Part shown: in pieces, positions 1 to 64,000 of the stretch
Layout of the letters: every line of letters begins with the position of its first letter
How positions within the stretch are numbered: the first letter of the stretch is position 1
Assembly: GCF_025960875.1 (NCBI RefSeq)
Contig: NZ_JAODLR010000001.1
Location: forward strand, 62,001 to 126,000
Direction of reading: 5' to 3'
DNA: 64,000 nt
Source: Crystallibacter permensis
GTDB taxonomy: Bacteria > Actinomycetota > Actinomycetes > Actinomycetales > Micrococcaceae
Program-made: the position numbers and the translations under genes
Notes under the pieces: generated by a model
Seen by the model: only the letters and a program-made list of their open reading frames with translations
Database searches by the model: none
Told to the model about the DNA's origin: nothing

Positions 1-2
1 AC

Positions 3-1370
3 CGCCGGGTGGAAATCACCGGGCCGGTGGAGAAGAAGATGACCATCAACGCCCTCAACTCCGGCGCGAAGGTCTGGCTCGCGGACATGGAAGATTCCTC
101 CACCCCGTCCTGGTCCAACGTCATCAACGGGCAGCTGAACCTCACCGATGTGCTGGACAGGAAGATCGACTTCACCTCCCCGGAGGGCAAGGAGTACAAG
201 GTCCACGGCACGCGCCTGACCGACCTGCCCACCATTGTGGTGCGGCCGCGCGGCTGGCACCTGCCGGAGAAGCACATGCTGGTCGGCGGCGAGCCGGTTG
301 CCGGCGGGATCGTGGACTTCGGCCTCTACTTCTTCCACAACGCCCAGCGGCTGATCGCCCAGGGCCGCGGACCCTACTTCTACCTGCCGAAGATCGAGAA
401 CCACCTCGAGGCACGGCTGTGGAACGACATCTTCATCCTGGCCCAGGACATGCTGGACATCCCGCAGGGCACCATCCGCGCCACCGTCCTGATCGAAACC
501 ATCACGGCCGCGTTCGAGATGGAGGAGATCCTCTACGAACTGCGCGAGCACGCTTCGGGCCTGAACGCCGGCCGCTGGGACTACATCTTCTCGGTGATCA
601 AGAACTTCCGCACCCGCGGCGCCCGGTACGTGATGCCGGACCGTACGCAGGTGACCATGACCGCTCCGTTCATGCGCTCCTACACCGAGCAGCTGGTGCG
701 GGCCTGCCACCGCCGCGGTGCAATGGCTATCGGCGGCATGGCGGCCTTCATCCCGAACCGCCGCGACCCGGAAGCCAACTCCATCGCGATGGAGAAGGTC
801 CGCGCGGACAAGACCCGCGAAGCCAACGACGGTTTCGACGGCTCCTGGGTGGCGCACCCGGACCTGGTGCCGGTGGCCCGCGACGTGTTCGACTCCGTGC
901 TCGGCGGACGGCCCAACCAGATCGAGCGCCGGCGCGAGGACGTCACGCCCGATGACCGCGGCCTGCTGAACATCGCCGGCACGGAGGGAAAGATCACCGA
1001 GCGCGGCATCCGCACCAACATCGAGGTAGGCATCCGCTACATCGAGTCCTGGCTGCGGGGCAACGGCGCGGTGGCCATCCACAACCTGATGGAGGACGCC
1101 GCCACCGCGGAAATCTCCCGCTCACAGATCTGGCAGTGGATCCGCCAGTCCGCCATCACCGATGAAGGCGAGATCATCAGCCTGGACTGGGTGCAGCGGC
1201 TGCTGGACGAAGAATTCGCCAAGCTGCCGCGCTTCGAAGACGACCTCTTCGACGACGCACGCGAGATCTTCGAGGAAGTGGCCCTCGGCGAAGAGTTCCC
1301 CGCCTTCCTCACCGTCCCGGCCTACGAGCGCTACCTGCACGAAAAGCGCGAAGAGCTCGTCGCCGCCTAA
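3..1370 (+). CDS. aceB: Malate synthase A, 5'-truncated by the window edge
   Basis: This enzyme condenses glyoxylate and acetyl-CoA to malate, the second step of the glyoxylate shunt, in the cytoplasm. The frame is open from the first bases, so the true start lies upstream. About 455 of the usual 530-540 residues are present. Visible family features are [14 protein letters not shown] near the start, [12 protein letters not shown], the active-site strand [22 protein letters not shown], and the C-terminal [21 protein letters not shown] region. No isocitrate lyase gene is visible because upstream sequence is missing. A GC-rich hairpin follows the stop codon. Identification is firm; only the start is unknown. 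Confidence 0.95.
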
Positions 1371-1375
1371 ACCGT

Positions 1376-1425
1376 CCGGCGGCCGGGGAGGACCATCGGC
1401 CAGCAACTGCCCTCCCCGCCGCCGG
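1376..1425 (+). terminator. GC-rich hairpin after aceB
   Basis: Arms at 1376-1391 and 1411-1425 pair over about 15 bp with one bulged C, directly after the aceB stop codon. There is no T-run, as is common for actinobacterial terminators. Confidence 0.55.
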
Positions 1426-1433
1426 CCTGAACT

Positions 1434-1507
1434 TTCCGCAGAGCCGTCCGGTCCATCATTCGCCACAGTTTGCCCGAAAGCCGGGCGGACCGGATGGCTG
1501 TGCGGAA
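1434..1507. repeat. Long near-perfect inverted repeat
   Basis: The arms are 1434-1454 and 1487-1507, with 19 of 21 positions complementary around a 32-base loop. It is longer than needed for a terminator and sits after a separate hairpin. Its function is unknown. Confidence 0.6.
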
Positions 1508-1530
1508 GCAATAACTAAATGAATAGGAGG

Positions 1531-1558
1531 ATGCCCCGGGCCATACGGTCCGGGGCAT
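1531..1558. terminator. Compact bidirectional hairpin
   Basis: Twelve-base arms (1531-1542 and 1547-1558) pair with one G-T wobble and a 4-base loop. It may serve transcripts arriving from either side. Confidence 0.4.
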
Positions 1559-1707
1559 CGTCTTACCGGCGTCCGTTGCGTTCGGCGAAGCGGTCAAGGG
1601 CAGTTAGCACCTCGGGAGACCGCCACATCTTTCCCCGCCAGCGCATATTCCGGCCGGGCCCCATTTCCGGAGTCCCGGGCGCCATCCGACGATCCCGTCG
1701 AGTTAAC

Positions 1708-1734
1708 ATCATCACTTGACTCGGAAGTGATGAT
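1708..1734. repeat. Perfect 10-bp inverted repeat, terminator or operator
   Basis: Arms ATCATCACTT (1708-1717) and AAGTGATGAT (1725-1734) flank a 7-base loop. It lies 20 bases past the end of the SRPBCC gene on the minus strand, which fits a terminator. Its AT-rich arms would also fit a regulator site. Confidence 0.5.
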
Positions 1735-1754
1735 TCGACACCCACGCTGGGTGC

Positions 1755-2252
1755 TCAGATGGGAGCCGGCGCGGCGATGACGGCGTCGATCTGGCCCATG
1801 GCCTCCTTCATTCCCTCTTCCATGCCCATTGCGAGCATCTTCTGCAGCTGCTCGGCAGACTCGAAACCGGACACCGTGGTCATTCGGGTCTTGCCGTCGA
1901 TATTTTCCAGGGTTACGGCGGCGTGGGTGATGCCCATGTCGTCCACAGGTGCCCAGTTCTCGTCGGCGAACCCGTCGTCGAACTCCAACCGGTTGGGCGC
2001 TTCGATGGCGGTGAATTTCCACCACCCGCGGGCCTTCTCTCCTTCGGGTCCGGTCATGTAGTAGTTGGCCTTGCCACCGGGCTCGAACTCATGCTTTTCG
2101 AAGGTGGCGGGCCAGGTGGGCGGACCCCACCAGCGCTCGAGCTGGCGCGGATCCTCCCAGATCTGCCAGACGCGCTCAACACTTGCGTCGAACTCCGCGA
2201 CGATGGTGAAGCGCAGCGCTTCGACGTCCTTTTCCGAACTGATAACCGGCAT
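1755..2252 (-). CDS. SRPBCC / AHSA1-domain protein
   Basis: A 165-residue START-like lipid- or ligand-binding fold protein of the AHSA1 (Aha1 C-terminal-like) group. Seen: a beta strand FTIVAEFDASVERVWQIWED, the WWGPPTWPATF core and a C-terminal helix. The start at 2252 was chosen because AGAAAGGG lies just upstream and the family begins near this residue; a longer frame to 2330 would overlap the upstream regulator. It is the second gene after an ArsR regulator, 13 bases downstream. This pairing is very common in actinobacteria, but the ligand is generally unknown. Confidence 0.85.
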   Translation of the reverse strand: MPVISSEKDVEALRFTIVAEFDASVERVWQIWEDPRQLERWWGPPTWPATFEKHEFEPGGKANYYMTGPEGEKARGWWKFTAIEAPNRLEFDDGFADENWAPVDDMGITHAAVTLENIDGKTRMTTVSGFESAEQLQKMLAMGMEEGMKEAMGQIDAVIAAPAPI

Positions 2253-2265
2253 GATGGTGCCCTTT

Positions 2266-2598
2266 CTATCCCTCAGCGAGAATGTCGTCGATCCGGGCAA
2301 CACGCTGTTGCCAGATCTCCTCGTAGTCATCGAGCAGCCGCCGCGCCCTTCTCAACCCTTCGAGATGAATCCGCACCATCTGCTCTCTTCCGCGCTTCTC
2401 CTTGGTGACAAGGGAAGCCCGCTCCAGCACCGCCACATGTTTTTGTACGGCGGCAAAACTCATGGCGTATTCGGCAGCCAACCCCGAAACGGAATACTCG
2501 CCGGTGAGGACCCGGGCGACAATGTCGCGGCGGGTGGCGTCGGCGAGCGCCTGGAACAGGCGGTCCAACTCGGAATCGGAAACTTGATCTACAACCAT
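2266..2598 (-). CDS. ArsR-family winged-helix repressor
   Basis: A 110-residue dimeric DNA-binding repressor. The N-terminal LFQALADATRRDIVARVL helix and the recognition region AEYAMSFAAVQKHVAVLERASLV (residues about 40-65) are typical of the ArsR group that accompanies SRPBCC proteins. No metal-binding CxC motif is present, so it is not a classic arsenic or cadmium sensor. The start codon lies inside a perfect 24-bp palindrome, which argues strongly for autoregulation. It heads a two-gene operon with the SRPBCC gene. Confidence 0.9.
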   Translation of the reverse strand: MVVDQVSDSELDRLFQALADATRRDIVARVLTGEYSVSGLAAEYAMSFAAVQKHVAVLERASLVTKEKRGREQMVRIHLEGLRRARRLLDDYEEIWQQRVARIDDILAEG

Positions 2599-2610
2599 TT
2601 GGTTGTAGAT
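2587..2610. promoter_or_regulatory. Perfect palindromic ArsR operator
   Basis: Arms ATCTACAACCA (2587-2597) and TGGTTGTAGAT (2600-2610) are exact reverse complements around two T residues. The site covers the regulator's start codon (2596-2598). Binding here would block both transcription and translation initiation. Confidence 0.75.
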
Positions 2611-2676
2611 TAGTCCTCCCTGGCAGCAGGGTCAATAGGTAGTGTCTGCCGAAAATTGGGGAGTGAAAATTGGGAG

Positions 2677-3327
2677 TTACGGAATGGAGGCCAGAACCAC
2701 CGGAGGGTGACCACCCCAGGTTCCGGTGAGGGTATTCCCGTGAGTGCCGGGTTCATCCGCCACGGGGATGCGGTACAGCGAAAGGGCCAGCAGTCCGGCA
2801 GTGATGGTGGTGACGGCACCCATGGTGGCGGGCACCGCCGTCGTAATTTGCGGGACTTCGGTGCCGGACGTGCCGCTGCCGCGCACGGTGACCGAACGCT
2901 CCAGGGGTTCGAGCGTGCCGTCTTTGTCGAGGAACTGCTCGGCCTCGGTGCCGCCCTGCAGAATTGCCGTGGCGAGTGCTGCCGCGAAGACCGGGTCGCC
3001 GCAGGCGTCGTAGATCCAGCGCTTGCCGAGCACGGAGTGTTCCATGGTGCCGGCGAGCCACGGTTCGGCGCCGTCCAGCGGTGCGCCGCGGTACGTCAGC
3101 GGCACCTGCAGGATGGTTCCGTCGTCGAGGCGCAGCAGGTGCACTTCCATCCCGATGTCGCCGGTGGGGTCGTCGAAGCGGTACGCGCCGATGGGCTCCA
3201 GCGTTAGGGGCTCCCCTGCCTCCGTACCCTGCTCCCCTATGTGCGGAAACCACGGCTGGCGGGGCAGCCATGATGCCAGGAGATCGATCTTGGAGGGATT
3301 CAGGACTGCGTCGTAAATAATGGCCAT
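2677..3327 (-). CDS. Maltokinase N-terminal-cap-like protein
   Basis: A 216-residue stand-alone protein resembling the N-terminal cap of actinobacterial maltokinases, often labelled '1,4-alpha-glucan branching protein' in databases. Recognisable blocks are [37 protein letters not shown], the [14 protein letters not shown] segment and [19 protein letters not shown] hydrophobic segment near residues 175-195 could be a membrane anchor or simply a core helix. The start at 3327 gives the canonical N-terminus. No kinase domain is present, so a catalytic role is not implied. It is divergent from the permease gene. Confidence 0.75.
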
Positions 3328-3475
3328 TCCAGAAGCGTACGAGACTTCCTTTGCGCTGTGGGGTTGGCCACTGGAACCGCCGTCTGTGAGATTGGCCCAG
3401 CAGGACGGGAGTAACATTAAGCGGCCGCCTTTTTCTTTCCGGCCCTCCCCTTTCGTGAAACTAGGTACGTTTCCC

Positions 3476-4951
3476 ATGGCACAATTTGCCCAGGCACTCG
3501 CGCGCGGTCTGACAGTCCGCCACATCCGGTTCATGGCGCTCGGCTCGGCCATCGGCACCGGGCTGTTTTACGGCTCGGCCGCCGCCATCCAGGCTGCCGG
3601 CCCGGCCGTCCTGCTGGCCTACGCGATCGGCGGCGCCGCAGTCTTCCTGGTCATGCGGGCCTTGGGCGAGATGGCCGTGCGGCATCCGGTGTCCGGCTCC
3701 TTCGGGCAGTACGCGAGCCGCTATCTGGGCCCGTTCGCCGGCTTCATCACCGGCTGGACCTTCGCGTTCGAGATGGCGATCGTGGCGATTGCCGATGTGA
3801 CGGCGTTCGGCATCTACATGGGCTTCTGGTTCCCGGACGTACCGCGCTGGATCTGGATCCTCGCCGTCGTCTGCCTCATCGCCGCGCTGAACCTAATGCG
3901 GGTCAAGGTGTTCGGCGAGACCGAGTTCTGGCTGTCGATCATCAAGGTCGCCGCCATTATCGCGATGATCGCCGGCGGCGCCGCGATTGTGGTGTTCGGC
4001 TTCGGGCTGCCCGACGCGGCGAACCCCGGGCTGGGGACGATGCTCGCCTCGGGCGGTTTCTTCGCCAACGGTTTCTGGGGCCTTCTGGCTTCCTTCTCCA
4101 TTGTGATGTTCGCCTTCGGCGGGATCGAGACCATCGGCATCACCGCGGGCGAGGCAGAGAACCCGAAGAAGGCCATTCCGGCGGCGATCAACACCGTGCC
4201 GGTGCGCATCCTGCTCTTCTACGTATGCACGCTCGGTGTGCTCATGATGATCTTCCCGTGGAACCAGATCGACGGCGAGACCAGCCCGTTTGTACAGATC
4301 TTCGACGCGCTGGGCATTCCCGCCGCCGCGCACATCCTGAACGCCGTGGTCATCACCGCCGCGATTTCGGCCATCAACTCGGACACGTTCGGGGCCGGCC
4401 GGATGATGTACGGACTGGCGCAGCAGGGCCACGCGCCGGCTTCGTTCGCGCGGATCTCCCGGCACGGAGTGCCGTGGATGACGGTGGCGACGATGACGGC
4501 GGTACTGCTGGTCGGCGTCGTCCTCAATGTGCTGCTGCCCGAATCCCTGTTCCTGATCATCGCCTCGATCGCCACGTTCGCAACCGTGTGGGTGTGGCTG
4601 ATGATCCTGCTCTCGCACATCGCCATGAAGCGCGAGATTGCGCGGAAGAACATGCCGGCCTCCGAGTTCGGCGTGCCGTTCTGGCCGGTGGCGTCCTACG
4701 CGGCGCTGGCGTTCATGGTGTTCGTAGTGGTGCTGCTGGGCATCATGCCGGACACCCGTGTGGCCCTGGTTGTCGGGGTTGGGTGGATCGCGGTGCTGTT
4801 CGTGGCGTACCACGTCGGGGTCAAGGGCAAGGGCCATGTGCGGGCCGAACTGGTGGACGAAACCGGACAGGTCGGCGAGACTCCGGAGCGCTACCATGCT
4901 CGTCGGGATGCCGAGACCGGCACCGTCCGGCCGGAATACATCGACCGCTAG
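3476..4951 (+). CDS. Amino-acid permease, APC superfamily
   Basis: A 491-residue inner-membrane importer with about 12 hydrophobic segments. The N-terminal signature [20 protein letters not shown] and [13 protein letters not shown] blocks place it with the proline/GABA/histidine permeases (AAT family). The start at 3476 puts the protein 20 residues before the first membrane segment; the open frame extends back to 3320 but would overlap the divergent gene. The substrate cannot be read from sequence; a proline-specific or similar role is plausible. The stop lies 10 bases before the next gene. Confidence 0.85.
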
Positions 4952-4961
4952 GAATGTTGAC

Positions 4962-5669
4962 GTGTCCATGAAGATTGAGATCTGGTCCGACATTGCCTGC
5001 CCCTGGTGCTTCATCGGAAAGCGCCGCTTCGAGAAAGCCCTCGAGAAGTTCGAGCACAAGGACCAGATAGACGTCCAGTGGCGCAGCTACCAGCTGGACC
5101 CCACCCTGCCGGCGCACTATGACGGCACGGAGACCGAGTACCTGAGCCAGATGAAGGGCATGCCGCAGGACCAGGTCCGCCAGATGTTCGCGCATGTCAC
5201 GGAGCAGGCCGCCGGCGAAGGCCTGGCCTACGATTTCGACAAGATCGTGGTGGCCAACAGCTTTACTGCGCACCGCTTCCTGCACCTGGCCAAGGCGCAC
5301 AACCTGGACGCGCAAGCCAAGGAAGCGCTGCTGTCCGGCCATTTCGAACATGGCGAAGACATTGGCGACGTTGAGTATCTGGTGCGCACCGGCGTCGTAC
5401 TTGGTATGAACGAGGCGGAAATCCGCGAGGCGCTCGAGGGCGACCGCTACACCGAGGACGTACAGGCGGACATCGCCGAGGCCCGTGCGCTCGGCGTGAC
5501 CGGCGTGCCGTTCTTCGTGCTGGACCGTAAGTACGGGATCTCGGGCGCGCAGCCCACGGAGAGCTTCAGCCAGGCGCTGGCGCAGGCCTGGGCGGAACGC
5601 AATCCGCTCACCGTGCTTTCCGGAAACAACGACGACGGCGCCACCTGCGGCCCGGACGGCTGCAACTAA
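4962..5669 (+). CDS. DsbA-family oxidoreductase, FrnE-like
   Basis: A 235-residue cytoplasmic thioredoxin-fold protein. The CPWC active site occurs in SDIACPWCFIGKRRFE near the N-terminus, followed by the long helical insertion typical of FrnE and 2-hydroxychromene-2-carboxylate isomerase relatives. The cis-Pro loop GVTGVPFFV is present near residue 183. No signal peptide is visible. A GTG at 4962 has a GGA element eight bases upstream; ATG at 4968 is the alternative. The tail carries an extra CGPDGCN motif that could bind metal or form a second redox pair. Confidence 0.85.
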   Translation: MSMKIEIWSDIACPWCFIGKRRFEKALEKFEHKDQIDVQWRSYQLDPTLPAHYDGTETEYLSQMKGMPQDQVRQMFAHVTEQAAGEGLAYDFDKIVVANSFTAHRFLHLAKAHNLDAQAKEALLSGHFEHGEDIGDVEYLVRTGVVLGMNEAEIREALEGDRYTEDVQADIAEARALGVTGVPFFVLDRKYGISGAQPTESFSQALAQAWAERNPLTVLSGNNDDGATCGPDGCN

Positions 5670-5694
5670 CCGCACCCCTAGACCGGGGATAATT

Positions 5695-5728
5695 GCTGAT
5701 GGGCCGGGAGCTTTCCCGGCCCATCAGC
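5695..5728 (+). terminator. Perfect 15-bp stem terminator
   Basis: Arms 5695-5709 and 5714-5728 are exact complements around a GCTT loop, 25 bases after the DsbA-like gene. Confidence 0.8.
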
Positions 5729-5750
5729 GTGTGGGCGAAGGGAACAGTGC

Positions 5751-6956
5751 ATGAGCGGGAGCGGCCGGCAGTCCGGACAGCTCTGGACTAAGGACTTCGT
5801 TCTCGCGATCGCCGTCAACCTGTTCATCTCGATGGTCTTCTACCTGCTGATGACCTCGATGGCGCTCTACGCGGTGGAGCGGTTCCGGGCCTCTGACACC
5901 TTGGCCGGCCTGGCCTCCAGCTCCTTCATCATCGGCTCGGTGATGGCGCGGATTTTCGCCGGCTGGCTGCTCGATGTGGTGGGCCGACGCCGGTTGCTGC
6001 TGGCGGCGCTGCTGGTCTTCGTTGCCGCCTCACTGCTCTACATTCCGGCGGGCTCGCTGCCGCTGCTGCTGGCGCTGCGCATCATCCACGGCATGGCCTT
6101 CGGCGCTGGGAGCACCGCCGTCGCCGCCTCGGTACAGGCACTCATCCCGCCGGCGAGGCGGAGCGAGGGGACGGGTTACTTCGGCCTGTCGACCACGCTG
6201 TCCATCGCGCTGGGGCCGTTCCTGGCGGTGCTGCTCTCGGCCAGCGGCAGTTACACCGGCCTGTTCTTATTCTGTGCGGCGTGCTCGGTGGCCGCGTTCC
6301 TGATCGCCCTGACCATCCGCCTGCCGGAGCTGCCACAGCGGTCCGGACGAAAACGCGGAACCGGCCGGCGACGAATCTCGCTGGCCGCGGTGCTCGAACC
6401 GGACGCGCTACCGGTCTCAACGGTCATTCTGGCCTGCGGCGTGGCCTACTCCGGCTTCCTGGCCTTCCTCACCTCGTATGCACTCGAGCAGGGAATCGCC
6501 TCCGCAGCGAGCATGTTCTTCCTGGTCTACGCAGTGGCCGTGCTGGTCTCGCGCCTGTTCGTGGGCCGGATCCACGACCGCCGGGGCGACAACGCAGTTA
6601 TCTACCCCGCACTGGCCGTCTTCGCGGCGGGCCTCGGGTTGCTCGCCCTGGAGCCGGCCGTGTGGTCCATCGCCGCGGCCGGCGCGCTCAGCGGCCTCGG
6701 CTTCGGCACGTTGACACCCAGCGTTCAAGCCATTGCGGTTACCGAGGCGCCCGAAATGCGCCTCGGCACGGCGACTTCCACCTTCTACCTGATGCTCGAC
6801 CTGGGAGTCGGCGTGGGACCGGTGGTTCTCGGCGCCCTCCTGCCGTTGACGGGCTACCAAGGAATGTTCGGTGCGCTGTGCGTCCTGGTGCTTGCCGCCG
6901 TCGTGCTTTATTACGTGGTCCACGGCAGCAAGCACCGTCCGCCCAGGGCCGCCTGA
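5751..6956 (+). CDS. MFS transporter
   Basis: A 401-residue major facilitator with 12 predicted membrane segments. The loop 2-3 motif GWLLDVVGRRRLLL (residues 72-85) and the repeat in the second half, VGRIHDRRGDNAV, are the standard MFS A-motifs. A short basic linker RSGRKRGTGRRR separates the halves. The overall pattern resembles small-molecule efflux proteins, but the substrate is unknown. It ends three bases before a convergent gene, with no separate terminator between them. Confidence 0.85.
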   Translation: MSGSGRQSGQLWTKDFVLAIAVNLFISMVFYLLMTSMALYAVERFRASDTLAGLASSSFIIGSVMARIFAGWLLDVVGRRRLLLAALLVFVAASLLYIPAGSLPLLLALRIIHGMAFGAGSTAVAASVQALIPPARRSEGTGYFGLSTTLSIALGPFLAVLLSASGSYTGLFLFCAACSVAAFLIALTIRLPELPQRSGRKRGTGRRRISLAAVLEPDALPVSTVILACGVAYSGFLAFLTSYALEQGIASAASMFFLVYAVAVLVSRLFVGRIHDRRGDNAVIYPALAVFAAGLGLLALEPAVWSIAAAGALSGLGFGTLTPSVQAIAVTEAPEMRLGTATSTFYLMLDLGVGVGPVVLGALLPLTGYQGMFGALCVLVLAAVVLYYVVHGSKHRPPRAA

Positions 6957-6959
6957 ATC

Positions 6960-7634
6960 CTACTTGGCGACCTTGCTGGGTTCCGGCGAGAGCCGCGGAC
7001 AGCTCAAGGGCCCCGCAGTCAGGTCCACACGGTCTTCGGGCACGAGCTGCTTGAACTCCTTTCCGAGCACGACGTCCACGCTGGCGTCGGCGCGCTGATC
7101 CGCAACGTATTCCGTTTCTGGAATGTTCCGCTGCAGGTTGAAGGCGTTGGCCTCCCCGGCAGGACCGGAAATGACGACGGCGGTGACGCCGCTATGGCTT
7201 ATCCGTTTCGAGGCGACTTCGCCGATCTGGTAACCGCGTTTGGCAAGCAGGCCGGAGGTCTGGCCAGCCAGGCCTTCCTCCTGCGTGCCGTTATATACGT
7301 TGACGGTAATGGAATCGGTCGGCGGGTATTCGTGCACGGCTGCAGGGCACGTCGCCTCCGGTGCCGGGGTATGGGACCAGCCCGGAATCTTGAAGTCGCC
7401 GCGCACCACAGCCAGGGCAGTAAGGACGGCGGCAATGATGAGAGCCACCAGCAGCGTCAGGACAACTCCGTGCAGGATCTTCCGGTGGGTATAGACCTCC
7501 GGCTTCTCCACTTCGCCGACGTCTGCGAAGACCTCGTCCAGATCGTCCTCGGTGATGATGTTGCGGCCCTGCAAGCGCAGTGTTTCCTTCGGTTTCCGCT
7601 TCGGCTTCCGGGGCAGGTGCGAGCGATTAGTCAT
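6960..7634 (-). CDS. LytR_C-domain single-pass membrane protein
   Basis: A 224-residue protein with a basic cytoplasmic N-terminus, one membrane segment (VVLTLLVALIIAAVLTALAVV, about residues 54-75) and an extracytoplasmic LytR/CpsA/Psr C-terminal (LytR_C) domain containing ITVNVYNGTQEEGLAGQ and IRISH-type turns. The catalytic LCP domain is absent. Stand-alone LytR_C proteins such as mycobacterial VirR/CeiA are linked to envelope integrity; a similar role is inferred. Its ATG overlaps the end of the upstream gene by eight bases, implying translational coupling. Confidence 0.8.
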   Translation of the reverse strand: MTNRSHLPRKPKRKPKETLRLQGRNIITEDDLDEVFADVGEVEKPEVYTHRKILHGVVLTLLVALIIAAVLTALAVVRGDFKIPGWSHTPAPEATCPAAVHEYPPTDSITVNVYNGTQEEGLAGQTSGLLAKRGYQIGEVASKRISHSGVTAVVISGPAGEANAFNLQRNIPETEYVADQRADASVDVVLGKEFKQLVPEDRVDLTAGPLSCPRLSPEPSKVAK

Positions 7635-7959
7635 CGATGACCAGCACCCGGGCGTGCAGGACCGCGCGCTGGTGCAGGGCTGTGCGGACCGCCCGGTGGA
7701 GGCCGTCTTCGAGGTACAACTTGCCCTGCCACTGGACCACGTGCGGGAACAGATCGCCGAAGAACGTGGAGTCCTCGGCCAGCAGGGCCTCCAGGTCGAG
7801 CGTGCTCTTGGTGGTGATGAGCTCATCGAGCCGGACCTGGCGCGGCGCTACGCTGGCCCAGTCCTTGGGGCTCTCGTAACCATGGTCAGGATATGGGCGG
7901 CTGTCGCCTACGGCTTTGAAGATCACCAATCCAGCGTAGAGAAGACACGCGCCGAACAA
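7627..7959 (-). CDS. Conserved actinobacterial protein coupled to LytR_C gene
   Basis: I do not recognise a function. The 110-residue protein has a short hydrophobic N-terminus (ACLLYAGLVIFKAV), then a conserved soluble part: RQVRLDELITTKSTLDLEALL, FFGDLFPHVVQWQGKLYLEDG and HRAVRTALHQRAVLHARVLV. Similar proteins sit beside LytR_C genes in relatives, and some are annotated as VapB-type antitoxins; no toxin partner is visible here. The start appears to be TTG at 7959, since the frame is closed just upstream; a GTG about 25 bases further in is possible. It overlaps the next gene by eight bases. Confidence 0.65.
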   Translation of the reverse strand: MFGACLLYAGLVIFKAVGDSRPYPDHGYESPKDWASVAPRQVRLDELITTKSTLDLEALLAEDSTFFGDLFPHVVQWQGKLYLEDGLHRAVRTALHQRAVLHARVLVIDD

Positions 7960-7999
7960 AACATTTCATCCGGCGCGTGCCCTTCTTGTACCCAAAAGG

Positions 8000-9682
8000 T
8001 TACGAGGCGGTCAGCGGGATAACGCGCTGGCCAATCACCTCGTCGCTGATCCAGTCCTTGAAGTCCAGCACCACCTGGTACTCCCCCGCCGCCGGCGGAA
8101 AGAGCAGCAGGTCATACCGCTCGGCGGAGCCAGATGCCAGCATGCTGGTCATCATCGGGTAGCCGGCCTCGCGGCAGGGCAGTGAGACGCCGTCCTTCTC
8201 ATGGGTGTCGCGGTACGGCCGGCCATCGTGGGCGATGACCTCGGCCATGGCCACGGGGTTGCCGTACTTATCCTGGAACCGCAGCATGGTGGGCAGGTAG
8301 TTGGCGTTCAGCAGCCGCAGCAGGGTGGGTTTGCGCGTGTCGCCCTTCTTGTAGACGTTGGCGCGCAGCGACTTCATCGACCAAACCTTTTCCTTTCCAC
8401 TGGGACGGCGCGCGAGCTCCCCGCCCAGCGCATAGAAATGTTTCGGCTGGAAGTGGTTCAGGCCCGCGTCTTCACCAGACAGACCGGCGGCGTGGTTCAT
8501 GCCGTGCCAGCGCGTATCCAGGCTGTACGGGATCAGCAGCGCTTCGGTGTCGATGTCGTACTCCGGTCCGTCCACAAACGCCCGCCGGGCCCCCGGCGTG
8601 ACAGGGAAGTCCTCATGCTCGATCGGGTCGATGATGAGCGGCCCGAACATGCCCATCTGGACGTGGAGGGTGGTATTCACATGGCAGTGATAGAAGTACG
8701 TCCCGGCCGTCCCGTAGTCGGCGACGCCCGGGCGGCCCTTCTCCGGCTGCCACTGGTAGGTGTAGTCCCCGGCGATCTCGAAGGAGGTGTGCCCGACCCC
8801 GTCGTTCCGGGGGTCCGGTTCCATACCGTGCCAGTGGATTGTGTGGTTGCCTTTGCTCGGGCTGAAATTGGCGTGGAAAATCTGGCCTTCCTTCGGCCTG
8901 ACCAGCGGGCCGGGGAAGCACTTGCGCTGATCATCGGTTTCGAAGCTCCACATCTCCACTTCGGCACCATCGTCGAACCTCAGATCTGTCCCGTAAAAGT
9001 CGAGTTCGTAGCTGATATTCGGGGTCATCTTGAATTCGGTGACCGGTTTATCCTGCTCGTTCTGATTCGAGCTGAAGTCCACCTGGCTGTCGAAGATGTG
9101 CCTAGATTCCTCCTCCTGAACAGGAGGGTCCGGCTCCGGTTCAGGTTCCGGCTGGGCAGTTTCAGTCGGCGTCGGTTCGGCAGTTTCGGTGGGATCCGGT
9201 TCCGACGTTTCGATAGGTTCCGGCTCGATCGTCTCGGTCGGCTCGGGCTTGGGCGTCTCGGTTGGCGTCGGCGTGGCTGATGCCGTTGGTGCCGGCGTCG
9301 GCTTCGTCGTTTCGGTCGGCTTTGGAGTGGGCTTCGGCTTGCTGGCCTCTTCCTCCTCGCGGCGGCGCTTATCCTCGGCCGCCTGCTTCCGGCGTGCATC
9401 TTCCTCGCGCCGGCGTTTGGCCTCCTCGGCACGCTTCTTGGCTTCCGCCTCGCGCCGCTTCTTCGCCTCATCGGACTTGCGCTTGGCTTCGGCAGCGCGC
9501 TTCTTGGCTTCGGCCTCCCGCTTCTTCCGCGCCTCCGCGGCCCGCTTCTTCGCCTCGGCCTCGCGCTTGCGCCGGGCCTCCTGGTCCCGCTTCTTCTTGG
9601 CTGCGGCCTCTTTGCGCTTCTTCTCGGCGGCCTTCCGCTCCTGGAAGCTCAGCCTTCTGCCCGGGAGCAATGTTTCCATCAT
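8000..9682 (-). CDS. Cupredoxin/multicopper-oxidase-like protein with long charged N-terminal helix
   Basis: A 560-residue protein in three parts. Residues about 12-115 are almost entirely Lys, Arg, Glu and Ala in heptad-like order (coiled coil or single alpha helix). Residues 115-185 are a Pro/Thr/Glu linker with PTET-type repeats. The rest is a cupredoxin unit with HWHG near residue 287 and YHCHVNTTLHVQMGM near 335, which supply multicopper-oxidase-type ligands. No signal peptide is seen. It starts at an ATGA overlap with the upstream oxidase gene, so the two are translationally coupled. Whether all four copper sites form across the partners is unknown. Confidence 0.75.
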   Translation of the reverse strand: MMETLLPGRRLSFQERKAAEKKRKEAAAKKKRDQEARRKREAEAKKRAAEARKKREAEAKKRAAEAKRKSDEAKKRREAEAKKRAEEAKRRREEDARRKQAAEDKRRREEEEASKPKPTPKPTETTKPTPAPTASATPTPTETPKPEPTETIEPEPIETSEPDPTETAEPTPTETAQPEPEPEPDPPVQEEESRHIFDSQVDFSSNQNEQDKPVTEFKMTPNISYELDFYGTDLRFDDGAEVEMWSFETDDQRKCFPGPLVRPKEGQIFHANFSPSKGNHTIHWHGMEPDPRNDGVGHTSFEIAGDYTYQWQPEKGRPGVADYGTAGTYFYHCHVNTTLHVQMGMFGPLIIDPIEHEDFPVTPGARRAFVDGPEYDIDTEALLIPYSLDTRWHGMNHAAGLSGEDAGLNHFQPKHFYALGGELARRPSGKEKVWSMKSLRANVYKKGDTRKPTLLRLLNANYLPTMLRFQDKYGNPVAMAEVIAHDGRPYRDTHEKDGVSLPCREAGYPMMTSMLASGSAERYDLLLFPPAAGEYQVVLDFKDWISDEVIGQRVIPLTAS

Positions 9683-11262
9683 GATGTCGCTCCTTCGAGA
9701 GGCGCTTTAATGATCCAGTGTGAGGTCAGGCCGCCCGGGTACATGCCGCCGGCAGCGGTCTGGGAGGATTCGGAGTGGCAGTGCATGGGGTACGCCCAGT
9801 CGGTTTTCCTGTTGTCCCAGACCGGGTCGACCGCGTCCGGCGGCCGCTTGATCGGGATGATGGCCTCTTTGATCTCCATCCCCCTGACCTTGATGACGTC
9901 TTCCCACTGTTGGATGCAGACGTAGCCGCTCTCGTCCACATGGCCTTCGGTGCGGCCCCAGTCCTCGTTATTGCAGCGCACTGTCCACAGATGGTTGCCG
10001 TGGAAGTGCATCTGGTGGTAGACAATCCCGCAGTTGACGATGCGGACGAGTTGCCCGCCGCGCAGGGAGCCGATGGCCGAGCCTTCGGCGAACTCCCGGG
10101 CGTCGAACTGCCGCGGGTACCCCGAGATGGTGGTCTCCTCATCGGAGGCCCGGTTCAACTCCTCGTTGCGGGTCATGCCCATGGACTCGTAGCCGCTGCG
10201 GCCGTTGAGCGTGAAGTAGCGCGGCACGGCCTTCTGCCGGGCCGGATCCACGGTGCCGCCCTTGGCCTCGATGTTGGCCCATACCGGATCGACGGCGTGG
10301 CAGAGCCAGACCCACTGGCGTTCGAACTCGGCCGCGTCCAGTGAGATGCACCAGGCGTCCGACGGGTCCATGACCACCAGTGCACCGTAAAGACCCAGGG
10401 TCCGTTCCACCGGCTGATTGCCCGGATCGCTGTAAATGTAGACTCCGGGGTCCGGCGCCTTGAGCTCCAGCATGCCGTACTTGCCGGGGGCGATTTTGCC
10501 CGTGCTGACGTCTGCGCCGTCGTCGCCGGCCTTGTGGATGGCAAACTCGTGCTCTTTGGCCAGCCGGTTGTGGACCCGCAGCTTGATCTTGCTGCCGGTT
10601 TCGGCAACGATCACCCGCTCCGGCATGAAGCTGCCCCAGTGGGCCCTGCGGACATAATATTGGCCCGGATTGTGAGGATCCGGCCCCAGCGGCGTCGGCG
10701 TACCGCGGGGCGGTTCCGGTGCCCCCACCGGGTAGACGCGGCTGTCCACCCAGGTGTCGTCCTTCAGGAAGACCTTGGGCTTGATAGTGAGGCTGGGATT
10801 GGCGTCGTTCTTCTCTGTGGGGCGGTCGCCGAACCCGCGGAAGTAGACCAGCGAGTCATCCACCATCTTGAGGTAGCCCTCGTTGATATAGACATCAAGC
10901 ACTTCCCGGTCCGATTCAAGCAGCTCTGCGTCAGGAGCTTCCGCTTCGTCGCTCGCCTCGTCAGTCGGCTTCAGGTCCTCAGCTTCACCGCTCGCATCGT
11001 CAGCCGGCTCCAGATCCTCAGCCTCTTCGGTGGCCACACCGGTCGCAACACCTGTCGCGACATCGGTCGGCTCCGGGGCCTCAGCCTCCTCGGCCGGCCT
11101 CGTGGTTCGCGCGTGGGCCGGCTGGGCACCGGCCAGCGCCAGCGCGCCGAGCCCCGCGGCAGCTCCGTATTTCACAAAGCTCCAGCGGCTCACCGGTGTG
11201 TTCTCCTCCAAGGGGGCACCGCCGTCGTTGTTTTGCTGGCTGTTGTTTTCGAACTCACCCAT
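9679..11262 (-). CDS. Multicopper-oxidase-like cupredoxin protein
   Basis: A 527-residue protein with a hydrophobic N-terminal segment (FVKYGAAAGLGALALAGAQPAHA, residues about 27-48) that looks like a Tat-type leader but has SRWSFVK with a single Arg instead of the twin pair. An acidic, repetitive Ala/Glu/Thr stretch follows (about residues 52-115). Copper-ligand blocks are YHQMHFHGNH and YPMHCHSESSQTAAGGMYPGG in the C-terminal half. The start at 11262 overlaps the upstream gene by eight bases. It probably acts with the coupled neighbour on the outer side of the membrane; the substrate is unknown. Confidence 0.8.
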   Translation of the reverse strand: MGEFENNSQQNNDGGAPLEENTPVSRWSFVKYGAAAGLGALALAGAQPAHARTTRPAEEAEAPEPTDVATGVATGVATEEAEDLEPADDASGEAEDLKPTDEASDEAEAPDAELLESDREVLDVYINEGYLKMVDDSLVYFRGFGDRPTEKNDANPSLTIKPKVFLKDDTWVDSRVYPVGAPEPPRGTPTPLGPDPHNPGQYYVRRAHWGSFMPERVIVAETGSKIKLRVHNRLAKEHEFAIHKAGDDGADVSTGKIAPGKYGMLELKAPDPGVYIYSDPGNQPVERTLGLYGALVVMDPSDAWCISLDAAEFERQWVWLCHAVDPVWANIEAKGGTVDPARQKAVPRYFTLNGRSGYESMGMTRNEELNRASDEETTISGYPRQFDAREFAEGSAIGSLRGGQLVRIVNCGIVYHQMHFHGNHLWTVRCNNEDWGRTEGHVDESGYVCIQQWEDVIKVRGMEIKEAIIPIKRPPDAVDPVWDNRKTDWAYPMHCHSESSQTAAGGMYPGGLTSHWIIKAPLEGATS

Positions 11263-11923
11263 GATTGTTCTCCAACCATCCGGGCCGGCGAAGGACAGCG
11301 GGCAGTTCCAGGGCCAGCGGCGCGCCGTCCGACCACGGATCAGTGAATTCGGCCGAGAGCTGCTCGACGTCGGAGGGGACCAGGAAGCTGATCCAGAAGT
11401 TGTTGGTGGCACCTGGCTCCAAGGCGCCCTTGCCTGCGCCGGATGACCTGTTGGTGACAGTGGGTCCGTCGGGTCCCACCTTCAGCCGCAGCTGGCCGGG
11501 CGAGAAGAGGACCGGCCGGTCCATGCCGTTGTGGACTTCCAGCTGCAGCACCACATGGTCGCCCCACGTGAAGTTGGCCGGCTGGGTGCCGGACACGGCT
11601 GCGCCGCCATGATCATGGCCGGAACCTGCCGCACCGGTAGCGGCCGCGGTAGAACCCCCCGCGCCGGGCGCCTGCGGCATCCGCGACTGTCTTTCGGCAG
11701 CTGCGATGCGGACGGTCCCGAAGGACGTCCATACCCCGGAGCCGCGGCTGATCCCCCCGGTTTCTGCGGCGTTCTTCGAGGCTGCGAGAAGGCTGCCTCC
11801 GCCGATAATGCCGGCCACGCCGGCACCTACAAGTACTCCAAAAACCCTGCGCGTCAAGCCCGTTGGAACCTCGGTTCCCTCGGACTCAGGCGCGACAGTA
11901 TGTTCCCCAACTACTGTCATCAT
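11255..11923 (-). CDS. Secreted cupredoxin-operon accessory protein, Tat-like leader
   Basis: A 222-residue protein with no firm family assignment. It has LTRRVFGVLVGAGVAGIIGG (residues about 23-42), a good twin-arginine leader, then an Ala/Gly linker with GHDHGG and a beta-rich domain containing WGDHVVLQLEVHNGMDRPVLFSPGQLRLKV, which suggests an Ig- or cupredoxin-like fold. The His/Asp cluster could bind metal. It is the first gene of the coupled three-gene operon. The start at 11923 (ATGATG) was preferred over TTG at 11962 because it gives a short n-region before the twin Arg. Confidence 0.65.
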   Translation of the reverse strand: MMTVVGEHTVAPESEGTEVPTGLTRRVFGVLVGAGVAGIIGGGSLLAASKNAAETGGISRGSGVWTSFGTVRIAAAERQSRMPQAPGAGGSTAAATGAAGSGHDHGGAAVSGTQPANFTWGDHVVLQLEVHNGMDRPVLFSPGQLRLKVGPDGPTVTNRSSGAGKGALEPGATNNFWISFLVPSDVEQLSAEFTDPWSDGAPLALELPAVLRRPGWLENNHG

Positions 11924-12045
11924 TTCCGTATCCCCAACTACGTCTGGATGGTGTGGTCCCAACAGCTTGCCGCCAAAACCTTGGAGAAAACGTAGGGTCC
12001 GCCGGCGGACTTCGGCTCAGCGGGGCGGATAGAGATAATGAGAGC

Positions 12046-12957
12046 ATGACTCTCACCGCCGGCACACCGCACCGCCCTTCCCAGCCACCCATCGGACTCC
12101 TGCTGGATGTGGATGGCCCGATTGCCAGCCCGGTCAGCCGCACCGTGCCGGCGAGCATTCTCGAGGCCCTGCTGACCATGGCCGCGAAGGGCTGGCCGGT
12201 GGTCTTCAACACGGGCCGCTCGGATGCCTTCATCCGCGAGCAGGTCATGGAGCCGATGCTGGCCGCCGGCATCCCCAGCGGCATCCGGTTCCACGCAGTC
12301 TGCGAGAAGGGCGCGGTCTGGTTCAGCTTCGGCGCAGAGGGCCCGGGCACCATCCACGTTGACCGCTCGCTGTCCGTCCCGCAGGACTACGCCGCGGAGA
12401 TCCGGCAGCTGGTGGCGACCCGCTACTCCAGCCACATGTTCTTCGACGAGACCAAACACGCCATGGTCTCGGTGGAACAGGTCGTGGAGGCGGACAACCT
12501 CGAGTACCTGCGGCTGCAGGAAGAGTTCGACGCCGAGGCGCTGGCTTTGATGGGCAAGTTCAACTTGGGTGCCAGCCGGCTGGATCACCATGCACCGGAC
12601 AGCGATGACCAGGTGGACTACCGGCTGGATCCGACCATCATCTCCACCGATATCGAATCGATCCGGCTGGGCAAGGACCTCGGCGCCCAGCGCGCCCTGG
12701 AAATGCTCGCGGCGGACGGGGTCATCCCGCACGCCTGGCGGACTATGGGCGATTCCCGCACCGACTACGCAATGGCGGACACGCTGCACTACAACGGGCA
12801 TGCGGTGGTCCACGTGGACGTGCGGCCCGCGGACGGCATCCCGCAGAAGCCGTACCCGGTGCTGACCGCCGCGCATCTGGGTTTCCCGGACTCCATCCAC
12901 GAGTACTCCGGCGGCGCTTTCCTGCGTACCTGGGCGGCCATCGCCCAGACGCTTTAA
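12046..12957 (+). CDS. HAD-superfamily hydrolase
   Basis: A 303-residue phosphatase-fold protein. Motif I is LLLDVDGPIASP (nucleophile Asp and acid/base Asp, near residue 22), motif II is VVFNTGRSDAF, and the motif IV region is TMGDSRTDYAMAD near residue 240. The order and the large C2-type cap match the Cof/trehalose-phosphatase-like branch. The substrate is not predictable. The start was set at 12046, where the conserved strand begins about 20 residues in; the open frame extends upstream into the divergent operon's promoter region. Confidence 0.8.
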   Translation: MTLTAGTPHRPSQPPIGLLLDVDGPIASPVSRTVPASILEALLTMAAKGWPVVFNTGRSDAFIREQVMEPMLAAGIPSGIRFHAVCEKGAVWFSFGAEGPGTIHVDRSLSVPQDYAAEIRQLVATRYSSHMFFDETKHAMVSVEQVVEADNLEYLRLQEEFDAEALALMGKFNLGASRLDHHAPDSDDQVDYRLDPTIISTDIESIRLGKDLGAQRALEMLAADGVIPHAWRTMGDSRTDYAMADTLHYNGHAVVHVDVRPADGIPQKPYPVLTAAHLGFPDSIHEYSGGAFLRTWAAIAQTL

Positions 12958-13058
12958 GCCGGGGTTTTGGGCTGGCCACTGAGCCCGGACTGGGGCAGAA
13001 AAACACATTTCGTAACCGACGCGCCGATGTCAAGTATGACGAGTGCTAGTCTGCGAGC

Positions 13059-14087
13059 ATGTCAAACAACCAGGGGACCATACCTGTTCTAGACCTCCGA
13101 ACAGCACGCCTCGAAGACGGTTCTTTCAACCCCGCCTTCGTCGACCAGCTGCGCGACGCCGCCCACCGGGTCGGGTTCTTCCAGATCACCGGCTATGGCG
13201 CCGGCGAGCACCAGGTGGCGGAGCTCTTCGACGCCATGCAGCGCTTCTTCAACCTGCCGCTCGATGAACGGTTGAAGCTGGACAACCGCAACTCGCCGCA
13301 CTTTCGCGGCTATACCCGGATGGGCACCGAGCGCACCCAGGGCAAAGCGGATGCCCGCGAGCAGCTGGACTACTCGCCGGAGTCCGAGCCGGTCGCCGAA
13401 TACACCGAGGACGAGAAGTACTGGCTGCTGCGCGGCCCGAACCAGTGGCCGGACCAGGTCCAACCGGATCTGCGCGAGAGGGCCATGGCCTGGGCGGACC
13501 TGATGTCCGCCGTGGGCCGGGAACTGCTCTCCGGCATCGGTGTGGGCCTCGGCCTTCCGGAGGACTACTTCGACGCTGCCTACGCCGGCAGCCCGCACTG
13601 GATGGGCAAGCTGGTGCACTACGTCGGCGGCGTCGTCGAGGATGCCGGGGACCAGGGCGTGGGCATCCACGCCGACTACGGCTTCATCACGCTGCTGCTG
13701 CAGGATCAGGTGGGCGGCCTTGAGGTCCAGCCTCCCGGCACCACCGAATGGCTCCCCGTCGAGCCGATCGAAGGCGCTCTAGTGGTGAACCTGGGCGAGA
13801 TGCTGGAGGTGGCCACGGAAGGCTACATCACCGCCACGATCCACCGCGTGCAGGCCCCGCCGCCCGGCGTGGACCGCTACTCGGTACCGTTCTTCTGGTC
13901 GCCGCGCCTGGACGCCGTGATTGACCCGATCCCGCTGCCGGACGAGCTGAAGTCCGAGTCCCGCGGCCTCTCGGACGATCCGAACAACCCGATGCTGGCC
14001 AGCTTCGGCCTCAACATGCTCAAGGGCCGGCTGCGCGCCCACCCGGACGTGACCGAAAAGTACTACCCCGAGCTGCTCGCCAAGTAG
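13059..14087 (+). CDS. 2-oxoglutarate/Fe(II) oxygenase, isopenicillin-N-synthase family
   Basis: A 342-residue non-haem iron oxygenase. The N-terminal DIOX_N domain (IPVLDLRTARLEDG to HFRGYTRMG) precedes the catalytic jelly roll with iron ligands in GIHADYG (His-x-Asp) and ATIHRVQAP (distal His), and the 2-oxoglutarate-binding Arg/Ser in DRYSVPFF. The family is widespread in actinobacteria with unassigned substrates, often hydroxylating small molecules or amino acids. A terminator-like hairpin follows the gene. Confidence 0.88.
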   Translation: MSNNQGTIPVLDLRTARLEDGSFNPAFVDQLRDAAHRVGFFQITGYGAGEHQVAELFDAMQRFFNLPLDERLKLDNRNSPHFRGYTRMGTERTQGKADAREQLDYSPESEPVAEYTEDEKYWLLRGPNQWPDQVQPDLRERAMAWADLMSAVGRELLSGIGVGLGLPEDYFDAAYAGSPHWMGKLVHYVGGVVEDAGDQGVGIHADYGFITLLLQDQVGGLEVQPPGTTEWLPVEPIEGALVVNLGEMLEVATEGYITATIHRVQAPPPGVDRYSVPFFWSPRLDAVIDPIPLPDELKSESRGLSDDPNNPMLASFGLNMLKGRLRAHPDVTEKYYPELLAK

Positions 14088-14137
14088 CTTCAAGCGCCTT
14101 TTCGACCTTCTTGACTGGCGCCTCTCCAACCCCGCGT

Positions 14138-14183
14138 ACGACGTCGGGTGCCCGGTCTACGTTCGCCGGTCACCCGGCGTCGT
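14138..14183 (+). terminator. Terminator hairpin after the oxygenase gene
   Basis: Arms 14138-14150 and 14171-14183 pair over 13 bp with one wobble, followed by GCTTTGG. Confidence 0.55.
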
Positions 14184-14253
14184 GCTTTGGTTAATCAGCG
14201 GCAATCCGTCCGGTGGCGATGACAGCTGGTGCCGCCCGTTCAATAATGAAGGC

Positions 14254-15159
14254 ATGGGCGCACTAATGGCGCTGCGGCGCGAGCTCCGGAAAACCTTGTC
14301 GGCTACCGGCGGGGAGGTTCCGCAGTGGGCTCTGGATCTCGCCGAGGGGAAGGACGAAGGATTCTTCGCCCCAGGTTCGGCCGTCTGGACCGTACATGGT
14401 TCCGTAACCACGCTGGTAGGAGGGATCAGGGCGCTGCTGGTGCAATCGCTGCATCCGGGCGCATTGGCCGGTGTGGACGATTTCTCCATGTACCGTGAAC
14501 GGCCGCTGGTCCGGCTGGCGTCCACCAGTCGCTGGATCATGACGGTCACCTACGGGGACACGGCGGCGGCGCACATCGCCTGCGAGCGCATCCTGAAACT
14601 GCACGAAAGGGTCCGCGGCACCTACACGGATGCCCGCGGAGCAACGCGCAGTTACTACGCCAATGATCCTGATCTGCTCAGCTGGGTACATCTGGCCTTC
14701 GTCGAGGCCTTCCTGGCCGCGCATTCTGCCTATGAAAAACCGATACCGGGCGGGCAGGACCCGTACGTCGCCGGGTGGGCCAAAGCCGGTGAGCTGATGC
14801 AGGTTCCCCATCCGCCCCGGACCCGGACGGAACTGGATGAGCAACTGGCAGCTTTTCGTCCGGAACTGCTGCATGATGCCAAGGTGGCGGAGGCAGTGGA
14901 GTTCATCCGCCATCCGCCGCTCCCCCGCTCCCAGCGCCTCGGCTACCGGATCCTGTTCGCTGGCGCGGTCAACACGCTGGAGCCGCACTATTTGGATCTG
15001 CTAGGCCTGAAGAAGCCTTCGCTTGGCCCGTTCCCGCTTCCGGTGCGTCCGGCTACCCGGCTGGTGCTGGCCTTTGTGCGGCTGGGCCTCGGCCCGAGAC
15101 CACCGAGCGAAATCTCTGCCCGCCGCCGGATCTCCCGGCTGTCCCAGCAGAATGCCTGA
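14254..15159 (+). CDS. MpaB-family oxygenase-like protein (DUF2236)
   Basis: A 301-residue alpha-helical protein of the DUF2236/MpaB family, related to latex-clearing protein Lcp. Conserved blocks are FFAPGSAVWTVHGSVTTLVGG, LLVQSLHPGALAGVDDFS (His proposed as a haem or metal ligand in the family), DPDLLSWVHLAFVEAF and HPPRTRTELD. In relatives the family is linked to haem-dependent oxygenation, but most members are uncharacterised. The start at 14254 is tentative; an in-frame ATG at 14266 is possible and neither has a strong ribosome site. Confidence 0.8.
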   Translation: MGALMALRRELRKTLSATGGEVPQWALDLAEGKDEGFFAPGSAVWTVHGSVTTLVGGIRALLVQSLHPGALAGVDDFSMYRERPLVRLASTSRWIMTVTYGDTAAAHIACERILKLHERVRGTYTDARGATRSYYANDPDLLSWVHLAFVEAFLAAHSAYEKPIPGGQDPYVAGWAKAGELMQVPHPPRTRTELDEQLAAFRPELLHDAKVAEAVEFIRHPPLPRSQRLGYRILFAGAVNTLEPHYLDLLGLKKPSLGPFPLPVRPATRLVLAFVRLGLGPRPPSEISARRRISRLSQQNA

Positions 15160-15192
15160 ATGTCAGGCCGGATCCCCGGTACCCGAGAGGAC

Positions 15193-15687
15193 TCAGATCT
15201 TGGCGGGCTTCTGCCGCCCCATCCGCTGCCGCGCCGTATTGCCGCCGCGGCCGATCGGTGCGCTGTTGGTCGCAGCGCCCAGGCCGAAGGGCGGCATGTC
15301 GCTGTAAACAGACTCCTGGTCTCGCACAGCAACCTGGTAGGTCTCGTGCCATACCCCGATGTCGCCGCTGCCGGCCGATTCCCGCATGAATTTGCGCCAG
15401 GGTTCAAGATGCGGCGCGGTCCGGTCCGCGGCGAACCGCTGGATGTGCTCGGGGCTTTCCCAGTAACTGAGCATGATGGTGGTCCTGCCGAACCATGAAT
15501 GGAAGCCCAGCAGACCTGCTTCCGGCGTGGCCACCAAGTGGTTGAGCATGCGCGCCATGGCCGTTGACATGGGCAGCAGCTTGCCGAATTTCCACCAGCG
15601 GTTGGCCCGCATGCCGATCAGGAAAACCGTCACGGTGTCTGTCTCCGGGACCGCGGTAAACCTTCCGGGAATAACACTCTGGCCCAT
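15193..15687 (-). CDS. DUF4188 protein
   Basis: A 164-residue protein matching the DUF4188 (monooxygenase-like, ferredoxin-like fold) family: VTVFLIGMRANRWWKFGKLLP, GLLGFHSWFGRTTIMLSYWES and PHLEPWRKFMRE are visible. No cofactor motif can be read. It is divergent from a TetR regulator 76 bases away, a common layout in which the regulator controls the neighbour. The last about 30 residues are Gly/Arg-rich and probably disordered. Confidence 0.8.
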   Translation of the reverse strand: MGQSVIPGRFTAVPETDTVTVFLIGMRANRWWKFGKLLPMSTAMARMLNHLVATPEAGLLGFHSWFGRTTIMLSYWESPEHIQRFAADRTAPHLEPWRKFMRESAGSGDIGVWHETYQVAVRDQESVYSDMPPFGLGAATNSAPIGRGGNTARQRMGRQKPAKI

Positions 15688-15723
15688 GGCCTTCTCCTAC
15701 GTTCTTGGTGCCGCTTCATTTCG

Positions 15724-15734
15724 TAACGGCGTTA
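15724..15734. promoter_or_regulatory. Candidate TetR operator in a divergent promoter
   Basis: TAACG-G-CGTTA is a perfect 11-base palindrome between the DUF4188 and TetR genes. Two GTTAT direct repeats lie just beside it (15731-15747), so the full site could be longer. Confidence 0.35.
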
Positions 15735-15763
15735 TAAAACAATGTTATGGAACAATGGGGGCT

Positions 15764-16327
15764 ATGGCAAGACCTACTGTTTATGATTCCGAACTGCGGC
15801 AGCGGCTCATCGAGACCACTGCGAACCTCATGGCGGAGCGGGGACCCAGCCGGGTAGCGTTGCGTGATGTGGCAGCAGCAGCCAACACATCGACGACGGC
15901 GGTCTACTCGCTTTTCGGCGGCAAGTCGCAGCTGCTGACAGCAGTGGTCGACGACGCCTTCCGCTCGTTCGGGGATTCCCAACGGGCCGCCTCGCCCCGC
16001 GGCCTGGCGGCACTCGGCAGGGCTTACCGCCAATGGGCCCTGGATCACCCTGCGTTCTACGCGCTGATGTTCGGCTCCGCAGCCGCGCAGACCCCCTGCG
16101 AACCTAGTCCGGACGCCTCCGCGAACTCGATCCAGCCCCTATACGAGGCAGTCGGCAAAGCACTCGCCGCGGCCGGATCCGAAGAATCCGTGTCGCTGGT
16201 TGCCGCAGCCATTTGGGGCCAGGTCCATGGGCTCGTCAGCCTCGAACTCGCCAACGTCCCCGGAACCGACTGGGCCGCTGCCTATGAAACGGCGCTCCGT
16301 GCCATCGAGCGCACCTACCCCGTATAG
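15764..16327 (+). CDS. TetR-family transcriptional regulator
   Basis: A 187-residue regulator. The N-terminal HTH runs through LIETTANLMAERG and ALRDVAAAANTSTTAVYSLFGGKSQLLTAV (residues 13-55). The C-terminal ligand domain contains RQWALDHPAFYALMFGSA and WGQVHGLVSLELAN, as in TetR_C_33-type regulators. The start at 15764 is chosen from the family N-terminus; an in-frame ATG nine bases upstream is possible. It is divergent from the DUF4188 gene, which is its likely target. Confidence 0.85.
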   Translation: MARPTVYDSELRQRLIETTANLMAERGPSRVALRDVAAAANTSTTAVYSLFGGKSQLLTAVVDDAFRSFGDSQRAASPRGLAALGRAYRQWALDHPAFYALMFGSAAAQTPCEPSPDASANSIQPLYEAVGKALAAAGSEESVSLVAAAIWGQVHGLVSLELANVPGTDWAAAYETALRAIERTYPV

Positions 16328-16398
16328 TCACCCGGGTCCGGCCGCGCCGGTTGGGGACCTGCGTGACCTGGGGACCGGCTAGGGCAACAGCATCCCGG

Positions 16399-17393
16399 CT
16401 ACTTGGCGGTGACCTCGGCCGCAACCCGACGTGCAGTCGGCATTTCCTCCGGCAGGGCGGCACCCTCAAGAACGTTCAGGTAACTTGCCGACAGGTGTCC
16501 GATATCCAAAGCCTGCACTCCGCGCGCGGCGAGCATGTCTGCCGCCACCGTCGCCGCGGGCCCCAGCGAGAGCAACGCCAGATCCAGCCCGGAGGCAACA
16601 ACCTGGTCCACCAGTCGGGGCAGATCGTCGAAGGCGTCCGTCGGCTTCGAGAAGAACTCCGTAGAACTGCGCAGCGAGCCAAACAAGGGGTCGATCAGGT
16701 CGAAGCGGGAACCTTCGCCGGTAATCACGGCTGCATCCCGGCCGGCCCAGACAGACCGCCACGCCTCCACGGCGTCCTGACCGTATTCGTCGAACATGGC
16801 AGGGCGGGTCACATGGCTGTTGCCGAAACGTTCCTGTGTTGCCACCAGCGGCCCGACGAAATGCCAGGTCTCCGCAAACACGATGGACCAGTGCAGCCCC
16901 AGGAACACCTGCGCATTCCAAGCAAAGTGTCGGGATGGGGCGACACCAGGACGCTCTTCAGCGCGGTCATCAGCTCCGGTGAGTTCTTATGGAACTTCAG
17001 CTTGTGCTCGCGGCGGTACATCAGACGGAACTCTCCGTCGCCGAACCGCGCAAAGCTCTTACGCTCGTCACGGATGACCGCCAACGTCTCCAGGTGATCC
17101 AACTGCTTGGCCTGCATCACCTCAGCAATGTCCTGGCGGATAGGCGCCATGACGGCTCCGCGGATGTTCTCCGCGATCGTACGCGTGCGCTGGGCCTCCC
17201 AGTGCAGCTTCGCGATAACCTCGTCACGCTTCTTCTCGGTCTGGACGAGCGAATTCTGGGTCTGGACGAGCGACTTCAGCAGCTTGTTCTGCTCTTCAAG
17301 GAGCTTGATCTGCCGGTTGGCGGCGTCGACCGTCTTTTTTCGATGTTGGAGTGTTCCTGCAACGATCCGCCGCAGTACATCAACTTTCGACAT
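16399..17393 (-). pseudogene. Frameshifted GT-D-fold glycosyltransferase gene
   Basis: Two overlapping frames together make one protein of about 330 residues. The first half (17393 to about 16910) has a coiled coil (QIKLLEEQNKLLKSLVQTQ, with a duplicated SLVQT) and the start of the GT-D domain, FARFGDGEFRLMYRREH. The second half (from 16908) continues it in another frame with VFLGLHWSIVFAETWHF, LLSLGPAATVAADML and DIGHLSASYL. Continuity is restored if one base is missing near 16905-16912 (atgcgcag/gtgttc). This is either a genuine inactivating deletion or an assembly error. Such proteins act in cell-wall or surface glycan synthesis. Confidence 0.75.
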
Positions 17394-17525
17394 AACGCTC
17401 CCTGCTTGTACGGCCAGCCCCGGCCGATGGTACGTATCACCGGATTTTAGCGCCAGTTGCGTCTAATCCCTGTTAGCCTCGGCGGGCCAACGCCGAATCG
17501 GCCAAAACAAGGCCGCCACTTAAAG

Positions 17526-17558
17526 AAAAAAGCCCCGCCACAGGGGCGAGGCTTTTTC
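17526..17558 (-). terminator. Strong terminator after tRNA-Ser
   Basis: A hairpin flanked by A-run and T-run on both sides (AAAAAGCC...GGCTTTTT) serves the minus strand after the tRNA and could work in both directions. Confidence 0.85.
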
Positions 17559-17565
17559 CTATCCG

Positions 17566-17650
17566 CGGAGGATGGGGGATTTGAACCCCCGAGGGCGTGA
17601 ACCCAACACGCGTTCCAGGCGTGCGCCATAGGCCGCTAGGCGAATCCTCC
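17566..17650 (-). tRNA. tRNA-Ser(GGA)
   Basis: An 85-base type II tRNA with a long variable arm. The acceptor arm GGAGGAT pairs with ATCCTCC, and the anticodon stem CACGC/GCGTG encloses the loop CTGGAAC. The anticodon GGA lies at 17614-17616 on the minus strand. The T-loop GGTTCGAATCC is standard. CCA is not encoded. Confidence 0.96.
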
Positions 17651-17861
17651 AGATGTTTTGCTCAACAAGAGCAGGTACAAGACTACCTGACCGTTTCCGA
17701 AAGTGGCGAATCGCGCGACCCACGTCACCAGGCACATCCGTTCGCTGCCGCTTTTCCTGTTTGCCGGAGCAACACCTGCGGCTATTCTCGGGCACAGTGA
17801 CGGTTCCCGCCCCTTCTCCTCCGGGACTAATCGATCGCAGCGAGTCGCCTTCGGCGACTGC

Positions 17862-18653
17862 TCAGACGGATTCCCAGATGTCGTCGCCTCGCCACAGCGC
17901 GTCGTAGCCTCCGTCGACGAAGACGACCTGTCCCGTCATACGGGCGTTCTGCGCGGAGACGAGGAAGGCATGGACTGCGCCAATATGTTCGGCCTCGGCG
18001 ACGCCGTTGTACGGGGCCGGCATAACCTGGGCTGCTAGGTTGCGCCCCTCCTCGGTGGAGAACAGGTCCTTCGTCATTCCGGTGCGCACCTGTCCCGGCC
18101 CGACGCCGTTGAGACCGATGCCGGCACCCGCGTACGCGTCGGTCGGCGCCATGCGGCGGATCCACCGGGACATCGCCCGCTTTGAGCTCGAATAGTTCGC
18201 GTAACCGACCTCAGGGCCCTGCTCGGCCAGCTCGCGCCCCGCGTGCCAACGCGGCATCGGCGTCGCCAGCGAGCAGCAGGTCGACGAGCTGCGGATCGTT
18301 CCCTTGCAGGGTCGCAGCCGAGCTCGTCACGCTCACGCGCGGCGCGTCCGACTTCGCCAGCAGAGCCGGAGGGACTCGATAAGCCGGACCGTGCCGAGGA
18401 AGTTGATTTTCGGTGACAGCTCGGTGGGAGCCGAGACACCCGCATTCGCGACCAGTCCATCGATGACGCCACCGGCCTTCTCGGCGACTGCGTTCGCTAT
18501 CTGCGCGATCGAATCGGGGTCGCCCAGGTCGCCCGTGATGTCCCCTTCCTTGAGGTCGATGCGGAGGACAGTGTCCCCGCCGTCCTCGAGGATCTGCGAG
18601 GTCGCCTTACCGATTCCTGATGCCGCGCCGGTGACGACAATTGTGCGTGCCAT
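17862..18653 (-). pseudogene. SDR-family dehydrogenase gene with two compensating frameshifts
   Basis: A short-chain dehydrogenase of about 263 residues (3-alpha-hydroxysteroid-dehydrogenase-like) broken into three frames. The first has the NAD(P) motif TGAASGIG and LVANAG. The middle part, readable only in a second frame from about 18380 to about 18240, has the catalytic-Ser segment VSVTSSAATLQGNDPQLVD. The last part, back in the first frame, has the YSSSK catalytic motif, NGVGPGQVRT and VFVDGG. One base appears lost near 18378 and one gained near 18240, restoring the frame. As written, no active enzyme would be made. Sequencing error is the main alternative. Confidence 0.8.
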
Positions 18654-18686
18654 AGTGCCTTCCTGAGCAAGACTGGTCGTGTCTCA

Positions 18687-18715
18687 TGACAAGCGCGTTG
18701 CTGCGCTGCTTGTCA
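18687..18715. promoter_or_regulatory. Inverted repeat upstream of the SDR gene
   Basis: TGACAAGC (18687-18694) and GCTTGTCA (18708-18715) are exact complements 34 bases ahead of the SDR start. This position suits a repressor operator. Confidence 0.4.
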
Positions 18716-18958
18716 CTTTAGCCCCGCCGGACGAAGTCCTTGCTGGTTAGTCTCAGTCGCAAGGACCTGAATCCGCGCTTCCGGAAACGTCTGTCCTTAG
18801 AGCTTGCCGAGTCGAAGAGGCTCCGTCTGCTCGATTGCCACGATCAGAACCGCTTCGTCCCCCGCGGGGACGCCTCGACGCCCCTCCGCCAAGGGCTGTC
18901 AACCCCTCCGCGATGGGCCGATTTTCAGCCACCCGGACATCTCGGGTAGACTATTGGA
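18716..18958. other. Intergenic stretch without a recognisable gene
   Basis: No frame here resembles a known protein or has a convincing ribosome site. It contains the ffs promoter at its right end, with a possible -10 TAGACT at 18947-18952. Confidence 0.5.
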
Positions 18959-18959
18959 C

Positions 18960-19047
18960 GGCCCCTCATGTGGTGTCATCCTGTGAACTCCCCCAGGACC
19001 GGAAGGTAGCAAGGGTAAGCGGGCTCTGGCAGGTGCATGAGGGGTCT
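18960..19047 (+). ncRNA. ffs: Signal recognition particle 4.5S RNA
   Basis: The central conserved core GGACCGGAAGGTAGCAAGGG followed by GGGCTCTGG is the SRP54(Ffh)-binding helix 8. The flanks GCCCCTCATG and CATGAGGGGTC pair to close a long hairpin. A TTTT run follows. Its position just upstream of dnaX is common in actinobacteria. Confidence 0.93.
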
Positions 19048-19115
19048 TTTACGTCTATCCCCAGCGCCGGGATGCCTGATGCAAAGTACGAGCCGCAACC
19101 GATAGGGTTCTTATC

Positions 19116-22100
19116 GTGAGTACAGCCCTCTACCGTCGTTACCGCCCCGATTCCTTCGCGGACGTTATTGGGCAGGAACATGTCACAAATCCGCTGATGG
19201 CCGCTCTGCAGAAGAACCGCGTCAACCACGCCTACCTGTTCTCCGGCCCACGCGGCTGCGGCAAGACCACCTCGGCCAGGATCCTGGCCCGTTGCCTCAA
19301 CTGCGCCCAAGGCCCGACGCCGACCCCTTGCGGACAATGCGATTCCTGCGTTGAGCTCGGCCGCGGCGGCCCGGGCAGCCTGGACGTCATCGAGATCGAC
19401 GCCGCCAGCCACGGTGGTGTGGACGACGCCCGCGATCTGCGCGAACGCGCCACCTTCGCCCCGGTGCGGGACCGCTACAAAATCTTCATCATCGACGAGG
19501 CCCACATGGTCACGTCGGCCGGCTTCAACGCGCTGCTGAAGATCGTGGAAGAGCCGCCGGAACACATCAAGTTCATCTTCGCCACCACCGAGCCGGACAA
19601 GGTCATCGGCACCATCCGCTCGCGCACGCACCACTACCCGTTCCGGCTGGTGCCGCCGGAGCCGCTGATGCAGTACCTGGAGCTGCTGTGCAACCAGGAA
19701 AACGTGCCGGTGGCCCCGGGCGTGCTCTCGCTCGTCGTCCGTGCCGGCGGCGGCTCCGTGCGTGATTCGCTCTCCGTGCTGGACCAGCTCATGGCCGGCG
19801 CCGGGCCCGAAGGGCTGGACTACGAACTGGCCGTCTCCCTGCTCGGCTACACCCATGCCTCGCTGCTGGACGACGTCGTCGATGCCTTCGCCGCGCAGGA
19901 CGCCTCCACCGTATTCAACGCCGTGGACCGCGTGGTGCAGACCGGCCATGACCCGCGCCGCTTCGTCGAAGACCTGCTCGAGCGCTTCCGCGACCTGATC
20001 ATCGTCAAGGCCATGCCGGAGAGCGCCCACGCCATTCTCCGCGGTGTCCCCGAAGACCAGATCGCGCGGATGCAGACCCAGGCCAACCAGCTCGGCTCCT
20101 CCGAACTCTCCCGCGCCGCGGACATCACCAACCAGGCACTCACCGAAATGACAGGCGCCACCTCGCCGCGCCTGCATCTGGAACTGCTCTGTGCCCGCAT
20201 CCTGCTCCCCGTCGCCGACCAGGCGGAACGAGGCGTCGCCGCCCGTGTGGACCGGATCGAACGCCGGCTCGCGTATGCCGGGGAGCTTCCCGCCGGAGCG
20301 CCCAACCACGCTCCACCCGCCACCGAAACCAATTACGACGCCGGGTCCGCACCTTCCGTACCAAGTGCTGAAGGCGCCGGCGGGGCAGCCAAAGTGCGGG
20401 AGGCGCTGCGCGCCGCGCGCACCCAAGCAGCACCGACAGCAGAAACGCAGCCATCGCCGCAGAACGTCCCGGCCCCCGTCGAGCCCGCGCCACAGTACGC
20501 TCCCGCTCCCACCCAGCCCTCGCAGGAACCGCAACCGCAGCCGGCTGCCGAGACTGTGCCAACGGGTTCTCAGGCCCAGCCCGCCCAGGCTGAGCCCCAG
20601 GCTCGGCCTGCCCAGGCAGAACCGGCGGCTGGCTCCGGTCAGCCGGCGCCTGCTCCTGCAACCTCCGCAGCCCCTGCCGCACCGCAGGCGGAAGAACCTC
20701 CTGCCTCGCGTGATTGGGGCGGTACCTGGGGCGCGGTTCCCGAGCCCGAACCGGCGAAGCCCGCCACCCCCGGGCCTGAAGTTCCTGCGGAACAGGCAGC
20801 ACCAGGCCAACAAGCACCGGCACCGGCACAGCAGCGTGCACCGGGCCAACCGGCTGCACCCGCGGCAGCACAAGCAGGCCCCGCTTCCCCTGCGCAGTCA
20901 GGCCCGCGATCCACAACGCAGCCGGGCGCCCCAACAAGCCACCAAGCTCCGCCGTCGGCGCAATCGGTCCCCCTCGCCGCGCCATCCCAACAGCGCCCTG
21001 CCGCGTCTGGTGCCACCGGTTCGGTGGAGATGTTCCGCCGCGCGTGGCCGGAAATCATGGATGTCCTGAAAACCGAGAAGAAGTTCCTCTGGATGACAGT
21101 CGAACCACACACCTCGCTTGCCGGCTTCGACGGCCGGACGCTGACAGTGGCCTTCTCGAACTCCGGTGCGATGAATGCGTTCAACAGCAAGCAGGAGAAC
21201 GCAGGAATCCTCAGACAATGCATCTTCAAGGTGCTCGGCGTCGACTGCGCAGTCGATGTTACGGCCGGAGGCTCTGCCCGGGCAGCGGGTGAACCCGCCC
21301 CAAAAGTACCTACTAGCTGGCAGCCGCCGGCAGACGGTGCGGCACCACGGACTATGAACGCGCCCGCACCGGCCACGCCCACCGCCAGCTCCCCTGCGGC
21401 GCCTGCGGCTGAGCCTGCCCAAAATCGTCAGCCTGTTCCCGCGCAGGATGCCGGCAATGTCTGGGGACCGGTGGCTCCTGTCCCGGGCGCCAACTCGGGA
21501 TCCGCGGGTGTTCAATCAGCAGGCGCTGCTACTGCAACCACCACGCTCCCCGCCCGGACTCCGTCGGCGGTCAGCGAACCTTCTGCACAGAGCGCGCCCT
21601 CCACCAGCAGCATGGCGTCTGGACAAAGCGCACCATCCGCGGGCAGTGTTCCATCGGGAGCCAGCGCAACATCCGCTCTAAGCACACCGTCTGCCGCCAG
21701 CACTCCGTCAGGCACCAGTGCCGTGTCAGCGCAAAGCGCACCTTCAGCCCAGAGCAGCCCATCGGCTGCCAGCAGCGTCTCCGCGCAGAGCGCACCGTCC
21801 GCGGCAAGCGCACCCTCCGCCGTGGCGCCCCGTCCGGTAGCAGCGGAACCGGTCACCGTACCCCCGCCGGCGCCAGGGGAACGGCCGGTGTTCGGCCACC
21901 TCGCCCAAGGACAACCGGCAGCCGCCAGGCCAACCGTGTGGGAACCGCCTCAGGCTTCCGGTGAAGCGTCTGCGCCGCAAGCTCCCGCGCAAAACGGACA
22001 GCGTCCTGCGACCAGTCGGCCGCGGCCTGAAACGCTTATTGCGCCGAATGTGCCAAATGTGCCGAAGTCTCCCTACGACGACATTCCCTTCTCGGATGAG

Positions 22101-22580
22101 GAACCGCCGTCCGAAGAATGGGACGCCAGCCCGGACTTCGAGCCAAGGCGGCCCCACGTCCCGTCACCGGCATCACCGCCAGCTCCGGCCCAAGCCTCCC
22201 CGCAGGCGCCAGCAACATCCCAAGCCCCGGCGTCGGCGCCTGCGCCTACTCCTGCTCCAGCTCCAGCTCCTGCTCCTGCTCCAGCTTCGGCCCAGACTCC
22301 TGACGCGGCAGCTGCACCGGATCCCAATAAACCCATGAGCCGCTACCAGCGGTTGCTGAACCAGGCCAGGGCTGCCGAGGCGCAAAGCCGGCCTGCCGGC
22401 GCTCCCGCTGGGCCTGGCTTCGGCAGCAAGGGCGGCAGTGGCCTAAACTTGAGGCACGTCGAGGACATCCCCAGTGAAGATGACTTAGCCATCGAAGACT
22501 CGGGCTTGGTAGGCCGCGCCGCCATTGAACGGATTTTGGGCGGCCGGCTGATTGAGGAACAGAGCCTCGACGGTTCCTAA
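19116..22580 (+). CDS. dnaX: DNA polymerase III subunits gamma/tau
   Basis: The ATPase of the clamp loader, which opens and loads the sliding clamp during replication. The N-terminal domain shows RRYRPDSFADVIGQEH, Walker A SGPRGCGKTTSA, a Cys4 zinc module (CLNC...CGQCDSC), Walker B FIIDEAHM and the sensor TTEPDKV. Residues after about 400 form an Ala/Pro/Gln linker, a domain III-type block (RRAWPEIMDVLKTEKKFLWM, about 640-720), then a Ser-Ala-Pro repeat array and a conserved C-terminus. At 1154 residues it is about twice the length of the mycobacterial protein. The start is GTG. recR follows 23 bases later. Confidence 0.97.
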   Translation: MSTALYRRYRPDSFADVIGQEHVTNPLMAALQKNRVNHAYLFSGPRGCGKTTSARILARCLNCAQGPTPTPCGQCDSCVELGRGGPGSLDVIEIDAASHGGVDDARDLRERATFAPVRDRYKIFIIDEAHMVTSAGFNALLKIVEEPPEHIKFIFATTEPDKVIGTIRSRTHHYPFRLVPPEPLMQYLELLCNQENVPVAPGVLSLVVRAGGGSVRDSLSVLDQLMAGAGPEGLDYELAVSLLGYTHASLLDDVVDAFAAQDASTVFNAVDRVVQTGHDPRRFVEDLLERFRDLIIVKAMPESAHAILRGVPEDQIARMQTQANQLGSSELSRAADITNQALTEMTGATSPRLHLELLCARILLPVADQAERGVAARVDRIERRLAYAGELPAGAPNHAPPATETNYDAGSAPSVPSAEGAGGAAKVREALRAARTQAAPTAETQPSPQNVPAPVEPAPQYAPAPTQPSQEPQPQPAAETVPTGSQAQPAQAEPQARPAQAEPAAGSGQPAPAPATSAAPAAPQAEEPPASRDWGGTWGAVPEPEPAKPATPGPEVPAEQAAPGQQAPAPAQQRAPGQPAAPAAAQAGPASPAQSGPRSTTQPGAPTSHQAPPSAQSVPLAAPSQQRPAASGATGSVEMFRRAWPEIMDVLKTEKKFLWMTVEPHTSLAGFDGRTLTVAFSNSGAMNAFNSKQENAGILRQCIFKVLGVDCAVDVTAGGSARAAGEPAPKVPTSWQPPADGAAPRTMNAPAPATPTASSPAAPAAEPAQNRQPVPAQDAGNVWGPVAPVPGANSGSAGVQSAGAATATTTLPARTPSAVSEPSAQSAPSTSSMASGQSAPSAGSVPSGASATSALSTPSAASTPSGTSAVSAQSAPSAQSSPSAASSVSAQSAPSAASAPSAVAPRPVAAEPVTVPPPAPGERPVFGHLAQGQPAAARPTVWEPPQASGEASAPQAPAQNGQRPATSRPRPETLIAPNVPNVPKSPYDDIPFSDEEPPSEEWDASPDFEPRRPHVPSPASPPAPAQASPQAPATSQAPASAPAPTPAPAPAPAPAPASAQTPDAAAAPDPNKPMSRYQRLLNQARAAEAQSRPAGAPAGPGFGSKGGSGLNLRHVEDIPSEDDLAIEDSGLVGRAAIERILGGRLIEEQSLDGS
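21590..21830 (+). repeat. Degenerate Ser-Ala-Pro coding repeat inside dnaX
   Basis: About 240 bases encode repeated SAPSAxS, SGxSA and SVPSG units with a recurring AGCGCACC(A/T)TC core. Unit length varies (15-21 bases). Confidence 0.7.
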
Positions 22581-22603
22581 AACTGTTTGGAGATTGAGGT
22601 TCA

Positions 22604-23200
22604 GTGTACGAAGGTGCCGTCCAGGAGCTAATCGACGAGCTTGGCCGGCTTCCCGGTATCGGACCGAAGTCCGCCCAGCGCATCGCTTTCTACATCCTTG
22701 AAGCCGAACCGGCCGACATGAAGCAACTGGTGCAGGCCATCACCAATGTCAAGGAGCGGGTGAAGTTCTGTTCGATCTGCGGCAACGTCTCCGAGCAGGA
22801 AACCTGCAACATCTGCCGTGATCCCCGGCGGGATCCCACTGTGATCTGCGTGGTGGAGGAGTCGAAGGACGTCATGGCCGTTGAGCGCACCCGGTCCTTC
22901 CGGGGCCGCTACCATGTGCTCGGCGGCGCCATCAATCCGATCGGCGGCGTCGGTCCCGATCAGCTGCGGATGCGGGAACTGCTGACCCGGCTCGCCGATG
23001 GCCAGGTCCAGGAGATCATCATCGCCACGGACCCCAATCTGGAGGGCGAGGCGACTGCGACCTACGTGGGACGGCTGCTCAAGGACTTCGGCATAAAGGT
23101 CACCCGGCTGGCTTCGGGCCTGCCAGTCGGAGGCGACCTGGAATACGCCGACGAAGTGACGCTAGGCCGGGCCTTCGAAGGCCGGCGCCAGGTCAGCTAG
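22604..23200 (+). CDS. recR: Recombination protein RecR
   Basis: A 198-residue recombination mediator that with RecO/RecF loads RecA at gaps. Visible parts are the HhH motif [17 protein letters not shown], the zinc finger [16 protein letters not shown], and the Toprim domain with [12 protein letters not shown] and [15 protein letters not shown]. It starts at GTG 22604 after dnaX, the standard dnaX-recR pairing, and ends seven bases from a convergent gene. Confidence 0.97.
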
Positions 23201-23207
23201 CTGGAGT

Positions 23208-23987
23208 TTAGGAAAGCTCCGTAAGCGGCTGGGTGATCGGCCCCAATGCGTAGGCTCCCGCGGGCGTGGGCTCTTCGGTGACCGTTTCCACGTGAACGCC
23301 GCGCTCTTCGAGTACGCCCGTCAGCCGGTCTACCGCCTCGACCATATGATCCCTGATGGCATCGGCCGCTGCCTCGGCATCCCAGTCCTGCAGCGCGGCC
23401 ATGATGCCGTGGTGCGATTGGGTGATGTCCTTCCGCACGACATAGCCGCGCTTGCTGCTGAAGCTCGCGAGCCGGGTCTCCACGACTAGCGTTGACATGT
23501 AACGGCTCAGATGTGCATTGTCCGCAGCATCGACCAGGGCGAAGTGGAAATCCAGGTCCGCGTCACCGATGGCACGGGCATCGTTACCCTCGGCCGTCCG
23601 CAACAGGTGGTCGAAAGCGCTCTGAACCTTGGCGACAGCGGCGCCGTCGTGCTTATCGATGATCATCCGGGCAGCGTGGGTCTCCACCGCGACCCGGGCC
23701 TCGAACAGGTCATCCAGCCGGTCTTCGCCGACCACGGCCACCCGCATCCCCTGCCCCGGTTTGGCCGTCAGCAGCCCTTCCTGAACCAAACGCTGGGCGG
23801 CTTCGCGCAAGGGGCTGCGGCTCACGCCGAGTTGCCGGGCGATTTCCACTTCGCGCAGCGGTGAACGTACGGCCAGCGCACCGGAATAGATGGCGTTGCG
23901 CAGTTCCGTAGCGATCAGGTCCACGGTCGAGGGACGATGCACTCTCAGGACGGCCGGCGCGTTGCGGTGTGCAGAGGGATGGGGCAT
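23208..23987 (-). CDS. GntR-family regulator, FadR/FCD type
   Basis: A 259-residue repressor. The N-terminal winged helix covers IATELRNAIYSGALA to REVEIARQLGVSRSPLREAAQRLVQEGLL. The FCD ligand domain has LFEARVAVETHAARM, LDFHFALVDAADN and the late DIRDH-like helix AIRDHMVEAVDRL, with the Asp/His residues that hold a metal in this family. ATG 23987 has AAGGAC six bases upstream. It is divergent from the ehu-like transporter and probably represses it in response to an effector related to the substrate. Confidence 0.87.
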   Translation of the reverse strand: MPHPSAHRNAPAVLRVHRPSTVDLIATELRNAIYSGALAVRSPLREVEIARQLGVSRSPLREAAQRLVQEGLLTAKPGQGMRVAVVGEDRLDDLFEARVAVETHAARMIIDKHDGAAVAKVQSAFDHLLRTAEGNDARAIGDADLDFHFALVDAADNAHLSRYMSTLVVETRLASFSSKRGYVVRKDITQSHHGIMAALQDWDAEAAADAIRDHMVEAVDRLTGVLEERGVHVETVTEEPTPAGAYALGPITQPLTELS

Positions 23988-24315
23988 CTGGGTCCTTACG
24001 TGTCTTGCGTTTGGCACCCGGATTACTCCTGCATGGTGCACAGGTTGGGGACGAATCCGCATCGTGGCCAAATCGTAATCAGTATAAGTGTGAGGGCCGA
24101 CATCCGCGGAAGTACGCGGAATTTAGCCCTAAACCGGGAAGGAACACCCCGGGTCGCACTACTGTCGACAATCATACATGCAGACTTGCAGATTGTATGT
24201 GGTGGCGAAAATTACTAGCGTGGACCTCAGTCATCCCAAATTCGGGTCGGGTCGGCTGGGGTGCGCATGTGCGTAGACCGGGTGGCTTCGCCCATTTCAC
24301 GACCGAAAGAGGAAC
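23988..24315. promoter_or_regulatory. Divergent GntR/ehu promoter region with inverted repeat
   Basis: The 328-base gap carries CATACA (24173-24178) and TGTATG (24194-24199), exact complements 15 bases apart, overlapping a TTGCAG that could be the -35 of the transporter operon. This is the best candidate GntR site. The part nearer the regulator shows nothing clear. Confidence 0.45.
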
Positions 24316-25248
24316 ATGATGAACGCTCGTACCACTAAGTCCCGGGCGGCACTGGCCGCGGGAAGCGTGCTGGCCTTGGTACTGATGGCCGGCTGCGGCG
24401 ACGGACAGATCGAGCAGGGCGGCGGAGAAGAGGGCGCGAGCCCGGCGGCCGGCGGCACCCTGGCGGAAATCCAGGAATCGGGCACCGTCACCGTTGGCAT
24501 CGCGGGCGAGGCCCCGTATTCCTTCCAGGAAGGTGGCGAGGCCACCGGTGCCACCATTGCCATGCACGAGAAAATCTTCAGCGGGCTCGGCGTCGAGAAC
24601 GTTGAAGCGAAGCTGGTGGATTGGGACGCACTGATCCCGGGTCTGAATGCAGGCCGGTTCGACGTGGTCAGTGCCGGCATGTCCATCCTGCCGGAGCGCT
24701 GCGAGCAGGCGGCCTTCAGCGACCCGGAAATCATGTACACCACCGCGTTGATGGTTCAGGAGGGCAACCCGAAGAACCTGACGGACCTGGATTCGATCGT
24801 GGCTGCTGAAGAAGGCGGCGAGGACATCAAGCTGGCCGTTCTCTCCGGCGGTATCGAAGCCGGCTACGCCGACAAACTGGGCCTGGATCCCCAGTCCGTC
24901 GGCAATGCCCAGGACGGCATGGACACCGTCGCGGCAGGGCGCGCTGACGCCTTCGCCATGACGGCCATCTCCCTGAACTGGCTGGCCGAGAAGAATCCGG
25001 ACGCCGGCGTCGAGGTTACGGAACCCTTTGTCCAGGTCATCGACGGCGTAGAGCAAATCGGTGCCGGCGCCACGGTCTTCCGCCAGGGCGACACGGAACT
25101 GTTGGAGGCCTACAACTCCGAGCTGGCCAAGATCACCGAGTCAGAAGAGACCTACGTGGACGTAGTGGGCGACTTCGGCTTCACCGCCGAGAACCTCCCG
25201 CCCAAGGACCTGACGACCGAGCAGCTCTGCTCCGGAGATTTGGGCTAG
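24316..25248 (+). CDS. ehuB: ABC transporter substrate-binding lipoprotein, ectoine/amino-acid type
   Basis: A 310-residue periplasmic-binding-fold lipoprotein. The signal peptide ends in the lipobox LMAGC (Cys near residue 28). Mature features are SGTVTVGIAGEAPYSF, LIPGLNAGRFDVVSAGMSI and GRADAFAMTAISL, characteristic of the polar-amino-acid family and closest in style to EhuB, the ectoine/hydroxyectoine binder. The gene order B-C-D-A also matches ehu. Ectoine is therefore likely, but no ectoine catabolic genes are seen here, so another polar amino acid cannot be excluded. Confidence 0.8.
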   Translation: MMNARTTKSRAALAAGSVLALVLMAGCGDGQIEQGGGEEGASPAAGGTLAEIQESGTVTVGIAGEAPYSFQEGGEATGATIAMHEKIFSGLGVENVEAKLVDWDALIPGLNAGRFDVVSAGMSILPERCEQAAFSDPEIMYTTALMVQEGNPKNLTDLDSIVAAEEGGEDIKLAVLSGGIEAGYADKLGLDPQSVGNAQDGMDTVAAGRADAFAMTAISLNWLAEKNPDAGVEVTEPFVQVIDGVEQIGAGATVFRQGDTELLEAYNSELAKITESEETYVDVVGDFGFTAENLPPKDLTTEQLCSGDLG

Positions 25249-25257
25249 TCCACCTTT

Positions 25258-25989
25258 ATGGAAAGCAATTTCGAAGCGCTGGCAGAGGCGTGGCCGAGGA
25301 TCCTGGACGGGTTGTGGATTACCCTTCAGCTGACCCTCGGCGGCGCCCTGCTGGCGATGGTTATTGCCGTGGTCCTCGGCCTGGGCTCGCGGCTGCACAA
25401 CATTGTGCTCCGCGGCCTGTGCCGGGCGATCATGGAATTTTTCCGCGGCACTTCGCTGGTAGTCCAGCTGTTCTTCTTCTTCTTCGTTCTGCCGCAGCTG
25501 GGGCTGGCGCTGCCGGCGATGGTCTGCGGCATCCTCGGCCTCGGGCTCAACTACGGTGCCTACGCGGCCGAGGTAGTGCGCGGATCCATCAATTCGGTTC
25601 CGACTGGGCAATGGGAAGCCACGACGGCGTTGAGCATGTCCAAATCGCAGCAGATGATCCGTGTCATCTTCCCGCAGGCCTGGGCACTGATGATTCCCTC
25701 GCTCACGAACTACCTCATCCACATGCTCAAGGGCACGGCAATCGTCAGCTTCATCACCCTCGCCGACCTGACCTACCACACCGAACAGCTGCGCGAACAG
25801 ACGGACACCTTCTTCGCCTACGGCGTGAGCCTGGTGATCTACTTCGTCATCGCGTACATCCTGACGCTGATCATGAACGCTCTTGAGGTACGGGCCAAAC
25901 ACCGCCTCGGCCGCGGCGAATCGCTGCGCGAGGCGCTGACCCCGAAGACTCCGGAGACCGCCGCAGCGGAAGGAGGCCGCAAAGCATGA
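25258..25989 (+). CDS. ehuC: ABC transporter permease, EhuC-like
   Basis: A 243-residue inner-membrane subunit of the polar-amino-acid importer family, with about five membrane segments. It has the conserved EFFRGTSLVVQLFFFFFVLP segment and the EAA loop ATTALSMSKSQQMIRVIFPQ that docks the ATPase. It begins nine bases after ehuB and overlaps ehuD by four bases, so both permeases are translationally coupled and probably form a heterodimer. Confidence 0.85.
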   Translation: MESNFEALAEAWPRILDGLWITLQLTLGGALLAMVIAVVLGLGSRLHNIVLRGLCRAIMEFFRGTSLVVQLFFFFFVLPQLGLALPAMVCGILGLGLNYGAYAAEVVRGSINSVPTGQWEATTALSMSKSQQMIRVIFPQAWALMIPSLTNYLIHMLKGTAIVSFITLADLTYHTEQLREQTDTFFAYGVSLVIYFVIAYILTLIMNALEVRAKHRLGRGESLREALTPKTPETAAAEGGRKA

Positions 25990-26639
25990 ACGGCTTATGG
26001 GATTGGGACGCCGCCTGGGCGGTATTGCCCGAACTGCTCCTGGCCTTCGTCCAGGTCACCCTAATTGTCACCGTCCTGAGCACCGCCATCGCGGCCGTGC
26101 TCGGACTCTTCATCGCGATCCTGCGCATGTCGGTGCCGAAACCGATTGCCGCCGTCATCACTTTCATCGGCGACTTCATCCGGATGACGCCGATCGTGGT
26201 GCAGCTGCTGTTCGCTTACTGGACCTTCCTGACCATCGAGCCGCTGACCATCGGCATCGTGGTCTTCGGTATCCACTACTCCACCTACATGGCCGAGGTC
26301 TACCGGGCCGGCATTGACTCGGTTCCCAAGGGCCAGTGGGAGGCAACCACCGCGCTGTCCATGTCGAAGCGGCGGGCCTGGACTGCCGTTATCGTTCCAC
26401 AGGCCCTGCGGGCAACGGTTCCGGCGTTGGGCAACTACGCCATTTCGATGTTCAAGGACACCCCGTTCCTGCTGACCATCGGCGTGGTGGAAATGGTCCG
26501 GGCCGGGCTCACGTTCGGCGGCAACAACTTCAGATATATGGAGGCCATCACCCTGGCCGGCGTGATTTTCCTGCTGGCCAGCTACCCGACCTCCCTGCTC
26601 ATCTCCAGATTGGAAAAGCGCCTTGCCTACAACTACTGA
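25986..26639 (+). CDS. ehuD: ABC transporter permease, EhuD-like
   Basis: The 217-residue second permease. It shows FIRMTPIVVQLLFAYW, SVPKGQWEATTALSMSKRRA (EAA loop) and IVPQALRATVPALGNY. About five membrane segments are evident. It overlaps both neighbours: four bases with ehuC and about 17 with the ATPase gene. Confidence 0.85.
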   Translation: MNGLWDWDAAWAVLPELLLAFVQVTLIVTVLSTAIAAVLGLFIAILRMSVPKPIAAVITFIGDFIRMTPIVVQLLFAYWTFLTIEPLTIGIVVFGIHYSTYMAEVYRAGIDSVPKGQWEATTALSMSKRRAWTAVIVPQALRATVPALGNYAISMFKDTPFLLTIGVVEMVRAGLTFGGNNFRYMEAITLAGVIFLLASYPTSLLISRLEKRLAYNY

Positions 26640-27468
26640 CCCCCACGCCGCGGCCGGTGACGGCACCGCAGCCGCCGTTCCGGCCATCAGGTTCGAGAAT
26701 GTGGAGAAGCGGTTCGGCGACAACGTGGTCCTCAAGGACCTTAATTTCGAGGTGGCCAAGGGCGACCGCGTCACCCTGATCGGCCCCAGTGGCTCCGGCA
26801 AGACCACCATTCTCCGCCTGGTCATGACCTTGGAGAGCCTCAGCGACGGGTATATCTACATCGACGGCGAGCCGCTCACCCACGAGCTGCGCGATGGCAA
26901 GCGCGTTGCGCGCAGCGAGAAGGCCCAGAAGCAGATCCGCAAGCGCATCGGCATGGTTTTCCAGCAGTTCAACCTGTTTCCCAACATGACCGTGCTGGAA
27001 AACATCATCGAGGCGCCTGTCCATGTGCTCGGCCAGTCCAAGGCGGAGGCTACCAAGCGCGCCATGGAACTGCTCGAAAGCGTGGGGCTTCCGGGCAAGG
27101 CCAACGCCCATCCGCTGCAGCTGTCCGGCGGCCAGCAGCAGCGCGTCGCGATTGCGCGCGCCCTGGCCATGGATCCGGACATCCTGCTGCTGGACGAGGT
27201 CACCTCGGCGCTGGACCCGGAAATTGTGGGCGAAGTGCTCGGCATTCTGCGCCACATTGCCGAAACCACCGACATCACCATGCTGATCGTCACGCACGAG
27301 ATGCAGTTCGCCCGCGATGTTTCCAACCGGGTGATGATGTTCGACGGCGGCCGCGTGGTGGAAGAGGCCACGCCGGACGTCATGTTCACTAACCCGCAGC
27401 ACGAGCGGACGCAGGCATTCCTGCACGCGGTGCTCGGCAGCGGCGACGGCCACATCGGCACACACTGA
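26623..27468 (+). CDS. ehuA: ABC transporter ATP-binding protein, EhuA-like
   Basis: A 281-residue ATPase. Walker A is GPSGSGKTT, the Q-loop is in GMVFQQFNLFPNMTVLENI, the signature is LSGGQQQRVAIARAL, Walker B is ILLLDEVTSALDP and the switch His is in VTHEMQFARDV. The helical insertion between Walker A and the Q-loop (LTHELRDGKRVARSEKAQK) is longer than in GlnQ and resembles EhuA. The start appears to be TTG 26623 inside ehuD. A terminator follows. Confidence 0.88.
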   Translation: MPTTTDPHAAAGDGTAAAVPAIRFENVEKRFGDNVVLKDLNFEVAKGDRVTLIGPSGSGKTTILRLVMTLESLSDGYIYIDGEPLTHELRDGKRVARSEKAQKQIRKRIGMVFQQFNLFPNMTVLENIIEAPVHVLGQSKAEATKRAMELLESVGLPGKANAHPLQLSGGQQQRVAIARALAMDPDILLLDEVTSALDPEIVGEVLGILRHIAETTDITMLIVTHEMQFARDVSNRVMMFDGGRVVEEATPDVMFTNPQHERTQAFLHAVLGSGDGHIGTH

Positions 27469-27482
27469 CACCGATAAAACCC

Positions 27483-27536
27483 AACCAACGACGGCGGCAA
27501 CTGCCGCGCGTAAGCCGGTCCGCCGCCGTCGTGGTT
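27483..27536 (+). terminator. Terminator of the ehu-like operon
   Basis: AACCAACGACGGCGGC (27483-27498) pairs with GCCGCCGTCGTGGTT (27522-27536), with one bulge, 15 bases after ehuA; GATTTTCC follows. Confidence 0.7.
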
Positions 27537-27720
27537 CCTGATTTTCCGAAGGTCACACTGGCCTGTTTGTTCAAATCTATTCACCGCGGGTAGCTCCGCG
27601 GCGCTAGACTTTCCTTGCCGAGTGCGTCTGCAGCCGACGCGTATCCATCGGCAGATTTCCCAATTGCCTACCGTGCCCGGCTGCCGGTCGGCGCCAATCC
27701 AGGAGTTGTTTAGAGAGCGC

Positions 27721-29007
27721 ATGAGCTTGATAGTGCAGAAGTTTGGTGGTTCCTCAGTATCGGACGCCGAAGGCATCAAGCGGGTTGCCCAGCGCGTGGT
27801 CGACACGCAGGCTGCCGGCAACGAAGTTGTGGTTGTTGTGTCCGCGATGGGCGACACCACCGACGAGCTGCTTGATCTTGCTGACCAGATTACCTCCGCC
27901 CCCAGCGCACGCGAGATGGATATGCTGCTGAGCGCCGGCGAACGAATTTCCATGTCCCTGCTGGCCATGGCTATCCAGGAGCAGGGCGCCACGGCCCAGT
28001 CCTTCACCGGCAGCCAGGCCGGCATGATTACCGATGCCATCCACGGCAAGGCCCGCATCATTGATGTCTCCCCGCACCGGGTGAAGACGGCGCTGGAGAA
28101 GGGCGACATCGCGATTGTTGCCGGCTTCCAAGGCATGAGCCGCGAAAGTCAGGACATCACCACGCTGGGCCGCGGCGGTTCCGACACCACCGCAGTGGCA
28201 CTGGCCGCGGCGCTGGACGCCGATTCCTGCGAGATCTACACGGACGTCGACGGCATCTACACCGCGGATCCCCGCGTCGTCACCAACGCGCAGAAGATCG
28301 ACGAGATCTCCAGCGAGGAAATGCTGGAAATGGCAGCCTCGGGATCCAAGATCCTGCACCTGCGCTGCGTGGAATACGCCCGCCGCTTCGGTGTCCCGCT
28401 GCACGTGCGCTCGTCGTTCAGCACCAACGAAGGGACCTGGGTGCTGCCCAGCCCCGACGACAAGATCAAGATCCAAGAGGGAGAACCCATGGAACAGCCC
28501 ATCATTTCCGGAGTGGCCCATGACCGTTCCGAAGCCAAGGTCACCATCATCGGCGTGCCCGACATCCCCGGCAAGGCGGCAGAGCTGTTCGGCATTGTTG
28601 CCGGCGCCCACTCCAACATCGACATGATCGTGCAGAACGTTTCCACCAAGGGAACCGGCAAGACGGACATCTCGTTCACGCTTCCCATGGTGGAGGGGAA
28701 GGAAGCCTTGGAAGCGCTCCGGGCCTCCCAGGACGTGGTTGGGTTCGACAGCATCGACTACAACGACCAGGTGGGCAAGCTGTCCCTGATCGGTGCGGGC
28801 ATGCGCTCCAACCCCGGCGTTTCCTACAAGTTCTTCGATGCCCTGCACAAGGCGGGCGTGAACGTGGACATGATCTCCACGTCCGAGATCCGCATCTCGA
28901 TCGTCACCCACGCCGATCTGCTGGACACCGCCGTGCGCGCCGTCCATGCTGCCTTCGGCCTGGACACCGAGGACGAGGCCACCGTGTACGGCGGCACTGG
29001 ACGCTGA
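27721..29007 (+). CDS. lysC: Aspartokinase (alpha subunit)
   Basis: Phosphorylates aspartate, the entry step to lysine, threonine, methionine and diaminopimelate. The 428-residue protein begins [12 protein letters not shown], has [34 protein letters not shown] and [11 protein letters not shown] in the kinase domain, and two ACT domains ([37 protein letters not shown]) that sense lysine and threonine. ATG 27721 gives the canonical start. asd does not follow; a strong terminator ends the unit. A probable internal start for a beta subunit lies at 28489. Confidence 0.96.
28475..28491 (+). promoter_or_regulatory. Internal ribosome site for an aspartokinase beta subunit
   Basis: GAGGGAGA followed after four bases by ATG (28489) would start an in-frame 172-residue product made of both ACT domains. 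Corynebacterial and Bacillus lysC genes encode alpha and beta subunits by the same in-frame arrangement. Confidence 0.7.
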
Positions 29008-29026
29008 TCCGCCACTGACCAAAACG

Positions 29027-29076
29027 AAGACCGACGGCGGTCCCGCTTTACGCAGGAACCGCCGTCGGTCTTTTTT
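29027..29076 (+). terminator. Terminator of lysC
   Basis: AGACCGACGGCGGT and ACCGCCGTCGGTCT pair perfectly over 14 bp, followed by TTTTTT. Confidence 0.9.
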
Positions 29077-29097
29077 GTTGGCTAGTTGGATTTGGCC

Positions 29098-29316
29098 TCA
29101 GGTCACGTTACGGTGTTTGCGGATTGCATAGGCATGGCCTTCGGCGTCCCGCTCCACCTCAATTTCCGCAAGCTGCTCTTCCGAGGCCTTTTCGGCGTCG
29201 TCGTGCTTGTGGACCACTGGGGTATCAGAATCAATCCGGTCTGCTGGACCCCACACTTTGGCGGCCTCCGCGGTTATACGCATGAATGTGCGGAGGAAGC
29301 GCGAATTCTCAGCCAT
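29098..29316 (-). CDS. Small conserved protein, paralogue of its upstream neighbour
   Basis: I do not recognise a function. The 72-residue protein has RFLRTFMRITAEAAKVWGPADR near the N-terminus and ends ERDAEGHAYAIRKHRNV. Its charged, soluble composition suggests a cytoplasmic protein. ATG 29316 has GAAGGTG six bases upstream. The neighbour at 29368-29577 has the same layout (RFM-x-x-T...GPA; R-x-x-G-x-x-Y), so the two look like a tandem duplication. Confidence 0.7.
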   Translation of the reverse strand: MAENSRFLRTFMRITAEAAKVWGPADRIDSDTPVVHKHDDAEKASEEQLAEIEVERDAEGHAYAIRKHRNVT

Positions 29317-29367
29317 CTGAATCACCTTCTTGACGAGGCTGTTATCCGTATGACCAGTGTACGACTT

Positions 29368-29577
29368 CTACTGCTTTTTGGGCACGATGTAGGTACTGCC
29401 GTCCGCCCGGCGCACCGTTTCCCACTGCGCCGCGTCCGCTTCGCGTTCCTGCAGCAGGCGCCGGTTGTCCTCGGTCATGGGATGGTCCACGCCGCTCTTT
29501 TGCGCGGGGCCCAAGATCATGCGAAGTTTGCCGGTGAAGTTCATGAACCTCTGCACCGAGTTCTTCTTGCCGGCCAT
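29368..29577 (-). CDS. Small conserved protein, first copy of the tandem pair
   Basis: A 69-residue protein of unknown function with VQRFMNFTGKLRMILGPAQ in the N-terminal third and RRADGSTYIVPKKQ at the end. ATG 29577 was chosen for the AGGGGGCC ribosome site seven bases upstream; a longer frame to 29631 runs toward the OhrR promoter. It is divergent from ohrR and in line with its paralogue 52 bases downstream. Confidence 0.7.
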   Translation of the reverse strand: MAGKKNSVQRFMNFTGKLRMILGPAQKSGVDHPMTEDNRRLLQEREADAAQWETVRRADGSTYIVPKKQ

Positions 29578-29641
29578 TGTGGGCCCCCTTACGTCTGCTC
29601 CGCCAATTGGAATGATTCCTTCTTCCAGCATAGGCTAACAC

Positions 29642-29653
29642 TTAGTGCGCTAA
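29642..29653. promoter_or_regulatory. Candidate OhrR operator
   Basis: TTAGTGCGCTAA matches its own complement at 10 of 12 positions and lies 24 bases before the OhrR start. It sits in a divergent gap shared with the small-protein gene. Confidence 0.4.
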
Positions 29654-29676
29654 CTATTTGAAGGGATGTGATCCGT

Positions 29677-30132
29677 ATGACCGCAGCCGTACACCGGGAC
29701 GAGGACCTGCTGCTCGAACACCAGCTCTGCTTCGCTTTGTCAGTAGCCTCCCGCAGCGTGATCGGCGCTTATAAACCGGTCCTCGAGAAACTCGGCATCA
29801 CCCATCCCCAGTACCTGGTGATGCTGGCGCTGTGGGAAAAAAGCCCCCGGATGGTCAAGGATCTTGGCGAAGCCCTGGCCCAGGAGCCCGCCACGCTCTC
29901 GCCGATGCTCAAGCGGCTCGAAGCCGCCGGACTCATCACCCGTGACCGGATACCGGGGAACGAACGCGCCCTGGCCATCGGACTGACGGTGAAGGGCAAA
30001 GCTTTGCGGGAAGATGCCCTGTCCGTGCCGGGCGCCATGTTGCAGCGGCTCGGGCTGGACCGCGAGCAGCTGGTGGCGCTCAACGAGTCCATGCGGGATC
30101 TGATTACCGCCGCTCAGGCCGCCGCGCACTGA
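29677..30132 (+). CDS. ohrR: OhrR-type MarR regulator
   Basis: A 151-residue organic-peroxide-sensing repressor. The reactive cysteine lies at residue 18 in LLLEHQLCFALSVASR, as in Bacillus OhrR, followed by YKPVLEKLGITHPQYLVMLALWE and the winged helix LGEALAQEPATLSPMLKRLEAAGLI. Its usual partner, the peroxidase gene ohr, is not in view, so its target may be the divergent small-protein genes or lie elsewhere. ATG 29677 was preferred over GTG 29668, which would sit on the ribosome site. Confidence 0.88.
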   Translation: MTAAVHRDEDLLLEHQLCFALSVASRSVIGAYKPVLEKLGITHPQYLVMLALWEKSPRMVKDLGEALAQEPATLSPMLKRLEAAGLITRDRIPGNERALAIGLTVKGKALREDALSVPGAMLQRLGLDREQLVALNESMRDLITAAQAAAH

Positions 30133-30138
30133 GCCGTA

Positions 30139-30172
30139 GGCGGAGGCCGGCGGCTTCCCGCCGGCCTCCGCC
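30139..30172. terminator. Bidirectional terminator between ohrR and the subtilase
   Basis: A perfect 15-bp stem (30139-30153 and 30158-30172) with a CTTC loop lies between convergent genes. Confidence 0.8.
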
Positions 30173-30198
30173 GCTTTGCTGTTGGTACGGCCGCTCCG

Positions 30199-33100
30199 CT
30201 ACGGGACGTTCACGGTCAGTGCGGTGCGGGCACTGTCACCGAACCGGACCAGCCCAACCCAACTGCCTGATCCCAGGCCAGCCCAGTTGGCCTCAACGGA
30301 ACCGGCTTCCCCGTTGGCCAGTTCCAGCGGATCCGGGCTTACCGTCAGGTTGCCCGCGTCGCCGGCCAGGGCCACCGTGTTGACTGTTCCGGTACTTGTA
30401 GTGGCACCGTCGGAGATGCCCCAAAGATGCCCGATCACCTGGTACGTGCCGGGTTTCGGCTTGTTCAGCACCAAGGTCTCGCTGGAGCCGGCCGTTGCCT
30501 GCGTCAGTTGTTCACCGGCGGGAGTGATCACATAGAGGTCCCAGTCCGCGGTGGGAACTGCCGCGTTGATGGACATCTGGGCCATGGTGGCACCCTCGGG
30601 GACCACCAGGCTGGCGACCACCGCACTCTTTTGTGTGATGGCGTTCGGATCAGCGGTCCGTTCAGCCGTCATTGCGTTGGCCTTCGCCATGCCCTCCACG
30701 ACGACGTCGATGGGCTGGTCCGTTCCGGAAGTGACCTCAATGGCCGCCGAGCCTTCGCCCGCGGCCTCGTCAACCACAACGGTCTCCGGCGACAGCACTG
30801 CCACCGGCCGGACGGCGATCGGCGACGCCACCGAACGCTTGCCGTCCTGCCACGCCAGCTCGCCCATTGCGAACTTGCCGTATGCTGCGCCGTCGTTCTT
30901 GAAGGTCACCGTGAAGGAGGCCTCCTGGCCCTTCCGCAGCCTCAGCACCGAGGGCTCGACTGTGGCCTCGATACCCGGCAGATCAACGCTGGCCCGGTAG
31001 GTCCCGGATTTCAGCGCGGTCACCGAGCGGGTCACGGAAATTTCACCGGTCAGCGACCCCAGTGCAATCGAGGGCACGTTCAGGTCCTTGGCCTCGATGG
31101 CAAGGTCTTCGTCGAGCCCGATGTCGCCCACCGCGCCCTGCAGGAAGCCGTACCAGTCTTCGATGCCCGCGTCATAGACCAGCCCTGGGTCCGCCATCTG
31201 CCGGACGTCCACCTGGCCGGCGCCGGTGGCGAAGTTGTCCGTATTCGTTGTGCCGTCCTCGTTTACAAGATCGCCGGCCGTGGTCATCAGCGCGGACTTG
31301 ATCGTGGAGGGCGACCACAGCGGATTCTTGCCCAGCAGCAGGGCGCCGAAACCGGCAACATGCGGTGCGGCCATCGAGGTTCCGGACATGAAGCCGTAGT
31401 TCTCTCCGCCCTCAACGGGCGAGACACCGGCGAGCACATTGACGCCCGGGGCCGCGACGTCCGGCTTGAGCAGGTCTGACCCTACGGCCGTGGACGGGCC
31501 GCGCGAGGAGAACGCCGCCACCTGCGGCACCGGGCTGTCCGGCAGGCCGGTGGTATCCGAATCAACCAGAGCCGCGGTGAGTGACGGGTCCTGGGCGACC
31601 TTATCCTTGATGCCCGGGTCTCCGATGTGGACCGTCGGCACGGCATGGAGATCGAGGTCCAGGGAGCCGGGCACTGTGTTGACCAGGACCATGCCCACGC
31701 CCTCGGCCTGCTTCACCGCCACCGATTTCTCGGCGCGGGCGATAACGCCGCGGTCGCAGATGACGATCTTGCCGCGGACCTTGGCCGGGTCCAGTGAACC
31801 GGGGGTGCACAAGGCCGCGTCCTCCGGTTTGGCCGCGGCCGTGCCGGCGTCTTTGGACAGGACCAGGGCGGTCTGCCCCAGCTCGGAACTCATGATCGAC
31901 GTGCCGCGGTACTTGGTGCCGTCGGAGAGTTCAACCGTGCCCTGCAGCTCGTTGGAGAACGTGCTTGCCGCTACGGTAGTCAGCCACGGCGCGCTGTGGT
32001 TCACCGTAGTGTCGGCCGGGCCGGCATTGCCCGCGGCAGCGGAGACAAAGATGCCGACTTCGGCCGCGCTCAGGAAGGCCATCGACACTGGATCGATCAC
32101 CGAGTTGTTGTTGCCGGAAATGGAGTAGTTCAGCACATCCACTCCATCTTTGATTGCCTGTTCGATGGCAGCGATGGCGGCCGAGGAGTAGCAGCCACCG
32201 GTCGCAGCGTTGTTGTCCTGCCAGCAGATTTTGTAGACGGAGACCTTCGCCGCCGGCGCCACGCCGGAGCCGGTGCCGAAGTCCCGGCCGTCCACGTCGG
32301 CTTCCACACCGCTGTTGCCGGCGGCGGTTGAAGCGGTGTGGGTGCCGTGGCTGTTGAGGTCCAGAGGTGAAATGCTCTCCTTCGGGTGCCGGTTTTCCGG
32401 CGGCACGAACTTGAGGAAATCATCGGCGTAGTAGCGGGCGCTCAGGACCTTGCTGTTGCATTCGGCGCCGGTGAAACCCGAGCCGGCCGCACCGGTCTGG
32501 CATTCGCCGATGAAGGTGGAGCCGTCCGACTTGAGCATGGCGATCTTGCCCTCGCCGTTCAGGTAGGGCTCCCCGACCTTCGGCTTGCCCTTGAGCGCTG
32601 CCACTTCCCCGCCGGCAAGGAATTCATTCTGCGGGTGGTAACCGGTATCGATCACGCCGACCACAGTGCCCTTGCCCGCGTTCTTCTCCGAGCCGTACTG
32701 CTGGTTCCAGACGCCCTTCTTCCCGGGCAGCCCCAGGTAATCCACGCTGGAGTAGACCGGATGGTGCTGCTCGTCCTCGGTGACGGCGAGCACGCCGGGA
32801 GTCTTGGCGAGCGCGGCCGCCTGGACACCGGTCAGGTCCGCGGCGAATCCGTTCACGGCGGTGGTGAAGCTCCTGCGGATTTCCACGCCCTCCTCGGCCG
32901 CTACCGCCTGCTGCTTCTTCTTCAGGTGCTGCTGGTATTTCTTAGCGTTGGCGTTGCCAACGTCCAGTTTGCGGCCCTTCTCCGGTTTGGTGGCAGCGAT
33001 ACCCGCCACCCCGCCGTCGTATGTTGCCACGGGCTGCGCTTCGAGCATGACGATGTAGTGCCCGTCCTGGTAGAGCTCGGGCACCTCCGCCAGCGGGGAG

Positions 33101-33243
33101 GTTTGAATCGTGGTGGATATGGTGGGAGGTGCTGCTGCGGCCGGTGCGGCCACGCCGGAAACTAGCAGCGGCAGCCCCAGTGCGAGTGCAGTGGCGGCGC
33201 GGATGCTGCGCCGCCGCACAAAGCTGTTGCTTTGCATGGTCAT
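30199..33243 (-). CDS. Secreted subtilisin-like serine protease (S8)
   Basis: A 1014-residue exported peptidase. The signal peptide has a basic start (FVRRRSIRAA), a hydrophobic core and AAPAAAA. An inhibitor I9 propeptide follows (YIVMLEAQPVA to TEDEQ). The catalytic triad is Asp199 (VIDTG), His299 (SHGTHT) and Ser623 (GTSMAAP); Asn in SAAAGNAG is the oxyanion residue. A PA domain is inserted between His and Ser (about residues 430-570). C-terminal Fn3-like and pre-peptidase-like domains follow. No membrane anchor or sortase motif is seen. An SSI-like lipoprotein gene lies 1.3 kb away. Confidence 0.95.
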   Translation of the reverse strand: MTMQSNSFVRRRSIRAATALALGLPLLVSGVAAPAAAAPPTISTTIQTSPLAEVPELYQDGHYIVMLEAQPVATYDGGVAGIAATKPEKGRKLDVGNANAKKYQQHLKKKQQAVAAEEGVEIRRSFTTAVNGFAADLTGVQAAALAKTPGVLAVTEDEQHHPVYSSVDYLGLPGKKGVWNQQYGSEKNAGKGTVVGVIDTGYHPQNEFLAGGEVAALKGKPKVGEPYLNGEGKIAMLKSDGSTFIGECQTGAAGSGFTGAECNSKVLSARYYADDFLKFVPPENRHPKESISPLDLNSHGTHTASTAAGNSGVEADVDGRDFGTGSGVAPAAKVSVYKICWQDNNAATGGCYSSAAIAAIEQAIKDGVDVLNYSISGNNNSVIDPVSMAFLSAAEVGIFVSAAAGNAGPADTTVNHSAPWLTTVAASTFSNELQGTVELSDGTKYRGTSIMSSELGQTALVLSKDAGTAAAKPEDAALCTPGSLDPAKVRGKIVICDRGVIARAEKSVAVKQAEGVGMVLVNTVPGSLDLDLHAVPTVHIGDPGIKDKVAQDPSLTAALVDSDTTGLPDSPVPQVAAFSSRGPSTAVGSDLLKPDVAAPGVNVLAGVSPVEGGENYGFMSGTSMAAPHVAGFGALLLGKNPLWSPSTIKSALMTTAGDLVNEDGTTNTDNFATGAGQVDVRQMADPGLVYDAGIEDWYGFLQGAVGDIGLDEDLAIEAKDLNVPSIALGSLTGEISVTRSVTALKSGTYRASVDLPGIEATVEPSVLRLRKGQEASFTVTFKNDGAAYGKFAMGELAWQDGKRSVASPIAVRPVAVLSPETVVVDEAAGEGSAAIEVTSGTDQPIDVVVEGMAKANAMTAERTADPNAITQKSAVVASLVVPEGATMAQMSINAAVPTADWDLYVITPAGEQLTQATAGSSETLVLNKPKPGTYQVIGHLWGISDGATTSTGTVNTVALAGDAGNLTVSPDPLELANGEAGSVEANWAGLGSGSWVGLVRFGDSARTALTVNVP

Positions 33244-33577
33244 GAGAAGGAAAGCCTTTCATCCTGTGGACCGAACCAACTTGATCCGCTCCCCAGGCCC
33301 GCCAGGCTGCCCGTCATCGGCGCAGAAACGATTCACCGAACGGCGTGCGATCCGGCTACGAAGCCGGCCCCCTTCCCCCCAACGGCGTGACCGAAGTCAC
33401 TTTGGCGGGCCTGTGAGCTCAAAATACAGCAGATATTTTTCTCAAAGAAGCCTTTCAGGTATTTCCGAATTACTTCCCTCACGGCGCCACCAATCCGTGA
33501 TCTGAGTCTAGCGCCGCGCCCGGGATAGTGATATAGGCGTAGTGATATGAGCGGCCCGGACCTGCGAGAATGGATGC
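33244..33577. other. Divergent promoter region of the subtilase and the glycosylase-like gene
   Basis: The 334-base gap has no gene. It is AT-richer than its surroundings near 33418-33450. TAGTGATAT occurs twice, at 33526-33534 and 33540-33548, just upstream of the rightward gene. The subtilase ribosome site AAGGAAAG-like element lies near 33246-33252 in complement. Confidence 0.5.
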
Positions 33578-34537
33578 ATGTGGCAAAGGCAGTTGATCCG
33601 GCCGGAAACCCTCGCGCCCGAGGAGTGGTTGCTCCGGGCGCAGGAGCACCAGTACAGGGCTGCCCGCTTTACGGAGCCCTATCTTCAGCGGCGTTCGGCC
33701 GGGCGCAAGCATCCCGTGGAGGACTTCCTCTTCACCTACTACAGCCACAAGCCCGGCCAGCTGCTGCGCTGGCATCCGGGCGCCGGCGTCGTCCTGACCG
33801 GCGGAGCCGCCGCGGAACGGCAGGGCTGGAAGTACTATCGCCCGCTTTCTGCCCGGGAATGCAGGGCGCTGGAACTGCCAAATGAGGGCCTGGCTAACGA
33901 GGGCGGTGCGGTCACCTTTGATCACGAAAAGTTCCGCCGGGAGCGGGCCGAGATCATCGCCTACGCGCGGGTCATCCTGGCCGGAACCGCCGCCCGTCCG
34001 GCGCGGTTCGCCTGCTTTGGACTGCATGAATGGGCCATGGCCTACAAGTCCCGGCTCAACGGGGTGCGGCACGAATACCTTGACCTGCGGCTCGGGGCCG
34101 AAGGAACGGACACCGTGGTGGAGGAAAGCCGGATCGGCTGCTCGCACTTCGACGCCTACCGCTTCTACACACCCCAGGCCGCGCCGCTGAACACGCTGCG
34201 GCCCACCCGCGAGAACCAGCGGGACATGGAACAGCCCGGCTGCCTGCACGCAAACATGGACCTGTACAAATGGGCCTACAAGCTCAGCCCCGCGCTGCCC
34301 AGCGAACTGGTGATGGACTGCTTCGAACTGTCCTGGCGGATCCGCGAAATGGACATGCAGGCCTCGCCGTACGATCTGGCCGCCTGGGGTTACGAGCCGA
34401 TCCGGATCGAAACAGCCGAGGGCCGGGCCCAGTACGCTGCAGCCCAGCGCGGCTTCTCGGAGGAATCCCAAAAACTGCGCGGCCGGCTGCTGGCCGCGCT
34501 GGAGAACATTGACAGTCTGGACCGTATGGACGGGTGA
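33578..34537 (+). CDS. Putative 3-methyladenine DNA glycosylase-like protein
   Basis: A 319-residue protein of an actinobacterial family that databases label 3-methyladenine DNA glycosylase; I recognise the family but no verified catalytic motif. Conserved parts are FLFTYYSHKPGQLLRWHPGAG, FACFGLHEWAMAYK, RIGCSHFDAYRFYTPQA, QPGCLHANMDLYKWAYKL and SWRIREMDMQASPYDL. The Cys/His-rich blocks could bind metal, and the label may be wrong. The SSI-like lipoprotein gene follows four bases later, so they probably share a transcript. Confidence 0.6.
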   Translation: MWQRQLIRPETLAPEEWLLRAQEHQYRAARFTEPYLQRRSAGRKHPVEDFLFTYYSHKPGQLLRWHPGAGVVLTGGAAAERQGWKYYRPLSARECRALELPNEGLANEGGAVTFDHEKFRRERAEIIAYARVILAGTAARPARFACFGLHEWAMAYKSRLNGVRHEYLDLRLGAEGTDTVVEESRIGCSHFDAYRFYTPQAAPLNTLRPTRENQRDMEQPGCLHANMDLYKWAYKLSPALPSELVMDCFELSWRIREMDMQASPYDLAAWGYEPIRIETAEGRAQYAAAQRGFSEESQKLRGRLLAALENIDSLDRMDG

Positions 34538-34541
34538 GATC

Positions 34542-35108
34542 ATGAACGGCAAATGCACTGCAACAAGGGCAACGCGGGCTCTACTGGCCGTGCCGGTGGC
34601 ACTGGCTCTGCTGCTGGGCGGGTGCACACCGCCGGAAGAGGAGCCACCTCCGACCACGTCTCCGCCGCAAACGACGGCGCCGGCCTCGCCTTCGGCGCCG
34701 GGTTCACCATCCCCGTCCGCCCCCGGCAGTGCCCCGCCGAGCAGCCCAGAGGAAGGAAGCGCCATGGTCGATGCCAGCCTGCGAATCGAGTTGACCTCTG
34801 CCGGGTCCGACGCCATGCAGGAACGCACTCTGGAGTGCGCCGACTCGCAACCGCTGGAGAGTTCTACGGTGCGGGAGCCTGAAGCCGCCTGCGAGGCCCT
34901 GGCGAATGCCGGCGAGGAAGTGTTCTTTGGGCTGCCGGATCCGAACGTGATCTGCACCCAGGAGTACGGCGGCCCGCAGCAGGCACACGTTACGGGAACC
35001 CTCAACGGGCAGCCCGTGGATAAACACTTCTCCCTCACCGACGGTTGCAAGATCTCCGAGTGGAACGCCATGAAGGCGCTGCTCGGCGGCATCGGCGGAG
35101 CAGTCTAG
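34542..35108 (+). CDS. Lipoprotein with subtilisin-inhibitor-like (SSI) domain
   Basis: A 188-residue exported lipoprotein. The signal peptide ends LLLGGC (lipid Cys near residue 28), followed by a Pro/Ser/Thr linker (about 29-70). The C-terminal domain has four cysteines in an SSI-like pattern: LECAD, EAACEAL, VICTQEYGGPQQAHVTG and LTDGCKISEW. SSI proteins block subtilisins, so this could restrain the nearby S8 protease or foreign proteases at the cell surface. The inhibitory loop cannot be judged by eye. Confidence 0.65.
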   Translation: MNGKCTATRATRALLAVPVALALLLGGCTPPEEEPPPTTSPPQTTAPASPSAPGSPSPSAPGSAPPSSPEEGSAMVDASLRIELTSAGSDAMQERTLECADSQPLESSTVREPEAACEALANAGEEVFFGLPDPNVICTQEYGGPQQAHVTGTLNGQPVDKHFSLTDGCKISEWNAMKALLGGIGGAV

Positions 35109-35518
35109 CGTTTGCGCAGCCAACCTGCGGCGCCCGGGGCTGCAGGCGGATAAACCTCGTGCTGGATGGCGCCCCGCGCCACCCATTCCTTGTACCAGCG
35201 CGGCTTCAGGAAACCCGGCAGGCCCACGAAGCACATCAGGGCTAACGCTCCCGCCGGAATGGCCAACCACACTATCGCTTTGGCGATCGCTTCGACCCCG
35301 ATGACCTCATGTATCACTACCGATAACGGGACCACCAGCACTGCGATCCCCACGAAGAGACAGAAAAATCCGAAACGTGGCCGCTTGCCGAACTCCCACC
35401 ACCGCATGCTGGCGGCCCAGGAGCGCCATCGCCCCGTGTACGCGAGCACACCGGCGAGGGCGAACCCCGCGCCGATCACGATAAAGACCGCCAGCACCAG
35501 CACTGTTTCCATCGCCAT
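35105..35518 (-). CDS. Small integral membrane protein, second copy
   Basis: A 137-residue protein with about four hydrophobic segments (VLVLAVFIVIGAGFALAGVLA; FGFFCLFVGIAVLVVPLSVVI; AIVWLAIPAGALALMCFVGL) and a conserved tail GFLKPRWYKEWVARGAIQHE. It is the last gene of the minus-strand operon and a close paralogue of the product of 36851-37273. Two near-identical membrane proteins flanking the other members of a putative effector locus suggest immunity proteins, but this is inference. Confidence 0.7.
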   Translation of the reverse strand: MAMETVLVLAVFIVIGAGFALAGVLAYTGRWRSWAASMRWWEFGKRPRFGFFCLFVGIAVLVVPLSVVIHEVIGVEAIAKAIVWLAIPAGALALMCFVGLPGFLKPRWYKEWVARGAIQHEVYPPAAPGAAGWLRKR

Positions 35519-35550
35519 AATCCGTCCCCGAAATCCTCCGGTTTTGCCGG

Positions 35551-36393
35551 TCAGTCGAACCGCGGTGGCCGGTTGAAGACTGCCGCTTCAACGATGTCCC
35601 CCAAGTGCCGGTAAACGTTAGAGGACAATGTCGCCTCCAACAGGCCGGCGCCCTCAAGGACTCCGGTGCGGTAATGGCCGGCTGCACCGGCATTGATATA
35701 GGTAACCGGCTGGCCTGATCCGGGAACGGCAGCCAGCTGCCACACAAACCAGGGCTCGCGCCACATCTGCATCAGTGCCTCGTCGGCCTGCAGCGGAGGA
35801 TCCGTCACCGCGGCCCACCTTCGGTCCATTTCCTGCAGGTCGACCATGGCAGGCAGCACGGGAATGGACCAGGCCGGAGACAACCCCACCCAAGCAGCCA
35901 TTGCAGTGTACAGATCATTGATGCTCATGTAGTCCAGCTGCCGCCCGTCAGCATAGTCCGCTGCTTCGTCCGCGGCCGAGGTCATGAGATGGTGCGACGG
36001 GCCTGCCAGCACCATCGCGTCATTGGTGTCCAGCCAGGCCCGGAAGTTTGTCGTGCGGCCGAGGTAGGTCCCCGTGATATTCAAGGCTGCCACGCCCTGG
36101 GACAGCGGCCGGGTGACCATTCCGCCCTGGTCCGTCAGCCGGCCCTTGGCGTCCACGATGCCGGCATCCGCCAGCACCGCGATGGATTCCTCGTTCCCGG
36201 AACGCTCGAACCGGCCCAGGCGTCCGGTTTGGGCCACCTTTTCCAGCAGTGCAGAGTCCGCAGTGCTGAGCCAGGGGCCGCGCGAGGAATACGGCTGGGT
36301 ACCAGCCAGACCGTCCAGCCGTTCCAGGTTACGGCCACGGTAGTCGCTGGCAAAGGACTGTAGAGCCGGTTCCTTCCCGGGCTCGAACATCAT
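35551..36393 (-). CDS. Unknown soluble protein of the type VII-like operon
   Basis: A 280-residue protein without a family I can name. The N-terminal part has a winged-helix look (LLEKVAQTGRLGRFERSGN...VLADAGIVDAKGRLTDQG), then mixed alpha/beta sequence with DAMVLAGPSHHLMTS and a C-terminal LEATLSSNVYRHLGDIVEAA. Composition and size resemble EspG-type chaperones that accompany ESX substrates; this is only a suggestion. It overlaps the upstream gene by four bases (ATGA), indicating coupling. Confidence 0.6.
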   Translation of the reverse strand: MMFEPGKEPALQSFASDYRGRNLERLDGLAGTQPYSSRGPWLSTADSALLEKVAQTGRLGRFERSGNEESIAVLADAGIVDAKGRLTDQGGMVTRPLSQGVAALNITGTYLGRTTNFRAWLDTNDAMVLAGPSHHLMTSAADEAADYADGRQLDYMSINDLYTAMAAWVGLSPAWSIPVLPAMVDLQEMDRRWAAVTDPPLQADEALMQMWREPWFVWQLAAVPGSGQPVTYINAGAAGHYRTGVLEGAGLLEATLSSNVYRHLGDIVEAAVFNRPPRFD

Positions 36394-36845
36394 GCTTCCT
36401 GCCCCTTTACGGTGATGGAGTCCGCCATGACGGCGAAAGCGAAATCGTTGGCTCCGAGCTGGTTTGAGGCGCAACTGGCTGTCACCATAACGGCGCGGCG
36501 ACCGGTCAGCACGATCCAGTCCTGACAATGAACGGACCTGCCCTGCAGCCTGTGGTTGTACTGGAAGCGGCGGCCGGGAGCATCGCCAGCCTGCCATTCT
36601 TCAACAGCAATGAAGTAAACAGCCTTGAGCCTGGCACGTGTGTTGGCCATGGCCATGGTGGAGAACTTCTCGATGCTGCCCAGGAAGGGGAAGCTCGTCA
36701 CCACCAGATTCGGCCGGAAGTGTCCTTCCTGCACGGGTTCTGCAGCGAGGACCAGGTCCGCACCTTCCGCTTCGAGGCGTTGCCAGGTCGGAAGGCGATC
36801 GATGGTGATGTGCCGACTGGTTTCCGGCACCAGCTCGGTGTTCAT
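36390..36845 (-). CDS. LpqN/DcrB-like protein of the type VII-like operon
   Basis: A 151-residue protein resembling the LpqN/PsbP-like fold: HFRPNLVVTSFPF, FSTMAMANTRARL, GRRFQYNHRLQGRSVHCQDWIVLTGRRA and VMVTASCASNQ are visible. It has no signal peptide, unlike mycobacterial LpqN lipoproteins. Members of this fold often accompany ESX/WXG100 genes. The start at 36845 is five bases from the stop of the upstream membrane-protein gene. Confidence 0.6.
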   Translation of the reverse strand: MNTELVPETSRHITIDRLPTWQRLEAEGADLVLAAEPVQEGHFRPNLVVTSFPFLGSIEKFSTMAMANTRARLKAVYFIAVEEWQAGDAPGRRFQYNHRLQGRSVHCQDWIVLTGRRAVMVTASCASNQLGANDFAFAVMADSITVKGQEA

Positions 36846-36850
36846 ACCGT

Positions 36851-37273
36851 TCACGACTCCCTGCCCTTGCGCGCCCAACCCGCAGCACCCGCGGCTGCGG
36901 GAGGGTATACCTCGTGCTGGATGGCCCCACGCGCCACCCACTCCTTGTACCAGCCCGGTTTCAGAAAGCCCGGCAGGCCAACAAAGCTCATCACAGCCAG
37001 CAGACCAGCGGGAAGCGCCAGCCACGCCACTGCCCTGGCAACCGCTTGAGCCCCCAGTAGCTCGTCCGTCAGTGCTGATAGCGGAATCACCAGCACTGCG
37101 ATCCCTACGAACAGGCAGATAAACCCGAAGTGGGAAGTCTTGCCGAATTCCCAGTACCGTTTGTAGGCCGCCCACCTGCGCCAACGTCCGGCATAGGCGA
37201 GGTAACCGGCGGCAAAGAATCCCGCTCCGATCATGGTAATCACTGCCAGAAAGGCAATCGACTCTAGCCCCAT
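36851..37273 (-). CDS. Small integral membrane protein, first copy
   Basis: A 140-residue protein with about four hydrophobic segments and the tail LPGFLKPGWYKEWVARGAIQ. It is roughly 60-65% identical by eye to the product of 35105-35518. Its start overlaps the end of the glycine-zipper gene by ten bases, so it would be made directly with that protein, as expected for an immunity partner of a membrane-acting effector. Confidence 0.7.
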   Translation of the reverse strand: MGLESIAFLAVITMIGAGFFAAGYLAYAGRWRRWAAYKRYWEFGKTSHFGFICLFVGIAVLVIPLSALTDELLGAQAVARAVAWLALPAGLLAVMSFVGLPGFLKPGWYKEWVARGAIQHEVYPPAAAGAAGWARKGRES

Positions 37274-38409
37274 AATCCGTCCCAGAACTCCTCTGCTGCA
37301 TCTTCGATTGCATCCCCGAGATCTTCACCTTCGCTCAGATCCTGGGCAAGTCCACCCAGCGCCGACCCTGCCGAACTGCCGACCCAGCCGCCGACAGCGC
37401 CGCCGATAAAGGCACCAACTCCCGGGATCGGAATCAGCGCCTGCCCGGCCGCTGCGCCAATGGCCGCCCCGACGGTGCCTCCTACTACGGCACCCGTCCC
37501 TTGGAAGCCAACGGTGGTGGCCGCACTGCCGAGCCGTTCCCAATTGTCCCATTCAGGGTGTGCGGCCAGGTCCTCGTTCCATTGCTCGCTGCCTTTATCC
37601 CAGATGGTCAGCCCTACATCCACGGCTGCCAGGGTATTTCCCGCATGCAGGGCCCATGCTGGCGGCTTGCCGATATCGGGTGTTGTGGTCACGCGCGGCA
37701 GATCCACCTCCGCCGTCGCGCGGAACCGGATGCTGGTTTCGGTCATGCTCAGGTTCGCCGCGGCGAGCCTCGTGCCGTCGACATAGAGAATTTCCAGTTT
37801 TCGAACATCCAGCCGCCCGTGGGGAATGGCGCCGCTGTCGAAGGTCACGCGGGTGCGATCGGACCGGACGCGCGCGAGCACAGCGCCGGTACCGTTCATG
37901 AAGGCCGCCGCGTCCTGATGGGTTGCCCAGGCAGGCGGGCCCGAGACATTGGCCGGGTCCGCCTGCCGGATCTGGTCAGCGCACAGCCGCTCGGCTTCGG
38001 CGTATTGTTCGGCGAGACCGCTGATCGCCCGCTGAATGTCTGCCTCTTTGTTTTCCCCGAAATCCGGATCTTCCGGGGTGGACTCCACATAGCAAACGCT
38101 TGCCGCAGTCACTTGGGCGTCCAAAAGGGGTTTCAGGCTCCGCACGGTCGCGGCGAAAGCCTCCAGCGCGGCAGCGATCAGGGTGGCAACTGCCGAGGCC
38201 TCGTCGCCGTAAATCTCCACCCGGTCCATGGCGGAGTAGACGGTCTCCTGCTCCGGAGCGTCATAGTGCGCCTGGATTCCGGCCCAGACGGCCTTGGTCT
38301 CCCTACCCGCAGCCGACGCCCGCTCGCCCGACTGCCTGATCTTGGCTGCTTCTGTCTCCAGCAGGTCCGGGTCCGGCAGCACCGGGAGGCCGCTCAAATC
38401 CACGGCCAC
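37264..38409 (-). CDS. WXG/LXG-like protein with C-terminal glycine zipper (putative type VII effector)
   Basis: A 381-residue protein. The N-terminal about 100 residues are helical and WXG100-like (TEAAKIRQSGERASAAGRE...VWAGIQAHYDAPEQE). A mixed middle region follows. Residues about 304-353 are a glycine zipper (GGTVGAAIGAAAGQAL, PGVGAFIGGAVGGWVGSSAG), then an acidic tail. Glycine zippers insert in membranes and occur in type VII effectors such as TelE. No signal peptide is present. It lies between a DUF6507 gene and a membrane-protein gene with minimal spacing. No toxic activity is shown. Confidence 0.6.
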   Translation of the reverse strand: MAVDLSGLPVLPDPDLLETEAAKIRQSGERASAAGRETKAVWAGIQAHYDAPEQETVYSAMDRVEIYGDEASAVATLIAAALEAFAATVRSLKPLLDAQVTAASVCYVESTPEDPDFGENKEADIQRAISGLAEQYAEAERLCADQIRQADPANVSGPPAWATHQDAAAFMNGTGAVLARVRSDRTRVTFDSGAIPHGRLDVRKLEILYVDGTRLAAANLSMTETSIRFRATAEVDLPRVTTTPDIGKPPAWALHAGNTLAAVDVGLTIWDKGSEQWNEDLAAHPEWDNWERLGSAATTVGFQGTGAVVGGTVGAAIGAAAGQALIPIPGVGAFIGGAVGGWVGSSAGSALGGLAQDLSEGEDLGDAIEDAAEEFWDGLWG

Positions 38410-38412
38410 CGT

Positions 38413-38745
38413 CTACGCCTCACCATCGGGCATACGTGCGGCAGCAGCGTTGGCGTTCTCCGCCATGTCCCGGTCGCCGCGGACATACGCCGAGACGGCA
38501 TTGCCGGTCTCCGTGCACGCATTGGCGGCCCTGACGCTGGCGTTGGCCAGCGCCTTGGAGAGGTAACCGTCGTAGACCTCCTGGAGCGCACCGATGACCA
38601 ATGTGCTGTTGGCCGTCGACGCCGCAGCGGTCACCGCCGCCTGCATGGTTTGTTCTTCCGCCTGCAGGTCTTCGATCCAGGATTCGGCTCCGCCAATGAC
38701 ACCGCTGGCTGGCGCCACATCGATGTCCCATCCACTCAGTGCCAA
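38413..38745 (-). CDS. DUF6507 small WXG100-like protein
   Basis: A 110-residue helical protein beginning SGWDIDVAPASGVIGGAESW and continuing as two helices (EEQTMQAAVTAAASTANSTL; YDGYLSKALANASVRAANAC). Size and pattern fit the DUF6507 family, which resembles ESX secretion partners. It is the first gene of the operon, three bases ahead of the glycine-zipper gene. A heterodimeric partner role for that protein's N-terminus is inferred. Confidence 0.7.
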   Translation of the reverse strand: MALSGWDIDVAPASGVIGGAESWIEDLQAEEQTMQAAVTAAASTANSTLVIGALQEVYDGYLSKALANASVRAANACTETGNAVSAYVRGDRDMAENANAAAARMPDGEA

Positions 38746-38883
38746 GCCCCGCCACCCCGATTGATTAGTCTTCCCGCCACAACTCCGCCCTCAACCGTAT
38801 AACCAGTGGCAGTTTGCTAAGAGCAAGGAGGACGACGGCGGCAGCCGGGTTCCGGCGTCGTTATTGGGTTGTGCGGGCGCTGG

Positions 38884-39054
38884 CTAGCGGCGGGGGTTGC
38901 GGACGGCTTCGCTGACCCTGCGGGCAAGATCCTCGTTAGCGGCGCGCTCGGCCTGCTTGTCCGCGCGGTACTTTTGGACCACCATGCGGGCCAGGCCGCC
39001 GGCAATGGCCGCCGCCATGATGGGCAGGAGCAGGGACTTGGGTTTCTCGGGCAT
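38884..39054 (-). CDS. Small single-pass membrane protein, unknown
   Basis: A 56-residue protein with one weak hydrophobic segment (LLLPIMAAAIAGGLARMVV) and a charged helical tail (QKYRADKQAERAANEDLARRV). ATG 39054 starts the compact version; the frame runs on to 39090. It is divergent from purS. No function is recognisable. Confidence 0.5.
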   Translation of the reverse strand: MPEKPKSLLLPIMAAAIAGGLARMVVQKYRADKQAERAANEDLARRVSEAVRNPRR

Positions 39055-39245
39055 GGCGCAATCGTACGGGGGCGTGCGCGGTTTTGGCACCGGTTTGGGG
39101 TCTCGGTCACGTAGAATTTGCGGTTTGCCAGAGCCGGTAGAATGGAGGATGCAAGCTCGCGGAGCGCTGGATCAGCGTGAGACGGCACGGTTTCCGCGCG
39201 CCTCGCTTCGTTGAAGAGCCAGATTCCAAGCACAGGAGTTACCGG

Positions 39246-39518
39246 ATGCCCCGGATCGTTGTTGATGTCATGCCCAAGCCCGAAATTCTTGATCCGCAGG
39301 GCAAAGCCATTGCCGGCGCGCTGAAACGACTGGGCCAGACCGGCTTCAGCGAGGTCCGCCAGGGCAAGCGCTTTGAGCTCACCGTTGACGGCGAAGTGAC
39401 CGCAGAGATCCTGGAGCAGGCCCGCCATGCTGCCACCACCCTGCTGTCCAACCCCGTGATTGAAGACGTCACCCGCGTTGAGGTCATCGTCGAGGCCACC
39501 ATCGGAGCCGGCGAGTAA
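39246..39518 (+). CDS. purS: FGAM synthase subunit PurS
   Basis: A 90-residue scaffold subunit of formylglycinamidine ribonucleotide synthase (purine pathway step 4). It shows [36 protein letters not shown] and [12 protein letters not shown]. The ATG has AGGAGTTACC just upstream. It overlaps purQ by one base (TAATG). A TAGAAT at 39138-39143 may be the operon's -10, giving a leader of about 100 bases. Confidence 0.96.
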
Positions 39519-40291
39519 TGACTGAAACTCCCCTGATCGGCGACTTCTCGCCCGCACCCGACAGCGGCCTGTCCGGTGCCCGCATTGGCGTCATCACCTT
39601 CCCCGGCACGCTGGATGACCGGGATGCTTCCCGCGCGGTCCGCATCGCCGGCGGCACGGCCGTCAGCCTCTGGCACGGCGACCATGACCTGAAGGGCGTT
39701 GACGCCGTCGTAATTCCCGGCGGTTTCTCCTACGGCGACTACCTGCGCGCCGGTGCGATCTCCCGCTTCGCGCCGCTGATGGAGCAGGTTGTTGACGCCT
39801 CCAAGGCCGGACTGCCCGTGCTGGGCATCTGCAACGGTTTCCAGGTCCTGACCGAGGCGCACCTGCTGCCCGGCTCCATGATCAAGAACAGCCACCTGCA
39901 TTTCCTCTGCCGCGACCAGAGGCTGCGCGTGGAAAACAGCAACACCGCGTGGACCTCCGAATACGAAGCTGGCTCCGAGATTGTGGTGCCGCTGAAGAAC
40001 CAGGACGGCCAGTACGTCGCCGACGAAAAGACGCTGGACGAACTCGAGGGCGAAGGCCGCGTGGTCTTCCGCTACGTTGACGTGAACCCGAACGGCTCGC
40101 GCCGGGATATTGCCGGCATCTCCAACGCGGCCGGGAACGTTGTGGGCCTGATGCCGCATCCCGAGCACGCCGTGGAAGCCGGCTTCGGCCCGGACTCCTC
40201 CGCCTTCGGCGAGGTTGAGCTGGGCGGCGGCACGGACGGACTGGGAATTTTCACCTCTGTACTGAAGAAGATTGTTGCAGGTGCCAAGTAA
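39518..40291 (+). CDS. purQ: FGAM synthase glutaminase subunit PurQ
   Basis: A 257-residue class I glutamine amidotransferase that supplies ammonia to PurL. The nucleophile is in [11 protein letters not shown], and the catalytic His/Glu are in [10 protein letters not shown]. An N-terminal extension of about 20 residues precedes the canonical [15 protein letters not shown] start. It overlaps purS and purL by one base each. Confidence 0.97.
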
Positions 40292-42681
40292 TGAGTGAAC
40301 GAGTGGACGCCCGCTTGGAGACCGCCGACGAGGCGAAGAACGAGCACGCGGAATTCGGGTACGTCGCTGACGCCGTCGAGCATATTGAGGGACGCAAGTT
40401 CAACATCGACACCGTCAAGCACGCGGAGGAGACCCCTGACACCCCGCTCCCCTGGGCCGAACTGGGCCTGAAGGAAGACGAATACAACCGGGTTGTCGAA
40501 ATCCTGGGCCGGCGCCCCACCGCGGCCGAGCTCGCCATGTACTCGGTAATGTGGAGCGAGCACTGCTCCTACAAGTCCTCCAAGGTCCACCTGCGCCAGT
40601 TCGGCGAGAAGGTCACCGAGGACATGAAGAAGCACCTGATGGTGGGCATCGGCGAGAACGCCGGCGTCGTCGATATTGGTGATGGCTGGGCCGTGACCTA
40701 CAAGATCGAGTCCCACAACCACCCGTCCTTCGTGGAGCCCTACCAGGGCGCCGCGACCGGTGTGGGCGGCATTGTCCGCGACATCATCTCCATGGGTGCC
40801 CGCCCGGTTGCGGTGATGGATCCGCTGCGTTTCGGCGCGATCGACCACCCGGACACCGCGCGTCTGGTCCACGGGATTGTGGCCGGCATCGGCGGCTACG
40901 GCAACTCGCTGGGCCTGCCGAACATCGGCGGCGAAGTGGTCTTCGACTCCGTCTACCAGGGCAACCCGCTGGTCAACGCGCTGGCCGTGGGCGTGATGCG
41001 CCATGAGGACATCCGCCTGGCCAATGCGTCCGGCGTAGGCAACAAGGTGGTCCTCTTCGGTGCGCGCACCGGCGGCGACGGCATTGGCGGCGCTTCCGTG
41101 CTGGCGTCCGAGTCCTTCGAGGACGATGGCAAGCCAGCCAAGCGCCCCGCTGTGCAGGTGGGCGATCCGTTCGCGGAGAAGGTGCTCATCGAGTGCTGCC
41201 TCGAGCTGTTCAAGTCCTCCGTGGTGGAGGGTATCCAGGACCTCGGCGCCGCGGGCATCAGCTGCGCCACCTCGGAGTTGGCTTCCAACGGCGACGGCGG
41301 CATGCATGTTGAGCTGACCTCGGTGCTGCTGCGGGATCCGTCCCTGACCCCGGGCGAGATCCTCATGTCCGAGTCGCAGGAACGCATGATGGCCGTGGTG
41401 ACGCCGGAGAACGTCGCCGCGTTCGAGGCGATCATGGAAAAGTGGAACGTCGAGTTCTCCTGGCTGGGCGAGGTCACCGATACCGGCCGCCTGATCATCG
41501 AGTGGGACGGCGAAAAGATTGTCGACGTCGATCCCCGCACCGTGGCGCACGAAGGCCCGGTCTACGACCGTCCGTACCACCGCCCCGAGTGGCTGGACGG
41601 TGTGCAGGCCGATACCTTCAACAGCAGCTCAGCCGAGCGTCCCGCCTCCCGTGAGGAGCTCAAGGCCGCCGTGCTGGAGCTGATGGCTTCGCCGAACATG
41701 TGCTCCAAGGACTGGGTCACCAACCAGTACGACCGCTATGTCCAGGGCAACACCGCGCTGGCCATGCCGGACGACGCCGGTGTGATCCGCGTGGACGAAG
41801 AGACCGGTCTGGGCGTCGCCGTCTCCACCGATGCCAACGGCCGCTACACCTACCTGGATCCGTACCAGGGCGCACAGCTTGCCCTGGCCGAGTCCTACCG
41901 CAACGTCGCCACCACCGGCGCTGTCCCGATGGCGGTTTCCGATTGCCTGAACTTCGGCTCCCCCGAGGACCCCGAGGTCATGTGGCAGTTCGCCGAGGCC
42001 GTCCGCGGCCTGGCGGATGGCTGCCAGGAGCTGGGCATCCCGGTGACCGGCGGCAACGTCTCGCTGTACAACCAGACCGGCGGCGTGGCCATCCACCCCA
42101 CCCCGGTAGTCGGCGTGCTGGGCCGTTTCGACGACGTCGCCCGGCGCACCCCGTCCGGCTGGCGCGAAGACGGACAGGCCATCTACCTGATGGGCGTCAC
42201 GAAGGACGAGCTGGACGGTTCCGAGTGGGCCAACCTGCGCGGTCATCTGGGCGGCAAGCCGCCGGCACTGGATCTGGCAGCCGAGAAGCTGCTGGGCGAA
42301 CTGCTGATCAACGCATCGCGCGACGGCATGATCGACGCCGCACACGATCTCTCTGAAGGCGGCCTCGCGGCAACCCTGTCCGATATGGCCCTGCGCTTCG
42401 GCGTCGGCGCCCGCATCGGCCTGGGCGAGGTCTGCGAGCGCGATGGCGTGGACCTGTTTACTGCGCTGTTCTCCGAAAGCCAGGCACGCGCCGTCGTTAG
42501 CGTGGCCCGGAGCGAAGAGGTGCGCTTCAAGGACATGTGCAGCGCCCGCGGTTTCGCCCACATCCGCATCGGTGTGGTGGACACCGAGAACCAGGCACTG
42601 GACTTCCAGGACCAGTTCTCCCTGCCACTGGCCGAGCTGAAGGAAGCCCACGAGGGCACCCTGCCGAAGTATTTCGCGTAG
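40291..42681 (+). CDS. purL: FGAM synthase large subunit PurL
   Basis: A 796-residue ATP-dependent synthase of the small (PurSQL) type. Visible motifs are [48 protein letters not shown] and the second half repeat [11 protein letters not shown] and [10 protein letters not shown]. It ends the purSQL operon and is followed by an 18-bp terminator shared with the convergent gene. Confidence 0.98.
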
Positions 42682-42705
42682 GTTTCCGCTCTTCCGATCC
42701 GCTGA

Positions 42706-42747
42706 GCAGCTGATGCCCTTCCCAGACTCGGGAAGGGCATCAGCTGC
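42706..42747. terminator. Perfect 18-bp bidirectional terminator
   Basis: Arms 42706-42723 and 42730-42747 are exact complements around AGACTC. The right arm contains the stop codon of the convergent gene (42740-42742). Confidence 0.88.
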
Positions 42748-43705
42748 TTCCTCGTTCAGGGGCGGGGGCAGAACCCGGAGACCAACCTTGGTCGACGAGC
42801 GCTGTGCGGATCTTGGCTACGGCCGCTCGGGCGCCGTTGGACATTTCTCCCTTAGTGATCCGGCGCTCCAACCAGCCGGCAGCTGCCGTGATGTCCCCGC
42901 GCCGGACATCCCGTGCCATCTGTTCGGCCGAGCGGTGATGGTCTCCCTCGTACTCTATGGCGATCTTGAATTCGCGGTACTGCATATCGGGAGAATGCCA
43001 GCTGCGCCCGGAGTCATCGACCAAGGGCTGGTTCAGCATGGGTTCGGGAAGTCCAGCATCAAGCAAGGCCAGCCGCAGCCGTGTCTCCTGAGCGGAATCA
43101 GCGCCTACTCGGACAAGTCCTACCGCCTCTGCCGCCCGGGCCACGCCCCGCATCCCCTTGTGGGCTGCGATGACATCACGTAGATCCGCAATAGCAGCAT
43201 GCGGCTTGTTCCGGTTTTCTAAGTTCCGCCGCGGTTTGCGTACCAAGTGGTCGCCGATCACGACCAGGTCATCGACCGGCAGGATCTGGGCCAGATCCAG
43301 CCACGTCTTCGTCCGGGAGGTCACTCGTACGCCTTGGTGCACAGCAAACTCACCCGGTAGCAATACAACACGGTGCCCGACTATCCCCCGTCGGCGCGGA
43401 GTACTGGCTGCGCTTGGTCTGGAGATGTGCACCTCGGACAATTCCTCCACCCAGCGCGGCAACGGGAACTCCCAGATCGCCGCAGCAGTTGCGTGCGAAA
43501 CGGCGGAGCTGGACGTAACCCATGAAAGCGCCCGGACTTCATCTGCCCGTGACAGCGGGACCGAACGGGGCACCCTCACTCCCCTGCTCGGCCTGTCGAG
43601 CTGGCTGTTCCTGAGCTGCTTCACGGACATGCCCGCGTTCACACCATCCTGCCAGCGGAATGATGTGGCGGCCAGATGATCGTGAAGCTCCTGCGGATAG
43701 CGCAT
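42740..43705 (-). CDS. AbiEi-like/DUF559-type protein with Vsr-like C-terminus
   Basis: A 321-residue protein. The N-terminal half has a winged-helix-like region and RGVRVPRSVPLSR, as in actinobacterial AbiEi-like proteins; the C-terminal part LLDAGLPEPMLNQPLVDDSGR to FKIAIEYEGDHHRS resembles the Vsr/DUF559 nuclease fold (acidic residue then E-Y-E-G-D-H-H). Such proteins are abundant in actinobacteria and uncharacterised. A partner toxin is not seen. A relative lies at 61567-62400. The start at 43705 gives the family N-terminus MRYPQEL. Confidence 0.65.
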   Translation of the reverse strand: MRYPQELHDHLAATSFRWQDGVNAGMSVKQLRNSQLDRPSRGVRVPRSVPLSRADEVRALSWVTSSSAVSHATAAAIWEFPLPRWVEELSEVHISRPSAASTPRRRGIVGHRVVLLPGEFAVHQGVRVTSRTKTWLDLAQILPVDDLVVIGDHLVRKPRRNLENRNKPHAAIADLRDVIAAHKGMRGVARAAEAVGLVRVGADSAQETRLRLALLDAGLPEPMLNQPLVDDSGRSWHSPDMQYREFKIAIEYEGDHHRSAEQMARDVRRGDITAAAGWLERRITKGEMSNGARAAVAKIRTALVDQGWSPGSAPAPERGSS

Positions 43706-43955
43706 CTCTCCATGTTGGACCGATAGCGCGCGCCGCTGGCCGTTATCCACAGCCGTAGGACGGATCCCCTGCGGACCCGTCGAACGAGGGAGCAGCAGAC
43801 GTCCTTCCCCGGGCTGAGTAGGTCATCTGCTGTCTCTTCGATCGGGAGTGGGTGGTAGATGGTGGCGGCCAAAGGGAGTATCTTGGCGGTAGCGATCGGC
43901 GTGCCCTCCTGCCCGCCGACGTCAGGGGGCGGAACACTTCAACCCGGAGTCTGTC

Positions 43956-45248
43956 ATGCCCCAAACGCCCAGCCCCAGCCCCAGAGACCGTTCCCGCGGC
44001 AGTTGGTTTGCCGCCCTTTGCCTGGCAGCAGCCGCCCTCCTCGGAGCGACGGCTTGCACCTCGGGAGGCCCGCCGCAGTCGATGGAGACGGTAGAGGCTG
44101 AGCCGCTGGAATCCCCGGCTCTTTCCAGTCTGCCGCCGGTGGATGAGGAAAGTCTTCGCGGGACCTTTGAGAGCCTGGCCGATGAACTGCTGGTTCCCGG
44201 CGCGGTGATGCTCCTGCGGACGCCGGAGGACCAGTTCACCTTCACCTACGGCACGGACGCGCTGAACGGCAGCGACCCCGTCTCGCTGGAGGACCACATC
44301 AGGATCGGCTCCATCACCAAGACCTGGACAGGAACGGTCATCCTGCAGCTGGTGCAGGAAGGCAAGCTCAAGCTGGACGATCCGGTCTCGAAGTACCGGG
44401 ATGACGTGCCGAACGGCGAGAACATCACCATCGAGCAGTTGCTCAACATGCGTAGCGGGCTCTACAACTACTCGGAGTCCTACAAACTCAGCCTAGCCCT
44501 CGACGAGACCCCGCAGCGCATCTGGACACCGGAAGAACTGCTGGAGATCGCGCTGCCGCTGCCGGTCTATTTCCCGCCCGGCGAGGGCTATCATTACTCG
44601 AATACCAATACCGTGCTGCTCGGGCTGATTGCCGAGGAACTTGAGGACAAGCCGCTGGCGGAGATCATTCAGGACCGCATCCTCGAACCGCTGGAGCTGA
44701 CGGAATCGGCCTTCCCGCCGTCGGATTCCACGCCCATCCCTTCGCCGCACCCGCGCGGCTATATGTTCATGAACAACGTGATGACCATCGCGAGCACCAA
44801 GCTGCCGGCGGACCTCATCGCACAGGCGCAGGAGGGAACGCTGAAACCGCACGACGTGACGGACGAGAACGCCTCGTGGACGTGGGCGGCCGGCCAAGGC
44901 ACGTCAACGGCGGGCGACCTGGCTGATTGGGCGGAGGCCCTCGCAGATGGCAGCGTTTTGAATGAGGAGATGCAGCAGATCCGGTTGGACAGCCTCCAGC
45001 CGGTGAATCCTGACGATCCGAACTCGCTCCTTTACGGTATGGCCATCGCGAAGTTCGGCGAGCTCTACGGCCACACCGGGGAGCTTCCCGGCTTCAACTC
45101 ATTCGCGGGGCACGATCCGGGCAACGAGTTGACCCTGGTGGTGTGGACGAACCTGGCACCCGCAGCGGATGGGCGGGATCCGGCCGCGGCCATTGCCCGC
45201 GAACTGATCGGGGAGCTGTATGCCCCGGCCGGAGCCCCTGCCCAGTAA
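43956..45248 (+). CDS. Serine beta-lactamase-fold hydrolase, lipoprotein
   Basis: A 430-residue exported protein of the class C beta-lactamase/D,D-carboxypeptidase family. The lipobox LLGATAC places the lipid Cys near residue 34. Catalytic motifs are SITK (IGSITKTW), YSN (YHYSNTNT) and HTG (YGHTGELPG). It probably cleaves a D-Ala-D-Ala peptide or a related ester/amide at the cell surface; the substrate is unknown. It is convergent with the monooxygenase-like gene. Confidence 0.88.
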   Translation: MPQTPSPSPRDRSRGSWFAALCLAAAALLGATACTSGGPPQSMETVEAEPLESPALSSLPPVDEESLRGTFESLADELLVPGAVMLLRTPEDQFTFTYGTDALNGSDPVSLEDHIRIGSITKTWTGTVILQLVQEGKLKLDDPVSKYRDDVPNGENITIEQLLNMRSGLYNYSESYKLSLALDETPQRIWTPEELLEIALPLPVYFPPGEGYHYSNTNTVLLGLIAEELEDKPLAEIIQDRILEPLELTESAFPPSDSTPIPSPHPRGYMFMNNVMTIASTKLPADLIAQAQEGTLKPHDVTDENASWTWAAGQGTSTAGDLADWAEALADGSVLNEEMQQIRLDSLQPVNPDDPNSLLYGMAIAKFGELYGHTGELPGFNSFAGHDPGNELTLVVWTNLAPAADGRDPAAAIARELIGELYAPAGAPAQ

Positions 45249-45259
45249 CGCAGGCGTGG

Positions 45260-45580
45260 TCAGGCGACGGTCATTTCGCCCATCTGGTCCCAGTCCTCGC
45301 CGTCGATCTGGCGGCTGATGATGCGCGGGGTTTCCTGCAGGTACTGCGGCTGTTCGGCCATCGCCTTCTTGAAGTGCTCGCTGTTGACGTGCGTACCGGC
45401 TGCGTCATTTTGGAAGGCTTCCACCAGGACGTACTCGTTGGCATCGTCAACGCTGCGGGACCAGTCGAACCACAGGTTTCCCGGCTCCGCACGTGTAGCC
45501 TCGGTGAACTCCCGCACGAGCTCCGGCCACTGGGCAGCGAACTCGGGCTTGACCTTGAACTTGACCACAATAAAGATCAC
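45260..45580 (-). CDS. Antibiotic-biosynthesis-monooxygenase-domain protein
   Basis: A 106-residue ferredoxin-like dimeric-barrel protein: FIVVKFKVKPEFAAQWPELV, TRAEPGNLWFDWSRS and SEHFKKAMAEQPQYL. Family members include YgiN-type quinol monooxygenases; here the role is unknown. The start is GTG 45580, which has AGGAAGG nine bases upstream. It is separated from the upstream DUF1990 gene by 66 bases. Confidence 0.85.
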   Translation of the reverse strand: MIFIVVKFKVKPEFAAQWPELVREFTEATRAEPGNLWFDWSRSVDDANEYVLVEAFQNDAAGTHVNSEHFKKAMAEQPQYLQETPRIISRQIDGEDWDQMGEMTVA

Positions 45581-45646
45581 GGATTGTTGCCTTCCTGTTG
45601 GGCGAAGCCGGTCCACGGCTCCGATCAGAACTGTCCTTTCATCCTT

Positions 45647-46198
45647 TCACGCATCCGTTGGGATGCCGGATGCCAGCTTTCGCGCCGCTGCCAGATACCG
45701 GCGCGTGACCAATCGCTGGCAGGCCGAGGCAACTAGTCCGCCGAGCTTGTAGAACCAGTTGGAGTGCCGGCTGAAGGCAAACAACTCGAAATACACCTGG
45801 CCATCCGGCTCCAGCACCGCCACGAAACACTCTTCTCCCGTTTCCGGGTGGCCGGGCAATGTGCCGTAGCCAAACCCGGCACGTGTGGTGCCTTCCTCGA
45901 CCCAGACCACCCTGCACGGCGCCGCCAGCCGCAATCTCCCGAAGCCGAAGCCGGGCACCACGTGGACGCCTTCGCCTGCGCGCGGAGCCTGGGCCCTGAC
46001 GTTGAGCCCGGCCAGCCGGTGCAACTCCCAGCCCAGGATTCCCCCGGCCAGCCGGCTGAACGCGTCCCGTCCCTCACCCACGACCACGCGGTGCCGGGCA
46101 ACCCGGTAGCCCGCCGGCGCGCGGCTGCTCTGTGTCCAGCCGTGCTCCGCGTAGGTGAGCTCTGCATCCACGTCGAACCTGTCGCCCTTCTTCGTCAT
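45647..46198 (-). CDS. DUF1990 protein
   Basis: A 183-residue protein of the DUF1990 family, recognised by GFGYGTLPGHPETGEECFVA, AFSRHSNWFYKLGG and the closing QRLVTRRYLAAARKL. The fold is START/SRPBCC-like; the function is unknown. Its ATG overlaps the stop of the upstream gene (ATGA), so it is translationally coupled. Confidence 0.82.
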   Translation of the reverse strand: MTKKGDRFDVDAELTYAEHGWTQSSRAPAGYRVARHRVVVGEGRDAFSRLAGGILGWELHRLAGLNVRAQAPRAGEGVHVVPGFGFGRLRLAAPCRVVWVEEGTTRAGFGYGTLPGHPETGEECFVAVLEPDGQVYFELFAFSRHSNWFYKLGGLVASACQRLVTRRYLAAARKLASGIPTDA

Positions 46199-46743
46199 TT
46201 TCCGCTGTCCCGGCCCTGCTGAGACTTGACGGGCGCACACTGGCCAGCACCGCCGTCGTACATTGCATCACCCAGGTCCGTGTGGAAGTCCCTGGCCCAG
46301 CGTTCCAGCCGCGGATCCTGGCTGCGCGCGATCACCGCCAGCCCGCTTTCCGCCCATTCCTCGGCGAGCGAGGGGTCCGCCTGCCCGACCATCCGCATGG
46401 CGTCCACGGCGATGAAGTCATGTCCGATCCGGGCGGCCAGGTGCGCGGCGTCCTCGAACAGGCTTACGGCCTCCGCTTTGCGCCCGCTCGCGTTCAGGAC
46501 CCTTCCGCGCTCCAGCAGGATCCGGGCCAGGACCACCGGTTCGCCGTCGTCAATCCGCTCCAGCAGGTCCAGCGCTTCCGCGAAACGGGACTGCATCCCG
46601 AGGGCCCGGGCGATCTGGGTGGCCAGCTCGTTGCGGTCGGTACGCAGCGCAAACCTGTTGGTGTCCGCCGCCCGCAGCCGCTGCTCCGACCCCTTTGGAT
46701 CCGAGAAGTCCCACAGGTCATCCAGCAGGTCCTGCGAAATCAC
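46195..46743 (-). CDS. Tetratricopeptide-repeat-like protein
   Basis: A 182-residue helical protein. Repeat-like helices are QIARALGMQSRFAEALDLLER, ARILLERGRVLNASGRKAEAVSLFEDA and ARDFHTDLGDAMYDG. The last helix pair ends abruptly in a Gly/Gln-rich tail where related proteins continue, so the C-terminus may be shortened. It overlaps both neighbours by four bases; it may be a scaffold for one of them. Confidence 0.65.
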   Translation of the reverse strand: MISQDLLDDLWDFSDPKGSEQRLRAADTNRFALRTDRNELATQIARALGMQSRFAEALDLLERIDDGEPVVLARILLERGRVLNASGRKAEAVSLFEDAAHLAARIGHDFIAVDAMRMVGQADPSLAEEWAESGLAVIARSQDPRLERWARDFHTDLGDAMYDGGAGQCAPVKSQQGRDSGK

Positions 46744-47132
46744 GCTTCCTCCCGCGCGAGCCTGGTCCAGCCCAGGGATTCGCGGTCGCGACGGGGCAGG
46801 CCTGCCACTACCAGGTCATAGGAGTCCTCGATCATGTCGCGGATCATGTCATCCGGCAGCTCGCCGTTGCAGCGGACGCCGTTCCAGTGCGTTTTGTTCA
46901 TGTGGTACGCGCCGGTGATCTCCGGATGGGCGGCACGGAGCTGCTCGGCCAGCGCCGGTTCGCACTTGAGACTGATGCTCAACGGATCCGCACCCAGGTC
47001 CGAGAGCGCGAACATCTTGGCGGGTCCGCTGCCGGCGCGCACCTTGAACACCGAGGCCTCGGGCCCAAAGGGAAAGTCCTCGAAGGCGCCCGGCTGGTCC
47101 AGGCACATGCCGCGCAGCGTTGATCCGTCCAC
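46740..47132 (-). CDS. MmcQ/YjbR-family protein
   Basis: A 130-residue protein of the MmcQ/YjbR family (CyaY-like fold, sometimes called DNA-binding). Hallmarks are FEDFPFGPEASVFKV, LKCEPALAEQLRAAHP and YHMNKTHWNGV. It is first in a chain of overlapping genes (YjbR, TPR, DUF1990). The biochemical function is unestablished. Confidence 0.88.
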   Translation of the reverse strand: MDGSTLRGMCLDQPGAFEDFPFGPEASVFKVRAGSGPAKMFALSDLGADPLSISLKCEPALAEQLRAAHPEITGAYHMNKTHWNGVRCNGELPDDMIRDMIEDSYDLVVAGLPRRDRESLGWTRLAREEA

Positions 47133-47313
47133 GCATCGAGCCTACCGCTGGCACCCGGAGTCAGGAAGATCGACGATCTGCCTGTGGAGAAGTCCGGCTT
47201 TCCAAGTCCCGTCCAAGTCTTTGGTGGGAAGATGGCCTCAAGAGTACGACGGCGGCACGCCCCTGTGGGGACGCGTTGCCTTGGGCGGTATGAGGCAGGC
47301 GGAGGTGCGGCGC

Positions 47314-48153
47314 ATGAGCGGCGAAGTGGAGAAGGCGAAGCACCAGGCGAAAAGGGCGAAAGACGGCGCCGAGGAGGCCTCGGAGTCGAAGACTTTGGAA
47401 GTGGTGGCGCGCTTTGGCTGGGCCGCCAACGGGCTGATGCATCTGCTGATCGGCTTTATTGCCTTGCGGCTGGGCCTCGGGGCATCGGGGGAAGCGGACC
47501 AAACCGGTGCTATCTCCCAGCTGGCCAGCACACCGGGAGGGGTCTTCCTGCTGTGGGCCGGGCTCATCGCCTGCGCCGCCTTGGCGCTGTGGCAACTCGC
47601 CGACGCCGCATTCGGCCACCGCGGGTTGGAAACCAAAAAGAAGTGGGGCAAACGGTTCAAGGCAGCCGGTCTGGCAATCGTCTTCGCCGCCATCGGTTTC
47701 ACGTTCGGCATCTATGCCCTTGGCGGCAAGAGCGACAGCAGTCAATCCTCACAGGACGCCAGCGCCCAATTGATGGCTTTCCCCGGCGGCGCGCTGGTGC
47801 TGTTCCTGATCGGCGCGGGCATCGCGGTTGCCGGGGTCTTCTACATCTACAGGGGCATTACGCAGAAGTTCCTGGACGATCTGGAGTCCCTGCCGCCGGG
47901 CGGCGCGAGGATCGGCATCAGCTGGGCCGGTTCATTCGGCTACGTGGGCAAAGGTGCGGCGCTGCTGGTGCTTGGCACTCTTTTCTCGGTCGCGGCGTTC
48001 CACCAGGATGCGGAGGAAGCCAAGGGTCTCGACGGCGCACTGAAGGCGCTGAAAGAACAGCCTTTCGGCGACGCCGCGCTGATTGTGGTGGCCCTCGGCC
48101 TCATCTGCTACGGACTGTACCTGGGCGCACGTGCCCGCTACGCCAAGATGTAG
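47314..48153 (+). CDS. DUF1206 membrane protein
   Basis: A 279-residue protein with six membrane segments in three repeated pairs, each carrying the family's R-x-G/GY-x-x-x-G pattern (ARFGWAANGLMHLLIG; FKAAGLAIVFAAIGF; SFGYVGKGAALLVLG). The N-terminus is a charged helix rich in Lys and Glu. The start at 47314 has GGAGG nine bases upstream; ATG 47290 is less likely. No function is known. Confidence 0.88.
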   Translation: MSGEVEKAKHQAKRAKDGAEEASESKTLEVVARFGWAANGLMHLLIGFIALRLGLGASGEADQTGAISQLASTPGGVFLLWAGLIACAALALWQLADAAFGHRGLETKKKWGKRFKAAGLAIVFAAIGFTFGIYALGGKSDSSQSSQDASAQLMAFPGGALVLFLIGAGIAVAGVFYIYRGITQKFLDDLESLPPGGARIGISWAGSFGYVGKGAALLVLGTLFSVAAFHQDAEEAKGLDGALKALKEQPFGDAALIVVALGLICYGLYLGARARYAKM

Positions 48154-48160
48154 CGGGCAC
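48131..48160 (+). terminator. Hairpin overlapping the DUF1206 stop codon
   Basis: GTGCCCGCTA and TAGCGGGCAC are exact complements with a 10-base loop. The right arm includes the TAG stop. Confidence 0.6.
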
Positions 48161-48232
48161 GGCCGGGCCTACATGTGGCCGGGCTTCCTGTCGCCGCCCC
48201 GGGCCAGGGTCAAGACAGCCTTCCCAACTGGG

Positions 48233-49639
48233 TCAGGACGCGGAGACGGCTGCGCCGAGGCGGTAGCCGGCGCCGCGGTGCTGCTCAGGCAGCCGGTCGC
48301 CCTTGCCGAACATTTTGTTACGCAGTGTTCCCTCCGCGTACTCGGTCGGGTAGGCGCCGCGCTTCTGCAGTTCCGGAACGACGAATTCGACGATGTCCTC
48401 AAAGGTGCCCGGAGTGATGGCGTAGGCCAGGTTGAAGCCGTCCACATCGGTCTCGTCCACCCACTCAATGAGCTTTTTGGCAACTTCTTCGCCGGACCCA
48501 ACGGTGATCGGGCCAAAACCGCCGACGCCGACCCACTCGGCCAACTGCCGGATGGTCCACGGCTTACCGTCGTCGCCGGAGGCCTTCTGGAACGTCTCCA
48601 CTGATGACTGGATGGCGTTGGACTTCACGTTCTCGCCGATCACGTCGTCCGGCCCGTAACTGGACAGGTCCACGCCCATCCAGCCGGAGATCAGCGCCAG
48701 CGCACCGTTGACGTCCGCGTAGGACTTGTAGTCCTCGAACTTGGCCTGCGCGGTGGCGCTGTCCGGACCGGTCACCACAGTCTGCATCGCGTAGATGCGC
48801 ACGTCGTAGCGGCCGCGGCCGGCGGCCTCCACCGCATCGCGGATCTTCTTGACCGAGGCGGCCAGCATTTCCTTGGTGGGGCACGTGACGAAGACGGCTT
48901 CGGCGTTTTCCGCGGCGAACTCCGTCCCGCGCTTCGAGGCACCGGCCTGGAAGATCACCGGGGTGCGCTGCGGGCTCGGCTCGGTAATGGCGATGCCCGG
49001 AACCTTGAAGTACTTGCCCTCGTGGCCGATCTCGTGCACCTTCGCCGGGTCAACGAAGACTCCGGCCTCGCGGTCCTTGACCACGGCGTCTTCTTCCCAG
49101 GAACCTTCGAGCAGCTTGTAAACCACCTCGAGGTACTCGTCCGCGTGTGCGTACCGCTCGTCATGCTCCATCTGGTCCGTCTGGCCCATGTTGCGCGCGG
49201 CGGAGGGCAGATACCCGGTGACCACGTTCCAGCCGACGCGGCCGTTGGTCAGGTGGTCCAGCGTCGCCAGCCGGCGGGCGAAGGGGTACGGATGCTCATA
49301 AGCGGTACCGGCCGTGAGGCCGAAACCGAGGTTCTCCGTCACCGCGGCCATGGCGGAGACCAGCATAAACGGATCATTGACCGGGACCTGGGTACCTGCG
49401 CGAAGCGTGACTTCATTAGAGCCGCCGAACACGTCGTAGGTGCCCAGCACATCGGCGATGAACAGCCCGTCGAAGAGGCCCTCTTCCAGCACCTTTGCCA
49501 AGTGCGTCCAGTAGCCGATCGTCTTGTAGTCGGCGGACTTGTCCTGGGGATGGCGCCACAAACCGGGCGACTGGTGTCCAACGCAGTTCATGTCGAAGGC
49601 GTTGAAGCGGATTTGCCTGGTGGCGGGTACCAATGTCAT
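48233..49639 (-). CDS. FMN-dependent monooxygenase, NtaA/SnaA/DszA type
   Basis: A 468-residue flavin-dependent luciferase-fold enzyme that uses FMNH2 from a separate reductase. Family blocks are FNAFDMNCVGHQSPGLWRHP, LFIADVLGTYDVFGGS, LTNGRVGWNVVTGYLPSAARN, SPQRTPVIFQAGASKRGTEFAA and the late GFGPITVGSGEEVAKKLIEW. DszA and relatives act on sulfones. Here a SAM-I riboswitch upstream and the sulfur neighbours suggest cleavage of a C-S bond to release sulfite. ATG 49639 has GGAG six bases upstream. Confidence 0.88.
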   Translation of the reverse strand: MTLVPATRQIRFNAFDMNCVGHQSPGLWRHPQDKSADYKTIGYWTHLAKVLEEGLFDGLFIADVLGTYDVFGGSNEVTLRAGTQVPVNDPFMLVSAMAAVTENLGFGLTAGTAYEHPYPFARRLATLDHLTNGRVGWNVVTGYLPSAARNMGQTDQMEHDERYAHADEYLEVVYKLLEGSWEEDAVVKDREAGVFVDPAKVHEIGHEGKYFKVPGIAITEPSPQRTPVIFQAGASKRGTEFAAENAEAVFVTCPTKEMLAASVKKIRDAVEAAGRGRYDVRIYAMQTVVTGPDSATAQAKFEDYKSYADVNGALALISGWMGVDLSSYGPDDVIGENVKSNAIQSSVETFQKASGDDGKPWTIRQLAEWVGVGGFGPITVGSGEEVAKKLIEWVDETDVDGFNLAYAITPGTFEDIVEFVVPELQKRGAYPTEYAEGTLRNKMFGKGDRLPEQHRGAGYRLGAAVSAS

Positions 49640-49731
49640 TTCAGACTCCTTCATGACCGTGAAGAGCCTATACACCGGTAGCTGCGGTCGACGCGGAATG
49701 CCGCGGCGGCTACCGAAAGAATCTTGGATCT

Positions 49732-49815
49732 CCATCGGTCCTGGCGGTAGCACCTTCCTCAAAGAGGGGGTTGCTGCGGCGTCAACGAGCCAGGTCTCTC
49801 AGCCGCTCTGGATGG
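49732..49815 (-). promoter_or_regulatory. SAM-I riboswitch upstream of the NtaA/DszA-type monooxygenase
   Basis: The minus strand reads CCATC, GAGCGGCTGAGAGACC, GACGCCGCAGCAACC, GGTGCTACCGCCAGGA, then GATGG, the conserved core of the S-box aptamer closed by P1 (CCATC/GATGG). Downstream, CGGTAGC (49709-49715) can pair either with GCTACCG in the core (49745-49751) or with a second GCTACCG (49676-49682), a clear two-state switch. SAM would favour the downstream hairpin and repression. Confidence 0.88.
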
Positions 49816-49928
49816 TTACATGTCTATTCCACCGCAGTACGGCGACGGGCGCGAAATCCATACGTCATACCGGGTAATCCCCCTGCTGCTTTTCACGCAC
49901 CCGCCGTCCGCTGCCGTGGCTGATGCGT

Positions 49929-51404
49929 CTAGTCCCGGGAAATGGGAGCAGGCACATCCTGGACCAGTGAGGTCTCGGTTCCCTGCAGCCGTCGTTGCTT
50001 CGAAGCGATGACGGCACCCGTAGCAAAGCAAAGCAGGATAAGAACGACGACGGCGACCGCCAGCGCGGTGCTGTTGCCGACCAGCGACGGCAGATTCTGC
50101 AGGATCAGCACCAGAATCCCCAGCAGGCCCACGAATCCGAGCGCCGGCGCGACCGAGCGTTTCCAATCGGCCGCGGCAGCTTGCCGGCGCCGGAAGAACA
50201 CGAGCACCGCCACACTGGTCAACGTCATCAGGACCACGATCCCCAGCGAGGCGAAGCCCGCGAACCAGGTGTAGAACTGCACGATCGGATCCCAGCCGGC
50301 GACGACGGCGGTCAGCAGGAACAGGGCTACTACCGCGTTGTCCGCAATGGAAGCGAGATGCGGCGAGTTGTGCCGGGCATGGGTCCGTGCGAGCTTGCGA
50401 GGAAAGACGTCCTGTCCCGCCAGCTGGAAGAAGTAGCGCGAGCCAATGTTGTGGAAGGACAGAATGCAGGCGAAGAGGCTGGAGGCCAGCAGCACCTGGA
50501 CGATGTGGCTCCCCGCCGTCCCAAGGTACAGAGCGGTCGTTTCGGACAACAGTGTGCCAGGCGCATCCGTGGCTTTTTGCACGATCGTTTCGTCTCCCCA
50601 GACACTGATGAGCAACCAGGTGGAGAGGGCATAGAAGCCGCCCACCACGATCAAGGCCAGGTAGGTGGCCCGAGGAATTGTCTTGTCCGGATCGCGGGCT
50701 TCATCCCGGAAGATCGCGGTGGCCTCGAAGCCGATGAAGCTGAGGATGGCGAACAGCAACGCGATGCCCGGGGCGCCGGACAGGACCGTGGACGGCGTGA
50801 CGAACCCTGTTGACAGGCCCTCGGGCCCGCCTCCGCCGAAGATGATGAAGGCGTCAAGCACCAGCACGATCAGGACTTCGGCGACCAGCAGGACTGCCAG
50901 CACCTTGCCTGAGACTTCGATGTTCCGGTGTCCCAGCCATGCCACGGCCGCAAGGGCCGCGGCGGCCCACAACCACCAGGGCAGTGACGGTCCACCGTAG
51001 GCGCGCACCACTTCGTCGACCGCCGGCGCGAACAGCCCGTAGACCCCGGCTTCCAAGGCCAGGTAGGACAGCAGCGCCACGAACGCGCCGCCCAAGCCTG
51101 CGCGTCGGCCCAGCCCCTTCTCGATGTAACTGTAGAACGCACCGGCCGTGGGAACATGCGGTGTCATCGTGGTGAAGCCGACGGAGAACAGCAGGAGGAT
51201 GCCCGTCGCCAGCAGATAGATGAATGGGAGTCCGGCCCCGTTGCCGCTGGCAATGGCCAACGGCACCGTGCCGCCGATGACACCGAGCGGCGACGCGGCG
51301 GCTACAACGATCAAGACGATGCTTGCGACGCCGAGACGGCCGGACAGGCGGGGAGAGTCTGTGTTTGTCTGCGGGGCAATCGTCGGCGGGCTGGAAATGC
51401 TCAC
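49929..51404 (-). CDS. APC-superfamily permease of the sulfur island
   Basis: A 491-residue inner-membrane transporter with about 12 segments: VVAAASPLGVIGGTVPLAIA at the start, ALEAGVYGLFAPAVDEV, AILSFIGFEATAIFRDEARDP and FFQLAGQDVFPRKLARTH are typical of the APC/YhdG-like group. Its start overlaps the stop of the upstream SfnB-like gene (ATGA), so it is coupled to sulfur enzymes. Import of an organosulfur compound or methionine-related amino acid is inferred. Confidence 0.82.
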   Translation of the reverse strand: MSISSPPTIAPQTNTDSPRLSGRLGVASIVLIVVAAASPLGVIGGTVPLAIASGNGAGLPFIYLLATGILLLFSVGFTTMTPHVPTAGAFYSYIEKGLGRRAGLGGAFVALLSYLALEAGVYGLFAPAVDEVVRAYGGPSLPWWLWAAAALAAVAWLGHRNIEVSGKVLAVLLVAEVLIVLVLDAFIIFGGGGPEGLSTGFVTPSTVLSGAPGIALLFAILSFIGFEATAIFRDEARDPDKTIPRATYLALIVVGGFYALSTWLLISVWGDETIVQKATDAPGTLLSETTALYLGTAGSHIVQVLLASSLFACILSFHNIGSRYFFQLAGQDVFPRKLARTHARHNSPHLASIADNAVVALFLLTAVVAGWDPIVQFYTWFAGFASLGIVVLMTLTSVAVLVFFRRRQAAAADWKRSVAPALGFVGLLGILVLILQNLPSLVGNSTALAVAVVVLILLCFATGAVIASKQRRLQGTETSLVQDVPAPISRD

Positions 51405-52648
51405 TTCGCTGCTCCCACGTGATTGGCTTCGGCACGCGTGGCGGCAGCTTCCCGGCCTGCATCGGCGCCGGCGACACCGATGGTCCAGACATAGGGCGGC
51501 TCGGTGGCGTTGACTTCCCAGTCGCCAACGATCCGCGACTTGTAGATGAACGGGTTGTGCGTGGCCACGGTGCGCGCGTTGCGCCAGTGGCGGTCCAGCG
51601 CTTTCCCCGTGCTTGTTGACGATGCACCCAGCACATTGAACAGGGCTCCCGCCGCGTCGGGCACGAGAGCGCTCAGCACAATCTGCGCCTGCCCGGATTC
51701 AAGTTCGACGGCGATGTTGGCGGCCTTTTCGGCGTCGTCGTTCTGTAGCCGTGAAGCGAAGACCCGGTCGAGGCTCTGGGCCACGCGCAGGGTGGTGGCT
51801 TCCGCGGCGTAGGCCTTGGCGCTGATTTCGCCGACAACCTGCAGGATCTGGGCGTCGTTGCGCACCAGCGGGGCGTTGCCGTGGCCGAAGACGCGCTTTC
51901 GCTCGCGCACGTTCGCCGCGACGTCAGTGACCACGGCCTTGGCGATGCCAGCCAGGCTGACCAGCAGGATGTGCTGGTAGAGGGCCGTCTGGTAGGGGAA
52001 GCGGTCGGCGAAGGCGGAGACGTTGGCCGGGTCCACTTCGGCGTCGTTAAACACGGTGGTCCCGCTGCCTGTGAGCCGCTGGCCGAAGCCGTCCCAGTCG
52101 TCGAAGGTCTCCACGCCGGCGGTCTTGGTGGAGACGATGACCGAGACGTCCGAACCGTCCGGGCGTTTGGCCGTCACATCGACCCAGTCGGCGAAGATGG
52201 TGCCGGTGGTGTAGAACTTGCGCCCGTTCAGCACCAGCTTGCCGCCGGCTTCGTCCAGCGCGGTGCCGGTGCCGCCGACACCGGGCTCGGTCCACGCGTT
52301 GCCTGCCAGCTGGCCGTTCGCGAACCGCTGCAGCCAGACGCTGCGGTCTTCGCGGTGATGGTGGTAGAGGTGTTCCTCCGTCAGGGCGATGTGCGAGCGC
52401 AGCGCCTGCGGGATGTTGCTGTCGGCGGCGGCGAGCTCGATGAGCAGCTGGGTGAATTCTTCCCAGCTCAGGCCGTCCCCACCGAATTCCGCGGGGATGC
52501 GGGCGGCGCCGAAGCCGGCTTCCTTCAACCAGCCGATCTGCTCGAACGGCAGTTCCCTGGCCTGTTCACGGTCCAGCGCGCCGGCGGCAATGCGGGTGAA
52601 GATCGGCCGGTACTTGGCGGCGGCCTTGGAGAATGCGTTGTCGGTCAT
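51401..52648 (-). CDS. SfnB/DszC-like flavin monooxygenase, second copy
   Basis: A 415-residue acyl-CoA-dehydrogenase-fold protein. Key parts are FGAARIPAEFGGDGLSWEEF, LAGNAWTEPGVGGTGTALDE, LNGRKFYTTGTIFADWVDV and the C-terminal DRHWRNARTVATHNP. These match flavin monooxygenases such as SfnB and DszC rather than true dehydrogenases, as the usual catalytic Glu region is not evident. It lies between a second SfnB-like gene and the APC permease in one operon under the SAM-IV element. Confidence 0.82.
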   Translation of the reverse strand: MTDNAFSKAAAKYRPIFTRIAAGALDREQARELPFEQIGWLKEAGFGAARIPAEFGGDGLSWEEFTQLLIELAAADSNIPQALRSHIALTEEHLYHHHREDRSVWLQRFANGQLAGNAWTEPGVGGTGTALDEAGGKLVLNGRKFYTTGTIFADWVDVTAKRPDGSDVSVIVSTKTAGVETFDDWDGFGQRLTGSGTTVFNDAEVDPANVSAFADRFPYQTALYQHILLVSLAGIAKAVVTDVAANVRERKRVFGHGNAPLVRNDAQILQVVGEISAKAYAAEATTLRVAQSLDRVFASRLQNDDAEKAANIAVELESGQAQIVLSALVPDAAGALFNVLGASSTSTGKALDRHWRNARTVATHNPFIYKSRIVGDWEVNATEPPYVWTIGVAGADAGREAAATRAEANHVGAAK

Positions 52649-52677
52649 TGTGTGCTCCTGTGGCTCGTTCGAATCGA

Positions 52678-53919
52678 TTAGGTGTAGAGGGAGATGGGCT
52701 GGACTTCGCCGAGCAAGTAGTTCGCGCCTACCTCGACTTTTTTGTAGTCCACTGGGTCATGCAGGGTATGGGTGCGGACGTTGCGCCAGAAGATGTCGAG
52801 TCCGGTCTCCGACTTGGCAGAGGAGGAACCGGTGACCTCGAAGATCCTGTTGGCTACCTCGACTCCCACCTCAGTCGAGACGACCTTCAACTGCGCGATG
52901 CTGATCGCGATGCGGGCGCGTTCTGCGGCGGTCAGTTCATTCCCCCGGGCGATCACGGCGTCGAACTCCGTACCGATCTTGTCTGCGAGCGCTTCGACCG
53001 CGGCGATCCGCGAGGAGAGTTCGCCGTAGACTCGCTGGGTCAGCGGATCCTGGGCATAGGTTTCAGCGGGGCTGAGAAACCAGGAGTTCTTGCGGGCCAG
53101 GGTGATCTGCCGGCCGCGTTCCAGCGCCCCTTCTGCAATGCCCAGATAAAGGTTGGCGAACGCCAGCTGGATGTAGGGCGTGACCAGGGTCGAGAACGGC
53201 TCATCCCCCACTACGCCGATGCTGTCCGCGGAGGTGACGCGCACGCCGTCGTACTTGACGGAGCCGCTGGCTGAGAGGCGCTGGCCAAGCGCATCCCAAT
53301 CACCGAGGAAGTGGATCCCTTCGCGGTCATGCTCCAGCGCCAAGGCAAGGAACTTCCCGTTCTCGGCGCCGCCGTTGACAACGGCGTTGACCAGGATGGC
53401 GTCCCCCACCGAAGCTCCTGTGGAGAAGTGCTTGACTCCTGTGAGCCGATAGCCATCGCCCTCCGGAACCAGCTCCAGGTTCGGGTCCACCGGATTGACG
53501 GAGTCACCCCACGACCAGCGGCCCAGGGCCGAGCGGCGGAGCCAAAGCTCCTGGACCTGCGGACTGCCGTAGAAAACGACGGCACCAAGGTTCGCGTAGT
53601 GGTAAGCAAGGATCTGGCCGATGGAGGCATCCACCCGGCTGAGGATCCGCACGGCGTGCAGCGCGCTTTCCCAGTGCCCGCCCTCGCCGCCCCATTCGCG
53701 CGGAATGATGAGATTGATCAAGCCGGAATTGCGTAGCAACTCCACCTCGGTGTGGGGGTCTTCGTTCCTGCGGTCGCGCTCCAACACATCCGGACTCAAC
53801 GCTGCCGCGACGCCCTGGGCGATCTGGCGCCAATGGGCCAACTCTTCCCTGCTGGCTTGCCCTGACCAGGGCGAACGCGGAGCGGTGTGCACGGTTTTTT
53901 CGATGACAGGGGTGGTCAT
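52678..53919 (-). CDS. SfnB/DszC-like flavin monooxygenase, first copy
   Basis: A 413-residue acyl-CoA-dehydrogenase-fold enzyme. Visible features are LINLIIPREWGGEGGHWESAL, RWSWGDSVNPVDPNLEL, YRLTGVKHFSTGASVGDA, GQRLSASGSVKYDGVRV and DIFWRNVRTHTLHDPVDYK. The pattern matches the DszC/SfnB group acting with FMNH2 on thiophene-like or sulfonate/sulfone compounds. ATG 53919 has AGGAG six bases upstream. It is first in the operon, preceded by the SAM-IV riboswitch. Confidence 0.82.
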   Translation of the reverse strand: MTTPVIEKTVHTAPRSPWSGQASREELAHWRQIAQGVAAALSPDVLERDRRNEDPHTEVELLRNSGLINLIIPREWGGEGGHWESALHAVRILSRVDASIGQILAYHYANLGAVVFYGSPQVQELWLRRSALGRWSWGDSVNPVDPNLELVPEGDGYRLTGVKHFSTGASVGDAILVNAVVNGGAENGKFLALALEHDREGIHFLGDWDALGQRLSASGSVKYDGVRVTSADSIGVVGDEPFSTLVTPYIQLAFANLYLGIAEGALERGRQITLARKNSWFLSPAETYAQDPLTQRVYGELSSRIAAVEALADKIGTEFDAVIARGNELTAAERARIAISIAQLKVVSTEVGVEVANRIFEVTGSSSAKSETGLDIFWRNVRTHTLHDPVDYKKVEVGANYLLGEVQPISLYT

Positions 53920-53996
53920 GAGGTACTCCTGGGCAGAGGCTCCCGCCTGCCTGCGGCGCGCAACAACCCAAAGGGAAGGGGACGCAGCCGGGAGGG

Positions 53997-54110
53997 GGCC
54001 GTACTTGCCGGACACGGTTTGTGCGCGGCCAGATCCTCATCTGGGGCACCCCACTACGGGAGAGGGTTGCCGCCCAACCAGCCAGAGCTTGTCGTTGGGA
54101 CTCTTGATCT
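53997..54110 (-). promoter_or_regulatory. SAM-IV riboswitch upstream of the SfnB-like operon
   Basis: On the minus strand, P1 AGATC/GATCT closes a domain with CCCAAC...GGTTGGG, then CGGCAACCCTC and GTGGGGTGCCCCAGATGA, all characteristic of SAM-IV. The downstream CGGCAAGTACGG pseudoknot part is also present. SAM-IV is known from actinobacteria and controls sulfur genes. The start codon is 78 bases downstream. Confidence 0.78.
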
Positions 54111-54189
54111 TGGAGTTCAGTATGCCGAGGAGCCGGGCTCTCCGAAACAAAGATGAAGTTATGTGAATGCGGGCACAGCTGGGCCGCGG

Positions 54190-54606
54190 CTACAAACCGA
54201 GGTAGGGCGCCTCGATCTTCGGGCAGGTGTCCATCACGACGTCCAGCCCGGCGGCCTTGGCCCGTTCCGCGGCGGCTTCGTCGATCACGCCGAGCTGCAG
54301 CCACACGGCCTTCGCGCCGACCTCGATCGCCTGGTCCACCACGGGACCGACCTTCTGCGAGTTCACAAAACAGTTCACCACGTCGATCTCGCCAGGGATC
54401 TCCGCCAGTTTCTTGTAGCCCTTCTGCCCATGGACGTCGTCGCCCTTGAGGCTGACCGGAATGATCTCCATGCCCAGCCGATCCATCATGTAGCGGGACA
54501 CGCTCAGCGCCACGCGGCGGGGGTTGTTGGAGAGGCCGACCACGGCCCAGCGGGCCGGCGTGCTCAGCAACCGCTTGATGACTTCGGGATCATTCTGATG
54601 TGCCAT
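54190..54606 (-). CDS. CoA-binding-domain protein, YccU type
   Basis: A 138-residue Rossmann-like CoA-binding protein: RWAVVGLSNNPRRVALSVSRYM, IIPVSLKGDD, DVVNCFVNSQKVGPVVDQAI and DTCPKIEAPYLGL are visible. Its link to the sulfur genes is positional only. It is divergent from the core-MetE gene. Confidence 0.88.
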   Translation of the reverse strand: MAHQNDPEVIKRLLSTPARWAVVGLSNNPRRVALSVSRYMMDRLGMEIIPVSLKGDDVHGQKGYKKLAEIPGEIDVVNCFVNSQKVGPVVDQAIEVGAKAVWLQLGVIDEAAAERAKAAGLDVVMDTCPKIEAPYLGL

Positions 54607-54701
54607 GCCGCCAGACTACCTGCGTCACATTCACCCGGGAATGGCGGGGCGCGGTTGGCGGACTTGCGCCGGCAACACCAAATGCCATTTAGTGGGAGGA
54701 C

Positions 54702-54810
54702 CCATCCCGAGCGGCCGAGAGACCTGGATCGATGAAGCCGCAGCAACCCGCCCCCTTGAACATGCCGTCAGGCTGAACACGGGCAACGGTGCTACTGCCA
54801 GGACCGATGG
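54702..54810 (+). promoter_or_regulatory. SAM-I riboswitch upstream of the core-MetE gene
   Basis: Core elements are CCATC, GAGCGGCCGAGAGACC, GATGAAGCCGCAGCAACC, GGTGCTACTGCCAGGA and GATGG. P1 is followed at once by AAAGGAA, the ribosome site of the gene at 54825, which suggests translational control. The P3 hairpin is about 40 bases. Confidence 0.87.
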
Positions 54811-54824
54811 AAAGGAACTCCACC

Positions 54825-56036
54825 ATGTCCTCAAACACCGACCACATCCGCGTCACCCACGCCGGTTCATTGCCCCGCACGCCGGAGCTGCTGGCCGCCA
54901 ACGAGTCCAAGGAAGCCAACGGAATTACCCCGGAATTCCTGGACCTGCTCGAAACCTCGGTGATCGACGTCGTCGCTCGCCAGCGGAACCTAGGTATCGA
55001 TATACCGAACGACGGCGAGTACGGGCATGCCATGGCCAGCTCCGTTGATTACGGCGCTTGGTGGAACTACTCCTTCGCGCGCCTGGGCGGACTCGAGCCG
55101 ACCAATGTGGACCGCTGGGCCGACGCCGAAGTGCGCCGCTCCTCCCCCGGCAACATTGTGCTGACGTCCTTCCCGGACCGCCGCGACCGGCAGAAGTTCA
55201 ACGACGCCTACAACGATCCGTCGTCGGGCATCCTGGCGCATCGCAAGTCCGTCACGCAGCCGAAGATCGCCGGCCCGCTGACTTACACCGGGCATGACCT
55301 GGTGAAGTCTGACGTGACCAACCTGAAGAAGGGCCTCGACGCCGCCGGGCTGTCCGAAGGCTTCGTGGCCTCACTGTCCCCGGGCTCCTGCGCCCGCGTG
55401 GCCAACGAGTACTACAAGACGGACGAAGAGCTGCTGTACGCCTGCGCCGATGCCATGCGCGAGGAATACAAAGCGATTATCGACGCCGGCCTGACGGTCC
55501 AGCTCGATGACCCGTCCCTGGCGGAGAGCTGGGACCAGATCAACCCGGAACCCAGCCTGGAGGACTACCTGAAGTTCATCCAGCTGCGCGTCGAGGCCAC
55601 CAACTGGGCGCTGCGCGACCTGCCGCAAGAGCAGATCCGGCTGCACGTCTGCTGGGGTTCCTGGCACGGCCCGCACACCACGGACATCCCGTTCGCGGAC
55701 ATCGTCGATTCGGTACTGCAGATCGACGCCGGCGCGTACTCCTTCGAGGCCGCCAACGTCCGGCATGAGCACGAATGGCGCATCTGGGAAGGCACCAAGC
55801 TGCCCGCGGGCAAGTCCATCATTCCGGGCGTGGTCTCGCATGCCACCAACGTCGTCGAGCATCCCGAACTGGTGGCGGACCGGATTGAGCGCTTCGCCCG
55901 TCTGGTGGGCCGCGAAAATGTCATCGCCTCCACCGACTGCGGCCTGGGCGGACGCGTCCACCCGCAGATCGCGATCGCCAAGCTGGAGGCGCTGGGCCAG
56001 GGCGCGGAGCTCGCCACCAAGCGGCTCTGGAAGTAG
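54825..56036 (+). CDS. Core-MetE methionine synthase-like protein
   Basis: A 403-residue single-domain relative of the C-terminal half of cobalamin-independent methionine synthase. It begins VTHAGSLPRTPELL; zinc ligands are likely His/Cys in LHVCWGSWHGPH and Cys in STDCGLGGRVHP. Folate-binding MetE N-terminal sequence is absent. Core-MetE enzymes use other methyl donors (families MesA to MesD); which applies here is unknown. Control by a SAM riboswitch strongly suggests methionine formation or a related methyl transfer. Confidence 0.82.
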   Translation: MSSNTDHIRVTHAGSLPRTPELLAANESKEANGITPEFLDLLETSVIDVVARQRNLGIDIPNDGEYGHAMASSVDYGAWWNYSFARLGGLEPTNVDRWADAEVRRSSPGNIVLTSFPDRRDRQKFNDAYNDPSSGILAHRKSVTQPKIAGPLTYTGHDLVKSDVTNLKKGLDAAGLSEGFVASLSPGSCARVANEYYKTDEELLYACADAMREEYKAIIDAGLTVQLDDPSLAESWDQINPEPSLEDYLKFIQLRVEATNWALRDLPQEQIRLHVCWGSWHGPHTTDIPFADIVDSVLQIDAGAYSFEAANVRHEHEWRIWEGTKLPAGKSIIPGVVSHATNVVEHPELVADRIERFARLVGRENVIASTDCGLGGRVHPQIAIAKLEALGQGAELATKRLWK

Positions 56037-56070
56037 CCTCCCCGGTAATTTGCACGGCTGTCTCCCGCTG

Positions 56071-56123
56071 ACTGTGCAGATAATGCCCGTTTGCCCGCCT
56101 TGAAAGGGCATTATCTGCACAGT
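56071..56123. repeat. Perfect 18-bp inverted repeat
   Basis: Arms at 56071-56088 and 56106-56123 (ACTGTGCAGATAATGCCC and its exact complement) flank a 17-base loop. It lies after core-MetE and could terminate transcription. The AT-containing arms also suggest a dispersed repeat element. Confidence 0.75.
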
Positions 56124-56222
56124 GAACGGCGGTTAGGGCTCTTAGGGGCGCAGCTTTTGTTACGCGGCATTGTTACAGCCGCCTTGCCGAATGGGCCTTG
56201 CGTGCAGTTTAGTTGGCGTTGA

Positions 56223-56389
56223 CCATCCCGAGCGGCCGAGAGACCTGGATCGATGAAGCCGCAGCAACCCTGGTCGTTGGAAACCTCCCCTGGTTCCCGG
56301 CGATAACGAGGTGACAAGCCACGGGAACGGCTAAGCGAAAGCTGCGCCGCAAGGCTTGATCCGTAGGGTGCTACTGCCAGGATCGATGG
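56223..56389 (+). promoter_or_regulatory. ssuB: SAM-I riboswitch upstream of ssuB, with enlarged P3
   Basis: The S-box core is as at 54702, but P3 is enlarged to about 100 bases. The final GATGG of P1 runs into GAG, so the GGAG ribosome site of ssuB (56388-56391) overlaps the 3' strand of P1. Stabilising P1 with SAM would hide the ribosome site. Confidence 0.87.
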
Positions 56390-56398
56390 AGTGATCTC

Positions 56399-57253
56399 AT
56401 GACTGCAGTAATCCCGTCTGTGCGGCCGGCGGCCCCTTCCAGCCCGGACTCTTCCAGCACCGTTGACCCGGCCCACCACGCCTCGGCTTTGCCTGTTTCC
56501 TTCCGCGCGCTGCGCCGCACCTTCGGCACCGGGAACGCCGCCCACACCGTGCTCCGCGACATCGACTTCGACGTCCGGCGCGGTGAAGTCCTCGCCATCC
56601 TCGGCCCCAGCGGCTGCGGAAAGTCCACGCTGCTGCGCGCCGCGGCCGGACTCGACGCACCCAGCGCGGGCTCCGTGGACATCGACGGCACGCCGGTCCA
56701 GGGCATCGATTCGCGCTGCGCCTTCGCCTTCCAGGAACCGCGCTTGCTGCCCTGGCACACGCTTCAGGCCAACGTGGCCATCGGACTGCCGAAGGGCACC
56801 AGCGCCAAGCAGGGCAAGTCAAAAGTGGGCCGCCTACTGGAGCTGGTGGGGCTGGACAAGTTTGCCAAGCACCGCCCGCGCGAGGTCTCCGGTGGCATGG
56901 CCCAGCGCGCTTCGCTGGCCCGCGCCCTCGCCCGCAACCCCGGTGTCCTGCTGCTCGACGAGCCCTTCGGCGCCTTGGACGCGCTGACCCGGATCAAGAT
57001 GCAGGACCTGCTGCTGGACGTCCACGCCGCCGAACCGACCACCGTCCTGCTGGTCACGCACGACGTCGACGAAGCCCTGCAGTTGGCCGACCGGATCATC
57101 GTGCTGGGCAAGGAAACCGGCAAAGAGCACGACGGCGCCACCATCGTGCGTACCGTCGATGTCCCCGGCGACCGCCCGCGTAACCGTGGTTCCGTGGAGC
57201 TGGCCCGAATGCGCAGCTCCCTGCTGGCAAGCCTCGGCGTCGACGGCCACTAG
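56399..57253 (+). CDS. ssuB: Sulfonate ABC transporter ATP-binding protein
   Basis: A 284-residue ATPase of the nitrate/sulfonate/taurine family. Walker A is GPSGCGKST, signature VSGGMAQRASLARAL, Walker B VLLLDEPFGALDALTR, switch VTHDVDEAL. The N-terminus carries a Pro/Ser-rich extension of about 30 residues. ssuA begins 140 bases later. The start follows the riboswitch by nine bases. Confidence 0.9.
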   Translation: MTAVIPSVRPAAPSSPDSSSTVDPAHHASALPVSFRALRRTFGTGNAAHTVLRDIDFDVRRGEVLAILGPSGCGKSTLLRAAAGLDAPSAGSVDIDGTPVQGIDSRCAFAFQEPRLLPWHTLQANVAIGLPKGTSAKQGKSKVGRLLELVGLDKFAKHRPREVSGGMAQRASLARALARNPGVLLLDEPFGALDALTRIKMQDLLLDVHAAEPTTVLLVTHDVDEALQLADRIIVLGKETGKEHDGATIVRTVDVPGDRPRNRGSVELARMRSSLLASLGVDGH

Positions 57254-57393
57254 CCTCGCCCGACTGGTACGACGGCCAGCAGCGCCGTCGTACCTCCCCT
57301 GTTTTCCCTGAGCTATGCCGGGTCCGTTGCGGCCCGAACCACCCATGTTCCGCGGAACGTCTCCTGTTCCGCACTACTTTTGAAGGATCAATC

Positions 57394-58440
57394 ATGTCGC
57401 TTGCCAGTCGCTTTTCCCGCCGTTCACTCTTCGGCGCCGCCGCCGTTGCCACCTCCGCTTCCCTGGCCCTGACCGGCTGCGTGGCCGGCGAGGACTCCGA
57501 AGCTACCGCCGCTGCGGGTGCCGCCGGCGACGGTGTCCTGAACATCGACTTCGCCACCTACAACCCGTTGAGCCTGATCATCAAGGAAAAGGGCTGGCTC
57601 GAAGCCACGCTGGCCGAGGACGGCGTTGAGGTCAACTGGATCCAGTCCGCCGGCTCCAACAAGGCCAACGAGGCGCTGCGTTCCGGCGCCGTCGATGTTG
57701 GATCCACTGCCGGTTCCGCCGCCCTGCTGGCCCGCGCCAACGGTTCGCCGATCAAGACCATCGACCTCTACTCCCAGCCGGAGTGGTCCGCCCTGGTGGC
57801 GCTGCCCGACTCCGGCATCGAGAAGGTCGAGGACCTCAAGGGCAAGTCCGTGGCCGCCACCAAGGGCACGGATCCGTACTTCTTCCTGCTGCAGTCCCTC
57901 GAGGAAGCCGGGCTGTCGCCGGAGGACGTGACCGTGCAGAACCTGCAGCACGCCGACGGCTGGAGCGCGCTCAACAACGGCTCGGTGGACGCCTGGTCCG
58001 GCCTCGATCCGATCATGGCCGGCGCCGAGCAGGAGGGCGCGGAGCTGTTCTACCGGAACCTGGACTTCAACACCTACGGCTTCCTGAACGCCACCGAATC
58101 CTTCCTCGAGGAGGAGCCCGAGCTCGCGCAGACCGTGGTGAACGCGTATGAGAAGGCGCGTGCTTGGGCCGCCGAGAACCCGGAGGAGACCGCGCAGATC
58201 CTCGCCGACGTGGCGGGACTGGATCTCGAGGTGGCCACCACGGTGATCACCGAGCGCAGCAACCTGGACGTCGACCCGGCCCCGGGCGAAGTGCAGCGCG
58301 CAGTGCTGGAGAAGATCGGCCCGGCCTTCGTCGAAACCGGCGACGTGAAGACCCAGAAGCAGATCGACGACGCCGTCGACACGCTTCTCGTAGACTCGCT
58401 GGTGCTCAAGGCTGATCCGTCAGCCATCAAGGAATCCTGA
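57394..58440 (+). CDS. ssuA: Sulfonate ABC transporter substrate-binding lipoprotein
   Basis: A 348-residue binding protein. The leader FSRRSLFGAAAVATSASLALTGC combines a Tat-like twin Arg with a lipobox (Cys near residue 28). The mature NMT1/SsuA-type domain shows FATYNPLSLIIKEKGWLEATL, GSAALLARANGSPIKTIDLY and GKSVAATKGTDPYFFLLQSL. It binds an aliphatic sulfonate or a similar anion outside the membrane. It overlaps ssuC by one base. Confidence 0.88.
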   Translation: MSLASRFSRRSLFGAAAVATSASLALTGCVAGEDSEATAAAGAAGDGVLNIDFATYNPLSLIIKEKGWLEATLAEDGVEVNWIQSAGSNKANEALRSGAVDVGSTAGSAALLARANGSPIKTIDLYSQPEWSALVALPDSGIEKVEDLKGKSVAATKGTDPYFFLLQSLEEAGLSPEDVTVQNLQHADGWSALNNGSVDAWSGLDPIMAGAEQEGAELFYRNLDFNTYGFLNATESFLEEEPELAQTVVNAYEKARAWAAENPEETAQILADVAGLDLEVATTVITERSNLDVDPAPGEVQRAVLEKIGPAFVETGDVKTQKQIDDAVDTLLVDSLVLKADPSAIKES

Positions 58441-59366
58441 TGACGCATATCGGGAATCCGGGAGCCACCGGCAACAGCGTTATCGCCACCAGTAAAGAAG
58501 GCCTCGAGGCTACTGGCGTGACGATAACAACCGCAGGCGCAGCCCAGCCGGGTCCGGCAGGTCCTTCACAGGACCGCTCCCCGGCAAACGGATGGTCCCC
58601 GGCCGGGGTACTGGACCATGGCTGGGCGCGCCTGTTCCTTGGACTGCTCATTCCCGCCGCACTCATCGCGGCCTGGCAGTGGAGCACTTCGGTTGGCCTC
58701 TTCAGCGTGGTGCAGCTGCCTCCGCCGGCCATGGTGTTCGAGGCCGCGGCTGACCTGATCCAGCGCGGCGAGCTGGCTACGCACGTTGCCATCTCGACGC
58801 AGCGAGTACTCATCGGCTTCGCCGGCGGTGCCGCCCTGGGCCTGGCCTTCGGTGCGTTGGTGGGCCTGTCCCGCTGGGCCGATGTCCTGCTGGCCCCGAT
58901 GATCGGCGCCCTGCGTGCGGTTCCCTCCCTGGCGTGGGTCCCGCTGCTGATCCTATGGATGAAGATCGGCGAGGACTCCAAGGTCACCCTGATCCTGATC
59001 GGCGCCTTCTTCCCCGTCTTCACCACGGTGTCGCTGGCGCTGCGCCACGTGGACCGCAACCTGGTGGAAGCCGGCCGGGCCTTCGGGCTCAAGGGGCTGA
59101 AACTGCTGACCACGGTGCAGCTCCCCGCCGTCGTTCCTTCGGTGTTTTCCGGACTTCGGCTGGCGCTGGCGCAGGCCTGGCTGTTCCTGGTGGCGGCGGA
59201 ACTGATCGCCTCCTCGATGGGACTAGGCTTCCTGCTGACAGACTCACAGAATAATGGCCGTACGGACCGATTGCTGCTGGCGATCGTCCTGCTGGCTGTG
59301 ATTGGAAAGATAACCGACGCGCTCCTCGGAGTCGCGGAGAAATGGGCAGTAAAACGATGGGCATAA
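58440..59366 (+). CDS. ssuC: Sulfonate ABC transporter permease
   Basis: A 308-residue BPD-type permease. After an N-terminal extension of about 55 hydrophilic residues it has about six membrane segments and the EAA loop RHVDRNLVEAGRAFGLKGLKL, which contacts SsuB. The segment AEKWAVKRW ends the protein. The next gene begins inside its last 25 bases. Confidence 0.9.
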   Translation: MTHIGNPGATGNSVIATSKEGLEATGVTITTAGAAQPGPAGPSQDRSPANGWSPAGVLDHGWARLFLGLLIPAALIAAWQWSTSVGLFSVVQLPPPAMVFEAAADLIQRGELATHVAISTQRVLIGFAGGAALGLAFGALVGLSRWADVLLAPMIGALRAVPSLAWVPLLILWMKIGEDSKVTLILIGAFFPVFTTVSLALRHVDRNLVEAGRAFGLKGLKLLTTVQLPAVVPSVFSGLRLALAQAWLFLVAAELIASSMGLGFLLTDSQNNGRTDRLLLAIVLLAVIGKITDALLGVAEKWAVKRWA

Positions 59367-61378
59367 ACGTAGCCGAAACCACCGTCGGACAGACCCCTGC
59401 GCCGGAGCTCCCGGCCACCGTCTGGGCCGAGCCGCAGACCGAGGCCGAGCGCATCGCGTTCTGGGAGGCGGCCGCCCGGCGCCTGGACTGGACCGAGCCC
59501 TGGCACACCGCGCACTCCTCCACCCCGGTAGACACGGAAGCGCGCCGCGGGCCGGAGCTGCGCTGGTTCGACGGCGGCAGGCTCAACGCCGCCTACAACT
59601 GTGCCGACCGGCATGTGGAGGCCGGCCGCGGCGACAAGGTGGCCCTGCATTTCGAGGGCGAGCCGGGCGACTGCCGCACAGTCACCTACGCGGATCTGCA
59701 GCGCGAGATTTCCAAGGCGGCCAACGCGCTGCTGGCGCTGGGCATCACCAAGGGCGACCGCGTGGTCATCTACCTGCCGGTGATCGTGGAGACCGTGGTC
59801 ATCACGCTGGCCTGCGCCCGCATCGGCGCCGTCCACTCGCTGGTCTTCGGCGGCTTCTCCTCCGAGGCGCTGAAGTTCCGCGTGGAGGACACGCGCGCCA
59901 AGCTGCTGGTCACCACCGACGGACAGTTCCGCCGCGGCCAGGCCGTCCCGGTCAAGGCCAACGCCGATGAAGCCGTCGCGGGCGACAACGCGATCGAGCA
60001 CGTGCTGGTCATCAACCGGACCGGCCACACCGACATCAACTGGGTGGAAGGCCGCGACGTCTGGTGGCACGACGTCGTCGACACCGCCTCCGACGTCCAC
60101 AAGCCTGAGGCATTCGACGCCGAGACGCCGCTGTTCATCATGTACACCTCCGGCACCACCGGCCAGCCGAAGGGCTTGGTCCACACCACCGGCGGCTACC
60201 TGACCCAGAGCTCCTTCAGCCACGAATACCTGTTCAGCAACCCGGACCCGGCCAAGCGCGACGGCGACGTCCACTGGTGCACGGCGGATCTGGCCTGGGT
60301 CACCGCGCACACCTACGAGATCTACGGCCCGCTGTCCAACGGCGTCACGCAGGTCATCTTCGAGGGCACGCCGAACACCCCGCACCCGGGCCGGCACTTC
60401 GAGATCATCCAGCGCTACGGCGTGACCAGCTACTACACCGCGCCCACCCTGGTGCGGTCCCTGATGGGCTGGTTCCCGGACGGCATCCCCGCCGAATACG
60501 ATCTGAGCTCCATCCGCCTGTGCGGCACGGTGGGCGAGGCCGTGAACCCCGAGGCATGGCGCTGGCTGCGCACCCAGGTCGGCCGCGATTCGCTGACCGG
60601 GGATCCGGCGTCGGGCGTTCCCATGGTGGACACGTGGTGGCAGTCCGAAACCGGCGCGACCATCCTCTCCCCGCGGCAGACGGACGCGTCCTTCAAGCCC
60701 GGCTGCGCTACCCGCGCCCTGCCGGGCGTGGCCACCGACATTGTCGACGACGCCGGTGCCCGCGTGGGCGCGAACGTCCAGGGCAACATCGTGGTCACCA
60801 AGACCGGGCCCTCGATGGCGCGGACGGTGTGGGGCAATCCCGAGCGCTACTTCACGTCCTACTGGGAGAAGTACGCGGACCAAGGCTGGTTCCTGGCCGG
60901 CGACGGTGCGCGTTTCGACGACGACGGCGACACGTGGATCCTGGGCCGTACGGATGACGTGATCAACATTTCCGGCCACCGCTTGTCCACCATCGAGATC
61001 GAGTCCGCCCTGGTCTCGCACCCGGCGGTGGTGGAGGCCGGCGTCTGCCCCACGTATGACGCGAAGACCGGCCACGCCGCCACCGCGTTTGTGGTGCCGG
61101 CCGACAAGTCGTTGATTGCCGCGTCCACGGCCGCGGAGCCGACGGCTGAGCAGGCTGCGGCCGCTGCCGAGTTGCGCGCGCATGTTGCGACGCAGATCGG
61201 GCCGATCGCCAAGCCGCGCGAGATCGTGTTTGTTCCGGACGTGCCCAAGACGCGCTCAGGCAAGATTATGCGTCGCCTGCTGACCCAGCTGTTCGAGGGC
61301 AGCGCGTTGGGTGACACCACGAGCCTGCAGAACGAGCCGTGCATCGCCGACATCAAGGAGATCTGCGAGGCGCGGTAG
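59342..61378 (+). CDS. acs: Acetyl-CoA synthetase-like AMP-forming ligase
   Basis: A 678-residue acyl-adenylate ligase that activates acetate or a short acid as acyl-CoA. Motifs are MYTSGTTGQPKGLVHTTGG, TWWQSETGATILSP, GWFLAGDGARFDDDGDTWILGR and the regulatory Lys in TRSGKIMRRLL. It overlaps ssuC (25 bases if ATG 59342 is used; ATG 59357 is an alternative) and so probably belongs to the SAM-controlled sulfonate operon. A role in using the carbon acid left after desulfonation is an inference; a general acetate role is also possible. Confidence 0.88.
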   Translation: MGSKTMGINVAETTVGQTPAPELPATVWAEPQTEAERIAFWEAAARRLDWTEPWHTAHSSTPVDTEARRGPELRWFDGGRLNAAYNCADRHVEAGRGDKVALHFEGEPGDCRTVTYADLQREISKAANALLALGITKGDRVVIYLPVIVETVVITLACARIGAVHSLVFGGFSSEALKFRVEDTRAKLLVTTDGQFRRGQAVPVKANADEAVAGDNAIEHVLVINRTGHTDINWVEGRDVWWHDVVDTASDVHKPEAFDAETPLFIMYTSGTTGQPKGLVHTTGGYLTQSSFSHEYLFSNPDPAKRDGDVHWCTADLAWVTAHTYEIYGPLSNGVTQVIFEGTPNTPHPGRHFEIIQRYGVTSYYTAPTLVRSLMGWFPDGIPAEYDLSSIRLCGTVGEAVNPEAWRWLRTQVGRDSLTGDPASGVPMVDTWWQSETGATILSPRQTDASFKPGCATRALPGVATDIVDDAGARVGANVQGNIVVTKTGPSMARTVWGNPERYFTSYWEKYADQGWFLAGDGARFDDDGDTWILGRTDDVINISGHRLSTIEIESALVSHPAVVEAGVCPTYDAKTGHAATAFVVPADKSLIAASTAAEPTAEQAAAAAELRAHVATQIGPIAKPREIVFVPDVPKTRSGKIMRRLLTQLFEGSALGDTTSLQNEPCIADIKEICEAR

Positions 61379-61440
61379 CCCGTGCCCGGGGGGCCCGCAA
61401 CTCAGCCGGCCCCGAGCCTGGGCTACCGGGCTCCGGGCCC

Positions 61441-61542
61441 TGCTCGAGCCCATGTTTTGAAGGAGGCATCTGCATCATGCCTAGTCACAGCTTCAGCAGG
61501 TTCCAAAACATGGACCGTTAGGCTTGAACTTGGGCTCGAGCA
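61441..61542. repeat. Nested inverted repeats around a short frame with a strong ribosome site
   Basis: TGCTCGAGCCCA (61441-61452) pairs with TGGGCTCGAGCA (61531-61542), and CATGTTTTG (61451-61459) with CAAAACATG (61504-61512). Inside, AAGGAGG precedes ATG 61476, which encodes MPSHSFSRFQNMDR and a stop. It may be the acs terminator, a mobile-element remnant or a peptide gene. Confidence 0.55.
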
Positions 61543-61566
61543 TCCATCGTTCGCGCATAACTCGCC

Positions 61567-62400
61567 TCAGGCCACTCGACGAACTGCCGTTTTTACCTCT
61601 GCCACGACTTTCTCCGGCGTAAATACCAGGTCCTCGTACAGATAGCGCAAAGTAGGATAGCCGCTCAGGACCCCGGCGTTGTTCCGCTTCCGGTCGTTTC
61701 GAAATGATGCCCGGTCCCAGTGAAAGTCGAAGCCGTCCAACTCGACGATGAGGCATCGCTCGACAATCATGTCCACGCGTCCAAGGCCTCGGATCCGCAC
61801 TTGCGTTTCTACATGAAGTCCTGCCGTGCGGAACAGATCCCGGGCAATGACTTCAAGCGGTGAATCGGCGTCGTCCCCAATGCCGCAAACCACTTCCCGC
61901 CGGACGCCGTTCCGTTTACCCGGCAAGAGTTCCAACAACTGCTCCCGGGTTACTGCGTTCCGTCGCACTGCCGACTCTGCAATCACCAGTGCTTCCAGCC
62001 GGGGACGGCAACGGATGGCATGAAGGACGCAGTCGAGGACTGAGACGTAATTGCCCGGGCCTCGCTCGCCCAACAGCTGCCCGCGGTGCTTGACGAAGGG
62101 GCCGGTGTGCCGGCCGTTGTGGGTCCACACATGCACTTGGCCCGGATCCTTAATGGTCCATAAGCCGAGCTCTTTGGCGGCTGAGACACAAGTGAGCAAC
62201 CCGCCCGGCATCAGCGCAGCCCGGAGAACCGGGTCGGCATCCGGCGTTCCGACGAGTCCCCTCCTCAGCGCAACGATGTCCCCCTGCGCGATGGCTGCCC
62301 TGCTGCGGTAAGACCCGAAGCCCGCCTTGGCCAAGTCCGCGGCTTGGAGCGTACCCCCGTACCGCGCCACATACTCTGCGATGGGATCCACGTTCTGCAT
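61567..62400 (-). CDS. AbiEi-like/DUF559-type protein with Vsr-like C-terminus
   Basis: A 277-residue protein. The N-terminal region YVARYGGTLQAADLAKAGFGSYR looks like a winged helix; the C-terminal VDMIVERCLIVELDGFDFHWD and a basic FRNDRKRNN resemble Vsr/DUF559 nucleases (D...E-x-D). It is related in layout to 42740-43705. ATG 62400 is chosen by family N-terminus. Its position inside the sulfur island suggests an insertion; no toxin partner is seen. Confidence 0.62.
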   Translation of the reverse strand: MQNVDPIAEYVARYGGTLQAADLAKAGFGSYRSRAAIAQGDIVALRRGLVGTPDADPVLRAALMPGGLLTCVSAAKELGLWTIKDPGQVHVWTHNGRHTGPFVKHRGQLLGERGPGNYVSVLDCVLHAIRCRPRLEALVIAESAVRRNAVTREQLLELLPGKRNGVRREVVCGIGDDADSPLEVIARDLFRTAGLHVETQVRIRGLGRVDMIVERCLIVELDGFDFHWDRASFRNDRKRNNAGVLSGYPTLRYLYEDLVFTPEKVVAEVKTAVRRVA

Positions 62401-62559
62401 AGTCAAGAGGATGTCCGGACATGCAGCTCCGCGGCCAGAGTCTCTTCGCAGCTGTGGAAAACATTGTCGATATCCAGCACACTCGGCAAACTCACGGGAG
62501 AACGCAATGCGGCTAAACATTTTTGGTGCGGCCCGTAACAGTTGCGAGAATAGACGGGA
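62401..62559. other. Gap between the DUF559-type gene and the sfnG riboswitch
   Basis: No gene is supported here. It should contain the promoter of the minus-strand gene and of sfnG; TAGACG at 62551-62556 is a possible -10 just ahead of the riboswitch. Confidence 0.35.
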
Positions 62560-62648
62560 CCATCCCGAGCGGCCGAGAGATCTGGCTCTTTGACGCCGCA
62601 GCAACCATCCGGATTCCGCCGGAGAGGTGCTACCGCCAGAAGCGATGG
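62560..62648 (+). promoter_or_regulatory. sfnG: SAM-I riboswitch upstream of sfnG
   Basis: Conserved elements are CCATC, GAGCGGCCGAGAGATC, GACGCCGCAGCAACC, GGTGCTACCGCCAGA and GATGG. CCATCCGGAT inside P3 (62605-62614) is perfectly complementary to ATCCGGATGG downstream (62670-62679), so the expression platform can compete with the aptamer. Confidence 0.87.
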
Positions 62649-62769
62649 AGAGAGCGCAAGCAATCTTTGATCCGGATGGCGCAAGGCTGTCCGGCCTGCG
62701 CCCGATGGATCGTCATTGCCCGGGATTCCCGCACATCGCGCCGCGGCGCAGACTTTGAAGGAATTCGCC

Positions 62770-63954
62770 ATGAACACCAACACCTCGGTCAGCCAGATCG
62801 CTGATCTCGAAACCCCGCTGAAATTCGCCTACTGGGTCCCGAACGTTTCGGGCGGCCTGGTGGTTTCCACCATTGAACAGCGCACCAGCTGGGACTTCGA
62901 CTACAACAAGAAGCTGGCCCGGATCGCCGAGAACTCCGGCTTCGAGTACGCCCTGACCCAGACCCGCTACGCCGCCAGCTACGGCGCGGACAAGCAGCAC
63001 GAGGCCACCAGTTTCTCGCTGGCCCTGCTCGGCGCCACCGAAAAGCTCAAGGTCATCTCCGCCGTCCACCCGGGCATGTGGCATCCGGGCGTGCTGGCCA
63101 AGTTCATCATCACCGCGGACCACATCTCCGGCGGCCGCGCTGCCGTCAATGTTGTCTCCGGCTGGCTCAAGGACGAGTTCGTGAACTTCGGCCTGGAGTG
63201 GCTGGAGCATGACGAGCGCTACGTCCGCACCGAGGAGTTCATCCGCGTGCTGCGCGGCTTATGGACCGAGCAGGAGTACTCGCAGTCCGGCAAGTACTAC
63301 AACATCAACAACTTCACGCTGAACCCGGCGCCGCTGGACGTCCCGGGCCGGGCGCACCCGGAGATCTTCTTCGGCGGCAACTCCACCGCCGCCCAGGCCG
63401 CCGCAGGCCGCACCGCCGACTGGTACTTCTCCAACGGCAAGGACCTGGCCGGTTTCGAGGACAACATCTCCGGCGTCACGGCCGCCGCAGCCGCCGTCGG
63501 CCGCACCCCGAAGTTCGGTCTGAACGGCTTCGTCATCGCCCGCGACACCGAGGCTGAGGCGAAGGACACGCTGCGGGAAATCGTGGCCAAGGCGCACCGT
63601 CCCGCCGTCGAAGGTTTCCGCGCCGCAGTCCAGGAAGCCGGCGCTTCCACCAAGGACGGCAAGGGCATGTGGGCCGATTCGAGCTACGAGGACCTGGTCC
63701 AGTACAACGACGGCTTCAAGACAGGACTTATAGGTACCCCGGAGCAGATTGCCCAACGTATCGTGGACTTCAAGAAGATCGGCGTGAACCTCATGCTGAC
63801 CTGCTACCTGCATTTCCAGGAGGAAGTGGAAGCGTTCGGCCGCAACGTGCTGCCGATCGTCCGCGAACTCGAGGCGGACCTGGCCCGCGCCAACGGCACC
63901 GAACTGAACACTTCGCTGCTGCCCGCCACCAACTTTGAAGGAGCATCCGCCTGA
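62770..63954 (+). CDS. sfnG: Dimethylsulfone monooxygenase
   Basis: A 394-residue FMNH2-dependent luciferase-fold enzyme that cleaves dimethylsulfone to methanesulfinate and formaldehyde. Family markers are KFAYWVPNVSGGLVVS, TQTRYAASYGADKQHEATSFS, AAVNVVSGWLKDEFVNFG, LEHDERYVRTEEFIRVLRGLW and PEIFFGGNSTAAQAAA. It lies under a SAM-I riboswitch, and its stop overlaps the start of the next gene. An FMN reductase is not visible in the window. Confidence 0.88.
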   Translation: MNTNTSVSQIADLETPLKFAYWVPNVSGGLVVSTIEQRTSWDFDYNKKLARIAENSGFEYALTQTRYAASYGADKQHEATSFSLALLGATEKLKVISAVHPGMWHPGVLAKFIITADHISGGRAAVNVVSGWLKDEFVNFGLEWLEHDERYVRTEEFIRVLRGLWTEQEYSQSGKYYNINNFTLNPAPLDVPGRAHPEIFFGGNSTAAQAAAGRTADWYFSNGKDLAGFEDNISGVTAAAAAVGRTPKFGLNGFVIARDTEAEAKDTLREIVAKAHRPAVEGFRAAVQEAGASTKDGKGMWADSSYEDLVQYNDGFKTGLIGTPEQIAQRIVDFKKIGVNLMLTCYLHFQEEVEAFGRNVLPIVRELEADLARANGTELNTSLLPATNFEGASA

Positions 63955-64000
63955 TGGCTGACCGCACATTTGGCTTCCGCACCCGCGCCCTGCACGCCGG
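63954..64000 (+). CDS. metY: O-acetylhomoserine/O-acetylserine sulfhydrylase, 3'-truncated
   Basis: Only the first 15 codons are in view (ADRTFGFRTRALHAG), which match the start of PLP-dependent MetY-type sulfhydrylases. This enzyme joins sulfide to O-acetylhomoserine to make homocysteine. It is coupled to sfnG by an ATGA overlap, so released sulfur and methionine synthesis are in one operon. Confidence 0.75.
   Translation, partial: MADRTFGFRTRALHA

Follow-up and report, generated by a model that had tools for sequence, protein, structure and literature searches.

A conserved domain nested in P3 of one of five apparent SAM riboswitches at sulfur-scavenging genes of Crystallibacter permensis

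The soil bacterium Crystallibacter permensis, a member of the Arthrobacter family, appears to keep sulfone and sulfonate sulfur-scavenging genes under five SAM-sensing RNA switches within only 13 kb. How would these leaders act, why do they belong to two aptamer classes, and what is the role of a large extra domain that one of them carries in a core helix?

Five SAM riboswitch elements and their genes

We searched the window, the whole analyzed stretch of 64,000 nucleotides, with Rfam models and found matches at all five places where a first-pass annotation had reported four SAM-I elements and one SAM-IV element, each within at most 3 nt of the position given there. The SAM-IV aptamer (53996-54109, minus strand; RF00634 95.2 bits, E 4.6e-16, above threshold) is an ordinary full-length member of its family that covers model positions 1-116 of 116. 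Three of the four SAM-I elements, all P4-less, reach the RF00162 gathering threshold of 44.4 bits: 49729-49818 (minus strand; 64.2 bits, E 1.2e-12), 62557-62651 (plus strand; 54.4 bits, E 9e-10), and 54699-54813 (plus strand; 47.3 bits, E 1.1e-7). Four of the five annotated elements are therefore borne out by Rfam's own standard, but the SAM-I at 56220-56392 (plus strand) falls short of it with 39.2 versus 44.4 bits (E 2.4e-5 for the whole window and 1.3e-7 for 351 bases searched). We nevertheless take this element as a real SAM-I because its frame is complete, with RF00162 model positions 1-108 covered around an 85-residue insert in P3. R1, a family SAM-I model trained partly on the window's own four elements, scores these at 79.3 bits (56220) to 105.2 bits (49729). 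The core motif GAGAGAYCTGGNTC, with one mismatch allowed, occurs four times in the window, always exactly and each time at a SAM-I, compared to a mean of 0.17 in shuffled sequences (four reached in 1 of 100). At E<=1 the whole genome holds at least six SAM-I matches, four of them over the cut-off (best 150 of 407 first-look candidates scored), and at least eight SAM-IV matches, all over the cut-off and two of them weak (best 150 of 1504 candidates scored); among the matches listed from these best first-look candidates, to which scoring was limited, 5 of 14 lie within the 13 kb.

The genes 3' of the elements are of sulfone, sulfonate, and methionine type as annotated before, judging from profile matches. 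On the minus strand, an FMN-dependent monooxygenase of the NtaA/DmoA family (48233..49639, 468 aa; TIGR03860 547.5 bits, cut-off 279.7) starts 89 nt beyond the SAM-I at 49729-49818, with its start codon picked by the Shine-Dalgarno (SD) sequence. The same strand encodes an amino-acid permease of APC type (49929..51404; PF13520), an SfnB-like oxidoreductase with acyl-CoA-dehydrogenase fold (51401..52648; TIGR04022 238.8 bits, below the cut-off of 430.9), and a DszC/SfnB-like oxidoreductase (52678..53919, start read from the sequence; NF043015 267.5 and TIGR04022 255.8 bits, both below cut-off) that is the first gene after the SAM-IV element. A gene for a CoA-binding-domain protein (54190..54606, minus strand; PF13380 121.3 bits) lies between the SAM-IV and a SAM-I element. 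The plus strand encodes a short protein of 403 aa resembling cobalamin-independent methionine synthase (54825..56036; PF01717 51.8 bits, NF003317 below cut-off), an SsuB-like ABC ATPase (56399..57253; best NCBIfam match NF008420 for aliphatic sulfonates, below cut-off), an SsuA-like substrate-binding protein (57394..58440; TIGR01728 217.8, cut-off 163.5), an SsuC-like permease (58440..59366; NF008470, below cut-off), and an acetate-CoA-ligase-like protein (59342..61378; TIGR02188 764.1, cut-off 724.95). Last comes the dimethylsulfone monooxygenase SfnG (62770..63954, plus strand, 394 aa; TIGR04021 615.9, cut-off 382.95), whose start codon lies 118 nt beyond the SAM-I at 62557-62651 and which is followed outside the window by metY-like (TIGR01326 597.3, cut-off 495.1) and CoA-binding-like genes. 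Five separate transcription units are plausible. A scan for sigma-70 promoters found none (1.5 in shuffles), and intrinsic terminators were as frequent as in shuffles (10 versus 10.5), lending no support to termination as the mechanism.

Like other members of their class (S box, RF00162), the SAM-I elements have P1, a kink-turn-like P2 (judged from sequence alone), an L2/J3-4 pseudoknot, and the conserved P3 core GCAACC/GGUGC, present in all four, and are positioned before sulfur genes. They differ by the lack of P4 and a nearly invariant P1 of 5 bp (CCAUC/GAUGG; 4/5 pairs identical across 31 distinct SAM-I rows) and, in the case of 56220, by a three-way junction nested in P3. Across the same 31 rows, helix positions are paired in 99.6% of cells and the pseudoknot pairs are formed in 100%, with double changes at two of the four. 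The P3 core holds SAM contacts (PMC3764141). P4 belongs to the RF00162 consensus drawing, is missing from all four elements of the window, and is absent in 32/32 aligned family SAM-I, where 4-5 nt link the pseudoknot strand to the 3' strand of P1. Because, read by eye, 13/19 SAM-I of other actinobacterial families also lack P4, we treat this helix as optional and dropped the idea that its loss is a family-specific novelty; P4 is not known to contact SAM. Absence of P4 is shared with SAM-IV (RF00634), as described in PMC6890682, but SAM-IV has a P5/PK-2 part for which the two proximal SAM-I leaders of the window leave no room, since their start codons follow approximately 10-15 nt after P1.

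By analogy to the known class, the elements would bind SAM and work as OFF switches, so that plentiful SAM would close P1 and lower expression of the sulfone, sulfonate, or methionine gene behind each of the five leaders. At 54699-54813 the SD sequence adjoins the 3' strand of P1 and the start codon follows 11 nt on; at 56220 the SD GGAG (56388-56391) overlaps the P1 3' strand GATGG (56385-56389), and SAM should therefore hide it. In both leaders closed P1 would thus block ribosome binding directly, while a downstream hairpin can cover the SD at 49729 and a hairpin right after P1 overlaps its 3' strand at 62557. Among 109 SAM-I elements of the family (112 R1 matches minus two duplicates and one 20.7-bit match overlapping a SAM-IV), 59 have their chosen start codon 0-16 nt past the aptamer, 34 have it 50-125 nt past, and 6 have it neither proximal nor distal; first genes were picked by a simple ORF script that misplaced 10 of the 109 starts at the ATG inside GATGG. 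Proximal starts belong to 22/30 SsuB-, 12/14 SfnB-, 7/11 AcsA-, and 5/5 MetE-like genes, tallies that are not a random sample because the 40 stretches were chosen as SAM-I-rich or near sfnG. The region as a whole is, in our judgment, probably best explained as a SAM-responsive sulfur-scavenging regulon with OFF-switch leaders, the one at 56220 bearing a nested P3 domain. In the open-access literature searched, we found no report of sfnG or ssu being controlled by SAM-I in Arthrobacter.

A domain nested in P3 of the ssu leader

P3 of the SAM-I at 56220 contains an insert of ca. 95 nt that folds as a three-way junction and explains the low RF00162 score; together with the base of P3 it spans 108 nt (56264..56371, plus strand; model R3). 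This domain of one of the four SAM-I elements is absent from the first-pass annotation. The structure of R3 was written by hand, and the model leans towards a SAM-I context because its training included the P3 base. Scoring the best first-look candidates gave at least 89 R3 matches in at least 83/395 family genomes and 5/32 genera, and 88/89 lie inside a SAM-I P3, the window's own included. The remaining one (G077:C8:68349, locus L290, E 0.0057) was rejected as a false match that has no SAM-I around it and reads like a coding gene. Among fetched loci, 86/87 show the domain within a long SAM-I, as do two further matches (L118 and L120), and 81/88 of the SAM-I-nested domains precede ssuB-like genes. 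An exact pattern free of SAM-I flanks, which covers part of the variation and may have been run without the window's own or very near genome records, retrieved 33 stretches, all from Micrococcaceae and 33/33 inside a SAM-I. The domain was found in 0/295 other genomes of a phylum-wide draw (best first-look candidates). SAM-I control does not depend on the domain, since ssuB-like genes stand behind short-P3 SAM-I in other genera and, within the same genus, in one genome (L116).

The proposed pairing shows double changes in 22/31 pairs (81 distinct rows, including the likely false match L290), a result equaled in 0/500 shuffles, and still in 20/31 pairs among 32 rows under 80% identical; these counts use an alignment fitted to the hand-written structure. 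Four unpaired bases (G9, A42, C44, and A46) are identical in 79/79 distinct rows (those of L290, L118, and L120 excluded) while the helices vary. At least three pairs, G-U included, are possible between loop A and the internal loop in 46/47 distinct combinations (three lowest-scoring rows left out; 12/2000 shuffles score equal), pointing to a probable pseudoknot between them. RNAalifold recovered P3 and hairpin A from the first eight sequences but placed a different small helix where hairpin B was expected, and the fold z-score of the window's domain is only -1.93 compared to -3.7 to -5.8 for three other homologues. On this comparative evidence, the nested domain is a selected structure found in the P3 of SAM-I elements, mostly before ssuB-like genes.

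The domain does not seem to be a known RNA, as three homologues yielded nothing but chance-level Rfam matches (E 1.5-7.9). It was also rejected as a degenerate second SAM aptamer, given that R1 matches the host SAM-I only and nothing within the domain; likewise, the SAM-IV model R2 had no match to long-P3 elements in the 50 loci on which it was run. We found no description of a domain nested in SAM-I P3 in the open-access literature searched. The TPP riboswitch, with its optional P3a stem (PMC2258182), likewise has a helix that can bear an additional arm, but the insert of the window has its own conserved junction and probable pseudoknot.

Role of the domain and of the two aptamer classes

What could such a domain contribute? 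Our committed though weak guess, which we rate at slightly below even chance, is that it provides a second input to the ssu operon by altering how easily P1 closes. More specifically, and more tentatively, the ssu leader might be a nested two-input riboswitch in which a second putative aptamer in P3 gates P1 and the SD sequence, joining SAM with sulfur-source status; the signal may be a sulfur metabolite, a tRNA, or a protein. Taken as a candidate aptamer, the domain shows a conserved junction and covariation. As in tandem riboswitches (PMC9481103), a leader with two RNA sensors would integrate their signals, but those described there are arranged in series and not nested in the helix of the first aptamer. 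A translational SAM-I of Xanthomonas that also senses uncharged initiator tRNA (PMC7270179) similarly has two inputs, the second only putative here, but that input binds the expression platform while the extra domain of the window sits inside P3.

The strongest competitor, to which we give a substantial chance short of even, is that the domain is a passive extension of P3 that stiffens a P4-less SAM-I or speeds up its folding and senses nothing. This would fit the loss of P4 throughout the aligned family SAM-I (32/32) and the varying length of P3 in other leaders (four of MetE type have 40-43 nt), as well as a SAM-I of 136 nt ahead of an AcsA-like gene (L291 in genome G009) whose P3 looks like a decayed form of the domain. 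However, 101/109 SAM-I (87-119 nt long) do without any insert, and 5/15 domain-bearing loci (L297, L300, L302, L304, and L306) have an insert-free, full-scoring SAM-I nearby. Four unpaired bases that stay constant in 79/79 rows while helices vary are also more than expected of a strut.

As for the two classes, the earlier proposal that they give graded responses to SAM found no support, because related genes occur under either class, and we consider it improbable. It could draw on SAM-IV and SAM-I standing side by side here and in three other genomes (G007, G061, and G119) and on a divergent mixed pair in G117, but related genes swap class between species: in the gene run of the window the SfnB-like oxidoreductases are under SAM-IV, whereas their counterparts in other genera (34-49% identical) are under SAM-I; likewise, flavin reductases sharing 46% identity come after SAM-IV here and after SAM-I in L144 and L146. 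The distribution speaks against it as well, with SAM-IV in 120/120 and SAM-I in at least 99/120 family genomes drawn, and from these counts SAM-IV and SAM-I look like general and accessory elements, respectively. Among the 30 best-scoring SAM-IV loci, to which reading was limited in that survey, 25 have a metY-like next gene, and SAM-I heads mostly scavenging-type genes among the loci read, which are not a random sample. Since relatives change aptamer class between species, class exchange at related genes looks like regulatory turnover and not like a dose ladder.

Very unlikely, and set aside as a general function of the nested domain, is direct translation control by loop A pairing with the GGAG SD instead of the internal loop, for although loop A has CUCC in 44/88 homologues (51/88 with G-U pairs) and the pseudoknot PK-2 of SAM-IV is connected to the P5 stem-loop (PMC6890682), the complement is absent in 37/88 and internal-loop pairing is available in nearly all combinations (46/47).

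SAM-I is a common and well-studied class, and this lineage has a form of it with a conserved domain of ca. 95 nt in a core helix that Rfam scoring penalizes instead of reporting. That related sulfur genes are found with SAM-I in some species and with SAM-IV in others argues against reading mixed clusters as dose ladders. If the domain senses something, it would be a nested riboswitch, an arrangement that we did not find described in the open-access literature, and the search for its ligand would be small because the domain occurs mostly with a single operon. Even a passive domain shows the extent to which a core helix of a riboswitch can be remodeled.

SAM aptamers in the window and its genome

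The first-pass annotation had placed five SAM aptamers of two classes in this window, and all five lie where it put them, with Rfam coordinates at most 3 nt off: SAM-I at 49729-49818(-), 54699-54813(+), 56220-56392(+), and 62557-62651(+), and SAM-IV at 53996-54109(-). Its expectation of Rfam model hits held for the SAM-IV and three SAM-I elements, which score above threshold, but not for the SAM-I at 56220, which falls below. The SAM-IV precedes DszC/SfnB-like, SfnB-like, and permease genes, and the SAM-I elements precede genes for an NtaA/DmoA monooxygenase and a short MetE-like protein, ssuBAC-like genes with an acetate-CoA-ligase-like gene, and sfnG, downstream of which metY-like and CoA-binding-like genes lie past the window edge; several of the window names come from matches under the NCBIfam cut-off. 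One same-strand run, 48233-54109(-), carries the SAM-IV ahead of its first gene and a SAM-I between genes 3 and 4, and if this run is an operon, both classes could sit on one transcript.

At E≤1, the 4.9-Mb genome G000, whose contig C1 carries the window at 62001-126000, has at least 6 SAM-I and at least 8 SAM-IV matches among the best 150 of 407 and 150 of 1,504 first-look candidates scored. Elsewhere in it, SAM-I is found upstream of an OsmC-like and symporter-like gene pair and of a sugar-type ABC transporter. SAM-IV precedes metY-metX-like, SufS-like, flavin-reductase-like, and OsmC-like genes and a rhodanese-like/metZ-like pair, several of these out-of-window names (rhodanese, metX, metZ) being our own reading of the sequences. 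Two weak SAM-IV matches on contig C28 (loci L013/L014/L024; 58 and 39.9 bits, cut-off 38) occupy opposite strands, roughly 165 bp from each other, at 47363-47485(+) and 47032-47198(-), one of them upstream of a reading frame that appears to resemble VapC. The window also holds an ordinary bacterial small SRP RNA at 18957-19052(+) (71.3 bits).

A domain nested in P3

The SAM-I at 56220 is 173 nt long because its P3 holds an insert (108-nt stretch 56264-56371(+), including the P3 base). Eight insert-bearing elements found initially align well and give a branched P3 in single-sequence folds; RNAalifold recovered P3 and hairpin A from them and missed hairpin B. The structure in our covariance model of the domain, R3, was written by hand and then tested on later sequences. 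In this model, CCCU/AGGG prolongs P3 into a three-way junction with hairpins A and B, the loop of A being mostly pyrimidine and the internal loop of B purine-rich.

Among 81 distinct rows, 22 of 31 pairs show both-sided changes, and 94.4% of cells pair compared with 39-48% in slid versions (matched by 0 of 500 shuffles), all in an alignment fitted to the same structure; 20 of 31 pairs still show such changes among the 32 rows less than 80% identical. G9, A42, C44, and A46 of the 108-nt stretch are invariant (79/79 distinct rows), and G100 and U101 are the same in 78 and 76 of the 79. The window copy folds with a z-score of -1.93, and three other copies with scores of -3.7 to -5.8. In 46 of 47 distinct combinations, including CCCU/AGGG, CCCG/CGGG, CCCA/UGGG, and UCCU/AGGA, loop A can form at least 3 pairs with hairpin B's internal loop, and random re-pairing equals the score in 12 of 2,000 shuffles; because this test ignores relatedness, we regard a pseudoknot between these loops as only probable.

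R3 has 89 matches in 83 of 395 Micrococcaceae genomes, spread over 5 of 32 genera, and none in 295 other genomes of the phylum draw, which included one further family member. Of these matches, 87 were fetched as loci (L204-L290), and L118 and L120 hold the other two. The match sits in a long SAM-I with a P3 insert in 86 of the fetched loci and in both others (88/89). With two duplicate rows and one false match removed, an SsuB-like gene comes next in 81 of 88; of the other seven, three are ABC-lipoprotein-like and two transporter-like as we read them, one is AcsA-like, and one unassigned. In four relatives from genus g9 (L294, L295, L303, L307), ssu-like, ligase-like, sfnG, and metY genes form a single same-strand run after one long-P3 SAM-I. 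In the further family member (G009), a 136-nt SAM-I upstream of an AcsA-like gene (L291:5814-5949(-)) has a P3 that resembles a reduced or decayed nested domain. Across the 84,980 species of a sequence collection, a pattern without SAM-I flanks returned 33 stretches, each from a record whose name gives Arthrobacter, Pseudarthrobacter, or Micrococcaceae, and all 33 lie inside a SAM-I. Rfam gave nothing beyond chance for three homologues of the domain, and our searches of open-access papers turned up no such element.

Retention mostly at one operon in five genera, with unpaired bases unchanged while helices vary freely, suggests that the domain is more than a mere strut. That it provides a second input of some kind, for which a SAM-I precedent appears in excerpts of PMC7270179, has close to an even chance in our judgement, and the stricter form, a nested two-input switch, is distinctly more doubtful. 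Against it, the SAM-I ahead of ssuB-like genes has a short P3 at locus L116 and in other genera, so any second input would be dispensable. A passive role is only slightly less likely than an input of some kind, and other roles take up the remaining probability.

Architecture, cores, and leaders of SAM-I

In 32 aligned family SAM-I elements, P4 is absent, leaving only 4-5 nt from the pseudoknot strand to P1; the pseudoknot is retained, and CCAUC/GAUGG forms P1 in all but one. Among the SAM-I of the phylum draw, the 30 that score best, a list skewed to high scores, have a longer stretch before P1 that we read as P4. Because 13 elements of 87-93 nt among 19 further SAM-I fetched also lack P4 as read, its loss is a recurrent variation.

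The SAM-I upstream of the sugar-type ABC transporter (L018:2399-2496 = G000:C20:48398-48495) has its core altered to GCAAAU...AUAGUGC. Homologous transporter genes (L309-L322) number 14 in 245 genomes, all 14 with a SAM-I upstream by motif search. As read, 11 of these carry a purine where the usual core has a C pairing with G, or a related change (GCAA R Y ... UAGUGC versus GCAACC...GGUGC), two have the usual core, and one has another change. The 11 altered loci make this SAM-I a candidate for altered ligand specificity; SAM may still be its ligand, since the usual core persists upstream of this gene in two relatives. Spermidine-sensing SAM-I variants, according to excerpts of PMC10853860, are altered in J1/2 and in the internal loop of P3.

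Our family SAM-I model (R1) gave 112 matches across 50 sources, of which 109 were read once two duplicates and a match of 20.7 bits had been set aside. The distance from aptamer to chosen start codon is 0-16 nt in 59 of 109 and 50-125 nt in 34, with 10 of 109 starts misassigned by the script to an ATG within GATGG and 6 elsewhere. In the window, 54699 and 56220 are proximal, and 49729 and 62557 distal; NtaA-type genes have 8 proximal leaders, 8 distal, and one intermediate. Proximal leaders carry GGAG within or adjoining the P1 3' strand, and a ribosome-binding site in P1 of SAM-I was already reported by Barrick and Breaker 2007 (PMC2258182). As read from the alignments, GGCTC is kept upstream of the Shine-Dalgarno sequence in 6 of 7 aligned distal NtaA leaders, possibly as its sequestering strand. 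All 11 aligned distal sfnG leaders keep a candidate hairpin overlapping the P1 3' strand, which is not in every minimum-energy fold. A terminator scan gave no sign of intrinsic termination.

SAM-I and SAM-IV across the family

SAM-IV occurs in 120 of 120 family genomes, and SAM-I in 99 of 120 at E≤0.001 (91 above cut-off). The gene after SAM-IV at the 30 best loci is metY-like in 25 and SufS-like in 2, with 3 not assigned. SfnB-like genes follow 14 of the 109 SAM-I read and in the window lie within the SAM-IV gene run. The mixed layout of the window is found whole or partly in three genomes (G061, G119, G007), and locus L133 (G117) has a divergent mixed-class pair at 6702-6800(-) and 6917-7031(+), about 115 bp apart. 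Judged by family occurrence and next-gene counts, SAM-IV seems to be the housekeeping element and SAM-I the one that goes with scavenging genes, but the border between them shifts, with SfnB-like genes and flavin reductases found with either class.
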